Part shown: positions 1-64,000 of the stretch, in pieces
How positions within the stretch are numbered: position 1 is the stretch's first letter
How the letters are laid out: each line of letters opens with the position of its first letter
Source of the DNA: Edaphobacter sp.
Lineage (GTDB): Bacteria; Acidobacteriota; Terriglobia; Terriglobales; Acidobacteriaceae
Length of the DNA stretch: 64,000 nucleotides
Assembly (NCBI GenBank): GCA_025462645.1
Contig: JAOAPB010000122.1
Span: 1-64,000 of the forward strand
Direction of reading: 5' to 3'
The notes under the pieces: model-generated
What the model saw: the letters and a program-made list of their open reading frames with translations, nothing else
Database searches by the model: none
What the model was told of the DNA's origin: nothing
Position numbers and translations under genes: made by a program

Positions 1-1518
<1,518 letters not shown>

Positions 1519-1525
1519 CAAAAAT

Positions 1526-1562
1526 AAGCCCGAAACAGCCGGGAATCGGGCCATTCGGGCTT
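1526..1562. terminator. Bidirectional hairpin terminator between pyrG and receptor
   Basis: AAGCCCGAA (1526-1534) pairs with TTCGGGCTT (1554-1562), with a second small GC stem inside the loop and T-rich sequence on both sides. It sits between two convergent genes, so it could serve both. Confidence 0.7.
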
Positions 1563-1586
1563 CTTCAGCTTTTCTTCAATCTCGCC

Positions 1587-4500
1587 CTAGAACGACAGCC
1601 TCGCGCTCAGCTGAATCTCTCGGCCAGGTGTAGTCACCTCGGTGATGGACCCAAACCCCGCAGTATTCACGAAGCGGTTCGGAGTCCCCAGATTCGTGTG
1701 GTTCAGCGCATTGAAGAACTCCCCCCGCGTCTCCAGTCGAACAACTTCTCCCACAGCAAAGCTCCGCACCACACTCACATCCATCGTCTCCATCCCGGGC
1801 CCTACTACGGAGTTCCTCCCCGAATTCCCAAACGTATAGGCCGGCGGAGCCGCGAATGCCGCGGGGTTGAACCACGTCCTAGCATTCCGCGTCCCCGCAC
1901 CAAACACCTGCTTTCCCGTCACGTTCGCGCGGATAGGATTCTCCCCGAGCGCTGTCCCCGCATTCGCCGTATCTCCAAACACCGAGATCGTCAGCGGAAA
2001 TCCGCTCTGCGCCTGAAAGATCGTCGAAGCGCGCCAGTCCGCGGTAACAGCTCGTGTCAACCGGCTGCGTCCCCACCTCGGCACGTCATACACCGCACTG
2101 ATGGCCAGCCGGTTTCGCACATCGCAAGCTGGCCCCTTCTCCGCAGCCAGGTGTGAATTGTCCTGCGGAATCGCAGACTCGAACATAGGTGAACGAAAGT
2201 CCGGCGCATTCGACAGGCTCTTCGACCACGTATAGTTCGCCAGAAAACTCAACCCATGCCCAGCCCTGCGCCGCAGATTCACATACCCCGCGTCGTACCA
2301 GCTCTGCGCCGAGTTCTCCAGCAGGTTGATCGTGCTCACCCCAAACGTCGTACTCGTCACCGTCACATTCGCCGGCAGAACCGTATTCGGAACAAAGCTG
2401 ATCTTCTTGAACGGACGGCGCGGCTGAATTAGGCCCGGCCCCGGCTGTGCATTGTTGATCAGGTGCGACCGCTGCAGATGAAATCCGCCCGACCCCAGGT
2501 ATCCGATCTCCAGCACCGTATCCTTACCCAGGCTCTGCTCCACCGACGCGCTCCACTGCTGAATGTACTGCGGCGAAGGATGCGTCTGCATCCCGGTGAA
2601 ACTCACAACCGTAGTTCCCAGCACCGCCGGTGCAAAATCGAACGTCTTGATCGACGGCGTAAAGTTATCGCTCTGGTTCGTCTCCGGAAACGTGTAGGGA
2701 ACATTGTGCCGCTGGTTGCACCACGTATTCATATCCACCGGCGTGTAAAAGATGCCATACGCCGCATGCACCACCAACCCTACTCCCGGCACACTCTGCG
2801 AGATCCCAAACCTCGGCGCAAAGTCCGTCCGGTTCGGATACATCAGCCCCTTGGGCATCCCATTCTGCCCGCCGATAAACACGCTCGGCGTACCATCTGC
2901 TGCAAACGTCAGATTGCTGTTCGTGTACTTGATGTCCGTCAGCGCGCTCATGTACTCATAGCGCACACCGTAGTCCAGCGTGGTATTTCGCGTCAACCGG
3001 AAGGTGTCCTGTGCATACCCGTTCGCCGACCACTGCCGCAGATTCATCTGCGGAATCCCCGCCTGCCGCTGCCGCACCACCGGCAGTCCCAGCAAGAAGC
3101 TTGCCAGCGCCGACCCCGTCCCATCATTCGCTCCAATATCCGTCGTAAACCCATTTGTGAACTGGTAGTACCCGCGGTTCTGGAAGAACCCCCACATCGG
3201 CCAGATGAACCTCTGGTACGCCCCGCCAAACTTCAGCCCATGCCGTCCCACCTGCCAACTCAATGTATCGCGCCCTTCCACGATCGTGTCCCACGCATGC
3301 ATCGGCGTAGCCGAAAAACTATCCCCAATCGGCGAGTAGCCCTGCACATTGAAGTACGGCGCACCCCACGCTCCAGGCCCGCCAAACCCAACCCCTGCAA
3401 TCCCCAGCGAGCCCGTAATGTCGTTCTTGTCGGCGCTCTCCGTCCAGTGGTTCATGCTCAGCCGCGACACCGCCACCGCCGCCACATTCAGCAGAGCCGG
3501 CGTAAAGATATGGCTGTACGACCCCATCCCCTGCTGCGAAAGATTGTCATGCATATAGCCGAACCCCGGCAGGTTCTCCGGCATGAAACCATGCTCACCC
3601 CCGGCGCTATACCGCGCAAACGCCGTGTCATTCACGCCAAACTGATGGTCCAACCGCACCGTCCCCTGGTCCGTGTAGTGGATCTCGTTCCTCACATCCA
3701 GATAATTATTCGAGTCATTCCCCGACCCCACCACCGTCGGCTGCCCATTCATCGTCATCCCACCCATACCCATCATCAGGTTCGGCTGCGGAGTGTACTT
3801 CGTCAGCATCGTCACCGCGACCTGGCTCAACCGCCCCGCAGGAATCACATTGTTCGGAAACGGCTGCCGCGTAAACTGCGGATTCAGCTTACTCACCGGC
3901 AGGCTCGCGTTGTAGTTCGGATTCACCACCGTCGTCGCAGGATCGTAGATCGTCACGCCGCTCATGCTGAAGTCGCCCCCAACCTCATTCGCCGTCGGCA
4001 CCGTCAGCGTCATGCTGTCCGCCTGCACGTGCCGCAGCCCCTCATAGTTCGCGAAGAAGAACGTCCCCTTCTTCAATCCCAGTCCAACCACCGGACCGCC
4101 CAGCGACCCGCCAAAGTTGTTCTGCACCAGGTGGTTCGTCCCACCCATGTCATTGAACGAGTGCGCATCCATCGCACCGTTTCTCAGGAACTCATACGCC
4201 GTCCCATGCAGTCGCGTGCCACCCGACCGCGTGACGATGTTCACTTGCCCGCCACCCGCACCGCCCATCTCTGCCGAGTAGCTACCAATCTGAACCTGAA
4301 ACTCCTGCACCGCATCCGGCGAAGCACTGAAGTTCTGTGTATTGAACGTCGGGTCCGTATTCGTTGCGCCATCCAGCAAAAAATAATTCGCGTTCGGCCG
4401 ATTTCCCCCTACGCTGATCGCCGACCTCTGCCCCGGTCGCCAGTACAGCGGATTCATGTCTCCCGTCTGCGCCCCATGGCTCAAATGCGCGCCCGGCACC

Positions 4501-4991
4501 AACAGCATCAGGTCCACCAGCATCCGTCCATTCAGCGGCAACTGTGCCACCGCCCTTTGGTCCACCACCTCACCCACACTCGCATCCGCTGTCTTCAGCA
4601 ACTCCGCCGCCGCTACCGCCGTCACCGTCTGGCTATCCGGCCCCACCGTCAGCATCACATCCAGCGTCGCCTGCTGTCCCACTTCAAGCTGCAGCGAACG
4701 CCGCGCCACCGCAAACCCCTTGCTCCCAGCCTCCAGCAGATAAGTCCCTGGCAGCAGTCCCCCCACCTCATACACACCCTGCGCGTTCGCCGTTACCTTG
4801 CGCTCCGCCCCCGTCTTCACCGCTGTCAACGTCACGCCCGCGTGGGGAATCGCAAGATGCTGAGGGTCCTCGACCACACCGCGCAGCACAACGTAGTTTG
4901 TCTGCGCGCCAAGCTGCCCCACGATAACCAGGGAACAAAAAATAGCTGACATCCATGAGAAGTTCACAGCACACATCACGACACGCTTCAT
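1587..4991 (-). CDS. Oar-like TonB-dependent outer-membrane receptor
   Basis: A 1134-residue outer-membrane protein of the Oar/TonB-dependent group abundant in Acidobacteria. An N-terminal signal peptide (about residues 1-29, ending LGAQ) is followed by a carboxypeptidase-regulatory-like beta-sandwich (about 30-115; LRGVVEDPQHLAIPHAGVTL), then a plug region with the typical VNIVTRSGG and FLRNGAMDAHSFND motifs, and a large beta-barrel ending in LSARLSF with a terminal Phe. ATG with AGGAGA about 5 bases upstream supports the start. It stands alone between pyrG (convergent) and the DUF4230 gene (divergent), so the substrate cannot be inferred. Such receptors typically import large organic substrates with TonB energy; a substrate for this one is not assigned. 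Confidence 0.9.
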   Translation of the reverse strand: MKRVVMCAVNFSWMSAIFCSLVIVGQLGAQTNYVVLRGVVEDPQHLAIPHAGVTLTAVKTGAERKVTANAQGVYEVGGLLPGTYLLEAGSKGFAVARRSLQLEVGQQATLDVMLTVGPDSQTVTAVAAAELLKTADASVGEVVDQRAVAQLPLNGRMLVDLMLLVPGAHLSHGAQTGDMNPLYWRPGQRSAISVGGNRPNANYFLLDGATNTDPTFNTQNFSASPDAVQEFQVQIGSYSAEMGGAGGGQVNIVTRSGGTRLHGTAYEFLRNGAMDAHSFNDMGGTNHLVQNNFGGSLGGPVVGLGLKKGTFFFANYEGLRHVQADSMTLTVPTANEVGGDFSMSGVTIYDPATTVVNPNYNASLPVSKLNPQFTRQPFPNNVIPAGRLSQVAVTMLTKYTPQPNLMMGMGGMTMNGQPTVVGSGNDSNNYLDVRNEIHYTDQGTVRLDHQFGVNDTAFARYSAGGEHGFMPENLPGFGYMHDNLSQQGMGSYSHIFTPALLNVAAVAVSRLSMNHWTESADKNDITGSLGIAGVGFGGPGAWGAPYFNVQGYSPIGDSFSATPMHAWDTIVEGRDTLSWQVGRHGLKFGGAYQRFIWPMWGFFQNRGYYQFTNGFTTDIGANDGTGSALASFLLGLPVVRQRQAGIPQMNLRQWSANGYAQDTFRLTRNTTLDYGVRYEYMSALTDIKYTNSNLTFAADGTPSVFIGGQNGMPKGLMYPNRTDFAPRFGISQSVPGVGLVVHAAYGIFYTPVDMNTWCNQRHNVPYTFPETNQSDNFTPSIKTFDFAPAVLGTTVVSFTGMQTHPSPQYIQQWSASVEQSLGKDTVLEIGYLGSGGFHLQRSHLINNAQPGPGLIQPRRPFKKISFVPNTVLPANVTVTSTTFGVSTINLLENSAQSWYDAGYVNLRRRAGHGLSFLANYTWSKSLSNAPDFRSPMFESAIPQDNSHLAAEKGPACDVRNRLAISAVYDVPRWGRSRLTRAVTADWRASTIFQAQSGFPLTISVFGDTANAGTALGENPIRANVTGKQVFGAGTRNARTWFNPAAFAAPPAYTFGNSGRNSVVGPGMETMDVSVVRSFAVGEVVRLETRGEFFNALNHTNLGTPNRFVNTAGFGSITEVTTPGREIQLSARLSF

Positions 4992-5317
4992 ACGGTCTCC
5001 TGAAAGGTTGTTCCACCGCTGCCCTTACTGACTGATGGACAAGTCGGCTCTCCCGCTCGGATACGCCTGTGTCCCGGCAAACTGCTCACGGAGACAGCCT
5101 GGAAATATATAGCTCTGGGAACCGCCCCATCTTAGAGGCTCGGGTTTGCCCCTGTCATCGCGCCGAAGGATGACCTCCGTATCAATCGTTCGATGGAGCA
5201 GCCGGCCCATAGTTCTGCCCGCCCCACCCTTTGCGTCGCAATTGATCTCGCACCCGCAAACTGTGACGTGTAGCTTTATAAGAAGGAAAACACATCCAAG
5301 AGGCATCCAACCACATT
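4992..5317. other. Intergenic region between divergent genes
   Basis: 326 bases separating the receptor gene (minus) and the DUF4230 gene (plus). It must hold both promoters. AT-rich stretches lie at about 5101-5115 and 5272-5285, but no convincing paired promoter boxes, RNA gene or repeat was seen. Confidence 0.4.
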
Positions 5318-5965
5318 ATGACCACCCAATACTCCTCATCAGGCCGCGGCCCTTCCGGAACCATCTTCGCCTTCCTGCTTGCCCTGCTCCTCGGAGCCGC
5401 TACCCTGGCCGTCTTTCTGCGACACGCTACCACCGGCTTCCTGGGACGCATCGCCACCGCCATTACCGCTCGCCCCACCACCTTCGATACCTCCGTCCCC
5501 GCCGTCGTTCAGAAGATCCAGCGCATCAGCCGTCTCGAGAGCGTGGTCTACTCTATCGACACCGTCGTCGAAGGGTCCAAATCCAGCACCGTCCTCCCCG
5601 ACCTCCTCGCCGGCGACCGCCTCCTCCTCGTCGTCCACGGGCAGTCCATCGCTGGCATCGACCTCGCCCAGCTAAAACCCGAGGACGTTCGCATCAACGG
5701 TCAGTCCATTCACGTCACCCTGCCCGCCTCCCAGGTCTTCGTCACCACGCTGGACAATCAGCACACCCGCGTCTACGCCCGCTCCACAGGCCTCCTCGTC
5801 CCCGTAGACCAGAACCTCGAGTCTGACACCCGCGCCCGCGCAGAGCAGCAACTCCAGCAGGCTGCCCTGGCCGACGGCATCCTCGACACCGCCCGCAAAA
5901 ACGCCCGCGCCACCATCACCACTCTGCTCTATAGCCTCGGTTTCACGGAGGTCGACGTAACCTAA
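5318..5965 (+). CDS. DUF4230 family membrane-anchored protein
   Basis: 215 residues. A Ser/Gly-rich start leads into one hydrophobic segment (about residues 14-34, TIFAFLLALLLGAATLAVFL), then an extracytoplasmic region. The stretch from about residue 60 (VVQKIQRISRLESVVYSIDTVVEG) through the C-terminal AxxNARATITTLLYSLGFTEVDV matches the layout of DUF4230 proteins, which have a membrane anchor and a single beta-rich domain. The biochemical role of the family is not known. The start has no strong Shine-Dalgarno sequence; AAGAGG is too far upstream to be decisive. It reads towards two small membrane-protein genes but is separated from them by 158 bases. Confidence 0.75.
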   Translation: MTTQYSSSGRGPSGTIFAFLLALLLGAATLAVFLRHATTGFLGRIATAITARPTTFDTSVPAVVQKIQRISRLESVVYSIDTVVEGSKSSTVLPDLLAGDRLLLVVHGQSIAGIDLAQLKPEDVRINGQSIHVTLPASQVFVTTLDNQHTRVYARSTGLLVPVDQNLESDTRARAEQQLQQAALADGILDTARKNARATITTLLYSLGFTEVDVT

Positions 5966-6123
5966 GAGTCAGCCTCAGATCATCCGGCTAGCGCCCCGGA
6001 ACCGATCCGCGAAATCCGTGAACCCGCGGTCGCCCCTGCATCAGGTATCACCCGAGGGTCCCACCTCCCTCCCCACAACGTGCTATCTGCCAGCCCAGCC
6101 CAACCTGCGCTATCATCCATACC

Positions 6124-6393
6124 ATGAAGTTTCTCTCAAACACGCGCATCTTCGGCGGCCAATCCGACGATGTTCCCTCCACCGCGAGCCTCCCCTTCCC
6201 CGAAGAGGAGCACGAAGATTCGACTCTCATCAAGACCGTAGGCTGGATCTCCGCCGGCCTCGGCGCCGTTGCTCTGGGCCTCTTCATCGGCCGCGAACTT
6301 CGCCTGCGCTACAAGTTCAACCACCGCACTCCCTACGACGCCTACGCCCACGCCGGTGACGAACAGGACATGGACTTCGGCCTCGGCATCTAG
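6124..6393 (+). CDS. Small single-pass membrane protein, unknown function
   Basis: 89 residues. An acidic N-terminal segment (PFPEEEHEDST) precedes one transmembrane helix (about residues 37-58, KTVGWISAGLGAVALGLFIGREL), then a positively charged juxtamembrane stretch (RLRYKFNHR) and an acidic tail, suggesting an N-out or tail-anchored topology. No family recognised. The start lacks an obvious ribosome-binding site. Codon usage (third-position C) matches neighbouring real genes, which is the main reason to accept it. Confidence 0.55.
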   Translation: MKFLSNTRIFGGQSDDVPSTASLPFPEEEHEDSTLIKTVGWISAGLGAVALGLFIGRELRLRYKFNHRTPYDAYAHAGDEQDMDFGLGI

Positions 6394-6613
6394 CCAAGCC
6401 CACCCTCATCGCTCCTTTAGCAAAACGTCCACCCCTCACCCGAGGCGACGTGGACGAAGCCGCACCCTCGCCGCCTCGGCCTTGCAGCCTCGCAAGACCT
6501 CCACACCGGCGATTTCCATATTCTTTCCACCACCAGGTTCGGCATAATGGCTGCCTTGTCACGCACCTCGTTAGAAGCCATCGCAATGCCTACCACTGGT
6601 TCAGGAGAATTCC

Positions 6614-6922
6614 ATGAAGTGGTACAACTACCTCGCCTGCTTCTTTGCTGGAGTCTTTCTCATCCACATCATTCCGCATCTAATGCACGGTATGAGTCTC
6701 ACCAACATCCTCGGAGTTCTCGTCAGTCTGGGCGGAGGCTGTCTGTTGTTGTGGACAGGCAAATTCTCGTTGAAAAATCCCTGGGCGATCGTTCTGGTCC
6801 TGGCGGGTATGGCTGTAGTGCTGATCTTTACCGCCCTCCATCCCCACCACCCGCACGTCGACACGCATGTGACAAAATATTCCAGACCACCTCTGCCGGC
6901 ATCCAGATCGCACTCAACCTAG
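6614..6922 (+). CDS. Small membrane protein with three hydrophobic segments
   Basis: 102 residues with hydrophobic segments at about residues 5-24 (starting WYNYLACFFAGVFLIH), 31-49 and 56-76, followed by a His-rich HPHHPHVDTHV stretch that could bind metal. AGGAG lies 6-7 bases before the ATG. No family recognised. It lies 51 bases upstream of zwf on the same strand and may be cotranscribed with it; no functional link is evident. Confidence 0.6.
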   Translation: MKWYNYLACFFAGVFLIHIIPHLMHGMSLTNILGVLVSLGGGCLLLWTGKFSLKNPWAIVLVLAGMAVVLIFTALHPHHPHVDTHVTKYSRPPLPASRSHST

Positions 6923-6973
6923 CGGCATTCCAAGCCTGTAGCGAACCACCTTTGCATCTCCAAGGGGAGAAAC

Positions 6974-8395
6974 ATGAGTCAACCGCAATCCGACGCGCTG
7001 GTCTTCTTCGGCGCGACTGGCGACCTGGCCTACAAGAAGATCTTTCCCGCCCTTCAGTCGATGATCAAGCGCGGCCATCTTAATGTTCCCGTCATCGGCG
7101 TGGCAAAGGCTGGGTGGAATCTCGATCAACTCAAGGCGCGGGCCAAGGACAGCCTCGAACAGCACGGCGGCCTCGATCCAGCGGCCTGGGAAAAGCTCAG
7201 TTCCCTGCTGCATTACGTCGATGGCGACTACGCCGACCCCGCCACATTCACGGCGTTACGCAAAGAGCTTGCCGCCGCCGAGAGACCTGCGCACTACCTC
7301 GCCATTCCACCCTCGCTCTTCGAAAAGGTCATCGAGCAGTTAGTCCAGTCAGGCTCCGCCAAGGGCGCTCGCATCATCGTAGAGAAGCCCTTCGGACACG
7401 ACCTCGCCTCCGCACAAGAACTCAACCGGATTCTGCTCTCAGCCTTCCCCGAATCCTCGATCTTCCGTATCGATCACTATCTTGCGAAGGGCCCCGTTCA
7501 CAACATGGTGTCGTTCCGCTTCTCGAACTCCTTCCTTGAGCCGCTCTGGAACCGCGATCACATCGAGAGCGTCCAGATCACCATGGCGGAGGACTTCGGC
7601 ATCCAGGGCCGCGGTGCGTTCTACGACCAGACCGGCGCCATTCGCGATGTCGTTCAGAACCACATCTTCCAGGTCATGTGCAATCTCGCCATGGAGTGCC
7701 CGGCACGAAAAGACAGCGAGTCTATGCGGGATGAAAAGGTCAAAGTCCTGAAGGCGATTCCTCCTATAGATCCCAAAGATCTCGTCCGTGGACAGTTTTG
7801 CGGCTATCTCGACGAGAAAGGCGTAGCACCAAACTCACAGGTAGAAACCTTCGCGGCTCTCCGGCTGCAGATCAAATCATGGCGCTGGGATGGTGTGCCT
7901 TTCTACATCCGTGCAGGAAAAAACCTGCCGGTTACCTGCATGGAGGTGATGGGCCGCTTTCGTAAGCCTCCCGCCACCAATATGACCGAGCCCGGCACAA
8001 CCCAGAACTACATGCGCTTCCGCGTCAGCCCCGAGATGACGGTTGCAATGGCAGTCTCAGTCTCTTGCCCCGGCGTAGAGGGACCTCGAGAGACGGTAGA
8101 GTTGGTAGCCAGCCGCCATCCGTGTCCGGAAGAGATGGAGGCGTACGAGCGCGTTCTCGGCGATGCGATGGCTGGGGACGCAACGCTCTTCGCCCGGCAG
8201 GACTACGTCGAAGAAGCTTGGCGAATCGTTGATCCCATCCTGAAAGCGTCGACCCCTGTCTACGTCCACGAGCCGCACACATGGGGACCGAAGGAGGTCG
8301 AACAAAACATCGTCCCCCGCGGCGGCTGGGATGACCCAGAAGCCGGCGAGCAGGAAGACTTCCGCATAGTCAACAGCCCAAATAGCCTCTCATAG
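6974..8395 (+). CDS. zwf: Glucose-6-phosphate 1-dehydrogenase
   Basis: Oxidises glucose 6-phosphate to 6-phosphogluconolactone with NAD(P)+, the entry step of the oxidative pentose phosphate and Entner-Doudoroff routes, in the cytoplasm. 473 residues, normal length. The N-terminal Rossmann domain has [17 protein letters not shown]; the catalytic region has [14 protein letters not shown], a variant of the usual RIDHYLGKE motif, followed by [18 protein letters not shown]. The usual ARRKL-type continuation of the coenzyme loop is AYKKI here. Start supported by AGGGGAG about 6 bases upstream. No 6-phosphogluconolactonase or gnd gene is adjacent in the window. Confidence 0.93.
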
Positions 8396-8572
8396 GTCTC
8401 AGATCGTGATCCAACAAAAACCGACAAGACGACATCCGCCGATTCCGGAGATGGAGAGCGTGACTCGACAAGCGGCTACAGTTTTGCTTTAATACAAAGC
8501 TATCATCGGGACCCCACCTTCGCAGCTAGGCCCTTAGTGTTCAGATCGGCTCTGTAAGCAAAAGGGGGCGGC

Positions 8573-10405
8573 ATGACTCCCAATCGGTTCGACGAACTGA
8601 GTCTTGCGTTCGCAAATGGAGTATCTCGACGCTCTGTCCTGAAGACACTGGCATGGTCCGGTCTTGGAAACATCTTTGGATCCTTTCCTCTTCTTAGTTC
8701 ACGGTTCGCCTGGGCCGGCCAGGCGCAGAATTGTGTCACGGCAAGCGTCAGTGCCTGCATAGCTGCCGCCAACACTGCTTTTGAATCGGAGAGCGAAGGT
8801 TGCCAGGAGATTCCTAACCCTACCCCGCCGGCAATCGCGAAATGCATTGCAGCAGCGAGGAAGCGACATGATGCCGCAGTAAAGGCCTGCGATCCGTGCC
8901 CGACGAACACGCGATGTGAGTCGGATGTATGTTGTCCGAACAGTCAGCCTACCTGCGCCCCTCCGTGCAAAGTTACGAGGACTAACGAAAGCTCAACGCT
9001 GCAGTCCACGGTGACAAGCACTGTCCAGGGGCAGAACCTTGTTCTGACAACTACCCGAACGCTTCCATCGCGAGTCAAGCGGAGCCAATCGGGTGCGACA
9101 ACTTTCAGACAAAGCGACAGCCCGGCTGGTTCGGCGAGCGGAACGACCGCGATCACGCTGGGACTGAGTCCGTTGGTCGGAATCGATTACAGTTCGGAGA
9201 ACGGTTCGATTCGCACGCAGGTCAGTTATGGACCGGCATTCACAGGGATCAAGTTGGCTGTCTTTACGAGTAGCGGCGGCCTCGTTCAGGGAAATATCGA
9301 CGGACGCGCGGTTGTCCCGTTTGGCCCCGGCACCGATGTTAGTTTGATGAAGTTTGCCGATGGAAATCCACCGCCTGTGGTGACTATCGATCCAGTGATA
9401 CTGCAGGCGACGAAAGCGATCCTCGCAAAGGGGCAGAGCGCGGCATCGACCTGCTTGCAGGCACAAGCATCTGCGCCCACCCCTCGCCTCGACAGTCCCG
9501 GCTGCATCGCTTGCGAAGACCGCTGCGGCGATAAATATTGGAATTGCGCTGAAATCGCAGGAGCGGCATGCCTTTTGACCTTGTTTGGTTGGGCAGCCTG
9601 CGAGGAGTTAGCTCTAATCAAGTGCCAGAACGACTACGATAACTGTCACCGTGACTGCGAAATACCTGGGGCTGCTTGCTGCCCGATATCGTGCAATGGA
9701 GGCTGCTGTGACAACGCGACTACGTGTTGTCCGAATGCTCTACACGGTTTGGCCTGCTGCGGCAGTGGAACCAGATGCGCCAGCGAGAACAGTGAAAACG
9801 GTATTTGCTGCCCGCAGGACTCGGGTCCTTTATGCGGAAATCACTGCTGTCCTTCCGGTCAGATCTGCCCAGATCCTCACAGAGGGATTTGCTGCCCGGC
9901 TGGATCGAAGCTTTGCGGTGACACGTGTTGCCCGGTGGGCCAACTTTGTCTCAACAATAATACCGTCTGCTGTGCTCCGCAAAGCTTTGATTGCGGCGAC
10001 GGTCGGTGCTGTCCGAACGGTGCGCCCTGCATTCAGGGCACCTGCTGCGCACCTCCCAGTAGTCGCGCGTGCGGAGGGGTTTGCTGCGGATCGCTATTCG
10101 CGTGCTGCAACAACGTCTGTTGTGGCGCCAACGACCTTTGCGTCAATAACAATCTGTGCTGCCCAAGGGACCAGGTCTGCGGGCACATCTGTTGTCCGGC
10201 GGGACAAAAGTGTCAAAATCCTGCCACGCAAACATGCGCGGCCTGCCCGGTGGGCACGGCGCCCTGCACATCCCCTGGGCCGAACGGTGTGATAATTTCC
10301 ACCTGCTGCCCGCCAGGAGCGAATTGCTGTCTGGGAGTGTGCTGCACCAATCAAACCGGACATGAGTGTACAGGGCCGGGCGGTGCGTGCGGCACGATCC
10401 ACTAA
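8573..10405 (+). CDS. Tat-exported protein with cysteine-rich CC-repeat C-terminus
   Basis: 610 residues. The N-terminus carries a twin-arginine signal (SRRSVLK at about 18-24, then a hydrophobic stretch, probable cleavage after FAWA), so it should be exported. A region poor in cysteine (about 130-285) follows the first Cys cluster. From about residue 300 to the end, short repeats of the form CCxxxxxxCxxxxCC dominate: I count about 75 cysteines overall and about 20 adjacent Cys-Cys pairs. Repeat units such as CCPAGSKLCGDTCCPVGQLC recall granulin- or Stig1-like disulfide-rich modules, but no family is assigned. GGGGG lies 5 bases before the ATG. It is followed 29 bases later by a membrane/thioredoxin fusion gene that could form its disulfides. 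Third-position C bias is weaker than in nearby housekeeping genes. Confidence 0.7.
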   Translation: MTPNRFDELSLAFANGVSRRSVLKTLAWSGLGNIFGSFPLLSSRFAWAGQAQNCVTASVSACIAAANTAFESESEGCQEIPNPTPPAIAKCIAAARKRHDAAVKACDPCPTNTRCESDVCCPNSQPTCAPPCKVTRTNESSTLQSTVTSTVQGQNLVLTTTRTLPSRVKRSQSGATTFRQSDSPAGSASGTTAITLGLSPLVGIDYSSENGSIRTQVSYGPAFTGIKLAVFTSSGGLVQGNIDGRAVVPFGPGTDVSLMKFADGNPPPVVTIDPVILQATKAILAKGQSAASTCLQAQASAPTPRLDSPGCIACEDRCGDKYWNCAEIAGAACLLTLFGWAACEELALIKCQNDYDNCHRDCEIPGAACCPISCNGGCCDNATTCCPNALHGLACCGSGTRCASENSENGICCPQDSGPLCGNHCCPSGQICPDPHRGICCPAGSKLCGDTCCPVGQLCLNNNTVCCAPQSFDCGDGRCCPNGAPCIQGTCCAPPSSRACGGVCCGSLFACCNNVCCGANDLCVNNNLCCPRDQVCGHICCPAGQKCQNPATQTCAACPVGTAPCTSPGPNGVIISTCCPPGANCCLGVCCTNQTGHECTGPGGACGTIH

Positions 10406-10434
10406 CGGGTTACGAGGACGAGTACCAGCGATAA

Positions 10435-11961
10435 ATGTGTTCGGAGGTGCGCCCATTGCTCTCTATTGTGCTGGCCATTAGGTGTCTGCTCTGCCTAATC
10501 TTTCTCGTTGCCGCCGTCGGCAAGTTCGCAGACCTGCCGGGTTCTCGACGTGCCGTGCGCGGCTTCGGCATGCCGGAGAGCCTTGCCGATTCGATTGGAA
10601 CGGCGCTGCCTGCGGTCGAGTTGGCGATCGGCCTGGCGCTGTTATTTGCACGCACCGCGTGGTGGGGTGCGGTCGGTGCAGCGGCCTTGCTGACATGCTT
10701 TGTACTCGCCATTGGCGCCAATTTATTGCGCGGAAAGACTCCGGATTGTCATTGTTTTGGTCAGTTGCACTCTGCTCCCGCAGGCCCGAAGACTCTGATA
10801 CGAAACCTGGTACTGGTTGCGCTTGCGATACTGCTTGTCGCTCGAGGGGCAAAGAATACGGGTGCTGGAATCGGAGACATTCTGGGGGGATTGACCGGCG
10901 CTCACCTGGCCTGGCTTGTTACCGCATTTGCCGTGGTTGGCAGCTGCGCTGTCGCTACATGGTTCATGCTGCAGTTGTACAAACAGAATGGGCGGCTGCT
11001 GCAACGGATCGAGGCGCTTGAACAACGAGGCAATCGCGACGCGACTCACCCGACAACAGCGGAGGCGCCAACCGAACCACCACACGTCGGGCTGCCCCTG
11101 GGTTCGCCTGCACCGGCGTTTGAATTGTTGGATACTGGCGGACGGCCGCACAGTTTGCAGTCGTTGCTCCGGGACTCAAAGCCTCTCATGCTGCTCTTTA
11201 TCGACCCCGAGTGCGGCCCCTGCAAGGCGATGCTGCCGGGCGTTGCAGTTTGGCATACGGAGTACGCGGAGATCATGAAGATCGCCATCGTCAGCCGCGG
11301 CGCAGCGAAGAAGAACCTCGAGAAGCTTGATTCGCAGGCGTTGCCGAGCGTGCTTCTCCAGCAGGATCGCGAGGTCGCGACGGCATATCAATGTTATGGA
11401 ACACCGGGGGCTGTTTGGATTGGCGCCGACGGCAGGATCACAAGTTACGTTGGCCAGGGTTCGGTTGAGATCGAAAAGATGTTCGGCGAGCAGCGCAAGA
11501 GGGCCACACCCGAACTTCGACCGGCTCACAATACCGGAGACCCGGCTCCGGAGTTTTTCCTTCCGAGTCTTTCTGGAAGGCATACGAAACTCGCGGACTT
11601 CCGAGGACAGCCTCTGGTGCTTCTGTTCTGGAACCCCTCCTGCGGTTTTTGTATGCGTATGCTCGAGGATCTTAGATTCTGGGAGCGCACTCCACCCAGC
11701 AATGCTCCGCAGCTGTTGGTCATATCAACGGGCCCAGCTGAGGCCAATCGGAAGATGGGCCTTCGTTCCGAGATCGTTTTGGACGATGATTTTCTAGTTG
11801 GGCGGGCATTCAAATCTACAGGGACACCTTCGGCCATTCTCCTTGACGAACATGGTGTCGTCTCAACGCCACTAGCTACGGGTGAAGATGCCGTTCGGTC
11901 TCTACTCGGCTTTGAAGACCTGGCAGGAGCTGCCTCAGGCAGCCTGCATCGGTCATCTTGA
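10435..11961 (+). CDS. MauE/DoxX-like membrane domain fused to two thioredoxin-like domains
   Basis: 508 residues. Residues 1-150 form a MauE/DoxX-type four-helix membrane domain (IVLAIRCLLCLIFLVAAVGKFADLPGSRRAVRGFGMP) with a paired-cysteine DCHCFG motif (Cys105, Cys107). Another membrane helix lies at about 160-180, followed by a short coiled segment. Two redoxin/TlpA-like domains follow: the first (about 218-360) with ECGPC (Cys260, Cys263), the second (about 366-495) with SCGFC (Cys403, Cys406). Family knowledge: MauE with MauD is needed for disulfide formation in methylamine dehydrogenase; VKOR/MauE-thioredoxin fusions act as extracytoplasmic thiol oxidases or reductases. The gene is 29 bases after the cysteine-rich protein gene, so joint transcription and a partner role in its folding are inferred. 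The ATG has only a distant GAGG. Confidence 0.8.
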   Translation: MCSEVRPLLSIVLAIRCLLCLIFLVAAVGKFADLPGSRRAVRGFGMPESLADSIGTALPAVELAIGLALLFARTAWWGAVGAAALLTCFVLAIGANLLRGKTPDCHCFGQLHSAPAGPKTLIRNLVLVALAILLVARGAKNTGAGIGDILGGLTGAHLAWLVTAFAVVGSCAVATWFMLQLYKQNGRLLQRIEALEQRGNRDATHPTTAEAPTEPPHVGLPLGSPAPAFELLDTGGRPHSLQSLLRDSKPLMLLFIDPECGPCKAMLPGVAVWHTEYAEIMKIAIVSRGAAKKNLEKLDSQALPSVLLQQDREVATAYQCYGTPGAVWIGADGRITSYVGQGSVEIEKMFGEQRKRATPELRPAHNTGDPAPEFFLPSLSGRHTKLADFRGQPLVLLFWNPSCGFCMRMLEDLRFWERTPPSNAPQLLVISTGPAEANRKMGLRSEIVLDDDFLVGRAFKSTGTPSAILLDEHGVVSTPLATGEDAVRSLLGFEDLAGAASGSLHRSS

Positions 11962-12060
11962 CTCAATTGATCGCAAGATCGCGACCCCCGGGCGTAACGG
12001 ACCAACCAGTAAGGCGCGCCTGAGGTCGGCCGAACACTCCATCATTTACCATCAACATCG

Positions 12061-13047
12061 ATGACGAAACTAGCCTTCCTCTTCCCCGGACAGGGTTCGC
12101 AGTCCGTAGGCATGGGCCGCGACCTCTACGACAAATTCCCCGCCGCCCGCGCCACCTTCGACGAGGCAGACGAAGCCCTGGGCTTCCGCCTCTCTAAACT
12201 CATCTTCGAAGGCCCCGAAGACCAGCTCAAGCTCACCGAGCACACCCAGCCCGCCATCCTAACCGTCTCCGTCGCCGCCACGCGCGTCCTCGCCGAAAAA
12301 GGCATCACCCCAGCCCTCGCCGCAGGCCACTCCCTAGGCGAGTACTCCGCCCACGTAGCCGCCGGCACCCTCACCTTCGCCGACGCCGTCCGCACCGTCC
12401 GCAGCCGAGGCCGCTACATGCAGCGGGCCGTCCCCGCCGGAGAAGGCGCGATGGCCGCCATTCTTGGTCTCCCCGCCGTCCTCATCGCCGAAGTCTGCTC
12501 CCAGGTCTCCGATCAGCTCATCCCGCTCCCCACTATCCCCGAAGCCAAAACCTTCAACACCAACCTCGCCGTCGTCTCCCCCGCCAACCTCAACTCCCCC
12601 GACCAGACCGTAATCTCAGGAGCCACCGGCGCCGTCCACCTCGCCGCCGAACTCTGCAAGCAGGCCGGAGCCAAGCGCACCGTCATCCTCCCCGTCAGCG
12701 CTCCCTTCCACTGCGCTCTCATGCAACCCGCGCAGGACGCGCTCGCCTCCGACCTCCAGACCCTCACCTTCAACGACCCCGCCATCCCGGTAGCCGCCAA
12801 CGTCAATGCCACCCTCGTCACCACCGCCCCAATCGCCAAGCAATCCCTCATCCATCAGGTCACCGGAGCCGTCCGCTGGGTAGACTGCATCCAACTCCTC
12901 ATCACTCACGGCGCAACGCACTTCATCGAAGTAGGCCCCGGCAAAGTCCTCGCCGGCCTAATGCGCCAGATCGACCGCACCCAGAAGACTCTCCACGTAG
13001 AAGACTCCCCCTCCCTCGAAAAAATCCTCGCCGCTTTAGTCACCTGA
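12061..13047 (+). CDS. fabD: Malonyl-CoA-[acyl-carrier-protein] transacylase
   Basis: Transfers malonyl from CoA to acyl carrier protein, supplying fatty acid synthesis; cytoplasmic. 328 residues. The N-terminal [15 protein letters not shown] loop, the nucleophile elbow GHSLGEYSA (His90-Ser91) and the later [11 protein letters not shown] motif with the catalytic His are all present, and [13 protein letters not shown] is near the C-terminus. A slightly longer than usual segment (about residues 145-170) is inserted after the VCSQVSDQ region. No fabH, fabG or acpP lies next to it. A hairpin follows the stop. Confidence 0.95.
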
Positions 13048-13060
13048 AGAAAACATTGTC

Positions 13061-13083
13061 ATCCTTCGCCTAAGGCGGAGGAT
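13061..13083 (+). terminator. Hairpin after fabD
   Basis: ATCCTTCGCC (13061-13070), loop TAA, GGCGGAGGAT (13074-13083): ten paired positions with one mismatch. There is no clear T-run, so it may equally be a REP-like palindrome. Confidence 0.45.
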
Positions 13084-13135
13084 CTGCTTCTCGCTTTTGT
13101 CGTTGCCTGTTCTACGTCGTTGCCCGTTTTACGTC

Positions 13136-13162
13136 GTCATCCCGAGCGAAGCGAAGGACCCC
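13136..13162 (+). repeat. Dispersed GTCATYCTGAGCG-type repeat, copy 1
   Basis: A variant copy of the window's dispersed repeat (one C for T change in the CCTGAGCG core) just upstream of a small secreted-protein gene. Other copies lie at 15086-15212, 15396, 22228, 25814, 32160 and 56446-56625. Confidence 0.75.
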
Positions 13163-13220
13163 TGTATGTCGTTTTTGCTGTGTCTGTTCTACCTTTCAAT
13201 TTCAGCACACAGGAGCAATC

Positions 13221-13658
13221 ATGCGAATCATGTCAGCCCGCACAATCACCATCGCGGCTATGCTTCTCCTTGCCTGCCTACTTTTTGCCTCCTTTCTCGC
13301 CGCTCCGAATTGGGACGTTACCGTCGTCGACGGTAATGGAAACCCAGTTCCCAATATCTCAGTCACTGAAACGTGGCAAAATTACTCTTGCGAAAACGTA
13401 AATCACACTGCGACACTCACAACCGACGCCCACGGCCAAGTTCATTTTCCGCCCGTCCATGTCCAACGCAACGTAACAAAATGCCTTCATGAAACCGCGT
13501 CTGAGCTCGCAGAAGGAGTGCACGCCAGCCTGGGCCGACACGTTTACATCAACGTCCAAGGTCTTGCGTGTGTCCCAGACAGCCATGACAAATGCATAGA
13601 CTGGACCGGCAGCCCAACCCACATGACATCCCGCGTCATTCTGCCTGGCTCGCATTGA
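13221..13658 (+). CDS. Small secreted protein with a carboxypeptidase-regulatory-like domain
   Basis: 145 residues. A signal sequence (about 1-28, IAAMLLLACLLFASFLAA) is followed by DVTVVDGNGNPVPNISVTETW, the signature of a carboxypeptidase-regulatory or SpaA-like beta-sandwich, with TTDAHGQVHFPP further on. Four cysteines in the mature part could pair outside the cytoplasm. AGGAG lies 5-6 bases upstream of the ATG. No specific function can be assigned. Its A+T content is somewhat higher than that of neighbouring genes. Confidence 0.65.
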   Translation: MRIMSARTITIAAMLLLACLLFASFLAAPNWDVTVVDGNGNPVPNISVTETWQNYSCENVNHTATLTTDAHGQVHFPPVHVQRNVTKCLHETASELAEGVHASLGRHVYINVQGLACVPDSHDKCIDWTGSPTHMTSRVILPGSH

Positions 13659-13713
13659 TGCGATGACTTGAGGTTGTATAAATCATGAAGTATCCCAATC
13701 GGAGAACAATCCC

Positions 13714-14184
13714 ATGCCCGCCCCCCAGCCCAACGACCTCATAGAGAACTTCACCCTCCAAAACCAAGACGGCAAAGAAGTCTCCCTCACCGACTTCAAG
13801 GGCAAACCGGTAGTCCTCTTCTTCTACCCCCGCGCCGACACGCCCGGCTGCACCATCGAGTCCTGCGGCTTCCGCGACGCCTTCGAAAAATTCCAGAAAG
13901 CAGGAATCGTAGTCCTCGGCATCTCCCGCGACACCGTCGCTGCGCAGAAGAAATTCAAAGATAAATACGACCTGCCCTACGACCTCCTCGCCGACCCCGA
14001 CATGGTCCTGATCAACCGCTACGACCTCATCAAGCCCAAGAACATGTACGGCAAGCTCGTAAAGGGCGTAAAGAGAACCACCTACCTCATCGGCCCCGAC
14101 CAGCGCCTCATCCACACCTTCGAAGAGGTAAAACCCGAGGGCCACGCCGAAGAGGTCCTCGCTCTCCTCAAGAAGCAAAAATAG
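13714..14184 (+). CDS. bcp: Thioredoxin-dependent peroxiredoxin, BCP/PrxQ type
   Basis: Reduces hydrogen peroxide and alkyl hydroperoxides using thioredoxin; cytoplasmic. 156 residues, full length. The peroxidatic Cys46 lies in PRADTPGCTIESCGFRD and the resolving Cys51 is five residues later, the atypical two-Cys arrangement of PrxQ. GGAG precedes the ATG by about 8 bases. It is a single gene with no visible OxyR-type regulator nearby. Confidence 0.93.
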   Translation: MPAPQPNDLIENFTLQNQDGKEVSLTDFKGKPVVLFFYPRADTPGCTIESCGFRDAFEKFQKAGIVVLGISRDTVAAQKKFKDKYDLPYDLLADPDMVLINRYDLIKPKNMYGKLVKGVKRTTYLIGPDQRLIHTFEEVKPEGHAEEVLALLKKQK

Positions 14185-14301
14185 CCCTCAACATCCTGAA
14201 CGAAAACAATCAGACAAGTTTGCCCGGCATCACATTGGGCAAGCCTCCTGCAAGGCGCAGGTTTTTATCTGCTACACGGAATGGATAAGGGGTCGAGGAA
14301 G

Positions 14302-15060
14302 ATGCAAAGAACGCTGGTCACACTACTTGGCTTGATGATGTTGCTACCGGCAGCCTTCGCCCAGAAGAGCCCATCGCCCGCGGAGCAGACCCTCCTGCAA
14401 CTCGCGAACCAGCGTCGTGCCGAGCACAATCTTGCGCCATTGGCGTGGGATGCCGCTTTGACACGCGCAGCCCGAACCCACGCCCAGCGGATGATCCAGG
14501 GACCGGGAGAGATTCAGCATCAGTACCCTGGCGAGCCCGACGTACCCCTACGCGTATCTCAGGCAGAGGGGCACTTCAGCATCGTCCTCGAAAACATCGC
14601 GGCCGCCCAGGCCACCCCAGGTCAGATCGCGGAGGCCTGGATGAACTCTCCCTCACACCGCGCAAACATACTCGATCAGCGCATGAACTTTGTCGGTATC
14701 GCCGTCATCGACGATCACGGAGTGCTCTACGCGGTAGAGGACTTTGGGCGCAACGTTCCCGCCCCCCGCCTCGACGAGGTAGAGGATCGAGCCCGGCAGC
14801 TTCTCAGCGATCGAGGCATCAAGTTCGTAGAATCCCCCACCTCGAAGGAGGACGCGCGCAAGAGCTGCGAGACGCGAAGCTCACCGCCGAACGCCCTCAT
14901 CGTCATGCAATGGGACGGCCCCGATATAAACCAGCTCCCTGTCGCTCTCTTCCAGCAGGTACCCCAGGCCCGCGATCACACCGCCGCTGTAGGAGTCTGT
15001 CCCGGCGCGCGATCTAGCCCAGACTTCACCACGTATCACGTAGCCGTACTCCTGTACTAG
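14302..15060 (+). CDS. Secreted CAP (SCP/PR1-like) domain protein
   Basis: About 252 residues from the ATG at 14302 (AAGGGG 9 bases upstream); an ATG seven codons earlier at 14281 is possible but has no ribosome-binding site. A signal peptide (MQRTLVTLLGLMMLLPAAFA) is followed by a CAP domain: LLQLANQRRAEHNLAPLAWDAAL, HAQRMI, ENIA, and SPSHRANILDQRMNFVGIA with the conserved His. Bacterial CAP proteins are extracytoplasmic and mostly of unknown role. A C-terminal extension of about 90 residues with two cysteines follows the CAP domain and is not recognised. Confidence 0.85.
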   Translation: MQRTLVTLLGLMMLLPAAFAQKSPSPAEQTLLQLANQRRAEHNLAPLAWDAALTRAARTHAQRMIQGPGEIQHQYPGEPDVPLRVSQAEGHFSIVLENIAAAQATPGQIAEAWMNSPSHRANILDQRMNFVGIAVIDDHGVLYAVEDFGRNVPAPRLDEVEDRARQLLSDRGIKFVESPTSKEDARKSCETRSSPPNALIVMQWDGPDINQLPVALFQQVPQARDHTAAVGVCPGARSSPDFTTYHVAVLLY

Positions 15061-15085
15061 CGCAGCGTCCACCTCAAAATTGTGT

Positions 15086-15212
15086 CATCCTGAACGAAGC
15101 CCCAAAGATTGTGTCATCCTTGAACGAAGCTCCAAAGATTGTGTCATCCTGAGCGAAGCCCCAAAGATTGTGTCATCCTGAGCGAAGCCCCAAAGGGGCG
15201 GAGTCGAAGGAC
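15086..15212 (+). repeat. Four tandem copies of a 29-30-bp unit
   Basis: Four consecutive units begin TGTCATCCT(T)GAACG or TGTCATCCTGAGCG and end AAGCYCCAAAG. The last copy continues into GGGGCGGAGTCGAAGGA. The core is the same as the window's dispersed repeat, here amplified in tandem. Confidence 0.85.
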
Positions 15213-15395
15213 CTGCGGTTTGCAGTTGTCGTTGTAGTAGTTGCTGTTGCTGTTGTTTGTTCCAGTCGTCACCCTGACCCTGAGCTCGTCGAAGGGGAAG
15301 GGATCCCGAAGGTCTTGACTCACTACAACTACCCGGACCTTTCTAACAACCAACTCCCACCGTCTTTGCATCGGTCTGCTTCCACCCAAGCGCCT

Positions 15396-15423
15396 GTCAT
15401 TCTGAGCGCAGCGAAGAACCCCC
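15396..15423 (+). repeat. Dispersed GTCATYCTGAGCG-type repeat, copy 2
   Basis: Identical over about 34 bases to the copy embedded in ppc at 32160. Confidence 0.85.
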
Positions 15424-15537
15424 GCATCTCCCAGGGGAGCGCAGCGACCCGAGTGCCTCAAGTAAGCAAAAGCAGAATCAACCACCTACATCTACATGAC
15501 GACAGGCGCAAGCTTGCGCCACCGCTCCCGCAGCAAT

Positions 15538-15810
15538 CCTGTCAACCACCAAAACCATCTAACACAATGAAAGCAAAGGAAATAGAGTTGGCATAGTAGT
15601 TTCCACCAATCCGCTATACTTAAAACAGCATCAAAGAAAGCCCCGGGCCAAAAGCCGGGGCTTTCCCATTATCCATACGTAATCCGTTTATTATCTATAT
15701 TTTGGACGCAACCCATTTATTATCTATATTTTAGGAGAAAGACCAAGCCGTAACCAATTGACTCATAACAACTTACCTCCAAGATACCCCGAGAGGGGAG
15801 GGGGTACCCA
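15538..15810 (+). repeat. Composite non-coding element, copy A
   Basis: Order: CCTGTCAA end (15538), TTGGCATAGTAGTTT block (about 15589), TATACT (15615-15620), GC hairpin AAAGCCCCGG/CCGGGGCTTT (15637-15664), two abutting 29-bp direct repeats (15678-15706 and 15707-15735, both containing TTTATTATCTATATTTT), and a GGGGTACCC end (15801-15809). The same order is found at 17972-18271, 26041-26304 (both reversed) and 56754-57048. The hairpin followed by TTTCCC could end a short transcript started from the TATACT box. Confidence 0.8.
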
Positions 15811-15851
15811 CCAATCCATACAATGGTTTGAGAGTCCAAAGGAGGAGGGAG

Positions 15852-16580
15852 ATGCCGCACCCATTACCAACAGCCGCAGCCGTCCTGGTCACGGCAGCCA
15901 CAGCAGCCGGAGCCCTCGCCTACGCCGCCCTCTACCCCGACTCCCAACTCTTCGGCCCCGTCCTCGTCGCCCCCGCAAAACCCAACGAAATCGCCCTCAC
16001 CTACGACGACGGCCCTAACGACGAAGCCACCGAGCGCCTCCTCGAAGTCCTCGCCCGCCACGACGTCCACGCCACCTTCTTCTTCATCGGCAACTTCGTC
16101 CGCCAGCGCCCCGCCCTCGTCCGCCAGGTCGCCGCCGCCGGTCATCTCATCGGCAACCACACCACCACGCACCCCTGGCTCGCCTGGCAATCCGCCGCTC
16201 GCATCCGCGAGGAGCTCTCCGCCTGCAACAAGGCCCTCGAAGACGCCCTCGGCACCCCTGTCCATTTCTTCCGTGCCCCCCACGGAGCCCGCCGCCCCTA
16301 CGTCCTCCGCACCGCCCGCGAGCTCGGCCTCACCCCCGTCCAGTGGAACGTCACCGCCTTCGACTGGAACCCGATCCCACCAGAAAAGATCGCCGCACAC
16401 GTAGTCCTTGGAATCAAGCGCAACCAGCAGAGACACCGCGCCTCCAACGTCCTCCTCCACGACGGCGGCCACATCGGCATCGGCCAACCGCGCATGGGGA
16501 CCGTCGAAGCCACCGACCGCCTCCTCCAGCGGTACAAGCCCTCCGGAATAAAGTTCGTAACCGTTGCAACCTGGGTCTGA
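15852..16580 (+). CDS. Polysaccharide deacetylase (NodB homology domain)
   Basis: 242 residues from ATG 15852, chosen because GGAGGAGG lies just upstream; a TTG at 15828 is a weaker alternative. A short hydrophobic N-terminus (about 5-27, alanine-rich) suggests membrane anchoring or export. The NodB domain shows TYDDGPND (catalytic base and metal Asp), FFFIGNFV, HLIGNHTTTHPWL (two metal His), FRAPHGARRPYV and, near the end, LLHDGGH. The family removes acetyl groups from N-acetylglucosamine polymers or peptidoglycan. The MFS gene follows 47 bases downstream. Confidence 0.9.
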   Translation: MPHPLPTAAAVLVTAATAAGALAYAALYPDSQLFGPVLVAPAKPNEIALTYDDGPNDEATERLLEVLARHDVHATFFFIGNFVRQRPALVRQVAAAGHLIGNHTTTHPWLAWQSAARIREELSACNKALEDALGTPVHFFRAPHGARRPYVLRTARELGLTPVQWNVTAFDWNPIPPEKIAAHVVLGIKRNQQRHRASNVLLHDGGHIGIGQPRMGTVEATDRLLQRYKPSGIKFVTVATWV

Positions 16581-16627
16581 TCCCCACATCCAATCGAAAA
16601 AGATCCCGTACGATAAACGAACAACCT

Positions 16628-17932
16628 ATGAGCACAACTGCCCCCAATCCCGCGGCCACCCCGCTCGATCCCGAACTCCCTGCGCCAATGTCGATAGGGG
16701 CGGTCCTGCGCATCCCTATGCTGCGCCGCCTCTGGTACGCCCAGATCATCTCCGTATTCGGAGACTTCCTCGCCCTCTTCGCCGTCATCGGCATACTCAC
16801 CTTCAAGCTCCACGCCACCGCCCAGCAGGTCACCGGCGTCCAGATAGCCTACATGCTCCCCATCGCCGTCCTCGGCATCCTCGCCGGGGTCTTCGTCGAT
16901 CGCTGGCCGCTCAAGCCAACCATGGTCTCCAGCGACTCCCTCCGCGCCGGTCTCGTCCTGCTGCTTATCTTTGCCCGGCAGCCCTGGCACTTCTACGCCA
17001 TCCTCGCCGCCATCAGTATCGTCTCCAGCTTCTTCGGCCCGGCCCAGGGAGTCGCCATCCGCTCCGCCGTCCCCCTCCACGGCCTGCGCTCCGCCAACGC
17101 GCTGATGCAACAAGTAATGTTCAGCATGCGAATCATCGGCCCAGCTATCGCCGCCTTCATGGTCGCCTCCTTCGGAGCCATCAGCTGCTATGTCATGGAC
17201 TCCGCCAGCTTCGTAGGCTCTGCCCTCATCATCGCCTCCGTCCCCTTCCTCAAGAAGGACGCATCCGCACCCAATCCAGCCTCGATCAAGGCCTCGAACT
17301 CAGAGAGCGCCTCCGCCCTGGGCAAGATCTGGCTCGACATGAAGCAGGGCATCAGCTTCATCGTCCATCACGCCGCGCTCCTCTTTGTCATCCTCGCCAT
17401 GGCCGCCGGCATGTTCGTCATCGGCTGCTTTGGCCCGCTCATCGCCGTCTACGTGCGAGACTCCCTGCACGCCTCGACGAAGTTCTTCGGCATAGCCTCT
17501 GCCATGATCGGTCTCGGCATGCTCCTTGGCATCAATGGCCTCAACGCCTTCGGCAAAAAACTCAGCAACACCCTGCTCGTCTACTCCGGACTCTTCGGTA
17601 TCGGCGTCGGCCTGGTCATCCTCACAGCGCTCACCCACGTCTGGTCCACCGTTCTCGGCAACCTCATCATCGGCTTCTCCGTAGCTGGCATCGTCGTCCC
17701 CTCGCAGACGCTCTTCCAGAAGGCCACCCCACCCGAACTCATGGGTCGCGTCGGCTCTACCTTCATGTCCATTGTCTTCGCCGCTCAGATCACCGGCCTG
17801 GTTCTCTCCGGAATCCTCACCCACTACACGGACGTGCGCCACGTCTTCGCCCTCTGCGCCATCCTTCTCTTCATCCTGATGGCCGTCGGCAAACTCTGGA
17901 TGGAGCCCAAACCCGAACCCGTCTCCGCCTAG
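16628..17932 (+). CDS. MFS transporter, probable drug/metabolite exporter
   Basis: 434 residues from ATG 16628. Family position: MFS_3/enterobactin-exporter-like group (MLRRLWYAQIISVFGDFLALFAVIGIL at the start, typical of this group). About 11-12 hydrophobic segments are visible; the loop after helix 2 contains GVFVDRWPLKPTMVSSD, the MFS motif A equivalent. A central cytoplasmic loop (about residues 210-245) is Ser/Ala/Asn-rich. Substrate not predictable. The longer frame open from 16343 overlaps the deacetylase gene and is not the start. The gene converges on hemL across element D. Confidence 0.88.
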   Translation: MSTTAPNPAATPLDPELPAPMSIGAVLRIPMLRRLWYAQIISVFGDFLALFAVIGILTFKLHATAQQVTGVQIAYMLPIAVLGILAGVFVDRWPLKPTMVSSDSLRAGLVLLLIFARQPWHFYAILAAISIVSSFFGPAQGVAIRSAVPLHGLRSANALMQQVMFSMRIIGPAIAAFMVASFGAISCYVMDSASFVGSALIIASVPFLKKDASAPNPASIKASNSESASALGKIWLDMKQGISFIVHHAALLFVILAMAAGMFVIGCFGPLIAVYVRDSLHASTKFFGIASAMIGLGMLLGINGLNAFGKKLSNTLLVYSGLFGIGVGLVILTALTHVWSTVLGNLIIGFSVAGIVVPSQTLFQKATPPELMGRVGSTFMSIVFAAQITGLVLSGILTHYTDVRHVFALCAILLFILMAVGKLWMEPKPEPVSA

Positions 17933-18304
17933 AGCCTGTTAGGAACTACGATCCTGCTCCCCCTAGACCCCTCCCCCGGGGGTACTTTGGCTGCAAGTCA
18001 TCTGAATTCAGCGAGTTAAACGAACCTATCGCTGCAAATTCGTCATTCTAAATAGGTTACGGCTAAAGTCGTCTTTCTAAAAGATTTATTGGTTTAAAGA
18101 GAAGAGCCCCGGTGGTTGCCGGGGCTTTTCTGACTCTGTATTAACTATAGCCGATTGAGTAAAACTAATTAGGCCACTTTGTGGAAGATTATTTTCGGAG
18201 ACTAAGACTTTGTTTTTGTTTGATTTGCGTACGGAGCTGCGTATTAGTTTCGGCTCCAGGGGCTTGACAGAAAAAAGGGAGCCGGGCTCAGGGCCACCGT
18301 CGTT
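17933..18304. other. Convergent intergenic region holding element D
   Basis: 372 bases between the stops of the MFS gene and hemL. Almost all of it is the composite repeat described at 17972-18271, with its GC hairpin at 18101-18130, which could also terminate both genes. Confidence 0.7.
17972..18271 (-). repeat. Composite non-coding element, copy D (reversed)
   Basis: Read on the minus strand: CTGTCAAGCCCC end (about 18260-18271), box CTATAG (18145-18150), hairpin with 12-base arms and one mismatch (18101-18130), two abutting direct repeats (18063-18092, 30 bp; 18034-18062, 29 bp) sharing AAAKTCGTCNTTCTAAA, and a CCCCCGGGGGTA end (17973-17984). Confidence 0.75.
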
Positions 18305-19597
18305 CTAGCCGATCAGAGCCCCCCGAGCCGCCTCCACCACCGCCGCAATCTCCGCTTTTCCATGCGCCGTAGAGATAAACGCCGCCTCGAACTGGCTAGC
18401 CGGCAGCCACACCCCTGCCTCCAGCATCGCCCGATGAAACCGCCCGAACGCCGCCGTATCCGAAGCCGCCGCACTCGCAAAATCCGTCACCGCATCGCCT
18501 GTAAAGAACCAGGTAAACATCGACCCCACCCGATTCGTCGTCAACGCCACCCCGGCCTCCCGAGCCACCGCCGCGACCCCCTCCGCAATCGCCCTCGTCG
18601 TCTTCTCCAACCCCGAATAGACCTCGTCCTCATGCGCGATCAAGTGGCTGAGCATAGCGATCCCCGCCGCCATGGCCAGCGGATTCCCGCTCAACGTCCC
18701 AGCCTGATACACCGGCCCCAGCGGAGCCAGATAGTCCATCACATCCGCCCGTCCGCCAAACGCCCCGCATGGCAGCCCGCCGCCGACGATCTTCCCCAGA
18801 GTAGTCAGATCGGGTTTGATCCCATAGAGCTGCTGCGCCCCACCCAGAGACAGCCTGAACCCGGTCATCACCTCATCCACGATCAGCAACGCGCCAAACT
18901 CCGTCGTAATCTCCCTCAGCCCCTCAAGATACCCGGCCGCAGGCAGAATCGTCCCCGCATTCCCCACCACCGGCTCCACGATCACGCAAGCGATCTCCTC
19001 CGGCCTCGCCGCAAACGCCGCCCGTACCACCTCCAGGTCGTTGAACGGCAGCGCCAGCGTATGCATCACAGTCTCCTCCGGAACCCCCGCCGACCCCGGA
19101 ATCCCCAGCGTCGCCACCCCACTCCCCGCCTTCACCAGCATCGCGTCCGAGTGCCCGTGATAACACCCTTCGAACTTGATGACGAACTTCCGCCCTGTAA
19201 ACCCGCGCGCCAGCCGAATCGCCGACATACAAGCCTCAGTCCCCGAGCTCACGAACCGCAGCTTCTCCACCACTGGGAAACACCGCTGCACCAGCTCCGC
19301 GAGATCCCCCTCCGCCGCCGTAGAGGCCCCAAAGCTCGCCCCCCGAGCCGCCGCCTGCTGAATCGCCTCTACCACTGGAGGAAACGCATGACCCAGAATC
19401 ATCGGTCCCCATGACCCGAAGAGATCCAGATACTGATTCCCATCCTCATCAAAGAGATACGCCCCCTCCGCCCGCTTCACAAACGGTGGGTCGCCTCCCA
19501 CCGCGCGAAAGGCCCGCACCGGCGAGTCGACGCCTCCAGGAAGCAGTTGTTCAGCGCGCAGTTGCAGTTCACGGGAGCGGGTCAGTGTAAGAGCCAT
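18305..19597 (-). CDS. hemL: Glutamate-1-semialdehyde 2,1-aminomutase
   Basis: Converts glutamate-1-semialdehyde to 5-aminolevulinate with pyridoxal phosphate, in the C5 route to tetrapyrroles; cytoplasmic. 430 residues from the ATG at 19597 ([30 protein letters not shown]), the normal family length; the frame stays open 34 codons further upstream but that sequence is not family-like. The [20 protein letters not shown] region, [11 protein letters not shown], and the PLP-lysine motif [18 protein letters not shown] are present. No other hem gene is adjacent. Confidence 0.95.
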
Positions 19598-19849
19598 GCA
19601 CTCCAGTATAAAAGTCCCGGCACGCTCTCCCCGAATCCAACGGTTACCTGGCCAATGTCGTGCCACAAGAGCTGTAGATGTCGACGGTATCAGACTCATT
19701 GATCCTCACCTGGACCGGTCTGGCTCTACTTCGACGTGGTATGCCGCGCCTATAATTGCTCGCGCAGCAGATCTGCCCAGGGATCGACGTGTGCTAGTGC
19801 CTTCTACCACGGCGATGTGACGGTGTGTTGATAGTAGTGGAGAAAGCCA

Positions 19850-20407
19850 ATGACCACTAATCAGGACAGCCCGGCAAGACCGACCGAGAACCGTTTCCAG
19901 GTGTCTTCCGGTCAGGCGATGGCGCTGGTAGAGGTGGTCATCTACGCGGCACTAGGTGTGATTCTTTCATTAGCTGCCCTGTTCGCTCTCTTTACGGCCT
20001 GCCAAACGCTGTGGCATGGCCTCGCGGCGGGAGAATCGGCAAAGACAGTCGTAGAGGTCATCGATCGGCTTCTAACTGTATTGATGCTGGTTGAAATATT
20101 GCATACGGTGCGGATATCAATTCGGTCACACACTTTGGTGACGGAGCCCTTTCTCATCGTAGGTCTAATCGCCACTATTCGCCGTATGCTCGTCATTACC
20201 TTGAACGCGGCGAATCTCACCAGTGCCGCCGACTGGGCGGATAATGGGCAGGCAAGGCTGCAGGCCTCCATGCTCGAACTCGGACTTCTGGGCGCAATTG
20301 TCGTCGTGCTAGTGGTCTCGATTCACATACTTCGCAAGAGCCGGGATCCGTACGAAGAACAGGAGACCAGGAGATCGGAAGCTGGCGAGAGTGCCCAGTC
20401 CGGCTAA
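19850..20407 (+). CDS. PsiE-like membrane protein
   Basis: 185 residues with four hydrophobic segments (about 26-50, 72-90, 103-125 and 141-160). The block EPFLIVGLIATIRRMLVIT, together with the preceding RLLTVLMLVEILHTVRISI, is the signature of the phosphate-starvation-inducible PsiE family, whose function is unknown. GGAG lies 8 bases upstream of the ATG. Divergent from hemL across 252 bases. No Pho box was recognised, so phosphate regulation is not shown. Confidence 0.75.
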   Translation: MTTNQDSPARPTENRFQVSSGQAMALVEVVIYAALGVILSLAALFALFTACQTLWHGLAAGESAKTVVEVIDRLLTVLMLVEILHTVRISIRSHTLVTEPFLIVGLIATIRRMLVITLNAANLTSAADWADNGQARLQASMLELGLLGAIVVVLVVSIHILRKSRDPYEEQETRRSEAGESAQSG

Positions 20408-20441
20408 TCTGGAGCCGTATAATGAGCGCTCACGGAGTCGA

Positions 20442-20888
20442 ATGACCGAAGCCGAACGCAACCAGATCGCGGGCCACCCCCTCCTCCTCTACGACGGAGT
20501 CTGTGTCCTCTGCAACGTCCTCTGCAACGGAGTTGTTCGCTTCCTCCTCCTCCGCGACAAAACCGCAAATCTCCGCTTCATCCCCCTCGAATCCCCTCTC
20601 GGCCGCGAGATCCTCCCCCACCCATCCCCCAAGGAGGGCGTAGTCCTCATCACCAACGCCCTAACCCCAATAAAACGCATCTATCACCGCTCCGATGCCA
20701 TAGCCCAAGCCCTGCAGCTCCTCGGCGGCCCCTGGAGCCCCCTCGGCAAAGCCCTTGCCCTTACCCCCCGCCCCCTGCGCGAGTCCGGCTACACCGTCGT
20801 CGCCCGCCTCCGCTACCGTCTCTTCGGCCGCTACCGAACCTGTCCCCTCCCCACGCCCGAACAGCGCGGCAGAATCCTCGGCACTTAG
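20442..20888 (+). CDS. DCC family thiol-disulfide oxidoreductase-like protein
   Basis: 148 residues from ATG 20442 (GGAG 5-6 bases upstream). The DUF393/DCC motif YDGVCVLCN carries the CxxC pair that gives the family a thioredoxin-like fold, and RFIPLESPLGREIL, SDAIAQALQLLGGPW and YRLFGRY complete the domain. Physiological substrate unknown for the family. It starts 34 bases after the PsiE-like gene and may be cotranscribed with it. Confidence 0.85.
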   Translation: MTEAERNQIAGHPLLLYDGVCVLCNVLCNGVVRFLLLRDKTANLRFIPLESPLGREILPHPSPKEGVVLITNALTPIKRIYHRSDAIAQALQLLGGPWSPLGKALALTPRPLRESGYTVVARLRYRLFGRYRTCPLPTPEQRGRILGT

Positions 20889-20955
20889 GTAACGACTGTT
20901 TCCAAAGGCATCGTCCTCACCCTGCTAGACTAAAATTCTTCTTTCAAGCAAAAAC

Positions 20956-22152
20956 ATGGAGCGCAACTTGCCGGACACCTTCCCCACGCCCGATTCTTCA
21001 ATAGCAACCGAGAGCGCTGCCCCCAAGCAGCAGGACGTAGTGACCGCACCTAAGCAAGCCTCTCCCCCGCGCTCCACGGCCCAGCAGAAGAAGTCTGCGA
21101 CGAAGGCTCCCGCGGCGGCAAAGAAGCCCATCAGCTACGCCGACGCAGGCGTCGACATCACCTCCGTCGACCGCAGCAAGCAGCGCATCAAGATGCTCGC
21201 CCGCAAGACCTTCAACAAGCAGGTCCTCAGTGAGATCGGAGGCTTCGGAGGCCTCTTCGCCCTCGACCTCGCCAAGTTCCCCAACCCCGTCCTCGTCTCC
21301 TCGATGGATGGAGTCGGAACCAAACTCAAAGTAGCCTTCGAACTCGGTATCCATCACACCGTGGGCCAGGACCTCGTCAACCACTGTGTCAACGACATCG
21401 CTGTCCAGGGTGCAACCCCCCTCTTCTTCCTCGACTATCTCGCCGCCGGCAAGCTCGACAACGCCACTATCGAGACCGTCGTCCAGGGCCTCAGCGAAGC
21501 CTGCCGCGCCAACGGCTGCGCCCTCATCGGAGGCGAGACCGCCCAGATGCCCGGCTTCTACGCCGACGGCGAGTACGACCTCGCCGGCACCATCATCGGT
21601 GCCGTCAACCGCGACAAGATCATCACCGGCGACACCGTTCAGGTCGGCGACATCCTCATCGGCCTGCCCTCCAACGGCCTCCACACCAACGGCTACTCCC
21701 TCGCCCGCAAGCTCCTCTTCGAAGTCGCGAAGTACGGCCCCGAGCAGTACATCAACGAGCTCAAGGATAAGACCGGCGCCGCCCTCATGCGCACCCACCG
21801 CAGCTATCTCGCCATCATCAAAAAACTCACCGGCGCGGAGGTCGTCAGCGGTATGGCCCACATCACCGGCGGAGGCATCACGGACAACCTCCCCCGCATC
21901 CTGCCCAAGGGCATGGGAGCCATCATCGACCGCGCCTCCTGGACCGTTCCACCCCTCTTCGATCACCTCCAGCACCTTGGCAACGTCGACGAGGACGAGA
22001 TGCTCCGCACCTTCAACATGGGTATCGGCCTCATCTGCGTCGTCCCCGCCGAAAAGGTGAAGAAGGCAAAGGCTGTCCTCAACCGCGCCAACGAGCGCCA
22101 CTGCATCATCGGCCGCGTCGTCCGCGGCGAGCGCAAAGTCTCCTACAACTAG
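20956..22152 (+). CDS. purM: Phosphoribosylformylglycinamidine cyclo-ligase with N-terminal extension
   Basis: Closes the imidazole ring (FGAM to AIR, ATP-dependent) in purine synthesis; cytoplasmic. 398 residues against about 345 for the family. The catalytic part begins at about residue 58 (ISYADAGVDI) and contains SSMDGVGTKLKVAFE, HCVNDIAVQGATPLFFLDYLA, GGETAQMPGFY and GGGITDNLPRILP. The first 55 residues are Ser/Ala/Pro/Lys/Gln-rich (for example KKSATKAPAAAKKP) and look disordered, like a linker or nucleic-acid-binding tail. The ATG has no clear ribosome-binding site, and no better internal ATG exists before the domain, so the tail may be real or the start may be an internal GTG near 21039. 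Confidence 0.93.
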   Translation: MERNLPDTFPTPDSSIATESAAPKQQDVVTAPKQASPPRSTAQQKKSATKAPAAAKKPISYADAGVDITSVDRSKQRIKMLARKTFNKQVLSEIGGFGGLFALDLAKFPNPVLVSSMDGVGTKLKVAFELGIHHTVGQDLVNHCVNDIAVQGATPLFFLDYLAAGKLDNATIETVVQGLSEACRANGCALIGGETAQMPGFYADGEYDLAGTIIGAVNRDKIITGDTVQVGDILIGLPSNGLHTNGYSLARKLLFEVAKYGPEQYINELKDKTGAALMRTHRSYLAIIKKLTGAEVVSGMAHITGGGITDNLPRILPKGMGAIIDRASWTVPPLFDHLQHLGNVDEDEMLRTFNMGIGLICVVPAEKVKKAKAVLNRANERHCIIGRVVRGERKVSYN

Positions 22153-22227
22153 AGCTGCATCTCAGGAAGCGATAGAGCCTTGCAACGGTTCGCCGTCCGG
22201 CGATCTTTTGTCATCTTGCAATCGTTT

Positions 22228-22253
22228 GTCATTCTGAGCGAAGCGAAGACCCC
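22228..22253 (+). repeat. Dispersed GTCATYCTGAGCG-type repeat, copy 3
   Basis: GTCATTCTGAGCGAAGCGAAG core in the 189-base gap between purM and a convergent SDR gene. Confidence 0.8.
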
Positions 22254-22341
22254 GTATTTCGCTTTTGTCTTTTATCGTTGCTTGTTCTTGACCTACGCCC
22301 GAGAAATTAGCCTCGGGCGCAGGACCGCGAATCGATTTCAA

Positions 22342-23145
22342 TTAGCCATTGATCCCGTATCGGGCGGCAGAGCGTTTATGCGAGAGGTTGGGAGCGAGGG
22401 CCTTGCGCGCCGCTTCGAACCTCTCCCAGTCGCCCACATCCGGCAACGAGGGAACTGTGATCAACTCTCCCTGTTCCAGTCCTGCCAGAGATGCATCCAC
22501 CATCTCCTCTGCCGTCATGACGGTCGTTTCGGGAAGATTGTGAACAGGCAGCTTGGCACGATCCCAAAACGGGGTGCTGGTAGCTCCGGGAAGAACAGCC
22601 TGTACCTGGATGCCTTTGTTCTTTACCTCGTTGTGCAGCGATTGCGTGAGGTTCACGACAAATGCCTTCGTACCGCTGTAGACGCCGTTGAGCAGCTCAG
22701 GACTCAGAGCGGCAATCGACGAGATATTGATGATGAGTCCTCTGGAACGCTTTAGAAAGCCGGGCAGCACCGCCGAGGTGAGGCGCGTCAGCGCGGTGAC
22801 ATTGAGCTGAATCATGTTGTCCATGTCGTCGACGTCGGAGTCGATCAGCTTGCTTGTGCCGCCGAAGCCGGCATTGTTGACCAGCGCGCTAATATCGCCG
22901 TCCGAGCGAAGACGTGCCTCGACACGTTGAAGATCGGCTCTTAGGGTAAGGTCCGCCGCCAGAACCTCGGCCTTGCGGCTAGTCTTCGCTGTAAGCTCTT
23001 TCGCCAGGCTGGTTAGACGCTGCTCGTCGCGGGCCACGAGAATGAGATCGTAGCCTTGTCTGGCGAGACGGTCGGCATAGACCGAGCCGATGCCGGTAGA
23101 TGCTCCGGTGATGAGTGCGGTGCCTTTGCTGGAAGATGTGGACAT
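22342..23145 (-). CDS. Short-chain dehydrogenase/reductase
   Basis: 267 residues from the ATG at 23145 (GAGGAG about 8 bases upstream; the frame is open 15 codons further but unsupported). Classical SDR: coenzyme loop TGASTGIG, NNAG at the end of beta-4, Ser in INISSIAALS and the catalytic pair in YSGTK. It resembles DltE/YqjQ-type proteins; substrate unknown. A perfect 7-bp inverted repeat lies 71 bases upstream of its start and the TetR gene is directly upstream in the same direction, so it is the likely target of that repressor. Confidence 0.88.
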   Translation of the reverse strand: MSTSSSKGTALITGASTGIGSVYADRLARQGYDLILVARDEQRLTSLAKELTAKTSRKAEVLAADLTLRADLQRVEARLRSDGDISALVNNAGFGGTSKLIDSDVDDMDNMIQLNVTALTRLTSAVLPGFLKRSRGLIINISSIAALSPELLNGVYSGTKAFVVNLTQSLHNEVKNKGIQVQAVLPGATSTPFWDRAKLPVHNLPETTVMTAEEMVDASLAGLEQGELITVPSLPDVGDWERFEAARKALAPNLSHKRSAARYGING

Positions 23146-23215
23146 GGTGTGTCTCCTCGGTACCCTGATTCGGTACATTGATTTTGCCAATAGAATTGGG
23201 CATATTTTAGTAGAG

Positions 23216-23231
23216 TAGACCGGTCGGTCTA
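23216..23231. promoter_or_regulatory. Probable TetR operator in front of the SDR gene
   Basis: TAGACCG-GT-CGGTCTA, a perfect 7-bp inverted repeat with a 2-base spacer, in the gap between the tetR stop and the SDR start. Size and symmetry are typical for TetR-family operators. A related half-site ACCGnnnnnGTCTA lies upstream of tetR itself. Confidence 0.7.
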
Positions 23232-23269
23232 GAGATTCAGAAAATATCTTCCATGCTGGACTTTTGCCT

Positions 23270-23854
23270 TCAACCCTTCAGCAGAACATTGAAGGCGAAG
23301 TGCAGGAAGTTCTCCAGCGCCTTGTTCGACCGATCTGCCTTCGACCGGACGAGAGCGCCTTCATAGCTGTTGACGAGGAAAGAAGCTAGCTCCTCCGGCT
23401 TGCTCGACTTCAGCAGATCCCCTCGGACGACCGCCTCCCGCAGGACACGAGCTATCGCGGTCTGCCAACTGGCAAAGGACAGGTGCAGCAGGGATTGGAG
23501 CGGCTCGCTACGATCCGCCATCTCCAGGCTCAGGTTTCCCAGCAGGCAGCCGCTTACCGGAGCGGTCTGCCCATAGACGCGGATGAGTTCCTCGAAGTAC
23601 CTTCGCAATCTCTTCAACGGCGCTACACTCCCATCGCTGAAGATCTTTTCGCATCGTTCCACCTCTCCCTGAACATAGAGTTTCAATACCTCTTCCGTGA
23701 AGGCTTCTTTGCTGCGGAAGTAGTGGTAAAAGGATCCCTTTGGCACATCCGCGTCGTCCAGTATCTCTTTGATGCCTGTCGATGCGTAGCCCATGGAGTG
23801 TATGTGCCGAAGCCCGACCTGCAGAAGATGGTCCCGTGTGTTTTGAGCTTGCAA
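23270..23854 (-). CDS. TetR/AcrR family transcriptional regulator
   Basis: 194 residues. The N-terminal helix-turn-helix domain reads LLQVGLRHIHSMGYASTGIKEILDDADVPKGSFYHYFRSKEAF, resembling the NemR/AcrR subgroup; the C-terminal ligand domain (about 75-190) follows. The start is a TTG at 23854 preceded by AGGGAG at 5-6 bases; no in-frame ATG precedes the domain. Two matching inverted repeats, upstream of the neighbouring SDR gene and upstream of itself, suggest that it represses both. Confidence 0.88.
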   Translation of the reverse strand: MQAQNTRDHLLQVGLRHIHSMGYASTGIKEILDDADVPKGSFYHYFRSKEAFTEEVLKLYVQGEVERCEKIFSDGSVAPLKRLRRYFEELIRVYGQTAPVSGCLLGNLSLEMADRSEPLQSLLHLSFASWQTAIARVLREAVVRGDLLKSSKPEELASFLVNSYEGALVRSKADRSNKALENFLHFAFNVLLKG

Positions 23855-23884
23855 TTTCGCTCCCTGCGCATCCCCGCGCCTTGC

Positions 23885-23899
23885 TAACCGACTAGTCTA
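23885..23899. promoter_or_regulatory. Possible second TetR operator (autoregulation)
   Basis: TAACCGACTAGTCTA, about 30 bases upstream of the tetR TTG. It shares ACCG and GTCTA at the same distance as the stronger site at 23216-23231. Confidence 0.5.
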
Positions 23900-23962
23900 T
23901 TCCATCCGATGCAAGACCCTGGCCTGAGGGTTCTGCTACGGACGATAAAGCCGATTCGCGTA

Positions 23963-23998
23963 TTTGGGGTCACTACAGCAAACGTCAAAAATCGTACG
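23963..23998 (+). repeat. Left 36-bp inverted repeat flanking SGNH gene
   Basis: Core GGGGTCACTACAGCAAACG, continuing to ATCGTACG. Matches the reverse complement of 24977-25012 at 30 of 36 positions by hand alignment. The pair frames a segment of 1050 bases holding only the SGNH hydrolase. Confidence 0.75.
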
Positions 23999-24222
23999 TT
24001 TAAGAACGTTGCGAAAACCTGTCGCCAAACCGAAAGCCAAGTGCAATACATCTCTGCAACGCGAAGTACAGGCTTTTCAGCAGAGAGGGCTCATTGCAGA
24101 AACGTTCGTTTCCGCAAACCTCGGCAGTCGAACTTACTTACTTGTAACGCCATTTGTCGGGGAGGGAAGTCCAAGGCAATACACTGGCGGAGCAGCCAAT
24201 TCTAGGAACAAATGGGTCCGCA

Positions 24223-24948
24223 ATGAGATTTTTGACTATCTACAAAGTTGTGCTGGGTCCTGTGCTCTTGGCGCAGGGCCGAAGGGTTCGTCGTACCGCT
24301 CTTCGACTTGCCGAAGCGGCAGGTGAGCGAAGCGGACTCGTGGTGATTGAAAGTGCTCTACCGGAGCTGAAGCTGCTCTTTGTAGGGGACTCCACCATGG
24401 CCGGTGTGGGCGTTAGACATCAGTCCGCTGCTCTGGCATCTCAGGTCGCCTCTATCCTCGCAAATAGACTTGTCCGATCCGTTCGATGGCAACTGTTGGC
24501 CAAGTCAGGTGTGAATACCGGACAAGCGTTAGAGTTCGTGAAAGACCGAGAGCTTTTGCCCGCCGATGTGCTTGTTACAGCTCTCGGAACCAACGACGTC
24601 ACATCTCAAAAAAAGCCCTATCAGTTCATCGCGGACTATGAAGCGTTAGTCAATGTGCTCTTGAAGAGGATCGGAGCGCGTTTTGCAGTCGTCAGCGGCC
24701 TGCCTCCTCTGCACCTTACACCGGCTGCACCGCAACCGCTTCGTTGGTACCTGGGGAGATACGCACATCGGCTTGACGAAGGTCTCCGGCGATGGATTGC
24801 GCCACAACAGAACATAGCCTATGTCTCGCTTCAGTGGGCTTCAAACCCAAAAGACATGGCCGAAGACGGATACCACCCCGGCGAAAACCAATATAGAGTG
24901 TGGGCTCATCTCGTAGCAGAAAACATCGCCACTTTGCTTCCAAAATAG
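24223..24948 (+). CDS. SGNH/GDSL-family hydrolase
   Basis: 241 residues from ATG 24223. Block I is LLFVGDSTMAGVG with nucleophile Ser57; block III is ALGTNDVTS; block V is EDGYHPGENQY with Asp215 and His218. The layout matches bacterial SGNH esterases/lipases. No clear signal peptide: the N-terminal FLTIYKVVLGPVLLAQG is amphipathic or weakly hydrophobic and may associate with membrane. Base composition is less GC-rich than nearby housekeeping genes, and the gene is framed by 36-bp inverted repeats, which suggests a separate origin. Substrate unknown. Confidence 0.85.
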   Translation: MRFLTIYKVVLGPVLLAQGRRVRRTALRLAEAAGERSGLVVIESALPELKLLFVGDSTMAGVGVRHQSAALASQVASILANRLVRSVRWQLLAKSGVNTGQALEFVKDRELLPADVLVTALGTNDVTSQKKPYQFIADYEALVNVLLKRIGARFAVVSGLPPLHLTPAAPQPLRWYLGRYAHRLDEGLRRWIAPQQNIAYVSLQWASNPKDMAEDGYHPGENQYRVWAHLVAENIATLLPK

Positions 24949-24976
24949 GACTCAACTGCCACTGCAGAAACCTTGG

Positions 24977-25012
24977 CGTACGATCTCTGACGTTTGGTGT
25001 GGTGACCCCTAT
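24977..25012 (-). repeat. Right 36-bp inverted repeat flanking SGNH gene
   Basis: Inverted partner of 23963-23998, starting CGTACGAT and ending GGTGACCCCTAT. It lies 28 bases after the hydrolase stop and 111 bases before purN. Confidence 0.75.
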
Positions 25013-25123
25013 TTGCCGAAGCCCGGATGGCGTGCACAAAAATTGGTCAGTCGAATTGATCAGTGGAACTGCTCCAACCTGCCCGCCATCCGATTCAACT
25101 CCGGACTCACCTACAATCGATCT

Positions 25124-25732
25124 ATGAAGCGCCTGGGCATCCTCCTCTCCGGCAGAGGCTCCAACTTCCTCGCCATCGCCAAAGCCATCCGCGAGCACCG
25201 CCTCATCGGCACAGAGATCGCCGTCGTCCTCTCGAACCGCGAAGACGCCCCCGGCCTTGCCGCAGCTCGCGAGTTGAATCTCCCGACCCTCTGCATCCCA
25301 TCCGCTGGACGCAAACGTACCGAGCACGACGCCGAGATGATCGCCGCGCTCAACAAGCACAATGTCGATCTGGTCTGCCTCGCCGGCTACATGCGCATCA
25401 TTTCTCCGGCCTTCATCGCGGCCTTCCCCAACCGCATTCTCAACGTCCATCCCTCTCTGCTGCCCGCCTTCCCCGGCCTCGACGCCCAGCACCAGGCCCT
25501 CGACTATGGGACCAAGGTCGCCGGCTGCACGGTCCATTTCGTCGACGAAGCCGTCGACCACGGCGTCATCATCCTGCAAAAGACCGTCCCGGTAAACGAC
25601 GACGACACCTATGACACCCTATCTGCCCGCATCCTCCAGCAGGAGCACCTAGCCTACCCCGAAGCCATAGCCCGCGTCCTGAGCGGCAACTACGTCATAG
25701 AAGACCGTCGCTACCTCCACCGCACCCCGTAG
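25124..25732 (+). CDS. purN: Phosphoribosylglycinamide formyltransferase
   Basis: Transfers a formyl group from 10-formyltetrahydrofolate to GAR in purine synthesis; cytoplasmic. 202 residues from ATG 25124, normal length; the frame is open upstream but the extra sequence overlaps the repeat region. GILLSGRGSNFLAI, GYMRIIS, NVHPSLLPAFPG (catalytic Asn and His) and VHFVDEAVDHGVIILQ (catalytic Asp) are all present. folD, which makes its cofactor, is about 3 kb away on the other strand, and purM about 3 kb upstream. Confidence 0.95.
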   Translation: MKRLGILLSGRGSNFLAIAKAIREHRLIGTEIAVVLSNREDAPGLAAARELNLPTLCIPSAGRKRTEHDAEMIAALNKHNVDLVCLAGYMRIISPAFIAAFPNRILNVHPSLLPAFPGLDAQHQALDYGTKVAGCTVHFVDEAVDHGVIILQKTVPVNDDDTYDTLSARILQQEHLAYPEAIARVLSGNYVIEDRRYLHRTP

Positions 25733-25740
25733 ACAACGTT

Positions 25741-25775
<35 letters not shown>

Positions 25776-25813
25776 CTTACGGTTGTAAGTTCTTACCGTT
25801 GTAAGTTTTTGCT

Positions 25814-25840
25814 GTCATCCTGAGCGCAGCGAAGAATCCC
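25814..25840 (+). repeat. Dispersed GTCATYCTGAGCG-type repeat, copy 4
   Basis: GTCATCCTGAGCGCAGCGAA core followed by GAATCCCGAAGGTCTTC. The following 60 bases also resemble the sequence after the copies near 15300 and 56625, so the repeated unit extends to about 100 bases. Confidence 0.8.
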
Positions 25841-26040
25841 GAAGGTCTTCGCTCACCACAATCGCTCACCCTTTTCAACAACCAACTCTCCCGCCCTTGC
25901 GGTTGTTCTTGCTGTTGATTGTTTAATTGCCTTACCCATGGCTATCATGGCGTTTAGAAAGCTGAAGGGCACGATAACAAGCCGCGCCGAATGCACCACC
26001 CTCTACCGAGGACGAGCCTTATGGTCTGGCTTTAGCACTT

Positions 26041-26304
26041 GGGTACCCCCCTCCCCCCTACTTTGAGCGTAAGTCTCCTGTTTGCAATGAGATGGAGTGC
26101 ACGTTTTGCGTGTAAAGTCGTCCATATAAAGGTGTTACATGTAAAGTCGTCGTTCTAAACGGGTTATGGGATTAAAGAGGAAAGCCCCGGGTTTGTCCGG
26201 GGCTTTCCTTTGACTCTTATCAGTATAGCGAATTGAGGAAAACTAATATGCCAACTCTATTTGCCTTGTTTGCATGGGATTAGGTGGTTAAGGGGGTTGA
26301 CAGG
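26041..26304 (-). repeat. Composite non-coding element, copy C (reversed)
   Basis: Read on the minus strand: CCTGTCAACCCCC end (26292-26304), TTGGCATATTAGTTTT block, TATACT (26222-26227), a perfect 12-base-arm hairpin GGAAAGCCCCGG/CCGGGGCTTTCC (26179-26208), two abutting 29-bp direct repeats (26141-26169 and 26112-26140, both starting GTAAAGTCGTC on the plus strand), and a GGGTACCCCC end (26041-26050). Confidence 0.82.
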
Positions 26305-26341
26305 TTTTTGGATGGTTGGACAGACAACGAACAAGGAGTCT

Positions 26342-27559
26342 CTAAGTCCGCTGCCCCAGTTGACCCTGCTGGTCCTTCGCGTCACCCAGCTTCACGTGCA
26401 TGTCCATCTTCTTCCGTCCGCGGAAGATCGTAATCGTCACCTCATCGCCGGCCCGATGGGTGTTCATCGCAGCCGACAGGTCCTGCGGACTCGTAATCTC
26501 CTGCCCATCCATCCCCACGATCAAGTCGCCCCCAAGCATCACCGGAATGTTCCCTTGGTACGCCCGCTGGTTGCCTCCGCGCAGCCCGGCCTTATCCGCC
26601 GCTCCACCCGGCATAACCCGGTCGATCAAAATCCCGTAGTCCGCCGGCAGGCCAAGCTGCTGCGCGATATCGGGCCCGATCGGCAGCGTCACGATATCCA
26701 GCGACGGCCGACGAACGTACCCATACTTCGCAAAGTCATCCAGAACAGCCTTCGCCGTATTGATCGGAATGGCAAACCCGATGCCCGAGCTCTGATCCGC
26801 TCCATTACTCGCAATCAGCGTCGTAATCCCAATCACCTCGCCGCGCGAGTTCAGCAAGGGCCCACCCGAGTTCCCTGGATTGACCGCCGCATCCGTCTGG
26901 ATCGCATCCTCGATCGGATTGCCCTGCGGCCCACCGATCGACCGGATCGCCGAAATAATCCCCCGCGTCATCGTTCCCGACAAGCCGAACGGATTCCCAA
27001 TCGCATAGACCCGCTGTCCCACGATCAAGCCGGTCGAATCCGACAGCGTCACTGGAGTCAGGTTTGGCGCATCGATCTTCAGCAAGGCAAGATCATGGTT
27101 CTTGTCCACCGTAAGCACCTTCGCCTTGTACTTGTGCTTGTCCGAGAGCGTCACCTCGACCCGCTGCGCATTGTCGATCACATGGTTGTTCGTCAGGATC
27201 AGTCCCTGCTTGTCCAGGACGAACCCCGACCCCTGCCCCTGCTGTGGAACCGCCCCATAGAAGAAGTCGAAGGCCACCGCAGTCGAGGTGATATTCACTA
27301 CCGACGCCAGTGCCTTCTTGTACACCGCGATGTTCTGCTGCTCCTCCGTATCGAAGGCAGGCGCAGCCGAAGCCTGCGTCAGCTCGAAGCTCCCCAAAGG
27401 TCCGCCGCCCATCGAAGCCGTATTCGAGCCGGCCGGATCCCCTGGATGGGTAACGCGATGCAACCACGGCGCAAGCGCCCCGGTCGACGCAACATGCGTC
27501 GTCAAGTAGTAGAAGCCGGAGAGCAGAAGAAGAACAAGCAGGACTGGGCGCAGTTTCAT
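26342..27559 (-). CDS. HtrA/DegP-like trypsin-type serine protease with PDZ domain
   Basis: 405 residues from the ATG at 27559 (MKLRPVLLVLLLLSGFYYL: signal anchor). The protease domain has the triad His126 (LTNNHVID), Asp in NHDLALLKI, and Ser231 in NPGNSGGPLL. A PDZ domain follows from about residue 290 (LGLPADYGILIDRVMPGGAADKAGLRGG, DLIVGMDGQEI). It is an envelope quality-control protease of the S1C family with one PDZ domain rather than two. The upstream 60 codons open in frame overlap coaE's end and are rejected. It lies 74 bases after coaE on the same strand. Confidence 0.93.
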   Translation of the reverse strand: MKLRPVLLVLLLLSGFYYLTTHVASTGALAPWLHRVTHPGDPAGSNTASMGGGPLGSFELTQASAAPAFDTEEQQNIAVYKKALASVVNITSTAVAFDFFYGAVPQQGQGSGFVLDKQGLILTNNHVIDNAQRVEVTLSDKHKYKAKVLTVDKNHDLALLKIDAPNLTPVTLSDSTGLIVGQRVYAIGNPFGLSGTMTRGIISAIRSIGGPQGNPIEDAIQTDAAVNPGNSGGPLLNSRGEVIGITTLIASNGADQSSGIGFAIPINTAKAVLDDFAKYGYVRRPSLDIVTLPIGPDIAQQLGLPADYGILIDRVMPGGAADKAGLRGGNQRAYQGNIPVMLGGDLIVGMDGQEITSPQDLSAAMNTHRAGDEVTITIFRGRKKMDMHVKLGDAKDQQGQLGQRT

Positions 27560-27633
27560 GGTGGTGGACCTATTTTCCTTCAATGGCAGATGGCATCTGC
27601 TGCTTATAACGATTGTATCGAGGTACGCACCCT

Positions 27634-28299
27634 CTAGTCTGTGCGTTCCGTCGCTGCAGCCTTTAGAATCGGCCAAAGCTGGTCCACCTGCCACTCCAGC
27701 TCCGTCAAGGCTCCGCCATTCGTCAGCACATAGTCGCACAAAGCGCTCTTCTGCTCATCCGAAATCTGTTGCGCCAGCCGTCTCCGCGCTTCAGCCTCAA
27801 GCGCTTCCCTCATCTCCACGGAGATTGAACCATGAGCAGACCGAGCCACAAACCGCGCAACCTTCACCTCTTCAGGAGCCGTAACCAGAATCACCCGATC
27901 AAATCGTCCCCGCCAGCCCTCATCCAATCCGCTGTGCTTCGTCTCGAAGATAAGTGCAGATTCAACCATCACGACAGCGCCAGCATCTCGAGCGAAGATC
28001 TCCTCAGCCAGCTCCATCTGCCGCGCGATCACCGCAGGATGCACAATCGCATTCAGCTCTTCGACGCGTCCCTCCGCGAACGCAATCCGAGCCAGCGCCC
28101 CTCGATCGAGCCTCCCATCGGCCGACACAACTCCTCCACCGAAGTGAGCCACTAGAGCCTTGTAAACCGGCTGCTCCGGCTCCATCAGCTCCCGCGCAAT
28201 CGCATCCGCCTGCAGCACATGCGCCCCATGCGCCGCGAACAGCTTCGCCGCCGTCGACTTGCCGCTTCCCAGTCCACCGGTAAGGCCGACGCGCAGCAT
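27634..28299 (-). CDS. coaE: Dephospho-CoA kinase
   Basis: Phosphorylates dephospho-CoA, the final step of coenzyme A synthesis; cytoplasmic. 221 residues. P-loop GLTGGLGSGKST near the N-terminus, then HVLQADAIARELMEP, GRLDRGALARIAF, HPAVIARQM and the VVMVESALIFE stretch, all in family order. It starts 5 bases after the folD stop, so the two genes are almost certainly cotranscribed. Confidence 0.95.
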   Translation of the reverse strand: MLRVGLTGGLGSGKSTAAKLFAAHGAHVLQADAIARELMEPEQPVYKALVAHFGGGVVSADGRLDRGALARIAFAEGRVEELNAIVHPAVIARQMELAEEIFARDAGAVVMVESALIFETKHSGLDEGWRGRFDRVILVTAPEEVKVARFVARSAHGSISVEMREALEAEARRRLAQQISDEQKSALCDYVLTNGGALTELEWQVDQLWPILKAAATERTD

Positions 28300-28304
28300 G
28301 GCAG

Positions 28305-29255
28305 CTATCGAATCCCGCGCCGCAGCTTCGCCGCCGTAACGGTATTCTTCATCAGCATCGCAATCGTCAGCGCACCAACTCCACCAGGAACAGGCGTGTA
28401 AGCCCCCGAGAGCGCAAACGCCGCCGGATGGATATCGCCCACCACCACCGACCCACGCTTGGCAAAGGTCGCCGCTCGCAGAGCATCGCCCGGGAAGAAC
28501 CCTTCAACCTCAGCAGCATCCGTCACCCGGTTGATCCCCACATCGATCAGCGTAGCTCCCGGTTTCACCATATCCTCCGTAACGAACCCCGGCCGGCCAA
28601 TCGCCGCCACCAGCAGATCCGCCCCGCGCGTAACGCCGGCCAGATCGATAGTCTTGCTATGACATACGGTCACGGTCGCCGACTCATTCAATAGCATCAT
28701 CGCCGCCGGCTTCCCCACAATATCCGAGCGCCCCACCACAACAGCATTCTGCCCCGCAATCGGCAGACCACTGCGCCTCAGAATCTCAATGATCCCGGCA
28801 GGCGTACAGGGAGCCAGCGCCGGCTGCCCCGACTGCACCCTCCCCACATTCACCGGATGAAACCCATCCACATCCTTGTCTGGCGAAACCGCCTCCAGCA
28901 ACCGCTTCGTATCTACATGCTTCGGCAGCGGCAGTTGGATCAGGATGCCATCGATATCCTCCCGGGCATTCAACTCCGCCACCAGCGCCAACATCTCACC
29001 GGTCGTTATGCTCTCCGGAGGCGTCAGCATCTCGCTGTAGATACCCAGTTCGCCACATGTCTTCACCTTGCTCCGCACATAGATCTGCGAAGCCGGCACC
29101 TCGCCGACAAGAATCACGGCCAACCCCGGTACAACTCCGCGGTCCACAAGTTCCTTGACCTCAACCGCGACCTCCGCCTTGATCTGCCCGGCAATCGCAA
29201 CGCCATCCAAAATTCGAGGAGTCTTTGTCATCTCTTCCATGGTATCGCGCCCCAC
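28305..29255 (-). CDS. folD: Bifunctional methylene-THF dehydrogenase/cyclohydrolase
   Basis: Interconverts 5,10-methylene-, methenyl- and 10-formyltetrahydrofolate, feeding purine synthesis; cytoplasmic. 316 residues at most; ATGs at codons 6 and 9 are equally possible (family about 285-300). YVRSKVKTCGELGI with the catalytic Lys, DGILIQLPLPKHVD, PDKDVDGFHPVNVGRV, and the Rossmann motif VVGRSDIVGKPAAMMLL are present, ending PGGVGALTIAMLM. First gene of a folD-coaE-htrA-like run on the minus strand. Confidence 0.95.
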   Translation of the reverse strand: MGRDTMEEMTKTPRILDGVAIAGQIKAEVAVEVKELVDRGVVPGLAVILVGEVPASQIYVRSKVKTCGELGIYSEMLTPPESITTGEMLALVAELNAREDIDGILIQLPLPKHVDTKRLLEAVSPDKDVDGFHPVNVGRVQSGQPALAPCTPAGIIEILRRSGLPIAGQNAVVVGRSDIVGKPAAMMLLNESATVTVCHSKTIDLAGVTRGADLLVAAIGRPGFVTEDMVKPGATLIDVGINRVTDAAEVEGFFPGDALRAATFAKRGSVVVGDIHPAAFALSGAYTPVPGGVGALTIAMLMKNTVTAAKLRRGIR

Positions 29256-29292
29256 ACACTGCGCCCACCAGGTACCCCGCTAAGATAAAACC

Positions 29293-29463
29293 ATGAGCAT
29301 CCGAACGTTGACGGCAGAGGATCTGCGATGGCTCGTATGCCCGGTCTGCCACCAGCCCCTGCAGCTTAAGACACCCCATGTAACCTGCACAGGCTGCGCC
29401 CGCAGCTATCCCATCGTGGATGGAATCCCCATTCTGCTTGCAGAGCGCTCCATTGAGCCATAA
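29293..29463 (+). CDS. Trm112-type zinc-ribbon protein
   Basis: 56 residues, ATG at 29293 to TAA. Two CxxC knuckles, Cys16-x2-Cys19 (CPVC) and Cys32-x2-Cys35 (CTGC), are followed by ARSYPIVDGIPILL, the conserved end of the Trm112/YcaR (UPF0434) family. In bacteria these small proteins are encoded beside methyltransferases or lipid A kinase and are thought to be activating or structural partners; no methyltransferase is adjacent here. It is divergent from folD with 37 bases between the starts. Confidence 0.8.
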   Translation: MSIRTLTAEDLRWLVCPVCHQPLQLKTPHVTCTGCARSYPIVDGIPILLAERSIEP

Positions 29464-29600
29464 TCACGGAACTTTCTCCTACTGGCCTTGCGTAGAAACA
29501 TAAGCCAGCGCAAACGTTTGGCCGAGCAAATGCGGTGGATAAATCCACAACTTAGGCTCAATAACTGCGTCTAATTCATTAGGAGTTTGCGGAGCCCTGG

Positions 29601-29855
29601 ATGGGAAAAGCGATGACAAACGCCAAAAAGATCGAGAAGTTTGCAGAAGCCGATCTATCCGGCCTACGCGAGGAGCTGCTGAAGTCCGGCCTCGACTCCT
29701 GGCAAGCCGCCGATCTGATCAGCAGCTTCCTCTCCGGCCGCGGCTATGGTGTCTCCAACCATGCGGCGCGAAAAGCCGCCTCACGCATAGAATCCATAGG
29801 CTGCTCCCTCAAATGCCTACAGGAAGAGCTCGAAAAACTGGCGCTAGTCATGTGA
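29601..29855 (+). CDS. Small helical protein, unknown function
   Basis: 84 residues; GGAG lies 6-7 bases before the ATG (a second ATG four codons later is possible). The sequence looks wholly alpha-helical, with DLSGLREELLKSGLDSWQAADLISSFLSGRGYGVS and a Leu-rich C-terminal helix (CLQEELEKLALVM). No family recognised. It has an acceptable ribosome-binding site and no competing frame. Confidence 0.55.
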   Translation: MGKAMTNAKKIEKFAEADLSGLREELLKSGLDSWQAADLISSFLSGRGYGVSNHAARKAASRIESIGCSLKCLQEELEKLALVM

Positions 29856-30174
29856 TCGTTTGATCGTTGATACGTCCGGCACCGCAAGACTTAGCCGTTG
29901 CTTTCGTCCTTCGCCTCCTGCTTCACGTTGTAGAACACCTGCACCACCCCAGGTCTCCATCTCAGGATAAGGCGTCGGAAACAGAGGTATTCCGATACCC
30001 AGCAATCGCGGATGGCGGATAAATGGTGAGCATAATCTCCGACCACCTTCGCCAAGAAATTGCCGCCCCAGATCGCCCCCACCCATCAGCCAGATACTTT
30101 ATCCACATCTTCAAAGCACGCTGTTATCAACTAGTAAGGTTTGTCTGCTACCGTGACCGGCAAGGAGACAATCC
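29856..30174. other. Intergenic region
   Basis: 319 bases. Weakly supported minus-strand open frames of 63 and 80 codons overlap each other here; neither has a ribosome-binding site. Probable promoter sequence for the next gene lies in the A+T-rich stretch before 30175. AAGGAG (30163-30168) is that gene's ribosome-binding site. Confidence 0.4.
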
Positions 30175-30597
30175 ATGCGCCTCGCCCCTATTCTGCTAGC
30201 CTTTACTGTCTTAACTTCGCCTTTCGCCTACTCCCAAACATCAACTCCTACTCAACAAACAGCACCCGTATGCGACGGAAGCTACAACGTAATCCGCCTC
30301 TCCGAGATCAAGCCCGGCATGATCCCGAAGTTTCTGGAAGCCGTAGCCGCCCATCAGGCCTGGTACAAGAACGCAGGCGGCCCCGACCGTATCTTTGCCT
30401 TACGCATCATCGATCGGAATCCCGATACCAAGATCGAAAGCATCTCTGAGACCCAGGTTGTCACTAGCCACATCGAACCAGCGACCAGGGCGCAGAGCCT
30501 GCCTACCAAAGATGACGCCTACAATGCCTTCGTCAAGATGTATCAGGAGAGCTCGACCATTAAGTCCGAGTTCCATACCTGCATGCCAAAGATGTAG
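30175..30597 (+). CDS. Small secreted protein, possible dimeric alpha/beta-barrel fold
   Basis: 140 residues. A signal peptide (about 1-20, RLAPILLAFTVLTSPFAYSQ) is followed by YNVIRLSEIKPGMIPKFLEAVAAHQAWYKNAGGPDRIFALRII, whose pattern (strand, helix with AHQAWY, strand) recalls antibiotic-monooxygenase or EthD-like dimeric alpha/beta barrels, though this is not certain. Two cysteines, one near each end of the mature chain, could form a disulfide. AAGGAG about 6 bases before the ATG. No known function. Confidence 0.65.
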   Translation: MRLAPILLAFTVLTSPFAYSQTSTPTQQTAPVCDGSYNVIRLSEIKPGMIPKFLEAVAAHQAWYKNAGGPDRIFALRIIDRNPDTKIESISETQVVTSHIEPATRAQSLPTKDDAYNAFVKMYQESSTIKSEFHTCMPKM

Positions 30598-30722
30598 GTA
30601 TAAGTTCATCTCGCAGTTTGCGTCTATCTTTGAGACACCCTTCCCACATCCCATCCGTCGGAGCCGTATGCCAACGGATGGGATGGAAGCTGCACTACCT
30701 ATCCCCAGTGCATAATCATTAA

Positions 30723-33647
<2,925 letters not shown>

Positions 33648-33803
33648 TCTTCTAGGCTGTCCGGAAGAAGACGAATCGCGAGCCTTCTGCGAACCGAGCG
33701 CGCTTTGGCCCAAAGGTGATCTGCACCTGCAAACTCAGGAGAAAGCCCCTTTTCGACCACACGGTCTGGTCCTCATCAGTTGCGGGCTTTTTACTGTTGC
33801 ATT

Positions 33804-35975
33804 TCAAATTGTGCGGCTTTGCACCCGCTCCTGCTCTATAAGGAGTTTGCAGCGCAATACTTCAGCTACACTCCACGCCTGAGCCATGCACCCCCGAGGG
33901 ATGAAAGGGGGCTCTGCATCAAATATCTCACTGATTGTCCCAACACCGTCTTCATCGAGATGCTGTTCGAATCCCTTGAGAAAGGATTGAAGAGAGCTCG
34001 TGTCATTAGGGCAGGTCCGGAGCCATGCATTACAGAACGGGCCGATGAGCCACGCCCATACGGTTCCCTGGTGATACGCGGCATCGCGCGTCAACAAGTC
34101 ACCATCATATTTTGCTTTATAGTTCTTGTCGTGGGGAGAGAGCGAGCGAAGTCCGACCGGCGTCAACAATTCATTTTTGACGACCTCCAGTACCGCTTTC
34201 CACTTCTCCTGCGCAAGGACCGGATACTTCAGGGCGAGAGCGATCACCTGGTTTGGACGGATTGAGGGATCGTCGTGCGGATTCACGAGTTGCCCATCCT
34301 TCTCTTCCGGCGAGTCCACAACGTCATAGAGACAGTTAAGGTCAGCATTCCAGAAGCGCCTCTGAAAGCTTGCATATGCGAGATCAGCCTGCTCAACAAG
34401 ACGAGAGCGATCACCGCTCCTGTCTCCTACCATCTCCAGCCATTCCGCGGTGAGCCTGAGGGCGTTGTACCAAAGTGCATTGATCTCCACCGCCTTGCCG
34501 CGCCGCGGAGTGACCACCCAGTCGCCTACCTTTGCGTCCATCCATGTGAGTTGATAGCCGACAGCCCCCTGTCGGAGAAGGCCGTCAGAAGGATCGGCCC
34601 CGATGCCGAAATCGGTGCCACGTAGATGCCAATGGATAACATCTAGCAGTTTGGGAAGGAGGAACTCCAACATCTCACCATCGGCGGTGATTGCGAAATA
34701 ACGGTCAACAGCATGAAAGAACCAAAGAGTCGCATCGGCGGTGTGGTAGAGACCGGCGGTTGTACCCTCAGGAAACAAATTTGGAATCAGGCCGTTACGG
34801 ATGTAGCTTGCGAAGCTCCGCAGAATGTACTCGGCTTCTCGCCGGCGGCCGGTCGAAAGGGTAAGTCCCTCCAACGAAATCATGGTGTCGCGACCCCAAT
34901 CTGTGAACCAGTGGTATCCGGCAATCACACTTCTCACCTCGTCGCCTATAGCGTGGGCGCGTACTTGGTCTGCGGTGCGACCGATTGGCGTGATCAGGAA
35001 CTGGTCGGCGGCGAGCACAAGCTCCCCGGCGAAGCCCTCGCGCGCTACCTCGGGCGCTGCTTGAAGAAGACGACGCCTCCGTTCCATCTCAAGAGCGAAT
35101 GCCTCTGTGGGAGTCAGGGCGTGGACCCTCTCCCATTCTTCGGCGGAAAGCGTCAGCGATGCCTGCTTACCTGCGCTAAGTTCTGCAGTGAACGAACCAG
35201 GTGACCAAAGCCCCCCCTGCCAATCGTATCCACGGCTTTGTTCCACGCGGTAGCGCAAATTCGCGATTTGCTCCGTACCCATATGGAAGCCGCTCTGGTC
35301 GCCGTGCCAGGCGAACTTCAGAATAGGCAGATCTTCACTCACGCAGAGCTCAAACCCTTGGTCTACTGCGGCAAAGCGATAGTGCGTGTGCGGCGGCCCC
35401 TGCAATGCCCCTTCGTGTGGCCGGACGTGTAGAGCAGGGTGAACTTCAAGTCGACCGTCGCCCTCAAGCAAAGTGTAAGTGATGTATGTCGTATTTTGAG
35501 CGTGCACCATGCAGGCACGCTTCTCCAAAAGCGCGTCCGCAATGCGAAAAATCCATACGGGAAGTCCCATCTCCAGCCGAAACTCCTGCAGGTAGGGCCT
35601 AGTCGGATTGGCTATGGAGAGTACGGGATCAGCCGTCTCTGATCTGGAGGCCGCCTGCTGTTGCGGAACGAAATCCTCCAAATTGAGAATGAACTGTTCT
35701 TCGCCGATGTAGAAGCGTTCAAGAAGGCTGTTGGCCATCATGGTGCGGCCGTATGGTGCAGGAAGCGCGGCTATCAACCACCCATGATATCGCCTGGTAT
35801 TTACCCCGCCGACCGTCCCAGATGCGTATCCGCCTAAACCGTTCGTTATGAGCCATTCTGTATCGAATCCGCGGCGGCTCTTCGCCAGTTCGTCCATACC
35901 AGAGACATCGAGGGGAACTCTTCTAATGAGCGGTTTCGGCCGAAAAGTCGCTTTCATATCTTCCTGTGATGCCAT
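33804..35975 (-). CDS. Amylo-alpha-1,6-glucosidase (glycogen debranching enzyme)
   Basis: 723 residues. The N-terminal GDE_N domain starts FDTEWLITNGLGGYASGTVGGVNTRRYHGWLIA. The C-terminal (alpha/alpha)6 domain has DWGRDTMISLEGLTLSTGR, LWFFHAVDRYF and YHQGTVWAWLIGPF. This is the GH133-like enzyme that cleaves alpha-1,6 branches in glycogen, not the GH13 TreX/GlgX type. The start may be the ATG at codon 7 (35957), which has AGGAAG closely upstream. It lies 36 bases after treZ on the same strand, so the two form an operon for glycogen or maltodextrin breakdown. Confidence 0.9.
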   Translation of the reverse strand: MASQEDMKATFRPKPLIRRVPLDVSGMDELAKSRRGFDTEWLITNGLGGYASGTVGGVNTRRYHGWLIAALPAPYGRTMMANSLLERFYIGEEQFILNLEDFVPQQQAASRSETADPVLSIANPTRPYLQEFRLEMGLPVWIFRIADALLEKRACMVHAQNTTYITYTLLEGDGRLEVHPALHVRPHEGALQGPPHTHYRFAAVDQGFELCVSEDLPILKFAWHGDQSGFHMGTEQIANLRYRVEQSRGYDWQGGLWSPGSFTAELSAGKQASLTLSAEEWERVHALTPTEAFALEMERRRRLLQAAPEVAREGFAGELVLAADQFLITPIGRTADQVRAHAIGDEVRSVIAGYHWFTDWGRDTMISLEGLTLSTGRRREAEYILRSFASYIRNGLIPNLFPEGTTAGLYHTADATLWFFHAVDRYFAITADGEMLEFLLPKLLDVIHWHLRGTDFGIGADPSDGLLRQGAVGYQLTWMDAKVGDWVVTPRRGKAVEINALWYNALRLTAEWLEMVGDRSGDRSRLVEQADLAYASFQRRFWNADLNCLYDVVDSPEEKDGQLVNPHDDPSIRPNQVIALALKYPVLAQEKWKAVLEVVKNELLTPVGLRSLSPHDKNYKAKYDGDLLTRDAAYHQGTVWAWLIGPFCNAWLRTCPNDTSSLQSFLKGFEQHLDEDGVGTISEIFDAEPPFIPRGCMAQAWSVAEVLRCKLLIEQERVQSRTI

Positions 35976-36011
35976 GGTGAACTATCCGGTTGAAAAAAAT
36001 ATCGATGGGAC

Positions 36012-37919
36012 TCAAGAGGCGGCCTCCGCAGTCAGAAGAATTGCTGCTTGTTCTGGGATATGCCAGCCCATGGCGGTAACGGGGGACATGGCAGAGCTCC
36101 CACCATACTCAAGCTGTTCACTATTCCACTTCAGACACCATTGCTTACCGCTAGGCGGGGCCAGCAGAGGTTCGGGAATGTGAATAAGCTCAAGGAGCAG
36201 CCCAAAGTTGACCACTAGAAGTCGGTCGCTCTGGCCTTCAAGGGAATCATCACCAAAATAGCGAAGGACGAAGCAGTCATCGGAGAGCACGGCACCGTCT
36301 ATAGATCCCTTGCGTTGCTTTGCAATCACGGGATCATCGCGGCGCAGCTGCAACAGGTCGTGAAAAAGCCGTTGAAGCTCCACTCCCTCCGGACGCTCGC
36401 GATCCTCCGGACTCAGCTTGCAGGACTCGAAGCTGATGCGCTCGGCAGGATGGGCGACGATAGATTCAAGCTTCTCTATGTTCCGAATGGATTCAAACTG
36501 CTTCATAAATTTCATGCGACCGTGGAGCAAACCTTCTCCAATCTCACCTCGCTGATCGAAGAAATAGACGAATGGTCGTTCGGAGCCATATTCCTGACCC
36601 ATGAAAAACATCGGCGTTCCCGGGCAGAGGAGCCAGTATGCTGCCATAGCCCGGTACTGACGAGGACTGGAAGAAGCGCGAGGTCGTTGCCCAAATAAAG
36701 TATTGGCCACCTGATCATGGTTCTCCAGGAAAGTAATGGAACTCCAGGAATCCGCACAGAGGAAAGGCGTTCCACGAGGAGCTTTCTGCCAGGAATAGAA
36801 TTGCCCCTGAAAAAGGAAACTCCATTTTGCCGCAGAGACAAACTCCTGAGCCTTCCCCAAATGGTCTGTATAGTAAGCCTCGCGCTTGCCGGTCAGCCGC
36901 ACAACGGCGGAGTGATGAAAGTCATCATTCCACATTCCATCAAGTCCGCAGCCACCGTTCGTCTCCGGTGCCAACTGATGGCTCTGCTGGCGTTCGCACT
37001 CACTCAATAGAATAATTTTACGATTACCGGCAGCAGCACGTGCACTTCGGGCCAGGGCTGTAAGAATCTGTTCGCCATGGATGCCGGAATCCTTGAACGC
37101 CTGCGTGGCGTCGAAGCGAAGACCGTCGAAATGGAAATCTCGGATCCAATACTCCGCGTTTTGGACAAAAAAGTCGCGGACTGCATGGCTGTTTTCCCCA
37201 TCGAAATTCGGAGCTTCACCCCATTCCGTTGGTTCTTTCGAGAAGTAAAACGGAGAGAACTGCGATAAGTAGTTACCATCAGGCCCAATATGGTTGTAAA
37301 CCACATCGAGCACAATGCCCAGTCCCGCCCGGTGCGCTGCATCGATCATGTGCTGCAGATCTTTAGGCGTTCCGTAGACATGATACGGGGCGAAGAGACT
37401 GACTCCGTCGTATCCCCAGCCAAACTCCCCGCCGAACTCATTGACCGGCATGATCTCCAAAACCGTAATCCCAAGTTCACGTAACCGTAAAAACTCCCGC
37501 TCCGCAGCGCGGTACGTGCCCTCTTGAGTGAACGTGCCAATGTGAAGCTCGTAGAGAACCTGTCCGGCGAGTTCCTGGCCCGGCCGCGAATCTTCCCCCT
37601 CGCTCCATTCGAATCCGCTGGAGTCCACAACTTCGCTCCAGCCATGAGGTCCTTCTGGTTGGTATCGAGAAGCAGGATCGGGGAACGGTCCCTTTCCATC
37701 AACTAGGAACTTGTACCGATCTCCTGCTCTAGCCGGCAGTTTAATCTCAAAATAACCACCTTCGTCGCGTTTCAAAGAATATGAACCGCTGTCTTTTAGC
37801 ACGATCTCAACCCGCTGCGCCTCCGGCGCCCATACATAGAAGTGGGTGCCATCGACGGTACTCATCGGTCCATGGCGAGGCGGCTGTTGCCCGGGCGAAC
37901 TGTGCTCTACTTTGTCCAT
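36012..37919 (-). CDS. treZ: Malto-oligosyltrehalose trehalohydrolase
   Basis: Releases trehalose from maltooligosyl-trehalose; cytoplasmic. 635 residues. A CBM48-like N-terminal domain (about 20-110, FYVWAPEAQRVEIVL) precedes a GH13 barrel: QVLYELHIGTFTQEGTY, EFGWGYDGVSLFAPYHVYG, VLDVVYNHIGPDGNYL, FDGLRFDATQAF (nucleophile Asp270), LLSECERQ (acid Glu307) and FLENHDQVANT. The partner TreY is not in the window on this strand, which is unusual because treY usually neighbours treZ. The gene precedes the debranching enzyme gene; start at 37919 or codon 19. Confidence 0.9.
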   Translation of the reverse strand: MDKVEHSSPGQQPPRHGPMSTVDGTHFYVWAPEAQRVEIVLKDSGSYSLKRDEGGYFEIKLPARAGDRYKFLVDGKGPFPDPASRYQPEGPHGWSEVVDSSGFEWSEGEDSRPGQELAGQVLYELHIGTFTQEGTYRAAEREFLRLRELGITVLEIMPVNEFGGEFGWGYDGVSLFAPYHVYGTPKDLQHMIDAAHRAGLGIVLDVVYNHIGPDGNYLSQFSPFYFSKEPTEWGEAPNFDGENSHAVRDFFVQNAEYWIRDFHFDGLRFDATQAFKDSGIHGEQILTALARSARAAAGNRKIILLSECERQQSHQLAPETNGGCGLDGMWNDDFHHSAVVRLTGKREAYYTDHLGKAQEFVSAAKWSFLFQGQFYSWQKAPRGTPFLCADSWSSITFLENHDQVANTLFGQRPRASSSPRQYRAMAAYWLLCPGTPMFFMGQEYGSERPFVYFFDQRGEIGEGLLHGRMKFMKQFESIRNIEKLESIVAHPAERISFESCKLSPEDRERPEGVELQRLFHDLLQLRRDDPVIAKQRKGSIDGAVLSDDCFVLRYFGDDSLEGQSDRLLVVNFGLLLELIHIPEPLLAPPSGKQWCLKWNSEQLEYGGSSAMSPVTAMGWHIPEQAAILLTAEAAS

Positions 37920-38370
37920 AAAAATACTGAATGCATGCGGGCGCAGATGATGAGCTTATTTGTAGCTGCTCCTTCACTAGTCTTTGGATGCCTCACTTGG
38001 GCATACAGGCCGCAACCTTCCACCAAGAGGTGCTCGTAATAGATAAGGCATAGCTTGGCTGGCCGGCAGCCAAACTGAAACAGCGACACGTCACGAGACA
38101 CCACGAAGGATGCCCTTCCGGAGAGACTTTGATGGAGACATGAACATAGCCACAAACGGACCGGCCCGATTAAGACTTGCTGCTGATTTTGACGGCACTA
38201 GGAGACGAGAAGATGCCATGGAAGTAAGAAGCGCTCTGAGAATTGGATAGTGCATGAATGGTTATATACGCTCTGTGAGTTCTTATAGCCGGCCGCACTT
38301 AGGGCTCGAGTGACTAGATCTGTGATTTTGGCATCTCAGCTTCATCAGCACGTTCTATGAGGGGGAATCT
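37920..38370. other. Intergenic region between divergent treZ and SDR
   Basis: 451 bases of lower GC content. An A+T-rich stretch at about 38255-38290 may be the SDR promoter, and GAGGGGGA (about 38356-38363) is its ribosome-binding site. No gene, repeat or RNA was recognised. Confidence 0.4.
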
Positions 38371-39252
38371 ATGCCAAAAAATCCAGACCCACGCGAGGTA
38401 GGCCCAAAGCCTCCCTTTGCTGAACAACAGCAGAGTCATCCCGGTACAGTGAAGCGAATGAATCCCCCCGCCGATCACGGTGAAAGCAGTTATGTAGGGA
38501 CCGGCAAACTCTTGGGCCAGGTCGCTATAGTTACGGGCGCTGACAGCGGTATAGGCCGCGCAGTGGCCATCGCGTTCGCAAGAGAAGGTGCGGATCTGGT
38601 TCTCTCGTATCTTCCGGAAGAGGAGGCTGACGCACTTGAGGTCTCCATCGTCATCCATGAAATGGGGCGCAAGGTCATCCAATTGCCTGGTGACATAGGT
38701 TTACCCGAATATGCAAAGTCTCTCGTTGCCGCTGCAATGGAGGAATTTGGTCATCTTGACATCCTGGTCAATAATGCTGGATTTCAGATGACACATAACA
38801 AGATCGAAGAGATTCCAGTGGAAGAGTTTGAACACACCTTCCGCACAAATGTCTTTGGAACCTTCTTCCTCACGCAGGCCGCGCTGCCAGAGATGAAGCC
38901 GGGCAGCTCGATCATCAACACCACTTCGATCCAGGCATTTGAACCGGGAGAGCAGCTCGTCGCCTATGCTGCGACCAAGGCGGCAATCGCAAATATGACG
39001 AAGAGCCTTGCAAAGCTTGCCGGCGAGCAAGGCATCCGCGTCAATGCCGTGGCACCTGGACCGGTCTGGACACCTCTGATTCCGTCCACGATGCCGACAG
39101 AAAAGGTAAAGTCTTTTGGCGAAAATACTCTCTTCAAACGGCCTGCTCAACCGATCGAAATCGCGAATGTATTCGTATTTCTTGCGTCTCCCGAAGCGAG
39201 TTATGTGTCGGGCGAGATTTACGGCGCAACCGGTGGCCGCACTCCACTATAG
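38371..39252 (+). CDS. Short-chain dehydrogenase, YdaD/YhdF general-stress type
   Basis: 293 residues. The 45-residue N-terminal lead (PPFAEQQQSHPGTVKRMNPPADHGE...YVGTGKLLGQVAIVTG) is characteristic of the YdaD/YhdF/YhxC subgroup of SDRs, known in Bacillus as general stress proteins. TGADSGIG coenzyme loop, NNAG, Ser in INTTSIQ, and catalytic YAATK are present, ending VSGEIYGATGG. GAGGGGGA precedes the ATG by 7-8 bases. It is the first of three same-strand genes (SDR, SIR2, SDR). Confidence 0.9.
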   Translation: MPKNPDPREVGPKPPFAEQQQSHPGTVKRMNPPADHGESSYVGTGKLLGQVAIVTGADSGIGRAVAIAFAREGADLVLSYLPEEEADALEVSIVIHEMGRKVIQLPGDIGLPEYAKSLVAAAMEEFGHLDILVNNAGFQMTHNKIEEIPVEEFEHTFRTNVFGTFFLTQAALPEMKPGSSIINTTSIQAFEPGEQLVAYAATKAAIANMTKSLAKLAGEQGIRVNAVAPGPVWTPLIPSTMPTEKVKSFGENTLFKRPAQPIEIANVFVFLASPEASYVSGEIYGATGGRTPL

Positions 39253-39271
39253 CAACCTTGGGGCTCAAGAT

Positions 39272-40150
39272 ATGACCAACATATCCAAGAGAACGGAGGG
39301 ACACCAGGCTCCTATCGATTCATTGGCTGCTGCGATAGCGACTAAGCAGGTGATTCTTTTTGTCGGTGGAGGAATCTCCCAATATCTCGGTCTGCCAAAT
39401 TTTCATGAGCTGATACGACATGTCGCCAACCAGATGAGATTTTCCGAAGCTGATCTCGATCTATCCGACTACCCGATCGTTGCAGAAGCTTACATGCTTC
39501 AACACGGCAAGTTGGGCGCGCTACGGAGTTGGATGGATGAAAGATGGCATCCCCCAACCATTGATGTCACCAAATCCGATATTCATAACCTCATCATCGA
39601 TCTCGATTTCTCCACCATCTATACGACCAACTACGACCGTTGGCTGGAAACTGCCTTTGCCGCCAGGAAAAAGCCATTTCACAAAATTGCAAACATGGCG
39701 GATCTGACCCACCATCCGGAAGATGCGACTGAGATCATCAAGTTTCACGGTGACTTTGAAGACGATGAATCCCTTGTCCTTACGGAGACGAGCTACTTCC
39801 AACGCATGGCTTTTGAGACGCCATTGGACATTCGCCTCCGAGCAGATTGCCTGGCCCGTCCGTTATTGTTCATTGGATATAGCCTCCACGATATAAACAC
39901 ACGGTATCTCCTTTTTCGCCTTCAGGAGCTCTGGAAGAATTCAGCGTTTGTCGAGCAGCGACCCAAGTCCTACATCTTCATGGCACAGCCGAATGAAGCT
40001 CAGGAGATTGTGCTTCGCAGCCGAGGTATTGAGCCGATCCTCGCAGAAAAGGATGATCCAGGACTCGCTACTGCTGAGTTTCTGCGGCAGCTTTATAAAG
40101 CGGTTGTGGATGTAGGACGAGTGAAAAAGCGCACCCCGAGGACTCGCTGA
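39272..40150 (+). CDS. SIR2-family NAD-binding protein
   Basis: 292 residues from ATG 39272, 19 bases after the SDR stop. SIR2-like features: VILFVGGGISQYLGLPNFHELI (coenzyme loop), IYTTNYDRWLE (conserved Asn-Asp), IIKFHGDF (catalytic His), and the GYSLHDINTRYLLFRL ending seen in SIR2_2/SIR2-like domains. Family knowledge: stand-alone or fused SIR2-like domains of this type occur as NAD-depleting effectors in phage defence (Thoeris ThsA, SIR2-HerA, DSR). No sensor partner is visible: neighbours are SDRs. It may therefore be a solitary effector or have another role. GC content is lower than the housekeeping genes. Confidence 0.8.
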   Translation: MTNISKRTEGHQAPIDSLAAAIATKQVILFVGGGISQYLGLPNFHELIRHVANQMRFSEADLDLSDYPIVAEAYMLQHGKLGALRSWMDERWHPPTIDVTKSDIHNLIIDLDFSTIYTTNYDRWLETAFAARKKPFHKIANMADLTHHPEDATEIIKFHGDFEDDESLVLTETSYFQRMAFETPLDIRLRADCLARPLLFIGYSLHDINTRYLLFRLQELWKNSAFVEQRPKSYIFMAQPNEAQEIVLRSRGIEPILAEKDDPGLATAEFLRQLYKAVVDVGRVKKRTPRTR

Positions 40151-40293
40151 GTCAAAAATCGTCCGTATGCGAAGAAGAGCGCCGCTAGAAAATTCATCTC
40201 CGAAGAAACTGCTTCCCGACAATCCCCCGATCCTATGTTTGCATCTGACTGGATGATTGATCGCACGCATATCGAAGAGCGGGAGCATAAGTC

Positions 40294-41094
40294 ATGGAAG
40301 ATAAGCTGGCTTTAGTGACGGGCGCATCGAGTGGAATCGGTTATGAGTTAGCAAACGAATTGGCAAATAGGGGCTATGACTTGGTGGTCGCCTCGGCAGG
40401 AGAGAGACTAAGCACTGCTGCACAGGATCTTCGCAGTCACGGCCATCAAGTATTTGATATCAACGCCGATTTGGCAACAAGAGAGGGCGTTGACCGCCTA
40501 TGGCAAGAAGTAGAAGCCATTGGTCGTCCGCTTGACATTGCATGTATCAATGCGGGGGTAGGCGTCGGTGGTCTCTTCCAGGAGACTGATCTCGATGCTG
40601 AGTTGAACATGGTTGAACTCAATTGTGTCGGCACCGTACAACTGGCTAAGAGAGTAGTACGTCAGATGGTGGGTCTCGGTGCCGGTAGAATCTTGTTTAC
40701 TGCTTCAATTGCTGGCGAGATGGTAGCGCCACGCGAAGCGGTCTATGCGGCTACAAAGGCATTTGTTCTCTCGTTTGCTCATAGTCTTAGGTATGAGTTG
40801 AAGGACAGTGGCATTACCGTTACGGCTCTCCAACCGGGTCCGACCGACACGGATTTCTTCCATCGAGCAGGCATGGATGATACTGACGTGGGACAGAAGG
40901 GCAAATCTGAAAGCCAGCCCGACGACGTAGCACGTCAGGGTATCGACGCCCTGGTGGCAGGAAAAGACCATGTCTACGCAGCCTCCCTCAAGACCAAACT
41001 GGAGGGTGCACTCGCCAACGTTATACCTGGAACTGTCAAAGGTGCCATGCACGAGAAGATGGCAAAGCCAAGTAACGAAAATAGTAGTTCGTAG
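40294..41094 (+). CDS. Short-chain dehydrogenase/reductase
   Basis: 266 residues. LALVTGASSGIGYELANELA coenzyme loop, INAGVGVGG, TASIAGEMV with the catalytic Ser, YAATK and ALQPGPTDTDFFHRAG. Closest in style to DltE-like SDRs. GGGAG lies about 9-10 bases upstream of the ATG. It follows the SIR2 gene by 143 bases; an hairpin terminator comes right after its stop. Substrate unknown. Confidence 0.87.
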   Translation: MEDKLALVTGASSGIGYELANELANRGYDLVVASAGERLSTAAQDLRSHGHQVFDINADLATREGVDRLWQEVEAIGRPLDIACINAGVGVGGLFQETDLDAELNMVELNCVGTVQLAKRVVRQMVGLGAGRILFTASIAGEMVAPREAVYAATKAFVLSFAHSLRYELKDSGITVTALQPGPTDTDFFHRAGMDDTDVGQKGKSESQPDDVARQGIDALVAGKDHVYAASLKTKLEGALANVIPGTVKGAMHEKMAKPSNENSSS

Positions 41095-41101
41095 GGAAAG
41101 T

Positions 41102-41130
41102 AAAGGCTTGCGTCTACAGGCCTTTTCTTT
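41102..41130 (+). terminator. Rho-independent terminator after SDR gene
   Basis: AAAGGC (41102-41107) pairs with GCCTTT (41120-41125), followed by TCTTTGCTTTT. It ends the SDR-SIR2-SDR run. Confidence 0.65.
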
Positions 41131-41215
41131 GCTTTTAGCGAAGTGAGAGAACACGCACTATTTGAATGTATGCGTCTATCCGAGACTAAGTCATGACAGA
41201 ACCTGCGACAGGTAC

Positions 41216-44200
41216 TTAGAAGACGTACTTTGCCGAAAGTTGCATGCGGCGAGGACTGTTGTTTACGACGCCATCAGTGGCTGCGTTCAGGCGGCCAAAG
41301 ACAGCGGACTGAATGCTCTGCGAGCCGAAGGTATCGTACGTGATATTGTTTGCGAGGTTCTGCGCCTCGAGCCGAAGCTGAAGATACTGTTCGTGATAGG
41401 TAGTGAAGCTCTTCGACAGGGTAGCATCCACGTTCCAGACGGCCGCTTGACGAAAATAGTTACGCCCAAGATTGCTGTTCTGGCCGGCCGCGGGAACATA
41501 GAACTGTGCCTTCTGTGCTGGAGTGAGGAAGCTGAGCGTCCCGGTGGAATCGAGCTGGATGTGACCCATATGCGGACTGCAACCGGTGCAGGAGGCCGGC
41601 GTCTGTACGCTTCCCGAGAAGGTGTTTGAGCCGGAGTAGAACGTGATGGGACGGCCGGAGTACCAGTTGCCATCGCCGGCGATCTGCCATCCTCCAATAA
41701 CGGTATCAACAGCGCGGTTCCAGTTGCGGCCAATCCACCTGCCACGGCCGAAGGGGAGATCGTAGACCCAGTTTCCTGCCACGGTATGCGTGTTATCGAA
41801 GTCCGCCGGGGCGTAGTTCAAGCGAGGGGTGTGATAGTCGAAGGGCGTGGCAGCTGCGCTCTGCGTGCTTCCAGTCGCGACCGTAGTAAACGCAGGATCG
41901 AACGAACGCACATCCAGCGTCTTCGAGTAGACATAGTTTGCCTGGAAGAGGAAGCCACGGAAGAAGCGCCTCTCAATTTGCAGCTGCAGGCCGTTGTAGT
42001 TGGAGTAGTCGCGAGTCTGAAGGACATTGAGTCCACCGAGATACTGCGAGTACGGTTTGAAGAACGTGGCCGGCAGGTTGGAAGAGACAACAAGCGGTTT
42101 ACCGTTCGGCGCGTCAGCAGTCGGATTCTGGAGACGTGTCGCCAGCGAGTTGGCGAGGCCCGCTACGTTATTCAGCGCGAGATTAGAAGCATAGTTGCGC
42201 CTGATAAAGGCTGCACCGGTCTCGCCTCCGATGCGACGTGTATCGGAGGAGATAATCTGCGTCATAAGAGCGCTATCGCCACCAGACTGAACAGTCTGAA
42301 AAGCCTGAAGGAAACCGTTGCTGTTGATCTCGCTCTGGTTCGTGTCATAACCGCCATAGAGGCCGGTGCCATGATTGCCGATGTAGGTGACGGTGAAGAC
42401 CGTATTCTTCGCGATCTCGTGTTGTATGCTGAGGCCCCACATGGTTACGGCTGGCGTCTTCATGTTTGGATCGGCCACGGTGAGCGCGCCGGAGCTATAG
42501 ACTGGCGGCGTGCGAAGGGCCAGCGGGGTGAGGCTGGGAACAGGAGCCTTCCAGTTCTGGGCACGGAGACCTTGGGTATTGGTGGTGCCGAACTTGTCCT
42601 GTCCAGAGGTTGCATCTGTCAATTGATAGGTAAGGCCCGGCATGCCCTGGAAGACACTGGACGAGAACGAGAAGGAGTTGATGCGGTCATAAGCGATGCG
42701 GAAGTTACCGCGAATCGAGGTCTTGCCCGTCTTGAAAGGGTCCCAGGCAAAGCCAACGGAGGGTCCGAAGTTGTTCCAGTCGTTGTTGTAGTACTTGCCG
42801 GGCACAAAGGAGATCGCCGCGCCCGCACTCTGCCCATAGGAAAGCGGAACGCTGGGCACAAGACCGGGCGCACCTTTGAACTGGGGAGCCATGCGAGCAT
42901 CCAGACGGACGCCGTAGTCGAGGACAAGGTTGGGAAGAACCTTCCATGAATCCTGAATGTAAAAATCGTACTCCGGCCAGCGGTGATCCATGATGTTGAT
43001 GCTGCCGGTGGTTTTGAAGGCAGAGCCATCGGAATTAGAGACGTATCCCGCGGCGATGGTGCCGATACGACCTAGTAAATCGTTGGTTGCGCTGTAGAGA
43101 TTGGGCAGATCGGTCGCGGCGTTAATATGATCGGCGGCTGCGGTGGGAGTGTTGTAGTAGCGAGGATCGACCGGATTATTCGAAGTCGAGAAGGCGACCT
43201 GCGGGATGGCATTGAGAACACCGATAGAGCCGCGGTGATCGATCTCGCGCCCATAGCGGAAGTTGATGCCGGCCTTGATGGTGTGTGCGCTCTTCACCCA
43301 TGTGAAGTTATCGGCTAACTGATAGGTGGTGAGATAGCGATTGTTTGAGATATAGGTACTACGCGGCGAGACCACAACCGAGGCAGGAGACGCGCTACTG
43401 AGGTTAGTGTAGCTATTGAAGTTGAATGGAGTGTTCACAGAGGAATCGAGTGCCGGGTTTACGAAGGAGTAGCCGAACCGGTTCATCCCAAGGAGAAACT
43501 CATTCGTAACAGTCGGTGTGATATTGACGCGATAGCCAAGGCCCAGATTACGCGGCTGGCGTAGCGTGTTTACCACGGCAGGCGCGCCCGGGAACGTCTG
43601 CAGGCCACCATTGGTACCATCCGCATAGGTGTTCTGATGACCGGAGTACCAGCGGCCAAAGATGGAATGCCGCGTGTTGAAGATATGGTCGATCTTGTAA
43701 GTGGTATCTACCTGCTTATCGGTGGCGGGCGCCGAAAAAGTATAGCCCGCGACGTTGAAGCCATCACCGATGGTGAAGTTGTTCGGCAGAGGAGCGAGCG
43801 CGAGGTACTTCTGTACGGCTGGATCGAGACCAACGTGGAAGGGATCGTTGGCGACCATGTTGTAGGTGCCGAAGGGAACAACCGGATTACCGCCGGCATT
43901 CACGGATGCGCCAGCGGAACCGGCCGGATTGTTCTTGCCGCCTGTGCTGTAACGGAAGAGCCCCTGTCTCGCCGACGCGGTGTAGACACCGCGCGTGATG
44001 ACAGTCGTCTGCGTGGCATGGAGCAGTTCAACGTTGACGAAGAAGAAGGTCTTGTCCTTGAAGATGGGTCCGCCAAGGGATCCACCGGGAACATTCTGCA
44101 CGTACTGCCCGCGTGGCAATCCAGCCGCCTTTGCTGCGGCGGTGTTGGCGCGCAGGAAGGGCGATTGATAAAACCAGAAGAGATTTCCGTGGAACCTGTT

Positions 44201-44932
44201 GCTTCCGGAACGAGTGACCATGACGACCTGGCCTCCCGAGTTACGCCCATACTCAGGCGTGAAGTTTGAGGTGAGGACACGGAACTCCGAGAGCATATCC
44301 GGGTTCAGGTGGGTCGGCGAGGAGTTGCCGCCGCCAGCGCTGCTCTCGTTGATGTCAACTCCATCGAGCGTATAGTTCCAGGCTCGGTCTCGCGAGCCAT
44401 TCACACTGATCTGGCCACCCGTTGCATTTGCTCCACTCGCCACCACACCCGGAATCAGCGTAACCAGCGAGATGGGATTGCGACCACGCGTCCCGACGAT
44501 GGGAAGTTGCGTCAGCGTGATATTGTCGACGATCCCGCCGAAGTTCCCCGAGGACTCTGTCTGGACAAGATCGTACCCACCCTGCACCTCCACCGTCTGA
44601 TCCGTTGCCCCGATGCCGAGCACTGCATTCACCGTCGTTGGCAGGCCGATACTCAGCACATTTCCTGTTGAGATAAAGGTCTTGAACGCCGGCATGGTCA
44701 CACGGACGGTGTAGTTCCCAATCTGCAAGCTGTCGAAGACATACTCTCCCTTGCTGCCTGACGTCGTCATGTAGGTCGCATTCGTGCCCTCCTTGATTGC
44801 CGTCACGGAGGCGCCAGACACGAGAGCCCCACTGGTATCCGTTACGACTCCAGCGATTCGGCTGGTTGTACCTTGAGCCAAACCCGCGATAGAGCCAACC
44901 AGCAGTAGGGACAAACAGAGAATTCGCTTCAT
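41216..44932 (-). CDS. Oar-like TonB-dependent outer-membrane receptor
   Basis: 1238 residues from the ATG at 44932, preceded by GAGGAG; seven in-frame codons upstream are not supported. A signal peptide (KRILCLSLLLVGSIAGLAQ) is followed by a carboxypeptidase-regulatory domain (SRIAGVVTDTSGALVSGASVTAIKEGTN), a plug (GGQVVMVTRSGSNRFHGNLFWFY) and a large barrel ending LQLSAKYVF. Divergent from the RpiR-type regulator gene across 487 bases that hold a perfect 10-bp inverted repeat, so the receptor is a plausible target of that regulator. Substrate unknown; the adjacent S9 peptidase hints at peptide-containing material (inference). Confidence 0.9.
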   Translation of the reverse strand: MKRILCLSLLLVGSIAGLAQGTTSRIAGVVTDTSGALVSGASVTAIKEGTNATYMTTSGSKGEYVFDSLQIGNYTVRVTMPAFKTFISTGNVLSIGLPTTVNAVLGIGATDQTVEVQGGYDLVQTESSGNFGGIVDNITLTQLPIVGTRGRNPISLVTLIPGVVASGANATGGQISVNGSRDRAWNYTLDGVDINESSAGGGNSSPTHLNPDMLSEFRVLTSNFTPEYGRNSGGQVVMVTRSGSNRFHGNLFWFYQSPFLRANTAAAKAAGLPRGQYVQNVPGGSLGGPIFKDKTFFFVNVELLHATQTTVITRGVYTASARQGLFRYSTGGKNNPAGSAGASVNAGGNPVVPFGTYNMVANDPFHVGLDPAVQKYLALAPLPNNFTIGDGFNVAGYTFSAPATDKQVDTTYKIDHIFNTRHSIFGRWYSGHQNTYADGTNGGLQTFPGAPAVVNTLRQPRNLGLGYRVNITPTVTNEFLLGMNRFGYSFVNPALDSSVNTPFNFNSYTNLSSASPASVVVSPRSTYISNNRYLTTYQLADNFTWVKSAHTIKAGINFRYGREIDHRGSIGVLNAIPQVAFSTSNNPVDPRYYNTPTAAADHINAATDLPNLYSATNDLLGRIGTIAAGYVSNSDGSAFKTTGSINIMDHRWPEYDFYIQDSWKVLPNLVLDYGVRLDARMAPQFKGAPGLVPSVPLSYGQSAGAAISFVPGKYYNNDWNNFGPSVGFAWDPFKTGKTSIRGNFRIAYDRINSFSFSSSVFQGMPGLTYQLTDATSGQDKFGTTNTQGLRAQNWKAPVPSLTPLALRTPPVYSSGALTVADPNMKTPAVTMWGLSIQHEIAKNTVFTVTYIGNHGTGLYGGYDTNQSEINSNGFLQAFQTVQSGGDSALMTQIISSDTRRIGGETGAAFIRRNYASNLALNNVAGLANSLATRLQNPTADAPNGKPLVVSSNLPATFFKPYSQYLGGLNVLQTRDYSNYNGLQLQIERRFFRGFLFQANYVYSKTLDVRSFDPAFTTVATGSTQSAAATPFDYHTPRLNYAPADFDNTHTVAGNWVYDLPFGRGRWIGRNWNRAVDTVIGGWQIAGDGNWYSGRPITFYSGSNTFSGSVQTPASCTGCSPHMGHIQLDSTGTLSFLTPAQKAQFYVPAAGQNSNLGRNYFRQAAVWNVDATLSKSFTTYHEQYLQLRLEAQNLANNITYDTFGSQSIQSAVFGRLNAATDGVVNNSPRRMQLSAKYVF

Positions 44933-45419
44933 GAGATCGCTCCTCGAGGACAATCGTTCCTATCTGCCAATCGGCGGCTTATAGATGATGTGGGTTCGAT
45001 AGACGCACATGGAAAAGGCTGTATTCTCGCCTTCGTACGGGCAAGAGCACCCCTTCAACATCTGCGAATTGTCAGGCAGGAACGCGTCATGGCGTCACCG
45101 GATCTGACCACTGAAGATCAGCGGTCGCCGACTCAGATTTTTTGGCACATCAGACTGGGGGCAAATAATTCCGCAGCTGGTCGCGGATCGTTTGATTCAA
45201 ATGGTACAGATGTTCCCAAAAGTGATGTAACGTTAACCCGACGTTACATCGGTGTCAAGAGGATTTTCAACGAAGCGGACGAGCGTAGCCAACAATGAAT
45301 AAGAGTTAACCCGCTCGCCAAAACCCCACTTGGGCGACAGCACAGAGCGATTGCACCTTGAGAGAGGTGGAGCATTAAGAGTAGTTGACACTGGCGTGTC
45401 CAGCGACGAACGTAGTCCT
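44933..45419. other. Regulatory intergenic region, receptor / RpiR regulator
   Basis: 487 bases between divergent genes. Contains CTATAA-type sequence about 45 bases upstream of the receptor start (minus strand) and the perfect inverted repeat at 45224-45250. A TTG at 45330 could be an alternative start for the regulator. No other gene seen. Confidence 0.5.
45224..45250. promoter_or_regulatory. Perfect inverted repeat, probable RpiR-family operator
   Basis: GATGTAACGT, 7-base spacer, ACGTTACATC: ten of ten positions pair. It lies between the receptor and the regulator gene, as expected for an operator serving both. No second copy was noticed in the window. Confidence 0.7.
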
Positions 45420-46298
45420 ATGCCGACCAGAAGAGAAACGAAGGATCTGTCATCTTCGCATGCGCCACTACTCTCACTCGACCAGTTGAGCAGCAAGCGT
45501 CAGGACATCATCCGACCCGTTCTCGAGTGCCCGCGCGAGTTCGTCCTGTTGAATGTGCGCGACATGGCGCGCCGTCTCGCGACCGGCCCGACGGCCATTG
45601 TGCGCATCGTGCAGGCTTTGGGATTCGAAAGCTACAAGGACTTCCAGCACTACCTTCACGACCTCTCCGTCACCAGTTCAACCATCCTCGACAGCATGAA
45701 GGCTGCTGGCAATTCAACGCAGAATCCTAAATTCCTTGGCAATGCAAGAAAGCAGATCCAGCAGAATCTCGCATTCGTCCACGACCACGTCGATCTGCAA
45801 CAGGTCCAGCGAATTGCCACTCGTATTCATAAAGCAAATCGAGTTCTGCTTCTCGGCGGCGACATGGCGTCTTCGCTCGTCACCTATATGGAATATCACC
45901 TGACCATCGCCGGCCTTCCTGTATTCGCGGCAGTGGCACCGGGGCGCGCGACCCATCTAGCTCGCTCTACCACGCAGCGAGATATCGTGATCGGTATCAG
46001 CTTCCGTCGCGGACTTCGCATGACGATCGAAGGTATAGAGAGAGCCCGACAGAATGGCGCTTACTGCGTCGGCATCACGGACTCCACACTGTCTCCCTTG
46101 GCCCGTTTCTCCAACGAACTGTTCATCGTACCGATCAACAGTCTGTCTTTCGCGGCAAGCTATGTCGCCCCCCTCGCTTTGATCGATCTCATCACCGCAG
46201 GCGTCGGCAGCCTCAGGCGCAAGCAGGTCGTCGACCGGCTCAAAGAGGCTGATCAGGAACAGAAACACGGCCACCGGTGGTATCAAACAGAATCTTGA
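45420..46298 (+). CDS. MurR/RpiR family transcriptional regulator
   Basis: 292 residues from ATG 45420 (a TTG at 45330 would add 30). N-terminal HTH_6 domain (about 20-95; VRDMARRLATGPTAIVRIVQALGFESYKDFQHYL) and a C-terminal SIS sugar-phosphate-binding domain (about 125-265; ANRVLLLGGDMASSLVTYMEYHL, DIVIGISFRRGLRMTIEGI). RpiR regulators sense phosphosugars such as N-acetylmuramate or N-acetylglucosamine phosphates. The S9 peptidase gene starts 14 bases later, so the two are cotranscribed; the inverted repeat upstream suggests autoregulation. No sugar-kinase or etherase gene is adjacent. Confidence 0.88.
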   Translation: MPTRRETKDLSSSHAPLLSLDQLSSKRQDIIRPVLECPREFVLLNVRDMARRLATGPTAIVRIVQALGFESYKDFQHYLHDLSVTSSTILDSMKAAGNSTQNPKFLGNARKQIQQNLAFVHDHVDLQQVQRIATRIHKANRVLLLGGDMASSLVTYMEYHLTIAGLPVFAAVAPGRATHLARSTTQRDIVIGISFRRGLRMTIEGIERARQNGAYCVGITDSTLSPLARFSNELFIVPINSLSFAASYVAPLALIDLITAGVGSLRRKQVVDRLKEADQEQKHGHRWYQTES

Positions 46299-46312
46299 CG
46301 CGGAGGTCTTGC

Positions 46313-48439
46313 ATGATGCGTGTCATCGCAGTAGGTACGATTGTCCTTACGCTTCTCATCGGACGCCCTGCGGAGAGCCAGGGCTTTACGCTCGAACAGG
46401 CCTTGAGCGCGCCCTTTGCCTCAAACCTGGTCGCAAGCCCGCAGCCGGGCCGCTTTGCCTGGATAGAAAACCAGCAGGGGAGGCGAAATCTCTGGATCGC
46501 GCAGCCCGATGCCAACGGAAGATATGCCTCAAAACGGTTGACCTCGTACGACCAGGATGACGGTCAGGAGATGTATCAGATCGCATGGACTCCAGACGCC
46601 CAACACCTCGTCTATGTCCGTGGTGGCGACTCGGAATACCCGGACAGATCCGATCCCAACCCAGCGCTTTTGCCCGATGGAGTTGATCGGAGCATCTGGC
46701 TTATCTCCGCCGCAGGAGGAGAGCCGCGAAAGCTGAGCGAGGGATTCAATCCCGTTATATCTCCCAAAGGCGAACAGGTCGCGTTCCTCTCCCATGGGCA
46801 GATATGGACGGTACCTCTGGGCTCCGATGTGAATCCCGACGCAGCCAGGGCAAAGCCCCTGCTTCACACGCGAGGAGACATCTCCGAACTTGTATGGGCT
46901 CCTGACGCTCATGCCATCGCCTTTGTCAGCGAGCGCAACGATCATAGCTTCGTCGGTGTCTTCGATCTTCATTCGAAGACTCTCCTCTACCTCGATCCGA
47001 GCACAGAAGATGATGCCGAGCCAGTCTGGTCTCCGGACAGTCGCCAAGTGGCATTTATCCGGGTTCCCGGCTCTTCGCAGTCCACGCCCGGCGATCACAG
47101 AACAGCGAGCCCCTGGTCCATCCGCATAGCCGATGCAACCACAGGCGAAGGCCACTCCATCTGGAAAGCCGCGGAAGGACGCGGCAGCGCCTTCCGCGAG
47201 ATCCACGGAACGCAGCTCCTCTGGACAGCGGATAACTACCTCGTCTTTCCCTGGGAGGCAGATGGCTGGGCGCATCTCTACTCCGTGCCGACAACCGGAG
47301 ACAAAGCACTCCTGCTGACTCCCGGCGACTTCGAGGTGGAAGACATCAGCCTGACTGGCGATAGCAAGAGCATCCTCTACACATCGAACCAGCAGGACAT
47401 AGACCGTCGTCACATCTGGACCGTAGCCGCATCAGGAGGCAGACCAAAGCCCCTGACCAACGGAACAGGCATTGAAGTCGCACCGATAGCAGAAGGAAAA
47501 ATAGTCGCGGTCCTACACTCGGATGAGCACACACCCCTTCGCCCCGCGCTCCTGCAATCGGATGGCAAGCTGCACGACCTGGCTCCAGAGATCATTCCCG
47601 CGGACTATCCCGGCGCGAAGTTCATCAAGCCGGAGCAAGTGCTCTTTCCTGCCGCGGACGGCCTCCAACTTCACGGACAGCTCTTCCTTCCCCCAGCTGC
47701 CAAAGACGGCAAACGCCATCCCGCGCTTGTGTTCTTCCACGGCGGATCACGCCGCCAGATGCTGCTCGGCTTCCACACCATGCAGTACTACTCGAACGCC
47801 TATGCGATGAATCAATACCTAGCCAGCCTCGGCTACATCGTTCTCTCGGTCAACTACCGCAGCGGTATCGGCTATGGTCTCGACTTCCGCGAAGCCCTTC
47901 ACTACGGCAGAGACGGAGCCAGCGAGTATAACGATATCCTCGGAGCGGGAAACTACATGCGCGGCAGAGCCGACATCGATCCCGCACGCATCGGCGTATG
48001 GGGTGGAAGCTACGGAGGCTTCCTCACCGCGCTCGCGTTAGCCCGCAACTCCGACATCTTCGCCGCGGGCGTGGATATGCATGGCGTACATCAGTGGCAA
48101 CGCCCCGCGAGCTGGCATCCATCGCACGATCCCGACGCCGATGCACGAACACTCAAGACAGCATGGGAGTCGTCACCCATGGCATACCTCTCCACGTGGC
48201 GCTCTCCAGTCCTGCTCATTCAGGGCGATGACGACCGCAACGTCCCGTTCTTCCAAACCGTGTCTCTTGCCCGAGAGCTCAGAAAGCAAGGCGTCGAGTT
48301 CGAGGAGCTGGTCTTCCCCGATGAGATCCACGGCTTCCTCTTGCATCGCCATTGGATCGCAGCCTACAAGGCCGAAGCCGATTTCTTTCAGCAGCAACTG
48401 ATGACACCAAGGCCCGCAAACAAGGAGCAGCAACATTGA
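46313..48439 (+). CDS. S9 family prolyl-oligopeptidase-type peptidase
   Basis: 708 residues from ATG 46313 (GGAGGT 5 bases upstream; ATG at 46316 also possible). A signal peptide (VIAVGTIVLTLLIGRPAESQ) implies export. A beta-propeller with WD40-like PD40 repeats spans about 30-430 (AWTPDAQHLVYV, WAPDAHAIAFVSE, WSPDSRQVAFIR). The alpha/beta-hydrolase domain follows, with GVWGGSYGGFLTALA (Ser), QGDDDRNVPF (Asp) and DEIHGFLLH (His). It releases dipeptides or oligopeptides from the periplasm. Its stop overlaps the start of a broken amidohydrolase by ATTGA, indicating former translational coupling. Confidence 0.92.
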   Translation: MMRVIAVGTIVLTLLIGRPAESQGFTLEQALSAPFASNLVASPQPGRFAWIENQQGRRNLWIAQPDANGRYASKRLTSYDQDDGQEMYQIAWTPDAQHLVYVRGGDSEYPDRSDPNPALLPDGVDRSIWLISAAGGEPRKLSEGFNPVISPKGEQVAFLSHGQIWTVPLGSDVNPDAARAKPLLHTRGDISELVWAPDAHAIAFVSERNDHSFVGVFDLHSKTLLYLDPSTEDDAEPVWSPDSRQVAFIRVPGSSQSTPGDHRTASPWSIRIADATTGEGHSIWKAAEGRGSAFREIHGTQLLWTADNYLVFPWEADGWAHLYSVPTTGDKALLLTPGDFEVEDISLTGDSKSILYTSNQQDIDRRHIWTVAASGGRPKPLTNGTGIEVAPIAEGKIVAVLHSDEHTPLRPALLQSDGKLHDLAPEIIPADYPGAKFIKPEQVLFPAADGLQLHGQLFLPPAAKDGKRHPALVFFHGGSRRQMLLGFHTMQYYSNAYAMNQYLASLGYIVLSVNYRSGIGYGLDFREALHYGRDGASEYNDILGAGNYMRGRADIDPARIGVWGGSYGGFLTALALARNSDIFAAGVDMHGVHQWQRPASWHPSHDPDADARTLKTAWESSPMAYLSTWRSPVLLIQGDDDRNVPFFQTVSLARELRKQGVEFEELVFPDEIHGFLLHRHWIAAYKAEADFFQQQLMTPRPANKEQQH

Positions 48440-48698
48440 AACGATCACTCAGCCTTATCCTTGCAACCCTGACCCTCCTAACCTCTCACGCCTTGTCCAC
48501 ACCCAGAATCTGGACCTCATCATTCGCGGAGGCTCTCTGATCGACGGATCGAGCTCTCCCGCAAAGAAGGCGGATATCAGCATCGCAGGTGATCGAATCG
48601 TATTCGTCGGCTCCAGTGCTGGAAGAAAAGCTTACCTCACGCCACTACCCGGGTGCCCCATCCTTCGCAGTCTCATCGCGAAGGGTGGGATCGTATAA
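48436..48698 (+). pseudogene. Remnant of N-acyl-D-amino-acid deacylase/amidohydrolase
   Basis: A TTG overlapping the S9 stop, with AAGGAG upstream, begins a clear signal peptide (KRSLSLILATLTLLTSHALS) that runs into a stop at 48540. From 48498 another frame continues NLDLIIRGGSLIDGSSSPAKKADISIAGDRIVFVG, the N-terminal beta-sandwich of D-aminoacylase/dihydroorotase-like amidohydrolases, then degenerates at a GGGTGCCCCATCC-type palindrome and stops at 48698. So there is one frameshift after the signal peptide and loss of the entire catalytic barrel (about 450 residues). The intact ancestor was evidently the third gene of the RpiR-S9 operon. Confidence 0.8.
48657..48689. repeat. REP-like palindrome at the truncation point
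   Basis: CCCATCCTTCGC (48657-48668) pairs with GCGAAGGGTGGG (48678-48689), one mismatch. It lies where the amidohydrolase reading frame ends and between convergent genes, so it may also act as a terminator. Confidence 0.7.
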
Positions 48699-48723
48699 CG
48701 TCCCGAGCCGCCTCTTCAACAAG

Positions 48724-51333
48724 CTACTTCGGCCAGGAGATACGCACCTGCTGACTGACAAATCCAGAGCCCTGCGGAAACGTGACCTTCAGCTTCTCTC
48801 CCGAACGCTCCGCTCCTTCGACCTTTACTCCTGCATCGCCCTTGCCTCGCGTAGGCGGACCATTCCTGCGAAGGAAAAGCTCCGCCGTTGTTCCGGCAAC
48901 GCCCTCCAGCGTCAGCGCAAGACTGCTGGCTTGATACGACTCCTCAACCACACGCGGCTGGTGGGTGCTCGATCCAACCTCGGGCAGCTCCTGCCCATTA
49001 AGGCTCACCTCCACCGGAGGCAACGGCAGTGTTAGAGCATGCACCGCAGTAGCGCGATCCCGACAGGCGCTGATCGCAGCATCCGGCTGTCCATTGAGAC
49101 ACAGCACCGTCTCCTGTGCCGACCGAACCGTCGCCAGCAGATGCCCACCCTCGCGCTTCAGCGTGACCGCATACAAATCATCGCCAACCCGCACATGATT
49201 CAACTCCGCGAAGTCCCAGCCGGCTGGAAGATGCGGCTGCAATCGAAGCGTGCGATGCACGGCATCCGCCTCAACCCCAAAAAGACCGCGAATAGCTGGC
49301 GCCAGAACCATAGCCGACGACCACAGCTGGTGCGCGCTGCTCCGACCCAGCGGCTGGAAGAACTGTCCGGAGATCACCTCCGTGACGAACCCCGGATCCT
49401 GCGCCCACGTAAGGTCAAGGTTGCGCATCAACGCCGCATATCCGGCAAGCGGTCGCCCACCGCGATACTGCGCCAGCGAAGCCCATCCCGTAAACAGCGG
49501 CCACACCGAACCCTGGTGATAGCTGATCGGATCGTACACCGCAGCCTTGTCGCTCACCGAGCGCACCCCCCAATCCGTGGCGAAGTCGTGCGAAGCCCAG
49601 CTCGATAGCATCGCCTCCGGCTTAGGCAGCGATGCCCCGGCGCTCCACAGGGCCACACTCGGAAACACAGTCAGTGTCTTGTCGTAGCTTCCATCGCTAT
49701 TGCGGCTGAACGCATAACTCCCGTCGCTCTGCCGATAGCTCGCAACCACCTCTCCAATGTGAGTCGCCTGCGCCGCCGCACTGGAGGCCAGAGCCTCATC
49801 CTGCATCAGCTTCGCAAGCTCCGAGACCGCTGCGCTCGATGTTTGATCAAGCGAGGCAAGGTAGATCTCCTGGTGCGGCATCTTCGGCGGCCATGCCTCC
49901 ACCCATCCAGTGCCCTCGCTGTTGTCATAGACTCCATCACCGTCGGAGTCGTGCGCGCGGTCGAAGGCATAGGCCTTCTTCACTCCATCCCAATGCGCTC
50001 GCAGGAACTCCACATCGCCAGTCGTGCGAACATAGTCGGCAATCGCCATGATGAAGAGTGGAGTCGCATCCGCCGCAGCGTACTCGTAACCGAGCCTGGA
50101 CCAATCGAGATCGCCATGCAGCGCCCCCGCCGTCAGCGAGAACTCGTGCATCATCTTGCCGTCGGCACGCTGCCTCTTCGCCAGAAACTCCAACGCCTGC
50201 TTCGCCAGCGCCCGGTCCCCATAGCTGTTCACCGCATAGAGGCTCCACAAGGTGTCGCGGCCAAAGTACCAGCCGAACCCAGGCCGGGTCGAATCGAACG
50301 ATGGATACCACCCCGCGACCAGCCCCACCTCATCGCCCGTGCGCACTTTGCTCTGCTCAATGGCGATCTCCGCCCATCGCAACGCCGCATCGAAGTGCGG
50401 GTCCGGCGTATGAACGCTCAGCCGCTGATCGAAGAAGTGGTCGTAGTACGCTCGCGTCTGTCGATAGATCTCAGGCAGCGCACTCGCAGTGGCAACAAGC
50501 CGAGCCTGCATCGCCGCGACAGCAGCGGCAGAGTTCCTCTCGCCCGGCTGGCTCACCTCCGCGATAAGCGGAAAGAACCGCCCCTGATCCGCCTTCGGAT
50601 CGAAGTGAACCTTGAACTGAAGTGGCAGTGCCTGCGGGCGCTCCTGATAGGGAGCCATCACTCCCGGCGCCGCATTCGGCATCCCCACCATGCCGAAGTT
50701 CTCAGGATTATCCGTGGAGAGCACAAACACCCCACCGCTGCCCATCGGAATCCAGCTCGTCGAAGGCCTGCCGAACGTGGGAGCAGGCCACTGCTGCACC
50801 ATCGAAGGCTCAATCGAGATAGTGAGCACCGCAGGAAGAATCGACTCGATCTCAAAAAAGATAATCGCGCCCTTGGCAGGATTCCCCTCCCCCGCAGGCA
50901 CGAACATATGCTGCCGCACTGTAATGGCGGCATGCGAATAAGTGATCGTCGTATGGTCCGGCTGCACATCGATAGCCGCAGCTGCAGCATTCAAATCGAT
51001 CGGGACAGGGTACCCGGCAAGCTCCGCTGTCATATGCAGATTACTGAAGACCTTCGTCGGCAGAGCCCACAGCTCAACGCTGCCGTTCTGCAGACCAAGA
51101 ATCGCGCCGCTGGATCCAGTCACCGTAAAAGGGTGCTGGGGTTGCACCGCCTGATGAATAACGAGAGGACCGGCTGACAGGGGAAACGGCGCAGCAGGCT
51201 GCAGCGTCCCTTGCGCAAAGGCAGAGCAGAGAATCGCAAATGGGACAAAGAGAATGCCGGACGTGAGACTGCGACGATATCTTGAATCGTTCCTGGTCAT
51301 GAAGGGGGAGCTCGCTCCTGAGCGCAAAGACAT
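48724..51333 (-). CDS. Secreted (alpha/alpha)6-barrel glycoside hydrolase, glycogen-debranching-like
   Basis: 869 residues (ATG at 51333; codon 12 at 51300 is an alternative). A signal peptide (RRSLTSGILFVPFAILCSAFAQ) precedes an N-terminal beta-domain (about 40-280). The helical barrel (about 300-720) has GWYFGRDTLWSLYAVNSYGDRALAKQAL, equivalent to the GRDT motif of debranching enzymes; DGVYDNSEGTGWVEAWPP; and YHQGSVWPLFTGW. A C-terminal beta region completes it. It belongs to the GH63/GH15/GDE clan; exact substrate unclear, possibly an alpha-glucan or rhamnosyl glycan. The gene is 97 bases downstream of a receptor gene on the same strand, suggesting a uptake-plus-hydrolysis pair. Confidence 0.82.
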   Translation of the reverse strand: MSLRSGASSPFMTRNDSRYRRSLTSGILFVPFAILCSAFAQGTLQPAAPFPLSAGPLVIHQAVQPQHPFTVTGSSGAILGLQNGSVELWALPTKVFSNLHMTAELAGYPVPIDLNAAAAAIDVQPDHTTITYSHAAITVRQHMFVPAGEGNPAKGAIIFFEIESILPAVLTISIEPSMVQQWPAPTFGRPSTSWIPMGSGGVFVLSTDNPENFGMVGMPNAAPGVMAPYQERPQALPLQFKVHFDPKADQGRFFPLIAEVSQPGERNSAAAVAAMQARLVATASALPEIYRQTRAYYDHFFDQRLSVHTPDPHFDAALRWAEIAIEQSKVRTGDEVGLVAGWYPSFDSTRPGFGWYFGRDTLWSLYAVNSYGDRALAKQALEFLAKRQRADGKMMHEFSLTAGALHGDLDWSRLGYEYAAADATPLFIMAIADYVRTTGDVEFLRAHWDGVKKAYAFDRAHDSDGDGVYDNSEGTGWVEAWPPKMPHQEIYLASLDQTSSAAVSELAKLMQDEALASSAAAQATHIGEVVASYRQSDGSYAFSRNSDGSYDKTLTVFPSVALWSAGASLPKPEAMLSSWASHDFATDWGVRSVSDKAAVYDPISYHQGSVWPLFTGWASLAQYRGGRPLAGYAALMRNLDLTWAQDPGFVTEVISGQFFQPLGRSSAHQLWSSAMVLAPAIRGLFGVEADAVHRTLRLQPHLPAGWDFAELNHVRVGDDLYAVTLKREGGHLLATVRSAQETVLCLNGQPDAAISACRDRATAVHALTLPLPPVEVSLNGQELPEVGSSTHQPRVVEESYQASSLALTLEGVAGTTAELFLRRNGPPTRGKGDAGVKVEGAERSGEKLKVTFPQGSGFVSQQVRISWPK

Positions 51334-51430
51334 TCTCGTCTACGGCTAGGCCAAAGGGTTGAGAAAATTGCCAGACGAGTTGAGGGGCTGCCGGCGAAAG
51401 AACCAGCAGCCCTCACGTTGAGAGAACAGA

Positions 51431-54400
51431 CTAGAACGCGACGCGGAAGGCAAACTGGATCTGCCGCATAGGAACGTTCGGGTCAAGATTGCTGATAACG
51501 CCGCCATTTGAGCAGTCCACGCACCGCGCTCCCGACGAATTGGGAAGATCCAGCGCAGGATGATTGAACAGATTGAACACCTGGAACTGGAACTGGCCAT
51601 TCACCCGCTCCGTGATTGGAATGTCCTTCAGCAGAGACGCGTCAGCCATGAACTCACGCGGTCCCCGAAAGGAGTTCCGTCCAACGTTGCCGAAGGTGCC
51701 GAACGCCGGCATCAGGAAGGCACCCGAGCTGGTCGGCGAGCCGACAGGACTCGACATCGGCGTAAAGAGCTGAACCGTATGCGTCACAGGATTGTAGCCG
51801 CCCGCATGCACGTTGAAGCCTGTACCCTTATTGGGACGGCAGTCGCTGCTCCGGCCCGGACCATTGAAGTTCGTATCCAGGTCCTGCTGCAGAGCGCACT
51901 CGGCAAACGTAGGCGTAAAGGGCTGACCGCTCTCATACGTCGTCGCTCCGCTCAAGCTATAGCCGCCAACCAGGTAGTCCATCCAACGGCTGCTATGTGA
52001 CAGGAACATCCGATTCCTGCCGAACGGCAGCTGATACAGACCGCTCAACACGAAGATGTTCGTGCGATTCGTATCGTTCGGTCCGTAGCTCACGCGCGGA
52101 TAACGTGCGAACACTGCATCGTTGGCATAGTTCATCGCCTTCGACCAGGTATAGTTCGCGTTGAACTGCAACCCATGTGAGAAGCGCTTGTCGAACTTCG
52201 TCTGCAGCGCATGGTAGTGCGCATTACCCGCTGGAGCCGCCGACGTCATGCCATTGCTGCAGCAGACGGTCGGCACGCCGTTATAGGTGCCATGAAACTG
52301 GTTGTAAAAAGGTCGCCGCTGCGCGATATCACCCGAAGCAAGTTCAGCCGGCGTAGACGCAAGCACCGGTCCATTCAAGTCATACCCATACGTCTCGCCC
52401 GGATAGATGCGTTCCGCATGATTACCGACATAAGCAATCTCGAACGTAGTATTAGCTCCAAGCTGCTGCTGCACCGTTAGGTTCCACTGGTCGACCTTGG
52501 GAAGTTGAATTCTCTCCGGCCGGAACTGCGGATTGAACGTATCGCTCAACGGAATAATCCCGTTCGAAGGCACAAACGGAGCCGCCGGCCTCGCCGGAGG
52601 AGCCGCCAGCGTCGTTGCATACTGTCCAAACGCGTTATTCGCGTTGATGTCTTCATTCGCGAGCACCGGCAGATTGTGCGTCAGCACGCTTCCGAAGATC
52701 GTCCCGAAGTAGCCGACGTTGTCATACACCTGAGAGAAGCCTCCGCGAACCACCGTATTCGGCAGCACCTGATACGCAAAGCCGAACCGGCCCGCGAGGT
52801 TCGTGTAGTCCATCTTCTGGCCGCCGTTTGTGGCGATGCCATTGACACCGGCAACCCGCGTCCCACCCGAAGCGATAGAGGCGAATCCGCCCTTACCCGT
52901 TCCATTCACCGTCTCGGGATAGATGATGTCCCATCGAACTCCATAGTTCACCGTCAGCTTCGGTGTCACCCGATAGCTATCCTGCCCATAGAACGCGAGC
53001 CGCTTCTGCCGGTTCGCCGCATCGTTCTGGTACACGTCGAAGCGCTGAAACTCATTGATCTGCCCGAACAGCAGTGAAGCCAGACCGCTGCCCGCGCCGA
53101 CCGATCCACTCGGAGCAGCGGTCGAACCATTGTTGAAGTTCAGCACGCCCGTCCGGTTGTTATCGCTGGCATTGCGGAGATTCATCGCATACCGCACATC
53201 CCCGCCGAACTTGATCGTGTGCTTGCCCAGGATCTTCGTCCAGTTATTCGCCAGCTGATACACCTGCTCGCTCTCCAGCAGAGGGCAGTTGCAGCCCTGG
53301 TCGCCGAAGTTGCTGATGCTGTGGTCGCTGATATTGAACGACGGCAGGCCGCTCGTATCGCTCACCGTGTTCAGGTTCGGAATACCCGCTGCGGTGGCAG
53401 GCGTCGTGCCCACCGAGAACTTGTTCTCCGCAACGTGATAGTTCAGGTAGCCCAGCCGCACATCGGTCAGCAATCCTGAGTTCACCGCCCAGTCAACCCC
53501 CAGCGCTGCGCTCTGATTCTGTACATTGGACGTGCCCGACGTATTGCCGATGCCGAAGCCCTGTCCACCGGCAGCGCCGAAGGCAGGAACACCCAGCAAC
53601 CGGTACAGCGCATAGTCATATCGCCCGAACGCGCTTATCCTGTCGTTGATCCTGTAGTCCAGGCGAACGTCTGCCTGGTCGCCGTTGTTCGATCCCGTGC
53701 CCGAAGCGGCATAGTTGTTCTGTGTCGTAGAGGAAGAGGTCGTATTCGGCGCAGGCAGTTGACGAAGGAAAAACAACGCCTGCGGAGAGAGAGCCGAAAC
53801 TGGAACGGCATTCGGAGCATAGGCAACCGGTGTTTTACTGCCCGAGGTCGGGTAGTTATAGATAGCCCCGCTCGTCACGTACTGGCTCAGGTCGCAGGTC
53901 GTGCTTCCCGGCGCCAGGCAGGTATTGCGAACCGTGTTCGTCGGAACCGACTGCAGGAAGCTCGTCCCCAACCGCTGGCGCAGCCCCTGGTAGTCCATGA
54001 AGAAGAAGGCCTTGTTCTTCATGATCGGCCCGCCCAGCGATCCCCCGAACTGGCTGTACAAGGCGCTCGGAAGAAAACGCCCGGTCACAGGGTTTGGAGT
54101 CGAGTTCGCAAACGGATCGCGAGCCTGCTGTGCATCGCTGTGCCGAAACCAGAACGCATCCCCGTGGAAATCATTGCTGCCCGACTTCGTGCTTGCGCTG
54201 ATAATGCCGCCCGCCGCGCCGCCAAACTCCGCGTCGTAGTTCTGCGTCGTCACCTTCATCTCGCCGATCGAGTCCAGCGTCGGGTTGATCACGATGATTC
54301 CCAGCACCGGGTCGCGGTTATCCGTCCCATCCAGCAGAAATCCCTGCACGCCGTAGTTGGAGCCGTTAGAGTTCAGCGCAATGCCCCCCTGCGGGTTCTC

Positions 54401-54928
54401 CGGCCCCTGGATGTTGAACGACGAGTGCTGCATCCCTGGGGTCAGCAGCGCGAACGTGGTGAAGTTGCGTGTCAGGTTCGGCAGCGCCTGGATGGAGCGC
54501 TCGTTCAAGATCTCCGACACCTCGGCCCGGTCCGTCCTCAGCGCCGGAACCTCGGAGGTCACAGTCACCGACTGCGAGGCCCCCGCAACCTGTAGTACGA
54601 CGTCTACCTTCTGGGACATGCCGGCATGAAGCTCCACACCCGTAGCCTGCCCGGGAGCGAACGTACCCGACTCCACCTTGAGGCTGTACACATCGGGAAT
54701 CAGGTTGTTCACCTGCCAGAATCCCTCTCCATTGCTCTGAGTCACGGACTCCGTTCCCTTGCCGACGTCTGTTACCGTCACCTTCGCATTTGGGACAATC
54801 GCCCCCGTGTTGTCCGTAACCGTTCCATACAGCGATCCGTAGATCGCCTGTCCATACCCGGTTCCGCTCAGCATAGCCACCGCTAGGACCAAAATCCCGA
54901 GGTATACCTGCTTTATAAATGACTTCAT
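51431..54928 (-). CDS. Oar-like TonB-dependent outer-membrane receptor
   Basis: 1165 residues from the ATG at 54928 (GGAGG 6 bases upstream); 13 upstream in-frame codons are rejected. A signal peptide (FIKQVYLGILVLAVAMLSG) is followed by the regulatory domain (GSLYGTVTDNTGAIVPNAKVTVTDVGKGTE), a plug (NYDAEFGGAAGGIISASTKSGSNDFHG) and a barrel ending IQFAFRVAF. It precedes the (alpha/alpha)6 hydrolase gene on the same strand and is divergent from the membrane-anchored putative regulator gene. Likely imports products of, or substrates for, the hydrolase (inference). Confidence 0.9.
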   Translation of the reverse strand: MKSFIKQVYLGILVLAVAMLSGTGYGQAIYGSLYGTVTDNTGAIVPNAKVTVTDVGKGTESVTQSNGEGFWQVNNLIPDVYSLKVESGTFAPGQATGVELHAGMSQKVDVVLQVAGASQSVTVTSEVPALRTDRAEVSEILNERSIQALPNLTRNFTTFALLTPGMQHSSFNIQGPENPQGGIALNSNGSNYGVQGFLLDGTDNRDPVLGIIVINPTLDSIGEMKVTTQNYDAEFGGAAGGIISASTKSGSNDFHGDAFWFRHSDAQQARDPFANSTPNPVTGRFLPSALYSQFGGSLGGPIMKNKAFFFMDYQGLRQRLGTSFLQSVPTNTVRNTCLAPGSTTCDLSQYVTSGAIYNYPTSGSKTPVAYAPNAVPVSALSPQALFFLRQLPAPNTTSSSTTQNNYAASGTGSNNGDQADVRLDYRINDRISAFGRYDYALYRLLGVPAFGAAGGQGFGIGNTSGTSNVQNQSAALGVDWAVNSGLLTDVRLGYLNYHVAENKFSVGTTPATAAGIPNLNTVSDTSGLPSFNISDHSISNFGDQGCNCPLLESEQVYQLANNWTKILGKHTIKFGGDVRYAMNLRNASDNNRTGVLNFNNGSTAAPSGSVGAGSGLASLLFGQINEFQRFDVYQNDAANRQKRLAFYGQDSYRVTPKLTVNYGVRWDIIYPETVNGTGKGGFASIASGGTRVAGVNGIATNGGQKMDYTNLAGRFGFAYQVLPNTVVRGGFSQVYDNVGYFGTIFGSVLTHNLPVLANEDINANNAFGQYATTLAAPPARPAAPFVPSNGIIPLSDTFNPQFRPERIQLPKVDQWNLTVQQQLGANTTFEIAYVGNHAERIYPGETYGYDLNGPVLASTPAELASGDIAQRRPFYNQFHGTYNGVPTVCCSNGMTSAAPAGNAHYHALQTKFDKRFSHGLQFNANYTWSKAMNYANDAVFARYPRVSYGPNDTNRTNIFVLSGLYQLPFGRNRMFLSHSSRWMDYLVGGYSLSGATTYESGQPFTPTFAECALQQDLDTNFNGPGRSSDCRPNKGTGFNVHAGGYNPVTHTVQLFTPMSSPVGSPTSSGAFLMPAFGTFGNVGRNSFRGPREFMADASLLKDIPITERVNGQFQFQVFNLFNHPALDLPNSSGARCVDCSNGGVISNLDPNVPMRQIQFAFRVAF

Positions 54929-55153
54929 CCTTGCCTCCGAAAACGGCATCCAAATGAGAGTGACCACACTTATCGTTCCGATTCGCAGACGCGAGCCACC
55001 GGATCGATAGGGTCAGGAGGATGCGGCTTAGTCCGCACCTCTCGCAGTCCCACTTATGAGCCGCCGTAAACCATGCTCTTTGTTAACAACACTTGAATAC
55101 GTCGTTCACCGTGATTTGACCGTGAAACGGCACGTGAAATACTAGTTGCTGGC

Positions 55154-56440
55154 ATGAAAATCGCGTCGGAACACAACGAGCAAGTGATTGATTTCCCTGG
55201 AGATCCACGCTGGGAGCTAGTCCAGCGCCTTATTGAAAGCCCACACCTCGTCGGCTCTGCTCGTCTGCGCGATTTTCTGCTCCATGTCGCAGCCTGCGCC
55301 ATCCGACAGACCCCCGAAGAGGCCACCGAGCAACAGATAGGAATTCAGGTCTTCCAGCGCTCTCCCGGCTTCAACTCCAGCGAAGACAGCATCGTTCGCA
55401 GCCAGGCTCGACTCCTGCGGCTCAAGCTCTCTGCCTACTTCAACGCCGAGGGAGCCTCCGAACCGCTCATCATCGAGATCCCCAAAGGGCATTACCTGCC
55501 CGTCTTTCTTCCGGCCCATACCTCTCCGCATGACCCTCCGGCTTCAACCCCCGTCAATGCGGCAGCCGCACCACATGAAACTCCGGCAGCCCCTGTCGAA
55601 GAGCTCTCACTCAGCAACATCCTCCCATACACTCCGGTAAAACGAAGGGGATTCACCAATCGTCATTGGCAAATCGCAGCCGGTATCTTTTTGGTTCTGA
55701 TCCTCATTGCCCTTACCGGATTCCGTACTTGGCATAGATATCCGACACCTTCCAAACCGTTGAATCAACTCTGGTCGCCCTTCCTCACTGGCGATCCTCC
55801 GCTGGTCATCTACAGCAACGCTGTCTTCATAGGCGATGCCAAACGCGGAATGCGCTATGCCGCTGGCGACGGCTCCGAAAACCAGTCACCCGACCGCGTG
55901 GACAACTACACCGGAATCGGAGAACTCAGTGCCGTTCATGAGCTTACCCGGCTCTTCGACCAGCGCCATGCCGAGTTCATCCTCAAGCGCAGCCCCCTGG
56001 TCACCTGGGACGAGGCCCGCTCCCGCAACCTCATCTTCATCGGCTCCATCGCGGAGAACGGCTCCCTCAAGGAGCTCCCCTCCACCCAGGACTTCACTCT
56101 GGTAGCCACTGCGGACGCCGCCGGAATCGTCAATCACCATCCCAGGCCCGGTGAGCCCGAGACCTGGCTTCGCCCCGAACACCCTCTCACCAGGGACTAC
56201 GCCATCGTCGCCCTCCTGCCGGGCATCCAGCCCGATCTCCATATGTTCGTCTTCAGCGGACTGACAACGCTGGGAACGCAGGCCGCGGTGGAGTACGCCT
56301 CAAACCCGGAGGCCGCAGCCGAACTCCTGCGCTACGCCACCTCAGATGGTAGAGTCCACAACTTCGAGGCCCTCCTCGAGGTAAGCATCAGCGGCGGAGT
56401 CCCCCTGCAACCCAGACTGCTCTCCATGCGCGTCCACTAG
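55154..56440 (+). CDS. Membrane-anchored protein with putative N-terminal DNA-binding domain
   Basis: 428 residues. The N-terminal 120 residues (RLIESPHLVGSARLRDFLLHVA, EEATEQQIGIQVF, SSEDSIVRSQARLLRLKLSAYF, EPLIIEIPKGHYLPVF) are a conserved module I associate with acidobacterial genes near Oar-like receptors; its pattern resembles a ToxR/CadC-like winged helix, though this is not proven. A Pro/Ala-rich linker (about 120-155) leads to one transmembrane helix (about 172-190) and a 235-residue extracytoplasmic domain with LVIYSNAVFIGDAKRGMRYAAG. This layout suggests a one-component membrane sensor controlling the divergent receptor. No homologue of known function recognised. Confidence 0.6.
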   Translation: MKIASEHNEQVIDFPGDPRWELVQRLIESPHLVGSARLRDFLLHVAACAIRQTPEEATEQQIGIQVFQRSPGFNSSEDSIVRSQARLLRLKLSAYFNAEGASEPLIIEIPKGHYLPVFLPAHTSPHDPPASTPVNAAAAPHETPAAPVEELSLSNILPYTPVKRRGFTNRHWQIAAGIFLVLILIALTGFRTWHRYPTPSKPLNQLWSPFLTGDPPLVIYSNAVFIGDAKRGMRYAAGDGSENQSPDRVDNYTGIGELSAVHELTRLFDQRHAEFILKRSPLVTWDEARSRNLIFIGSIAENGSLKELPSTQDFTLVATADAAGIVNHHPRPGEPETWLRPEHPLTRDYAIVALLPGIQPDLHMFVFSGLTTLGTQAAVEYASNPEAAAELLRYATSDGRVHNFEALLEVSISGGVPLQPRLLSMRVH

Positions 56441-56445
56441 CTACC

Positions 56446-56625
56446 GTCATCCTGAACACATAGCTACCATCGCACGCCATCTACCGTCATCCTGAGCGGA
56501 CAGCTATCGTTATCATTCTGAGCGAACAGCTATCGTTATCATCCTGAAGGGGCAGCTACTCGTCATATCCTGAAGGGGATTAGTACCGTCATCCTGAGCG
56601 CAGCGAAGGATCCCGAAGGACTTCA
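56446..56625 (+). repeat. Cluster of dispersed GTCATYCTGAGCG-type repeats
   Basis: At least five partial or full copies of (G)TCATCCTGA or TCATTCTGAGCG, at about 56446, 56484, 56510, 56538 and 56588. Only the last has the full GCGCAGCGAAGGATCCC continuation. Confidence 0.8.
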
Positions 56626-56753
56626 CCCATCACAACCGCCCAACATTTTTCAACAATCATTCCCCACCGCCTTGATGTTGCTTCCTCTTCCCCGACCCGC
56701 CACAAACCTCATAAAGGAAGGCATGCATCGAACGATCGGCGGTAACCCAAAAA

Positions 56754-57048
56754 CCTGTCAAGCCCCCGACTCACTTAAGTTGCACTAAATCAATAACATA
56801 CACATGGCATACTAGTTTCCTCCTATTCGCTATACTTTAAACAGAGTCAAAGAAAGAGCCTCGGCCAAAAACCGGGGCTCATTTATTTAATAGTTAAGGA
56901 GCCTATAAATGAGAATTCGCGCATAAGTAGTTTAGTTGCACGAATTTGTCCGTAAGTCCTTTATATGGACGACTTTGCAGCCAACATATTTCTTAACTTA
57001 CAGATAATGAATAAGTTATTCCAAGGTACCCCCCGGGGGGTACCCCCC
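56754..57048 (+). repeat. Composite non-coding element, copy B
   Basis: CCTGTCAAGCCCCC end (56754-56767), TGGCATACTAGTTT block (about 56805), TATACT (56831-56836), hairpin GAGCCTCGG/CCGGGGCTC (56856-56880) with one G-T type irregularity, two abutting 29-base repeats (56921-56949, 56950-56978), and a 20-bp perfect palindrome, GGTACC-CCCCGGGG-GGTACC (57025-57044). Confidence 0.8.
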
Positions 57049-57266
57049 AATGAAAAGGAAAATATTGAAACGTTCCCAGGAGAAGCCACACTATCCCTTC
57101 GTAGTCGGTTTCGAACCGGTTGCTCTGTCCTCGCCCCACAGGGAAGCTGATTCTCTAACCTGACGGGAGACAGGATAGAGATCGTACCGCTATGTTTTTC
57201 CTGATCTGGCGTTCTCGATATCCGTTGACGCCAGACTGCCCCTTTTTGGTTCCTCTGCCTACAGGA

Positions 57267-57293
57267 AACCCGGCGTGCGCAAGCGCCGGGGTT
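57267..57293 (-). terminator. Terminator after the CHAT operon
   Basis: CCCGGCG (57269-57275) pairs with CGCCGGG (57284-57290). On the minus strand it follows the CHAT stop by about 33 bases and is trailed by TTTCC. Confidence 0.65.
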
Positions 57294-57325
57294 CTCTCAT
57301 GGAGCAAACCTCATTCGCGAAAGGC

Positions 57326-59860
57326 TCAACCACCCGAATACAACAGGAACGGAGCCCAGTACAGCGGCTTGCGGAACACTCCGCTTGAGTGCAGCATCGC
57401 AAGCTTCGCCGATCGCAGCGCCGCATCCGGCTGGTTGCCTTTGGCCAGCTCGCCATAGAGATGGTCCATCAACTGCGGAGTCGATACATCGCTGACCTCC
57501 CACATGGCTCCGATGACATGATGCGAGCCGGCACGCAGAAAGGCCCAGGCCAATCCCACCAGGCCCTCGCCCGTGTACTGCCGCTGCCCCGAGCCGTAGC
57601 AGGATGAGAGCGTCACCAGATCCGCATTAAGATTCTGGCTGAGAATGTCTCGCGCATAGAGCTTGTAAGCGCTGGCATCGCCCCGGTTCCGCGAGAGGAC
57701 AACCGCGGAGTCAAGCGGCGTAGTCATGTTCGCCGTAGCATGAGCGACGAAGTGGATGTACGAGAACTCGCCAGGCTGATGGCTCCGGTACGCATCCGGA
57801 GACGCCTGCGCCCCGGTCAGCACCGTCCGATGGTCCGCAGCGAAGTGACCCGCGATATTGGCCACCTCAGCGGAGGCATTGGCCAGCTTCGCGTACTCCT
57901 CATCGCGATAGACCGGGTCCCCCATTAAAAGGATGCGCCGGTTCGCATATCGTGTCTCCCTCTCGCCACTCGCGGAGAGCAGCCGCAGCGACTTCGCATT
58001 TGTAACCGTAACGTCCTCGATCCAGAAGTGAGGAGTCTCAGCTCCTGCAAGAAGCGTCTCGAAGTTGAGGCTGCTGAGTCCCTCGTCCCCGACGATGAAG
58101 ACCCTGCCGCCCTTGCCGATCAGCCTCTCCGCCGGCTTGACCAGCGCCTCATAGAGTTCGCGCCCAGGCCCACCCGGCTGGGTCAGAACATCCTTCGAAG
58201 CCAGGATCGCCTTCGTGTGCGACTGAATGAGCGGAAGAATGGTCTCGCTCCCCGGCAGCTCATAAAATTGCTGGCGAGCCGCGGTAATAGCCCAAAGATA
58301 GGAGACCTTTGGCCGCAGCGAGTACACCAGAATCGTAGCTTTCGTCCGAGCCGCAATCGCCCGCGCATTCAACCTCCGAGCTCTTTGAAAACCTTGATTC
58401 TCACCCTTCGCAGGAGAGAGCCTCAGTCCATCCGCCAGAGCCTCAGCCCGGCTCGCATCCACCACACTCAAAGCCTCATCGGCTCGATGCTCGCGGACCA
58501 GATAATCCGTGTAACTCACATACAGATCGCTCCCATTCTCCAGGAACGGAAGCGTCGACTCGACACTGGTAAGCGACGACCTCTGCCGCTGAAACGTCTC
58601 GATCGATCGCTGAAACCACCGCCCCGCCTCCGCCGTCTGCCCAGACCCCGAGTAGATACGAGCCAGCGTACTCTCAGCCTCCCACCGCAGCGACGGAACA
58701 TCCACCGCCCGCCCCTCAAGCTGAAGAAGCGTCTTGATAGAACCCTGCCTATCCCCACGTTTATCAAGAAGCAGGGCATCCAACAACATAGGCTCAAGCC
58801 CCGCCCTCTCACTCTTTCGCAAAGCAGCAATACCATTCGCCTCACGAACATGGACGCCAGCCTCATCCAACTTATTCAACCGCAGCAGAAGAAACCCAAG
58901 ATTCACATGCGCATCGAGAATCTCCTCCTGATTTTGAATGGACTGGGCGAGACTCAACGACCGTTCATAGAATGATCGTGCCGCATTCAGTTCGCCAAGC
59001 CGATACTCACTTAGTCCGGCATTGTTCAACGATCTAACCTGATCGATCGTTGAGCCCAATCCGGCTGCCTGCTTTTCAGCCTCATTAAAATTGGAGAGTG
59101 ACCGTTGAAAATCACCGGTCTTGTAATAGACAAACCCGAGATTACCAACAGATTTCTCGAGTACCAGCTTGGCCCCAATAGCACGTGCCAACGTAGATGC
59201 ATCACCGAACCGTACCAACGCATCCCCGTAGTGCTCTTCCTGCAGAGCAACTACGCCCAGATTCATCAGCGCATTTGTCTCAAAAACTTGATTCCCACTG
59301 AGGCGAGCCGCTACCAGACTTGCTTGCAACACTCGCTCTGCGTTGTCGAATTTTCCCTTCTTGATATAGATAATTCCTCGGGATCCATAAACTTCGGCTC
59401 GCAGGGCTCCTTCTGGACATTGACGTTCAGCCTCCAGCACAGTCTGTTCTGCTTGATCGAGGTGGCCGAGCCAAGCTTGTGCAATGGAAAGAAGAACCTT
59501 TCGTCTTATTTCGGACTCAAGATTGGGATTAGCAGGGAGTGGCTGTTGGAGAAGCGGGAGGGCATTGTTGCTCTCACCTTGATAGATCAACACCTTTGCC
59601 AGTTCGAGTTGAAATACATTGGCCCACTCTGGGCGGCTCGATGCAAAATACTGGTAGGCCGCCTCAGAGTGCTGTCGTGCCTTAGAGAGCTCCCCCGAGA
59701 GAAACTCCTTCTCGATCCCATCAAACGTTGAATCAGGCATGATCTGTGGCTCACGCCTACACCCGATCAATACCAGCGAAACAATGCATCCGATCGTTAC
59801 GGGATCGTGTATCCATTGGAATCGGCGGTTGCGAAGCTCATGATTCCTTTCGCAGGGCAT
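57326..59860 (-). CDS. TPR-CHAT caspase-like protease, predicted lipoprotein
   Basis: 844 residues from the ATG at 59860, which lies 64 bases inside the end of the upstream gene. A hydrophobic segment ends in a lipobox LVLIGC (Cys34), predicting a lipoprotein. About residues 50-430 are TPR-like helical repeats (WANVFQLELAKVLIYQGE, AEVYGSRGIIYIKKGKFDNAERVL, ALMNLGVVALQEEHYGDALVRF, DAHVNLGFLLLRLNKLDEAGVH). The CHAT peptidase domain (about 540-844) has His707 in YIHFVAHATANM and Cys754 in VTLSSCYGSGQ, and ends KPLYWAPFLLYSGG. CHAT proteases are caspase/separase relatives; in type III-E CRISPR the TPR-CHAT protease cleaves a protein that controls an ECF sigma factor. Last gene of the sigma operon. 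Confidence 0.9.
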   Translation of the reverse strand: MPCERNHELRNRRFQWIHDPVTIGCIVSLVLIGCRREPQIMPDSTFDGIEKEFLSGELSKARQHSEAAYQYFASSRPEWANVFQLELAKVLIYQGESNNALPLLQQPLPANPNLESEIRRKVLLSIAQAWLGHLDQAEQTVLEAERQCPEGALRAEVYGSRGIIYIKKGKFDNAERVLQASLVAARLSGNQVFETNALMNLGVVALQEEHYGDALVRFGDASTLARAIGAKLVLEKSVGNLGFVYYKTGDFQRSLSNFNEAEKQAAGLGSTIDQVRSLNNAGLSEYRLGELNAARSFYERSLSLAQSIQNQEEILDAHVNLGFLLLRLNKLDEAGVHVREANGIAALRKSERAGLEPMLLDALLLDKRGDRQGSIKTLLQLEGRAVDVPSLRWEAESTLARIYSGSGQTAEAGRWFQRSIETFQRQRSSLTSVESTLPFLENGSDLYVSYTDYLVREHRADEALSVVDASRAEALADGLRLSPAKGENQGFQRARRLNARAIAARTKATILVYSLRPKVSYLWAITAARQQFYELPGSETILPLIQSHTKAILASKDVLTQPGGPGRELYEALVKPAERLIGKGGRVFIVGDEGLSSLNFETLLAGAETPHFWIEDVTVTNAKSLRLLSASGERETRYANRRILLMGDPVYRDEEYAKLANASAEVANIAGHFAADHRTVLTGAQASPDAYRSHQPGEFSYIHFVAHATANMTTPLDSAVVLSRNRGDASAYKLYARDILSQNLNADLVTLSSCYGSGQRQYTGEGLVGLAWAFLRAGSHHVIGAMWEVSDVSTPQLMDHLYGELAKGNQPDAALRSAKLAMLHSSGVFRKPLYWAPFLLYSGG

Positions 59861-60615
59861 CCGAGTTCCATCCGCATCATGGTTAGCCGGAAAGCACTGT
59901 GATCGAGAACCAGTTCGCCAAGAAAGATATTGCCAAAGTCGGGCACCGTAATCACGTGGCCAACTGAGCTTGCATCCTCTACTCCCTGAACTTCTTCCAC
60001 CAGGGAGCATAGGATGTACCCTCTCTTCTCGCGCTCTTCCGCTGACTGTACCCAGCCATACCGTGCCTTGAGCCATTCCGGAACGTCTTTCGCTTCCGTA
60101 ATTCTACGGTTGTGCACAGTGATCTTCTGGATAAATTTCTCATTCTTCGTATGCGGTTGGTCGGGAAACCTTCCGTGGTCGAAGTCGAGCAGATTGAGAT
60201 TCAGCTTCGGATAAACCCTGTGTCCATTAACTCGCAGATTATCGAACTGGACTCCGACGAAAGACACTCTGGGCGTATAGCCTGCCGCGGGATGTTCCAC
60301 CCCCAGCCGCGCTACGATGCGATCGGCCGTGACCACCTCCAACACATTCAGGTGCTCGACCACGGAGGTCGTCAGCGTCGTCCAATTGCCGGTCTTCTCG
60401 TTCTTCGCGCCCGTGATATGGGAGTAAGCGTTTTTGGTCGAGACGATAGGGTCTAAGCGATAAGCCTCATGACTCGCCGTTGTGACCCCGCCGGCCTGAG
60501 CCAACGACGAGGATGCGTCGGTGGTGATGATGTGTTCGAAGGGATGGGTAATATAGCCACCCACCGGGCTCGCATCGGCATGGTAGTAGAACTGTCTCTG
60601 TGTACTGGCGTCCAT
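59797..60615 (-). CDS. Unrecognised 272-residue protein in sigma/CHAT operon
   Basis: No signal peptide or membrane segment. The N-terminus (FYYHADASPVGGYITHPFEHIITTDASSSLAQAGGVTTA) and SYVGVQF-like SFVGVQFDNLRVNGHRVYPKLNL region read as a soluble beta-rich protein; FGNIFLGELVLDHSAFRLTMMRMELGCP near the end resembles a sheet-forming C-terminal domain. Residues about 180-205 (ITEAKDVPEWLKARYGWVQSAEEREKRG) are charged and could be an exposed loop. It starts 21 bases after the anti-sigma stop and overlaps the CHAT start, so its expression is tied to both. It may be the protease substrate or a structural partner, but this is a guess. Confidence 0.75.
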   Translation of the reverse strand: MDASTQRQFYYHADASPVGGYITHPFEHIITTDASSSLAQAGGVTTASHEAYRLDPIVSTKNAYSHITGAKNEKTGNWTTLTTSVVEHLNVLEVVTADRIVARLGVEHPAAGYTPRVSFVGVQFDNLRVNGHRVYPKLNLNLLDFDHGRFPDQPHTKNEKFIQKITVHNRRITEAKDVPEWLKARYGWVQSAEEREKRGYILCSLVEEVQGVEDASSVGHVITVPDFGNIFLGELVLDHSAFRLTMMRMELGCPAKGIMSFATADSNGYTIP

Positions 60616-60636
60616 TCGTTCTCTGTCCTCAGTAAG

Positions 60637-61332
60637 TTATTTAGAAATCTTCAATTGGAACCTGTACCTGGCAAGGTCTTCCAGCTTACCATCGGAACTG
60701 TCAATCGCCGGTAAACCTTGGATTCGAAAGATATTCAGTCCTTCTTTTGTTCTGTCCGTCGGCACATGAATCAGCAGCGCATCGCTGACCTGTTGGGACG
60801 AAACGCTGGTCTGCCAGACCAGAGCTCCCGAGGGAGAGTACAACGAACACAGATAACTTCCGAAATCACTTCGTGCTGGGATATCGATGGATAGGAGGAA
60901 AGCTCCATGCTCTGGGGCAACGATGCTGGGAACTGAGTCGCCACGGGCTCCAGCATTCGCGAGGACAAGGTTATTTAACACAGCGGGAGTCTCCGCTCGT
61001 GCAATCTCCCGCTGCATTCGTGGCAGCAGAACAAACGACTCAACAATCACGACGACCAAACAAGCCGCCAGTGCCGGAGCCAGAAACCGTGGACTAGAGA
61101 ACCATGAGGTCCACTTGGGAGCTCTCTCCGCCTTGATAGCCGCAACAACTCGCGTGGGCACCTTGAGCTCATTGCGCGCGGCATCAATAAAGGTGGTGCC
61201 GGCCTTCAGATCCATGACGCACTGTGGACATTCGAAGAGATGTTCCTCGAATCTGTCCAAAGCCGCGCCGCTGAGTTCACCCAACAGGTATCGTTCCACG
61301 GCCATTTCCTGGAGTGCATCCTGATGGTTCAT
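60637..61332 (-). CDS. Membrane zinc-finger anti-sigma factor
   Basis: 231 residues. The N-terminal zf-HC2/ASD motif HLFECPQC (His31, Cys35, Cys38) lies after AVERYLLGELSGAALDRFEE. One transmembrane helix (about 84-104, FLAPALAACLVVVIVESFVLL) separates it from a periplasmic beta-rich domain (GAFLLSIDIPARSDFGSYLCSLYSPSGALVWQT). The periplasmic part could sense an envelope signal or be cleaved. Start supported by GAGG 9 bases upstream. It lies 86 bases after the sigma stop and 21 bases before the unknown gene. Confidence 0.88.
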   Translation of the reverse strand: MNHQDALQEMAVERYLLGELSGAALDRFEEHLFECPQCVMDLKAGTTFIDAARNELKVPTRVVAAIKAERAPKWTSWFSSPRFLAPALAACLVVVIVESFVLLPRMQREIARAETPAVLNNLVLANAGARGDSVPSIVAPEHGAFLLSIDIPARSDFGSYLCSLYSPSGALVWQTSVSSQQVSDALLIHVPTDRTKEGLNIFRIQGLPAIDSSDGKLEDLARYRFQLKISK

Positions 61333-61418
61333 CTCACGAGACCTCTATCTCTCCATAGTGCGGGTCGTCCGATAATCGTTTCATTCTTTGGATCATTATC
61401 CTTCCGTAAAGCCCAATC

Positions 61419-61991
61419 TCAAGGTTTTCCGGCTTCTAGCCGCTTGGAATACAACTCACGAAACGAGCCCTTCGCCCGATGCAGCAGCACTCGGAGGTAC
61501 TCTCGTTCCACGCCCATCTCTCGGCATACCTCCTCCTTGTCGCGCTCCTCTAAAAAAACTGCTCGCAGCAGATTTTGGTCGCGCTGCTTCAGATCGCCTA
61601 GAACGCGTCGGACCAGATCGCGAGTGTCATGTGACATGACCATGCTCAAGGCATCGGGCTTCGTCTCAACAAGCCGCTCCGCAACCTCATCCTCCAATGG
61701 CCCTACCCGGCCCGAGGAACGGTACTGCTCCATCAGAACATTGTTGCAGATCGAGTTCACCAATGGACCTAGCCGCTCGGCATTGCGAAGGCCGCCATCG
61801 CTTCGGATCAGCGAGAGCGTTCGCGTAAACGTCTCCTGTTTAACATCTTCGATCAGTTCCGGTGCACGAAGACGCGAACGCAGCTTCAGCGTAATCAGTT
61901 CTGTGAAGTAGTTGATGAAGTGCTGCTCGGTATACGCATCCCCCGCTCGCAACTTGCTCACATAGGAGACGTCAAATGCCTGGAAATCCAC
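61419..61991 (-). CDS. ECF-type RNA polymerase sigma factor
   Basis: 190 residues from a GTG at 61991 (AGAGG upstream). Region 2 (about 20-90): FINYFTELITLKLRSRLRAPELIEDVKQETFTRTLSLI. Region 4 (about 125-180): LVRRVLGDLKQRDQNLLRAVFLEERDKEEVCREMGVEREYLRVLLHRAKGSFRELY. Regions 1 and 3 are missing, as in ECF sigma factors. First gene of a four-gene operon with its anti-sigma factor, so it probably drives its own operon, although no promoter consensus is visible that I could confirm. Confidence 0.9.
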   Translation of the reverse strand: MDFQAFDVSYVSKLRAGDAYTEQHFINYFTELITLKLRSRLRAPELIEDVKQETFTRTLSLIRSDGGLRNAERLGPLVNSICNNVLMEQYRSSGRVGPLEDEVAERLVETKPDALSMVMSHDTRDLVRRVLGDLKQRDQNLLRAVFLEERDKEEVCREMGVEREYLRVLLHRAKGSFRELYSKRLEAGKP

Positions 61992-62290
61992 TGAACGTCC
62001 TCTTTACCTGAGTCAAAATCTTACACGGTGAACCCTTGGGCCCAGGAGATGCTCAACTAAACAAATTAGAAGTCTTCCTAGTCCATTGATACTTAACGTC
62101 CGTGTCGTCGGATCTTGCTGCAAAACCAGTTCTGATCACTCCAAAATTTCTTTGAAACGATACTGCGGCTTTTACCACTATCCCTTTGAAGCGAGTTCGA
62201 GTGACGACCAGATGTTGTGAGCCGGTATATCTGATCCGAATATGGTCAGTCCTCACCGATGAACACCTGGCCATCGATAAGGGATTTGAC

Positions 62291-62506
62291 ATGTTCGCAG
62301 ATTACAGCACTTTTCTCATTACTATTGGAAGCTTGGCCTGTGTAGCAGTCTTGGGTTGGTTCTTTGAGTCCATCCATGGGGCATCTGCTTCAAATGACGA
62401 CAACCTATCCTCTGGTGAAGACCCTGCCCAACGACAACGCGCCAGCCTGTATATGATAGGCGTCCTTCTGACGATGGGTGCTTCCGTCATCTCTGTCATC
62501 CTCTAA
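62291..62506 (+). CDS. Small two-helix membrane protein
   Basis: 71 residues from ATG 62291 (AAGGGA 7-8 bases upstream). Hydrophobic segments at about 4-22 (starting [17 protein letters not shown]) and 53-71, joined by an acidic/polar loop ([21 protein letters not shown]). The frame is open from 62186, but that part is not needed. No family recognised. It ends 70 bases before a cold-shock gene. Confidence 0.5.
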
Positions 62507-62576
62507 AGATTTCTGTGCGGCATCTATTCCGTATCAGCATGGCACCCCATCCATTCCATCAAAGGAAGTGATACCT

Positions 62577-62813
62577 ATGACTCAGTACAAAGGCATAGTG
62601 AAGTGGTTCAATAATGTAAAAGGCTATGGTTTTCTAGGATACGACGGAGGGACCGATGTCTTTGTTCATTTCAGCTCTATCCAAAAAGAAGGCTATAAGT
62701 GCCTCAAAGAGGGAGACGAGGTGACCTTCGAGATCGTACAGGGAGAGAAGGGCCTGCAGGCCGACCGCGTAACCCGGCAGACGATCTCGCAGACACTAGC
62801 GAGGCAAAACTGA
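62577..62813 (+). CDS. Cold-shock domain protein
   Basis: 78 residues from ATG 62577 (AAAGGAAG upstream). It is a single [52 protein letters not shown], with RNP1 (KGYGFL) and RNP2 (VFVHF). These bind single-stranded RNA/DNA and act as RNA chaperones. Ten extra C-terminal residues ([12 protein letters not shown]) exceed the minimal family length. Upstream reading open from 62478 is spurious. Confidence 0.93.
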
Positions 62814-63006
62814 AGATTCTGTGATCTCACGAGCAAGACAAGTTACAAGATAGCCAAGCAGGAAACCCCGAAGCGATTGGTTGGTCCTGCAAATAGCAGA
62901 CAGGCAAATGGCTTGTATTGCGCGATTGATACGCACTAAACCCTCTATACGGTATATTTCTTGTGTCTTATTCTCAGAGAGAATGCCAACTGGCAAAAGC
63001 GTAGAG

Positions 63007-63921
63007 ATGCAGAAAATAAGTCCGTCTGAACTGGCAAAGAAGATCGGTGAAGGCCTTCTTTCCTTCCCCGTCACGCATTTCATGAAACGCTCTGCCTTTG
63101 ATGAAGATCGCTATCGTGAACATATTGCATGGCTGCTCGACCATCGTCCCGCCGGGTTGTTTGCAGCCGGAGGAACCGGAGAGTTCTTCTCCCTGACCCA
63201 AGGGGAGTTCTCCGCCGTAGTGACCGCCGCTGTCCGCGAGACCGCAGGCCGTGTTCCTGTTCTTGCCGGCTGCGGATATGGCACAGCCATGGCCAAAGAA
63301 TTTGCCAAAGCTGCTGAGGATGCGGGTGCCGATGGCATCCTCCTTCTGCCTCCCTATCTGGTGAACTCCGACGCCGCCGGTCTTATGGCTCACACAGAGG
63401 CCGTCTGTGCAGCGACGAACCTGGGTGTTATCTTCTACAACCGAGATAACGCCATCATCGACGAAGCCACGTTGGAGCAGCTCTGCGACCGGTGTCCAAA
63501 TCTGATCGGCTTCAAAGATGGCTATGGCGATATTGAACTAATGACTCGTATCTATACACGCCTGGGCGACCGTCTGACGTATATCGGCGGACTACCCACA
63601 GCAGAGACCTTCGCTTTGCCCTATCTCGAGATGGGCGTGACCACCTACTCTTCCGCGATCTTCAACTTCCTGCCCAACTTTGCGCAGCAATTCTATTCGG
63701 CGGTGCGTCAACGCGATCATGAAAAGGTCTACTCCGATCTGCGGGAGTTTGTGCTGCCATATATCTCCATTCGAAATCGGCGGAAGGGGTATGCCGTCTC
63801 GATCGTGAAGGCCGGTATGACAGCAATCGGGCGTCCGGCTGGGCCAGTCCGTTCTCCCCTCATCGATCTTGATCCAGCAGAGCTCGCCGATTTGAAGAAG
63901 CTGATCGGAGACCGCTCCTGA
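63007..63921 (+). CDS. kdgD: 5-dehydro-4-deoxyglucarate dehydratase
   Basis: Dehydrates and decarboxylates 5-keto-4-deoxy-D-glucarate to 2-oxoglutarate semialdehyde in glucarate/galactarate breakdown; a member of the DapA-like class I aldolase family. 304 residues, like characterised enzymes (about 303), which is why ATG 63007 is preferred to 62983. [33 protein letters not shown] (Tyr144) and [15 protein letters not shown] (Schiff-base Lys170) are present, with [16 protein letters not shown] near the end. The next gene begins 5 bases after the stop and looks like its permease. Confidence 0.93.
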
Positions 63922-63926
63922 CCACC

Positions 63927-64000
63927 GTGCCAGCCCTCGTACCCGAGCCGCGGCAGACGCGTGTGCGCTATCTGATCGTCCTCATGCTCTTTATCGCCAG
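63927..64000 (+). CDS. Start of MFS permease, probable glucarate/galactarate transporter (3' cut)
   Basis: GTG at 63927, 5 bases after the kdgD stop. The 24 codons in the window read PALVPEPRQTRVRYLIVLML and then FIA, the opening of anion:cation symporter-type MFS permeases such as GudP/GarP, which typically begin RTRVRYLILLMLFI. Together with kdgD it indicates a sugar-diacid uptake and breakdown operon continuing past the window. Confidence 0.7.
   Translation, partial: MPALVPEPRQTRVRYLIVLMLFIA

Follow-up and report, generated by a model that had tools for sequence, protein, structure and literature searches.

How does a caspase-like TPR-CHAT protease come to be encoded with an ECF sigma factor, and which protein might it act on, where no CRISPR array lies nearby? 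In the literature that we found, control of a sigma factor by a TPR-CHAT protease is described only for type III-E CRISPR (PMC10028731), and a link for the ECF54 group is proposed (PMC8999054). The locus considered here lies in a 64,000-nucleotide stretch of an Edaphobacter sp. genome (contig JAOAPB010000122.1; "the window" is this whole stretch), where four genes follow one another in the order sigma factor, anti-sigma factor, a 272-residue protein that we call X272, and TPR-CHAT protein, with gaps of 86, 21 and -64 bases:

61419-61991, minus strand: ECF sigma factor, 190 aa, GTG start (TIGR02937 and orthologues)
60637-61332, minus strand: membrane anti-sigma factor, 231 aa (zf-HC2, AlphaFold2 model, fold comparison)
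59797-60615, minus strand: X272, 272 aa, predicted all-beta, without signal peptide (family matches, AlphaFold2, N-termini)
57326-59860, minus strand: TPR-CHAT caspase-like protease, 844 aa, with lipobox LIGC and His707/Cys754 (PF12770, catalytic pair)

A sequence-only reading, made by a model from the letters, had described these four genes on one strand with the same spacings, and all four are where it placed them. It had called the first two products an ECF sigma factor and a membrane anti-sigma factor, and the models agree. The sigma factor passes the NCBIfam ECF sigma model TIGR02937 by a narrow margin (43.2 bits, cut-off 42.9) and falls below the cut-off of Pfam sigma region 4. The anti-sigma factor has a zf-HC2 domain (Pfam, 29.2 bits, cut-off 22.2) that recurs in 22 of 22 orthologues, and its AlphaFold2 model (mean pLDDT 77) predicts one membrane helix (residues 81-114) and an outer beta domain (136-230) that resembles Ig/FN3 folds when the model is compared with known structures. 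The TPR-CHAT protein scores 175.2 bits against PF12770 (cut-off 24) and is the only CHAT match in its own genome. His707 and Cys754, which the same reading had taken to be intact, occur without exception in 22 of 22 orthologues and in all 82 orthologues whose alignment covers both sites (88 rows, less five ending at contig ends and one non-orthologue, L077); a pattern search missed the pair in six of these 82 full-length proteins, where the alignment shows both residues. Judged by these residues, the active site is intact.

A search for the gene order in relatives, which had been suggested as a check, found the neighbors conserved and the unit recurring. Among 21 relatives located through X272 alone, a same-strand CHAT gene follows X272 in every one and the full order sigma, anti-sigma, X272, CHAT is present in 16, an arrangement far more consistent than chance would give. 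The anti-sigma gene adjoins X272-CHAT in the window and in all 21; four relatives have it rearranged nearby, at a locus without a sigma gene, and one (L029, in genome G092) has at the sigma position an ORF that matches no sigma model, so that this genome retains anti-sigma, X272 and CHAT without a recognizable sigma factor in place. The 73 named loci, also located through X272 alone, have CHAT in 72, anti-sigma in 72 (the one locus without it ends at a contig end) and sigma in 69 on the stretch examined, with the complete same-strand order in 68. The four genes are a real, conserved unit.

Its parts are also inherited together. Orthologues of X272, anti-sigma and CHAT occur in the same 22 of 100 genomes (the window genome included) and sigma orthologues in 21 (own included), all within those 22, while none of the four proteins was found in the remaining 78 at the thresholds used. 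For CHAT orthologues the cut-off was E up to 1e-120 with the best 9 candidates per genome scored, and for the anti-sigma profile 1e-20 with the best 29; the tallies for these two proteins vary with the chosen cut-off, and those for X272 and sigma do not. CHAT as a family, counting any CHAT protein, is present in 63 of the 100 genomes. Five genomes have sigma (G002, G025, G031, G047) or CHAT (the genome of L077) relocated yet still present. CHAT distances correlate with sigma or anti-sigma distances at a Spearman value of 0.84, and X272 distances track anti-sigma distances least well, at 0.69, with shared descent accounting for part of all these correlations.

X272 had not been recognized by the earlier reading, and its family placement is new here. 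Seventeen of 22 X272 relatives match NF040603 (choice-of-anchor P; best E 3.5e-11), and when ten members were scanned singly seven matched, six of them above the 27-bit cut-off, over their first 120-140 residues; the window copy has no match to NF040603 at E 10. Members of the choice-of-anchor P group typically have an export signal, and two typical ones in G090 (L153, L167) begin with signal-like segments. X272 is unlike them in having no signal peptide and, in the window copy, no NF040603 match, and we place it in a diverged branch of their relatives that lacks a signal. No family emerged for it from Pfam, PADLOC or a sequence search of the PDB (one Pfam match in a single member, E 0.19, was disregarded). 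Structure prediction of X272 alone, also among the suggested checks, gave an all-beta model (pLDDT 90.8) and left its fold without a confident match: Foldseek against the PDB returned two matches with E <0.001, at TM 0.18 and rmsd near 18, and the best VIA Z was 4.6, for 1lsh_B (rmsd 9.0 over 144 residues), which does not imply that the modeled fold is new. Bacterial gasdermins are of similar size and have CHAT neighbors; none is among the X272 structure matches listed. Two further candidates were set aside: an apparent X272-CHAT fusion in L087, because it spans unknown assembly bases, and a Cys203-Cys253 disulphide in X272, because the two cysteines are not present together in all members.

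Where would these proteins reside? A hydrophobic N-terminal segment is found in 85 of 87 CHAT proteins, followed in 61 by a cysteine in lipobox-like fashion (a clear lipobox is wanting in the other 26), and CHAT is predicted to be exported as a lipoprotein or signal anchor. Such a segment is absent from X272 in 88 of 88 loci, and the two proteins are therefore predicted to lie in different compartments. The envelope link that had been suggested for the unit is supported.

A promoter-like motif, not seen in the earlier reading and new here, is tied to the unit. Of 84 unique loci, 29 have TGAAAC-N17-CA[CT]NAT in exact form at 45-67 bp ahead of the anti-sigma gene, and a matrix built from these 29 finds matches there in 52 of the 84 (three outside the usual -45 to -80), leaving 32 loci without a match above null; mononucleotide shuffles gave 0 exact motifs. 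The 22 X272 genomes contain 65 sites of the strict motif, where the reversed pattern has 2; the 78 genomes without X272 contain 10 sites of it. Twenty-five sites lie outside the operon (counted by hand from the site list, as were the per-genome counts), and several sites in X272 genomes fall inside genes, as in L246, L247 and L250. The window genome has the strict motif three times, every one at this locus; the three sites and the features beside them are:

61355-61383, minus strand: putative sigma-type promoter site with the sequence TGAAACG-N16-CACTAT, 51 bp upstream of the anti-sigma start (motif search)
62153-62182, plus strand: putative sigma-type promoter site, facing away from the operon and leading to a small ORF and a cold-shock gene (motif search)
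57066-57095, plus strand: putative sigma-type promoter site past the 3' end of CHAT (motif search)
62291-62506, plus strand: small hydrophobic, membrane-protein-like ORF, 71 aa from ATG, first after the divergent site
62577-62813, plus strand: cold-shock domain protein, 78 aa (PF00313, 88 bits), predicted sigma target
57102-57300, plus strand: possible short sigma-dependent transcript with a hairpin end next to the CHAT 3' end

The 71-aa ORF matches no Pfam family above cut-off, and in 10 of the 22 X272 genomes the motif stands ahead of cold-shock genes, in two genomic settings. The possible short transcript has a fold z-score of -2.46 and no Rfam match, and by eye L034 and L035 have a similar layout. 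TGAAAC-N17-CA[CT]NAT is likely a sigma promoter motif, and we infer that it is this sigma factor that reads it. The sigma factor appears to turn on its own anti-sigma factor, together with CHAT and a small number of other genes. Upstream of the sigma gene, several relatives have by eye a sigma-70-like extended -10 (TGTANACTT); its counterpart in the window is degenerate, and we did not count it among the parts.

We favor, at somewhat less than even confidence, a self-contained ECF circuit composed of the anti-sigma factor, promoters in its own locus, and an exported CHAT protein that acts on the outer domain to release or tune sigma. The membrane anti-sigma factor would hold the sigma factor, which once freed would read TGAAAC-N17-CA[CT]NAT promoters. 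The one before anti-sigma-X272-CHAT would provide feedback, a second would serve the divergent hydrophobic ORF and cold-shock gene, and a third would fire beyond the CHAT gene. On the predicted topology, the exported TPR-CHAT protein would face the anti-sigma factor's Ig-like outer domain and act on it, or on a periplasmic partner of that domain, in the manner of a site-1 protease. CHAT may cleave the anti-sigma factor, and if CHAT regulates the switch, the outer domain is the plausible target and X272 is not; cytoplasmic X272 would more likely be a partner of the switch's inner half. We give less credence to a more specific version, in which the CHAT lipoprotein would be a dedicated anti-sigma site-1 protease, X272 a cytoplasmic choice-of-anchor P-like control element, the whole a CRISPR-free, envelope-triggered counterpart of Craspase, and the sigma factor one mainly serving its own locus and the cold-shock gene. 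Points that count against the circuit are the position of CHAT behind the putative sigma promoter, which suits an output as well, the 32 of 84 loci without a matrix match above null before anti-sigma, the three matches outside the usual distance, the unlinked CHAT in G100, which has no site, the intragenic sites, the motif in X272-less genomes, G092, the 26 of 87 CHAT proteins without a clear lipobox, and the weaker tracking of anti-sigma distances by X272.

It may be instead that CHAT is the output, with envelope stress reaching sigma by way of the anti-sigma outer domain and sigma inducing an exported protease that processes or clears envelope proteins, while another protease releases sigma. 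We consider this somewhat less likely than the favored circuit. Anti-sigma genes are often co-transcribed with sigma targets, and the anti-sigma-X272-CHAT block has its own putative sigma-type site, so CHAT is also likely a target of the switch and may be its output; that position fits a trigger equally. All-or-none inheritance with the anti-sigma factor suggests a closer link than that of a mere target, as does the persistence of CHAT beside anti-sigma and X272 where sigma has been relocated, and G100 has an unlinked CHAT that lacks a sigma-type site. Another model, following the suggestion that X272 might be the cleaved protein, is that X272 is a Csx30-like substrate whose cleavage frees sigma. 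X272 and CHAT are a conserved pair, with genes overlapping in the window, and Csx29, a TPR-CHAT protease, is known to cleave a sigma inhibitor (PMC10028731). But a membrane anti-sigma factor is already in the unit, and the predicted compartments differ (an export signal in 0 of 88 X272 loci, a hydrophobic N-terminus in 85 of 87 CHAT proteins), so that X272 as a CHAT substrate is not supported and we regard it as improbable. Least likely of all is an ordinary ECF sigma/anti-sigma pair that shares its transcript with two functionally unrelated genes and involves no proteolytic switch: additional genes beside ECF pairs are common, and when 20 other CHAT loci from the genus were sampled only two had a sigma-like ORF alongside, but the parts here are inherited all-or-none and persist after genomic separation.

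How does the favored circuit compare with known systems? Type III-E Craspase comprises Cas7-11, Csx29, Csx30 and CASP-sigma, with sigma motifs within its own locus (PMC10028731), and the unit is like it in joining a TPR-CHAT protease to an ECF-like sigma factor and an inhibitor, with sigma motifs in its own locus. It differs in the predicted export of its CHAT and in having a membrane-bound zinc-finger anti-sigma factor as inhibitor. By model score the window CHAT is not Csx29 (10.1 bits against NF041237, cut-off 300). No CRISPR-type repeat array was found within 44000-64000 or on contig bases 62001-80000; 44000-64000 holds one repeat family of four 26-nt copies, three head to tail, which is not CRISPR-like. 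The same source names RseA/DegS and RsiW as protease-controlled anti-sigma factors (PMC10028731), with which the unit shares a zinc-finger anti-sigma domain, a single predicted membrane helix and an outer domain; an exported CHAT and X272 set it apart, and CHAT as site-1 protease is our proposal. The ECF54 group has sigma factors without an anti-sigma factor near CHAT proteins, with proteolytic control proposed (PMC8999054). The likeness is one of neighborhood, an ECF sigma factor with a CHAT-domain protein close by; our unit differs in that an anti-sigma gene belongs to it. PMC7406223 does not mention CHAT. A literature search, mostly without subscription papers, found no report of the four-gene unit, which occurs in many soil acidobacteria, cultured ones among them.

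Having a recurrent unit without a nearby CRISPR array, together with a candidate motif for its promoters and few predicted targets, makes the question of the CHAT substrate directly testable, and with it how bacterial CHAT proteases meet sigma factors. The unit would suggest that Craspase is an instance of a broader association of CHAT proteases with sigma factors.

The four genes that a sequence-only reading had proposed as a protease-gated switch do lie where it placed them, with gaps of 86, 21 and -64 bases, as translation and the ORF table confirm:

61419-61991, minus strand: ECF sigma factor
60637-61332, minus strand: membrane zf-HC2 anti-sigma factor
59797-60615, minus strand: X272, a 272-residue all-beta protein
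57326-59860, minus strand: TPR-CHAT caspase-like protease (CHAT)

Pfam and NCBIfam bear out the CHAT and zf-HC2 identities and, by a narrow margin, that of the ECF sigma factor. The 6.0 Mb genome holding the window has a single CHAT match, the one in this unit. Searching with X272 alone, we found the protein in 22 of 100 genomes, the window's own genome included (G-numbers denote genomes, L-numbers individual loci), with CHAT downstream on the same strand in all 21 others. The order sigma, anti-sigma, X272, CHAT, which had been suggested as something to look for in other Acidobacteria, is complete in 16 of these 21 relatives. Four have a rearranged anti-sigma gene and no sigma gene nearby, the sigma orthologue (54-55% identity) being a lone gene elsewhere, and in G092 (L029) the ORF upstream of the anti-sigma gene matched no sigma model. 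Profiles of the anti-sigma factor (E up to 1e-20, scored on the best 29 candidates per genome) and of CHAT (E up to 1e-120, best 9) each recovered the same 22 genomes as X272 and no other; at E up to 1e-20, the sigma search recovered 21 of the 22. The X272/anti-sigma co-occurrence table gives a Fisher p of 1.4e-22, kinship ignored. As a family CHAT is commoner than the unit, occurring in 63 of the 100 genomes.

A second scan, of named genomes, yielded 73 loci, with CHAT in 72, the anti-sigma factor in 72 and the sigma factor in 69 on the stretch examined, and the complete same-strand order in 68. Of the four loci lacking sigma, L059, L100 and L107 are truncated where their contigs end close to X272, and the fourth, L106, represents the rearranged G002. 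The anti-sigma gene is missing from L100 alone, and CHAT from L077 alone, whose genome encodes a full-length CHAT orthologue at another place. The labelled taxa are Acidobacteria nearly throughout, with L114 labelled Thermoanaerobaculia and L115 Luteimonas panaciterrae. Dropping 7 copies of genomes already used and adding the 22 gives 88 unique loci. In L113 a second partial X272 match (about 6932-8401) stands immediately behind the first, and the L114 genome (G101, 10.2 Mb) holds 78 TPR-CHAT profile matches, many of them TPR-only pieces and several extending to the CHAT domain.

The all-or-none inheritance of the parts favours a role for CHAT in the sigma switch. Probable targets of the sigma factor are its own anti-sigma gene, CHAT and a few other genes, and CHAT, predicted to be exported, would be able to reach the outer domain of the anti-sigma factor. 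A hydrophobic N-terminal segment passes threshold in 85 of 87 CHAT loci (L049 is marginally below it; L087 comes from an assembly with unknown bases, and its segment is nonetheless visible), and a Cys follows the segment in 61 of the 87. The anti-sigma factor is predicted to combine helices on the inner side with one membrane helix and an outer domain that is Ig/FN3-like; the best VIA structure comparison gives Z 8.8 at an rmsd of 2.8 over 91 residues, the fold being a common one. Together, the CHAT segment and this outer domain imply that the two can meet. CHAT could instead be an output of the sigma response, placed among the genes that the sigma factor would drive; the pattern of inheritance is what favours a part in the switch itself. 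The other target named by the sequence-only reading, cleavage of X272 by CHAT, is disfavoured: no X272 among 88 loci has a hydrophobic N-terminal segment (15-residue stretches around the start, mean Kyte-Doolittle threshold 1.6, highest value 1.48 in L055), so that CHAT and X272 are predicted to be kept apart and are not expected to meet. The X272 open frame in the window is limited to 279 codons.

X272 itself, unrecognised at first, now has a family relation. Our starting lead was a choice-of-anchor P pattern; the corresponding model, NF040603, is matched by 17 of the 22 family members (best E 3.5e-11), and by 7 of ten scanned singly, 6 of them above cut-off. The window X272 has no match to it at E 10. 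Beyond X272, the 100 genomes hold two strong NF040603 members, both from G090 and both starting with a signal-like segment, and a single weak match, in G037; X272 has no such segment. The AlphaFold2 model of X272 is confident (pLDDT 90.8), with strands and a helical insert, and found no confident match in the PDB.

Comparison of upstream regions revealed a putative sigma promoter, TGAAAC-N17-CAC[CT]AT, which the rearranged genomes carry ahead of their anti-sigma gene and other genomes close to the operon. The exact form TGAAAC-N17-CA[CT]NAT lies 45-67 bp upstream of the anti-sigma start in 29 of the 84 unique loci where our script located that start. With a matrix made from these 29, a total of 52 of the 84 loci (23 beyond the exact matches) exceed the 99th percentile of shuffled regions, and no such match precedes the anti-sigma gene in the other 32. 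For a strict form the count is 44 sites across the 22 genomes with X272 and 10 across the 78 without, against 6 and 7 for the reversed pattern, which indicates that X272 genomes are somewhat richer in chance matches too. Because these loci supplied the motif, operon sites are not independent support, whereas distal sites are; setting aside 19 sites at the operon or lone sigma gene leaves 25 versus 10 by manual count (binomial p 6e-10, kinship ignored). Another strict form, TGAAACG-N16-CACYAT, is found 65 times in the 22 X272 genomes versus 2 for its control, and its three sites in the window's own genome (57066, 61355 and 62153) all fall at the four-gene locus. A rigid -35/-10 spacer is reported in PMC6411747 as a requirement of ECF sigma factors.

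Among predicted targets other than the anti-sigma-X272-CHAT block, a cold-shock gene lies downstream of the motif in 10 of the 22 X272 genomes, either adjoining the operon within about 420 bp (the window, L033, L034) or unlinked and 31-36 bp downstream (G002, G014, G025, G029, G031, G041, G047); in the genomes that lack X272, no such gene follows any of the 10 sites within the stretches examined. In G014, G031 and G041 a conserved site (L237, L238, L240) stands upstream of a cluster of secreted repeat proteins. The one cluster tested, L240, encodes a C39 peptidase (Pfam 59 bits, above cut-off) and an outer-membrane protein. On the FapD and FapF models of functional-amyloid export the two score 99.8 and 106 bits, a resemblance that falls short of the curated cut-offs (330 and 700). 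Each of the four lone-sigma loci has a site ahead of the sigma gene, as does L077; no site accompanies the unlinked CHAT of G100. Several other sites, inside genes, are probably chance. At 57066-57300 of the window a sigma-type site is followed by about 200 strongly folding bases that end in a hairpin next to the 3' end of CHAT, a possible small RNA; L034 and L035 have a similar layout. Nearby, at 56447-56564, a 26-base intergenic unit occurs four times, three copies head to tail.

CHAT genes of the genus also keep other company. By eye, an S41-peptidase-like gene adjoins CHAT in 16 of 20 other CHAT loci sampled (L168-L187), all three such ORFs tested match PF03572, and the pairing looks like another recurrent CHAT system; an HxxxCxxC ORF is often near these CHAT genes. 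In two of the 20, X272 is absent and CHAT adjoins a sigma-like ORF, which is clear in the first and weak in the second:

L169, 8778-10197: CHAT, then a clear ECF sigma factor (58 bits on TIGR02937) and an HxxxCxxC ORF that matches nothing in Pfam; no X272
L187, 8916-10294: CHAT, then a weak sigma-like ORF (also scoring 31 bits, under a cut-off of 100, on the model for the type III-E CRISPR sigma factor) and a weak zf-HC2 ORF

The four-gene unit is not described in the papers that our literature search found. For ECF54 sigma factors, the review PMC8999054 notes CHAT proteins nearby and a proposal that control is proteolytic, with no anti-sigma factor. By analogy, the nearest working parallel is the type III-E CRISPR system, in which, according to PMC10028731, the TPR-CHAT protease Csx29 cleaves Csx30, an inhibitor of an ECF-like sigma factor; the window CHAT is not Csx29 by model score, and both the inhibitor and the predicted compartment differ. 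The unit is best called a variant form of the ECF sigma/anti-sigma kind.
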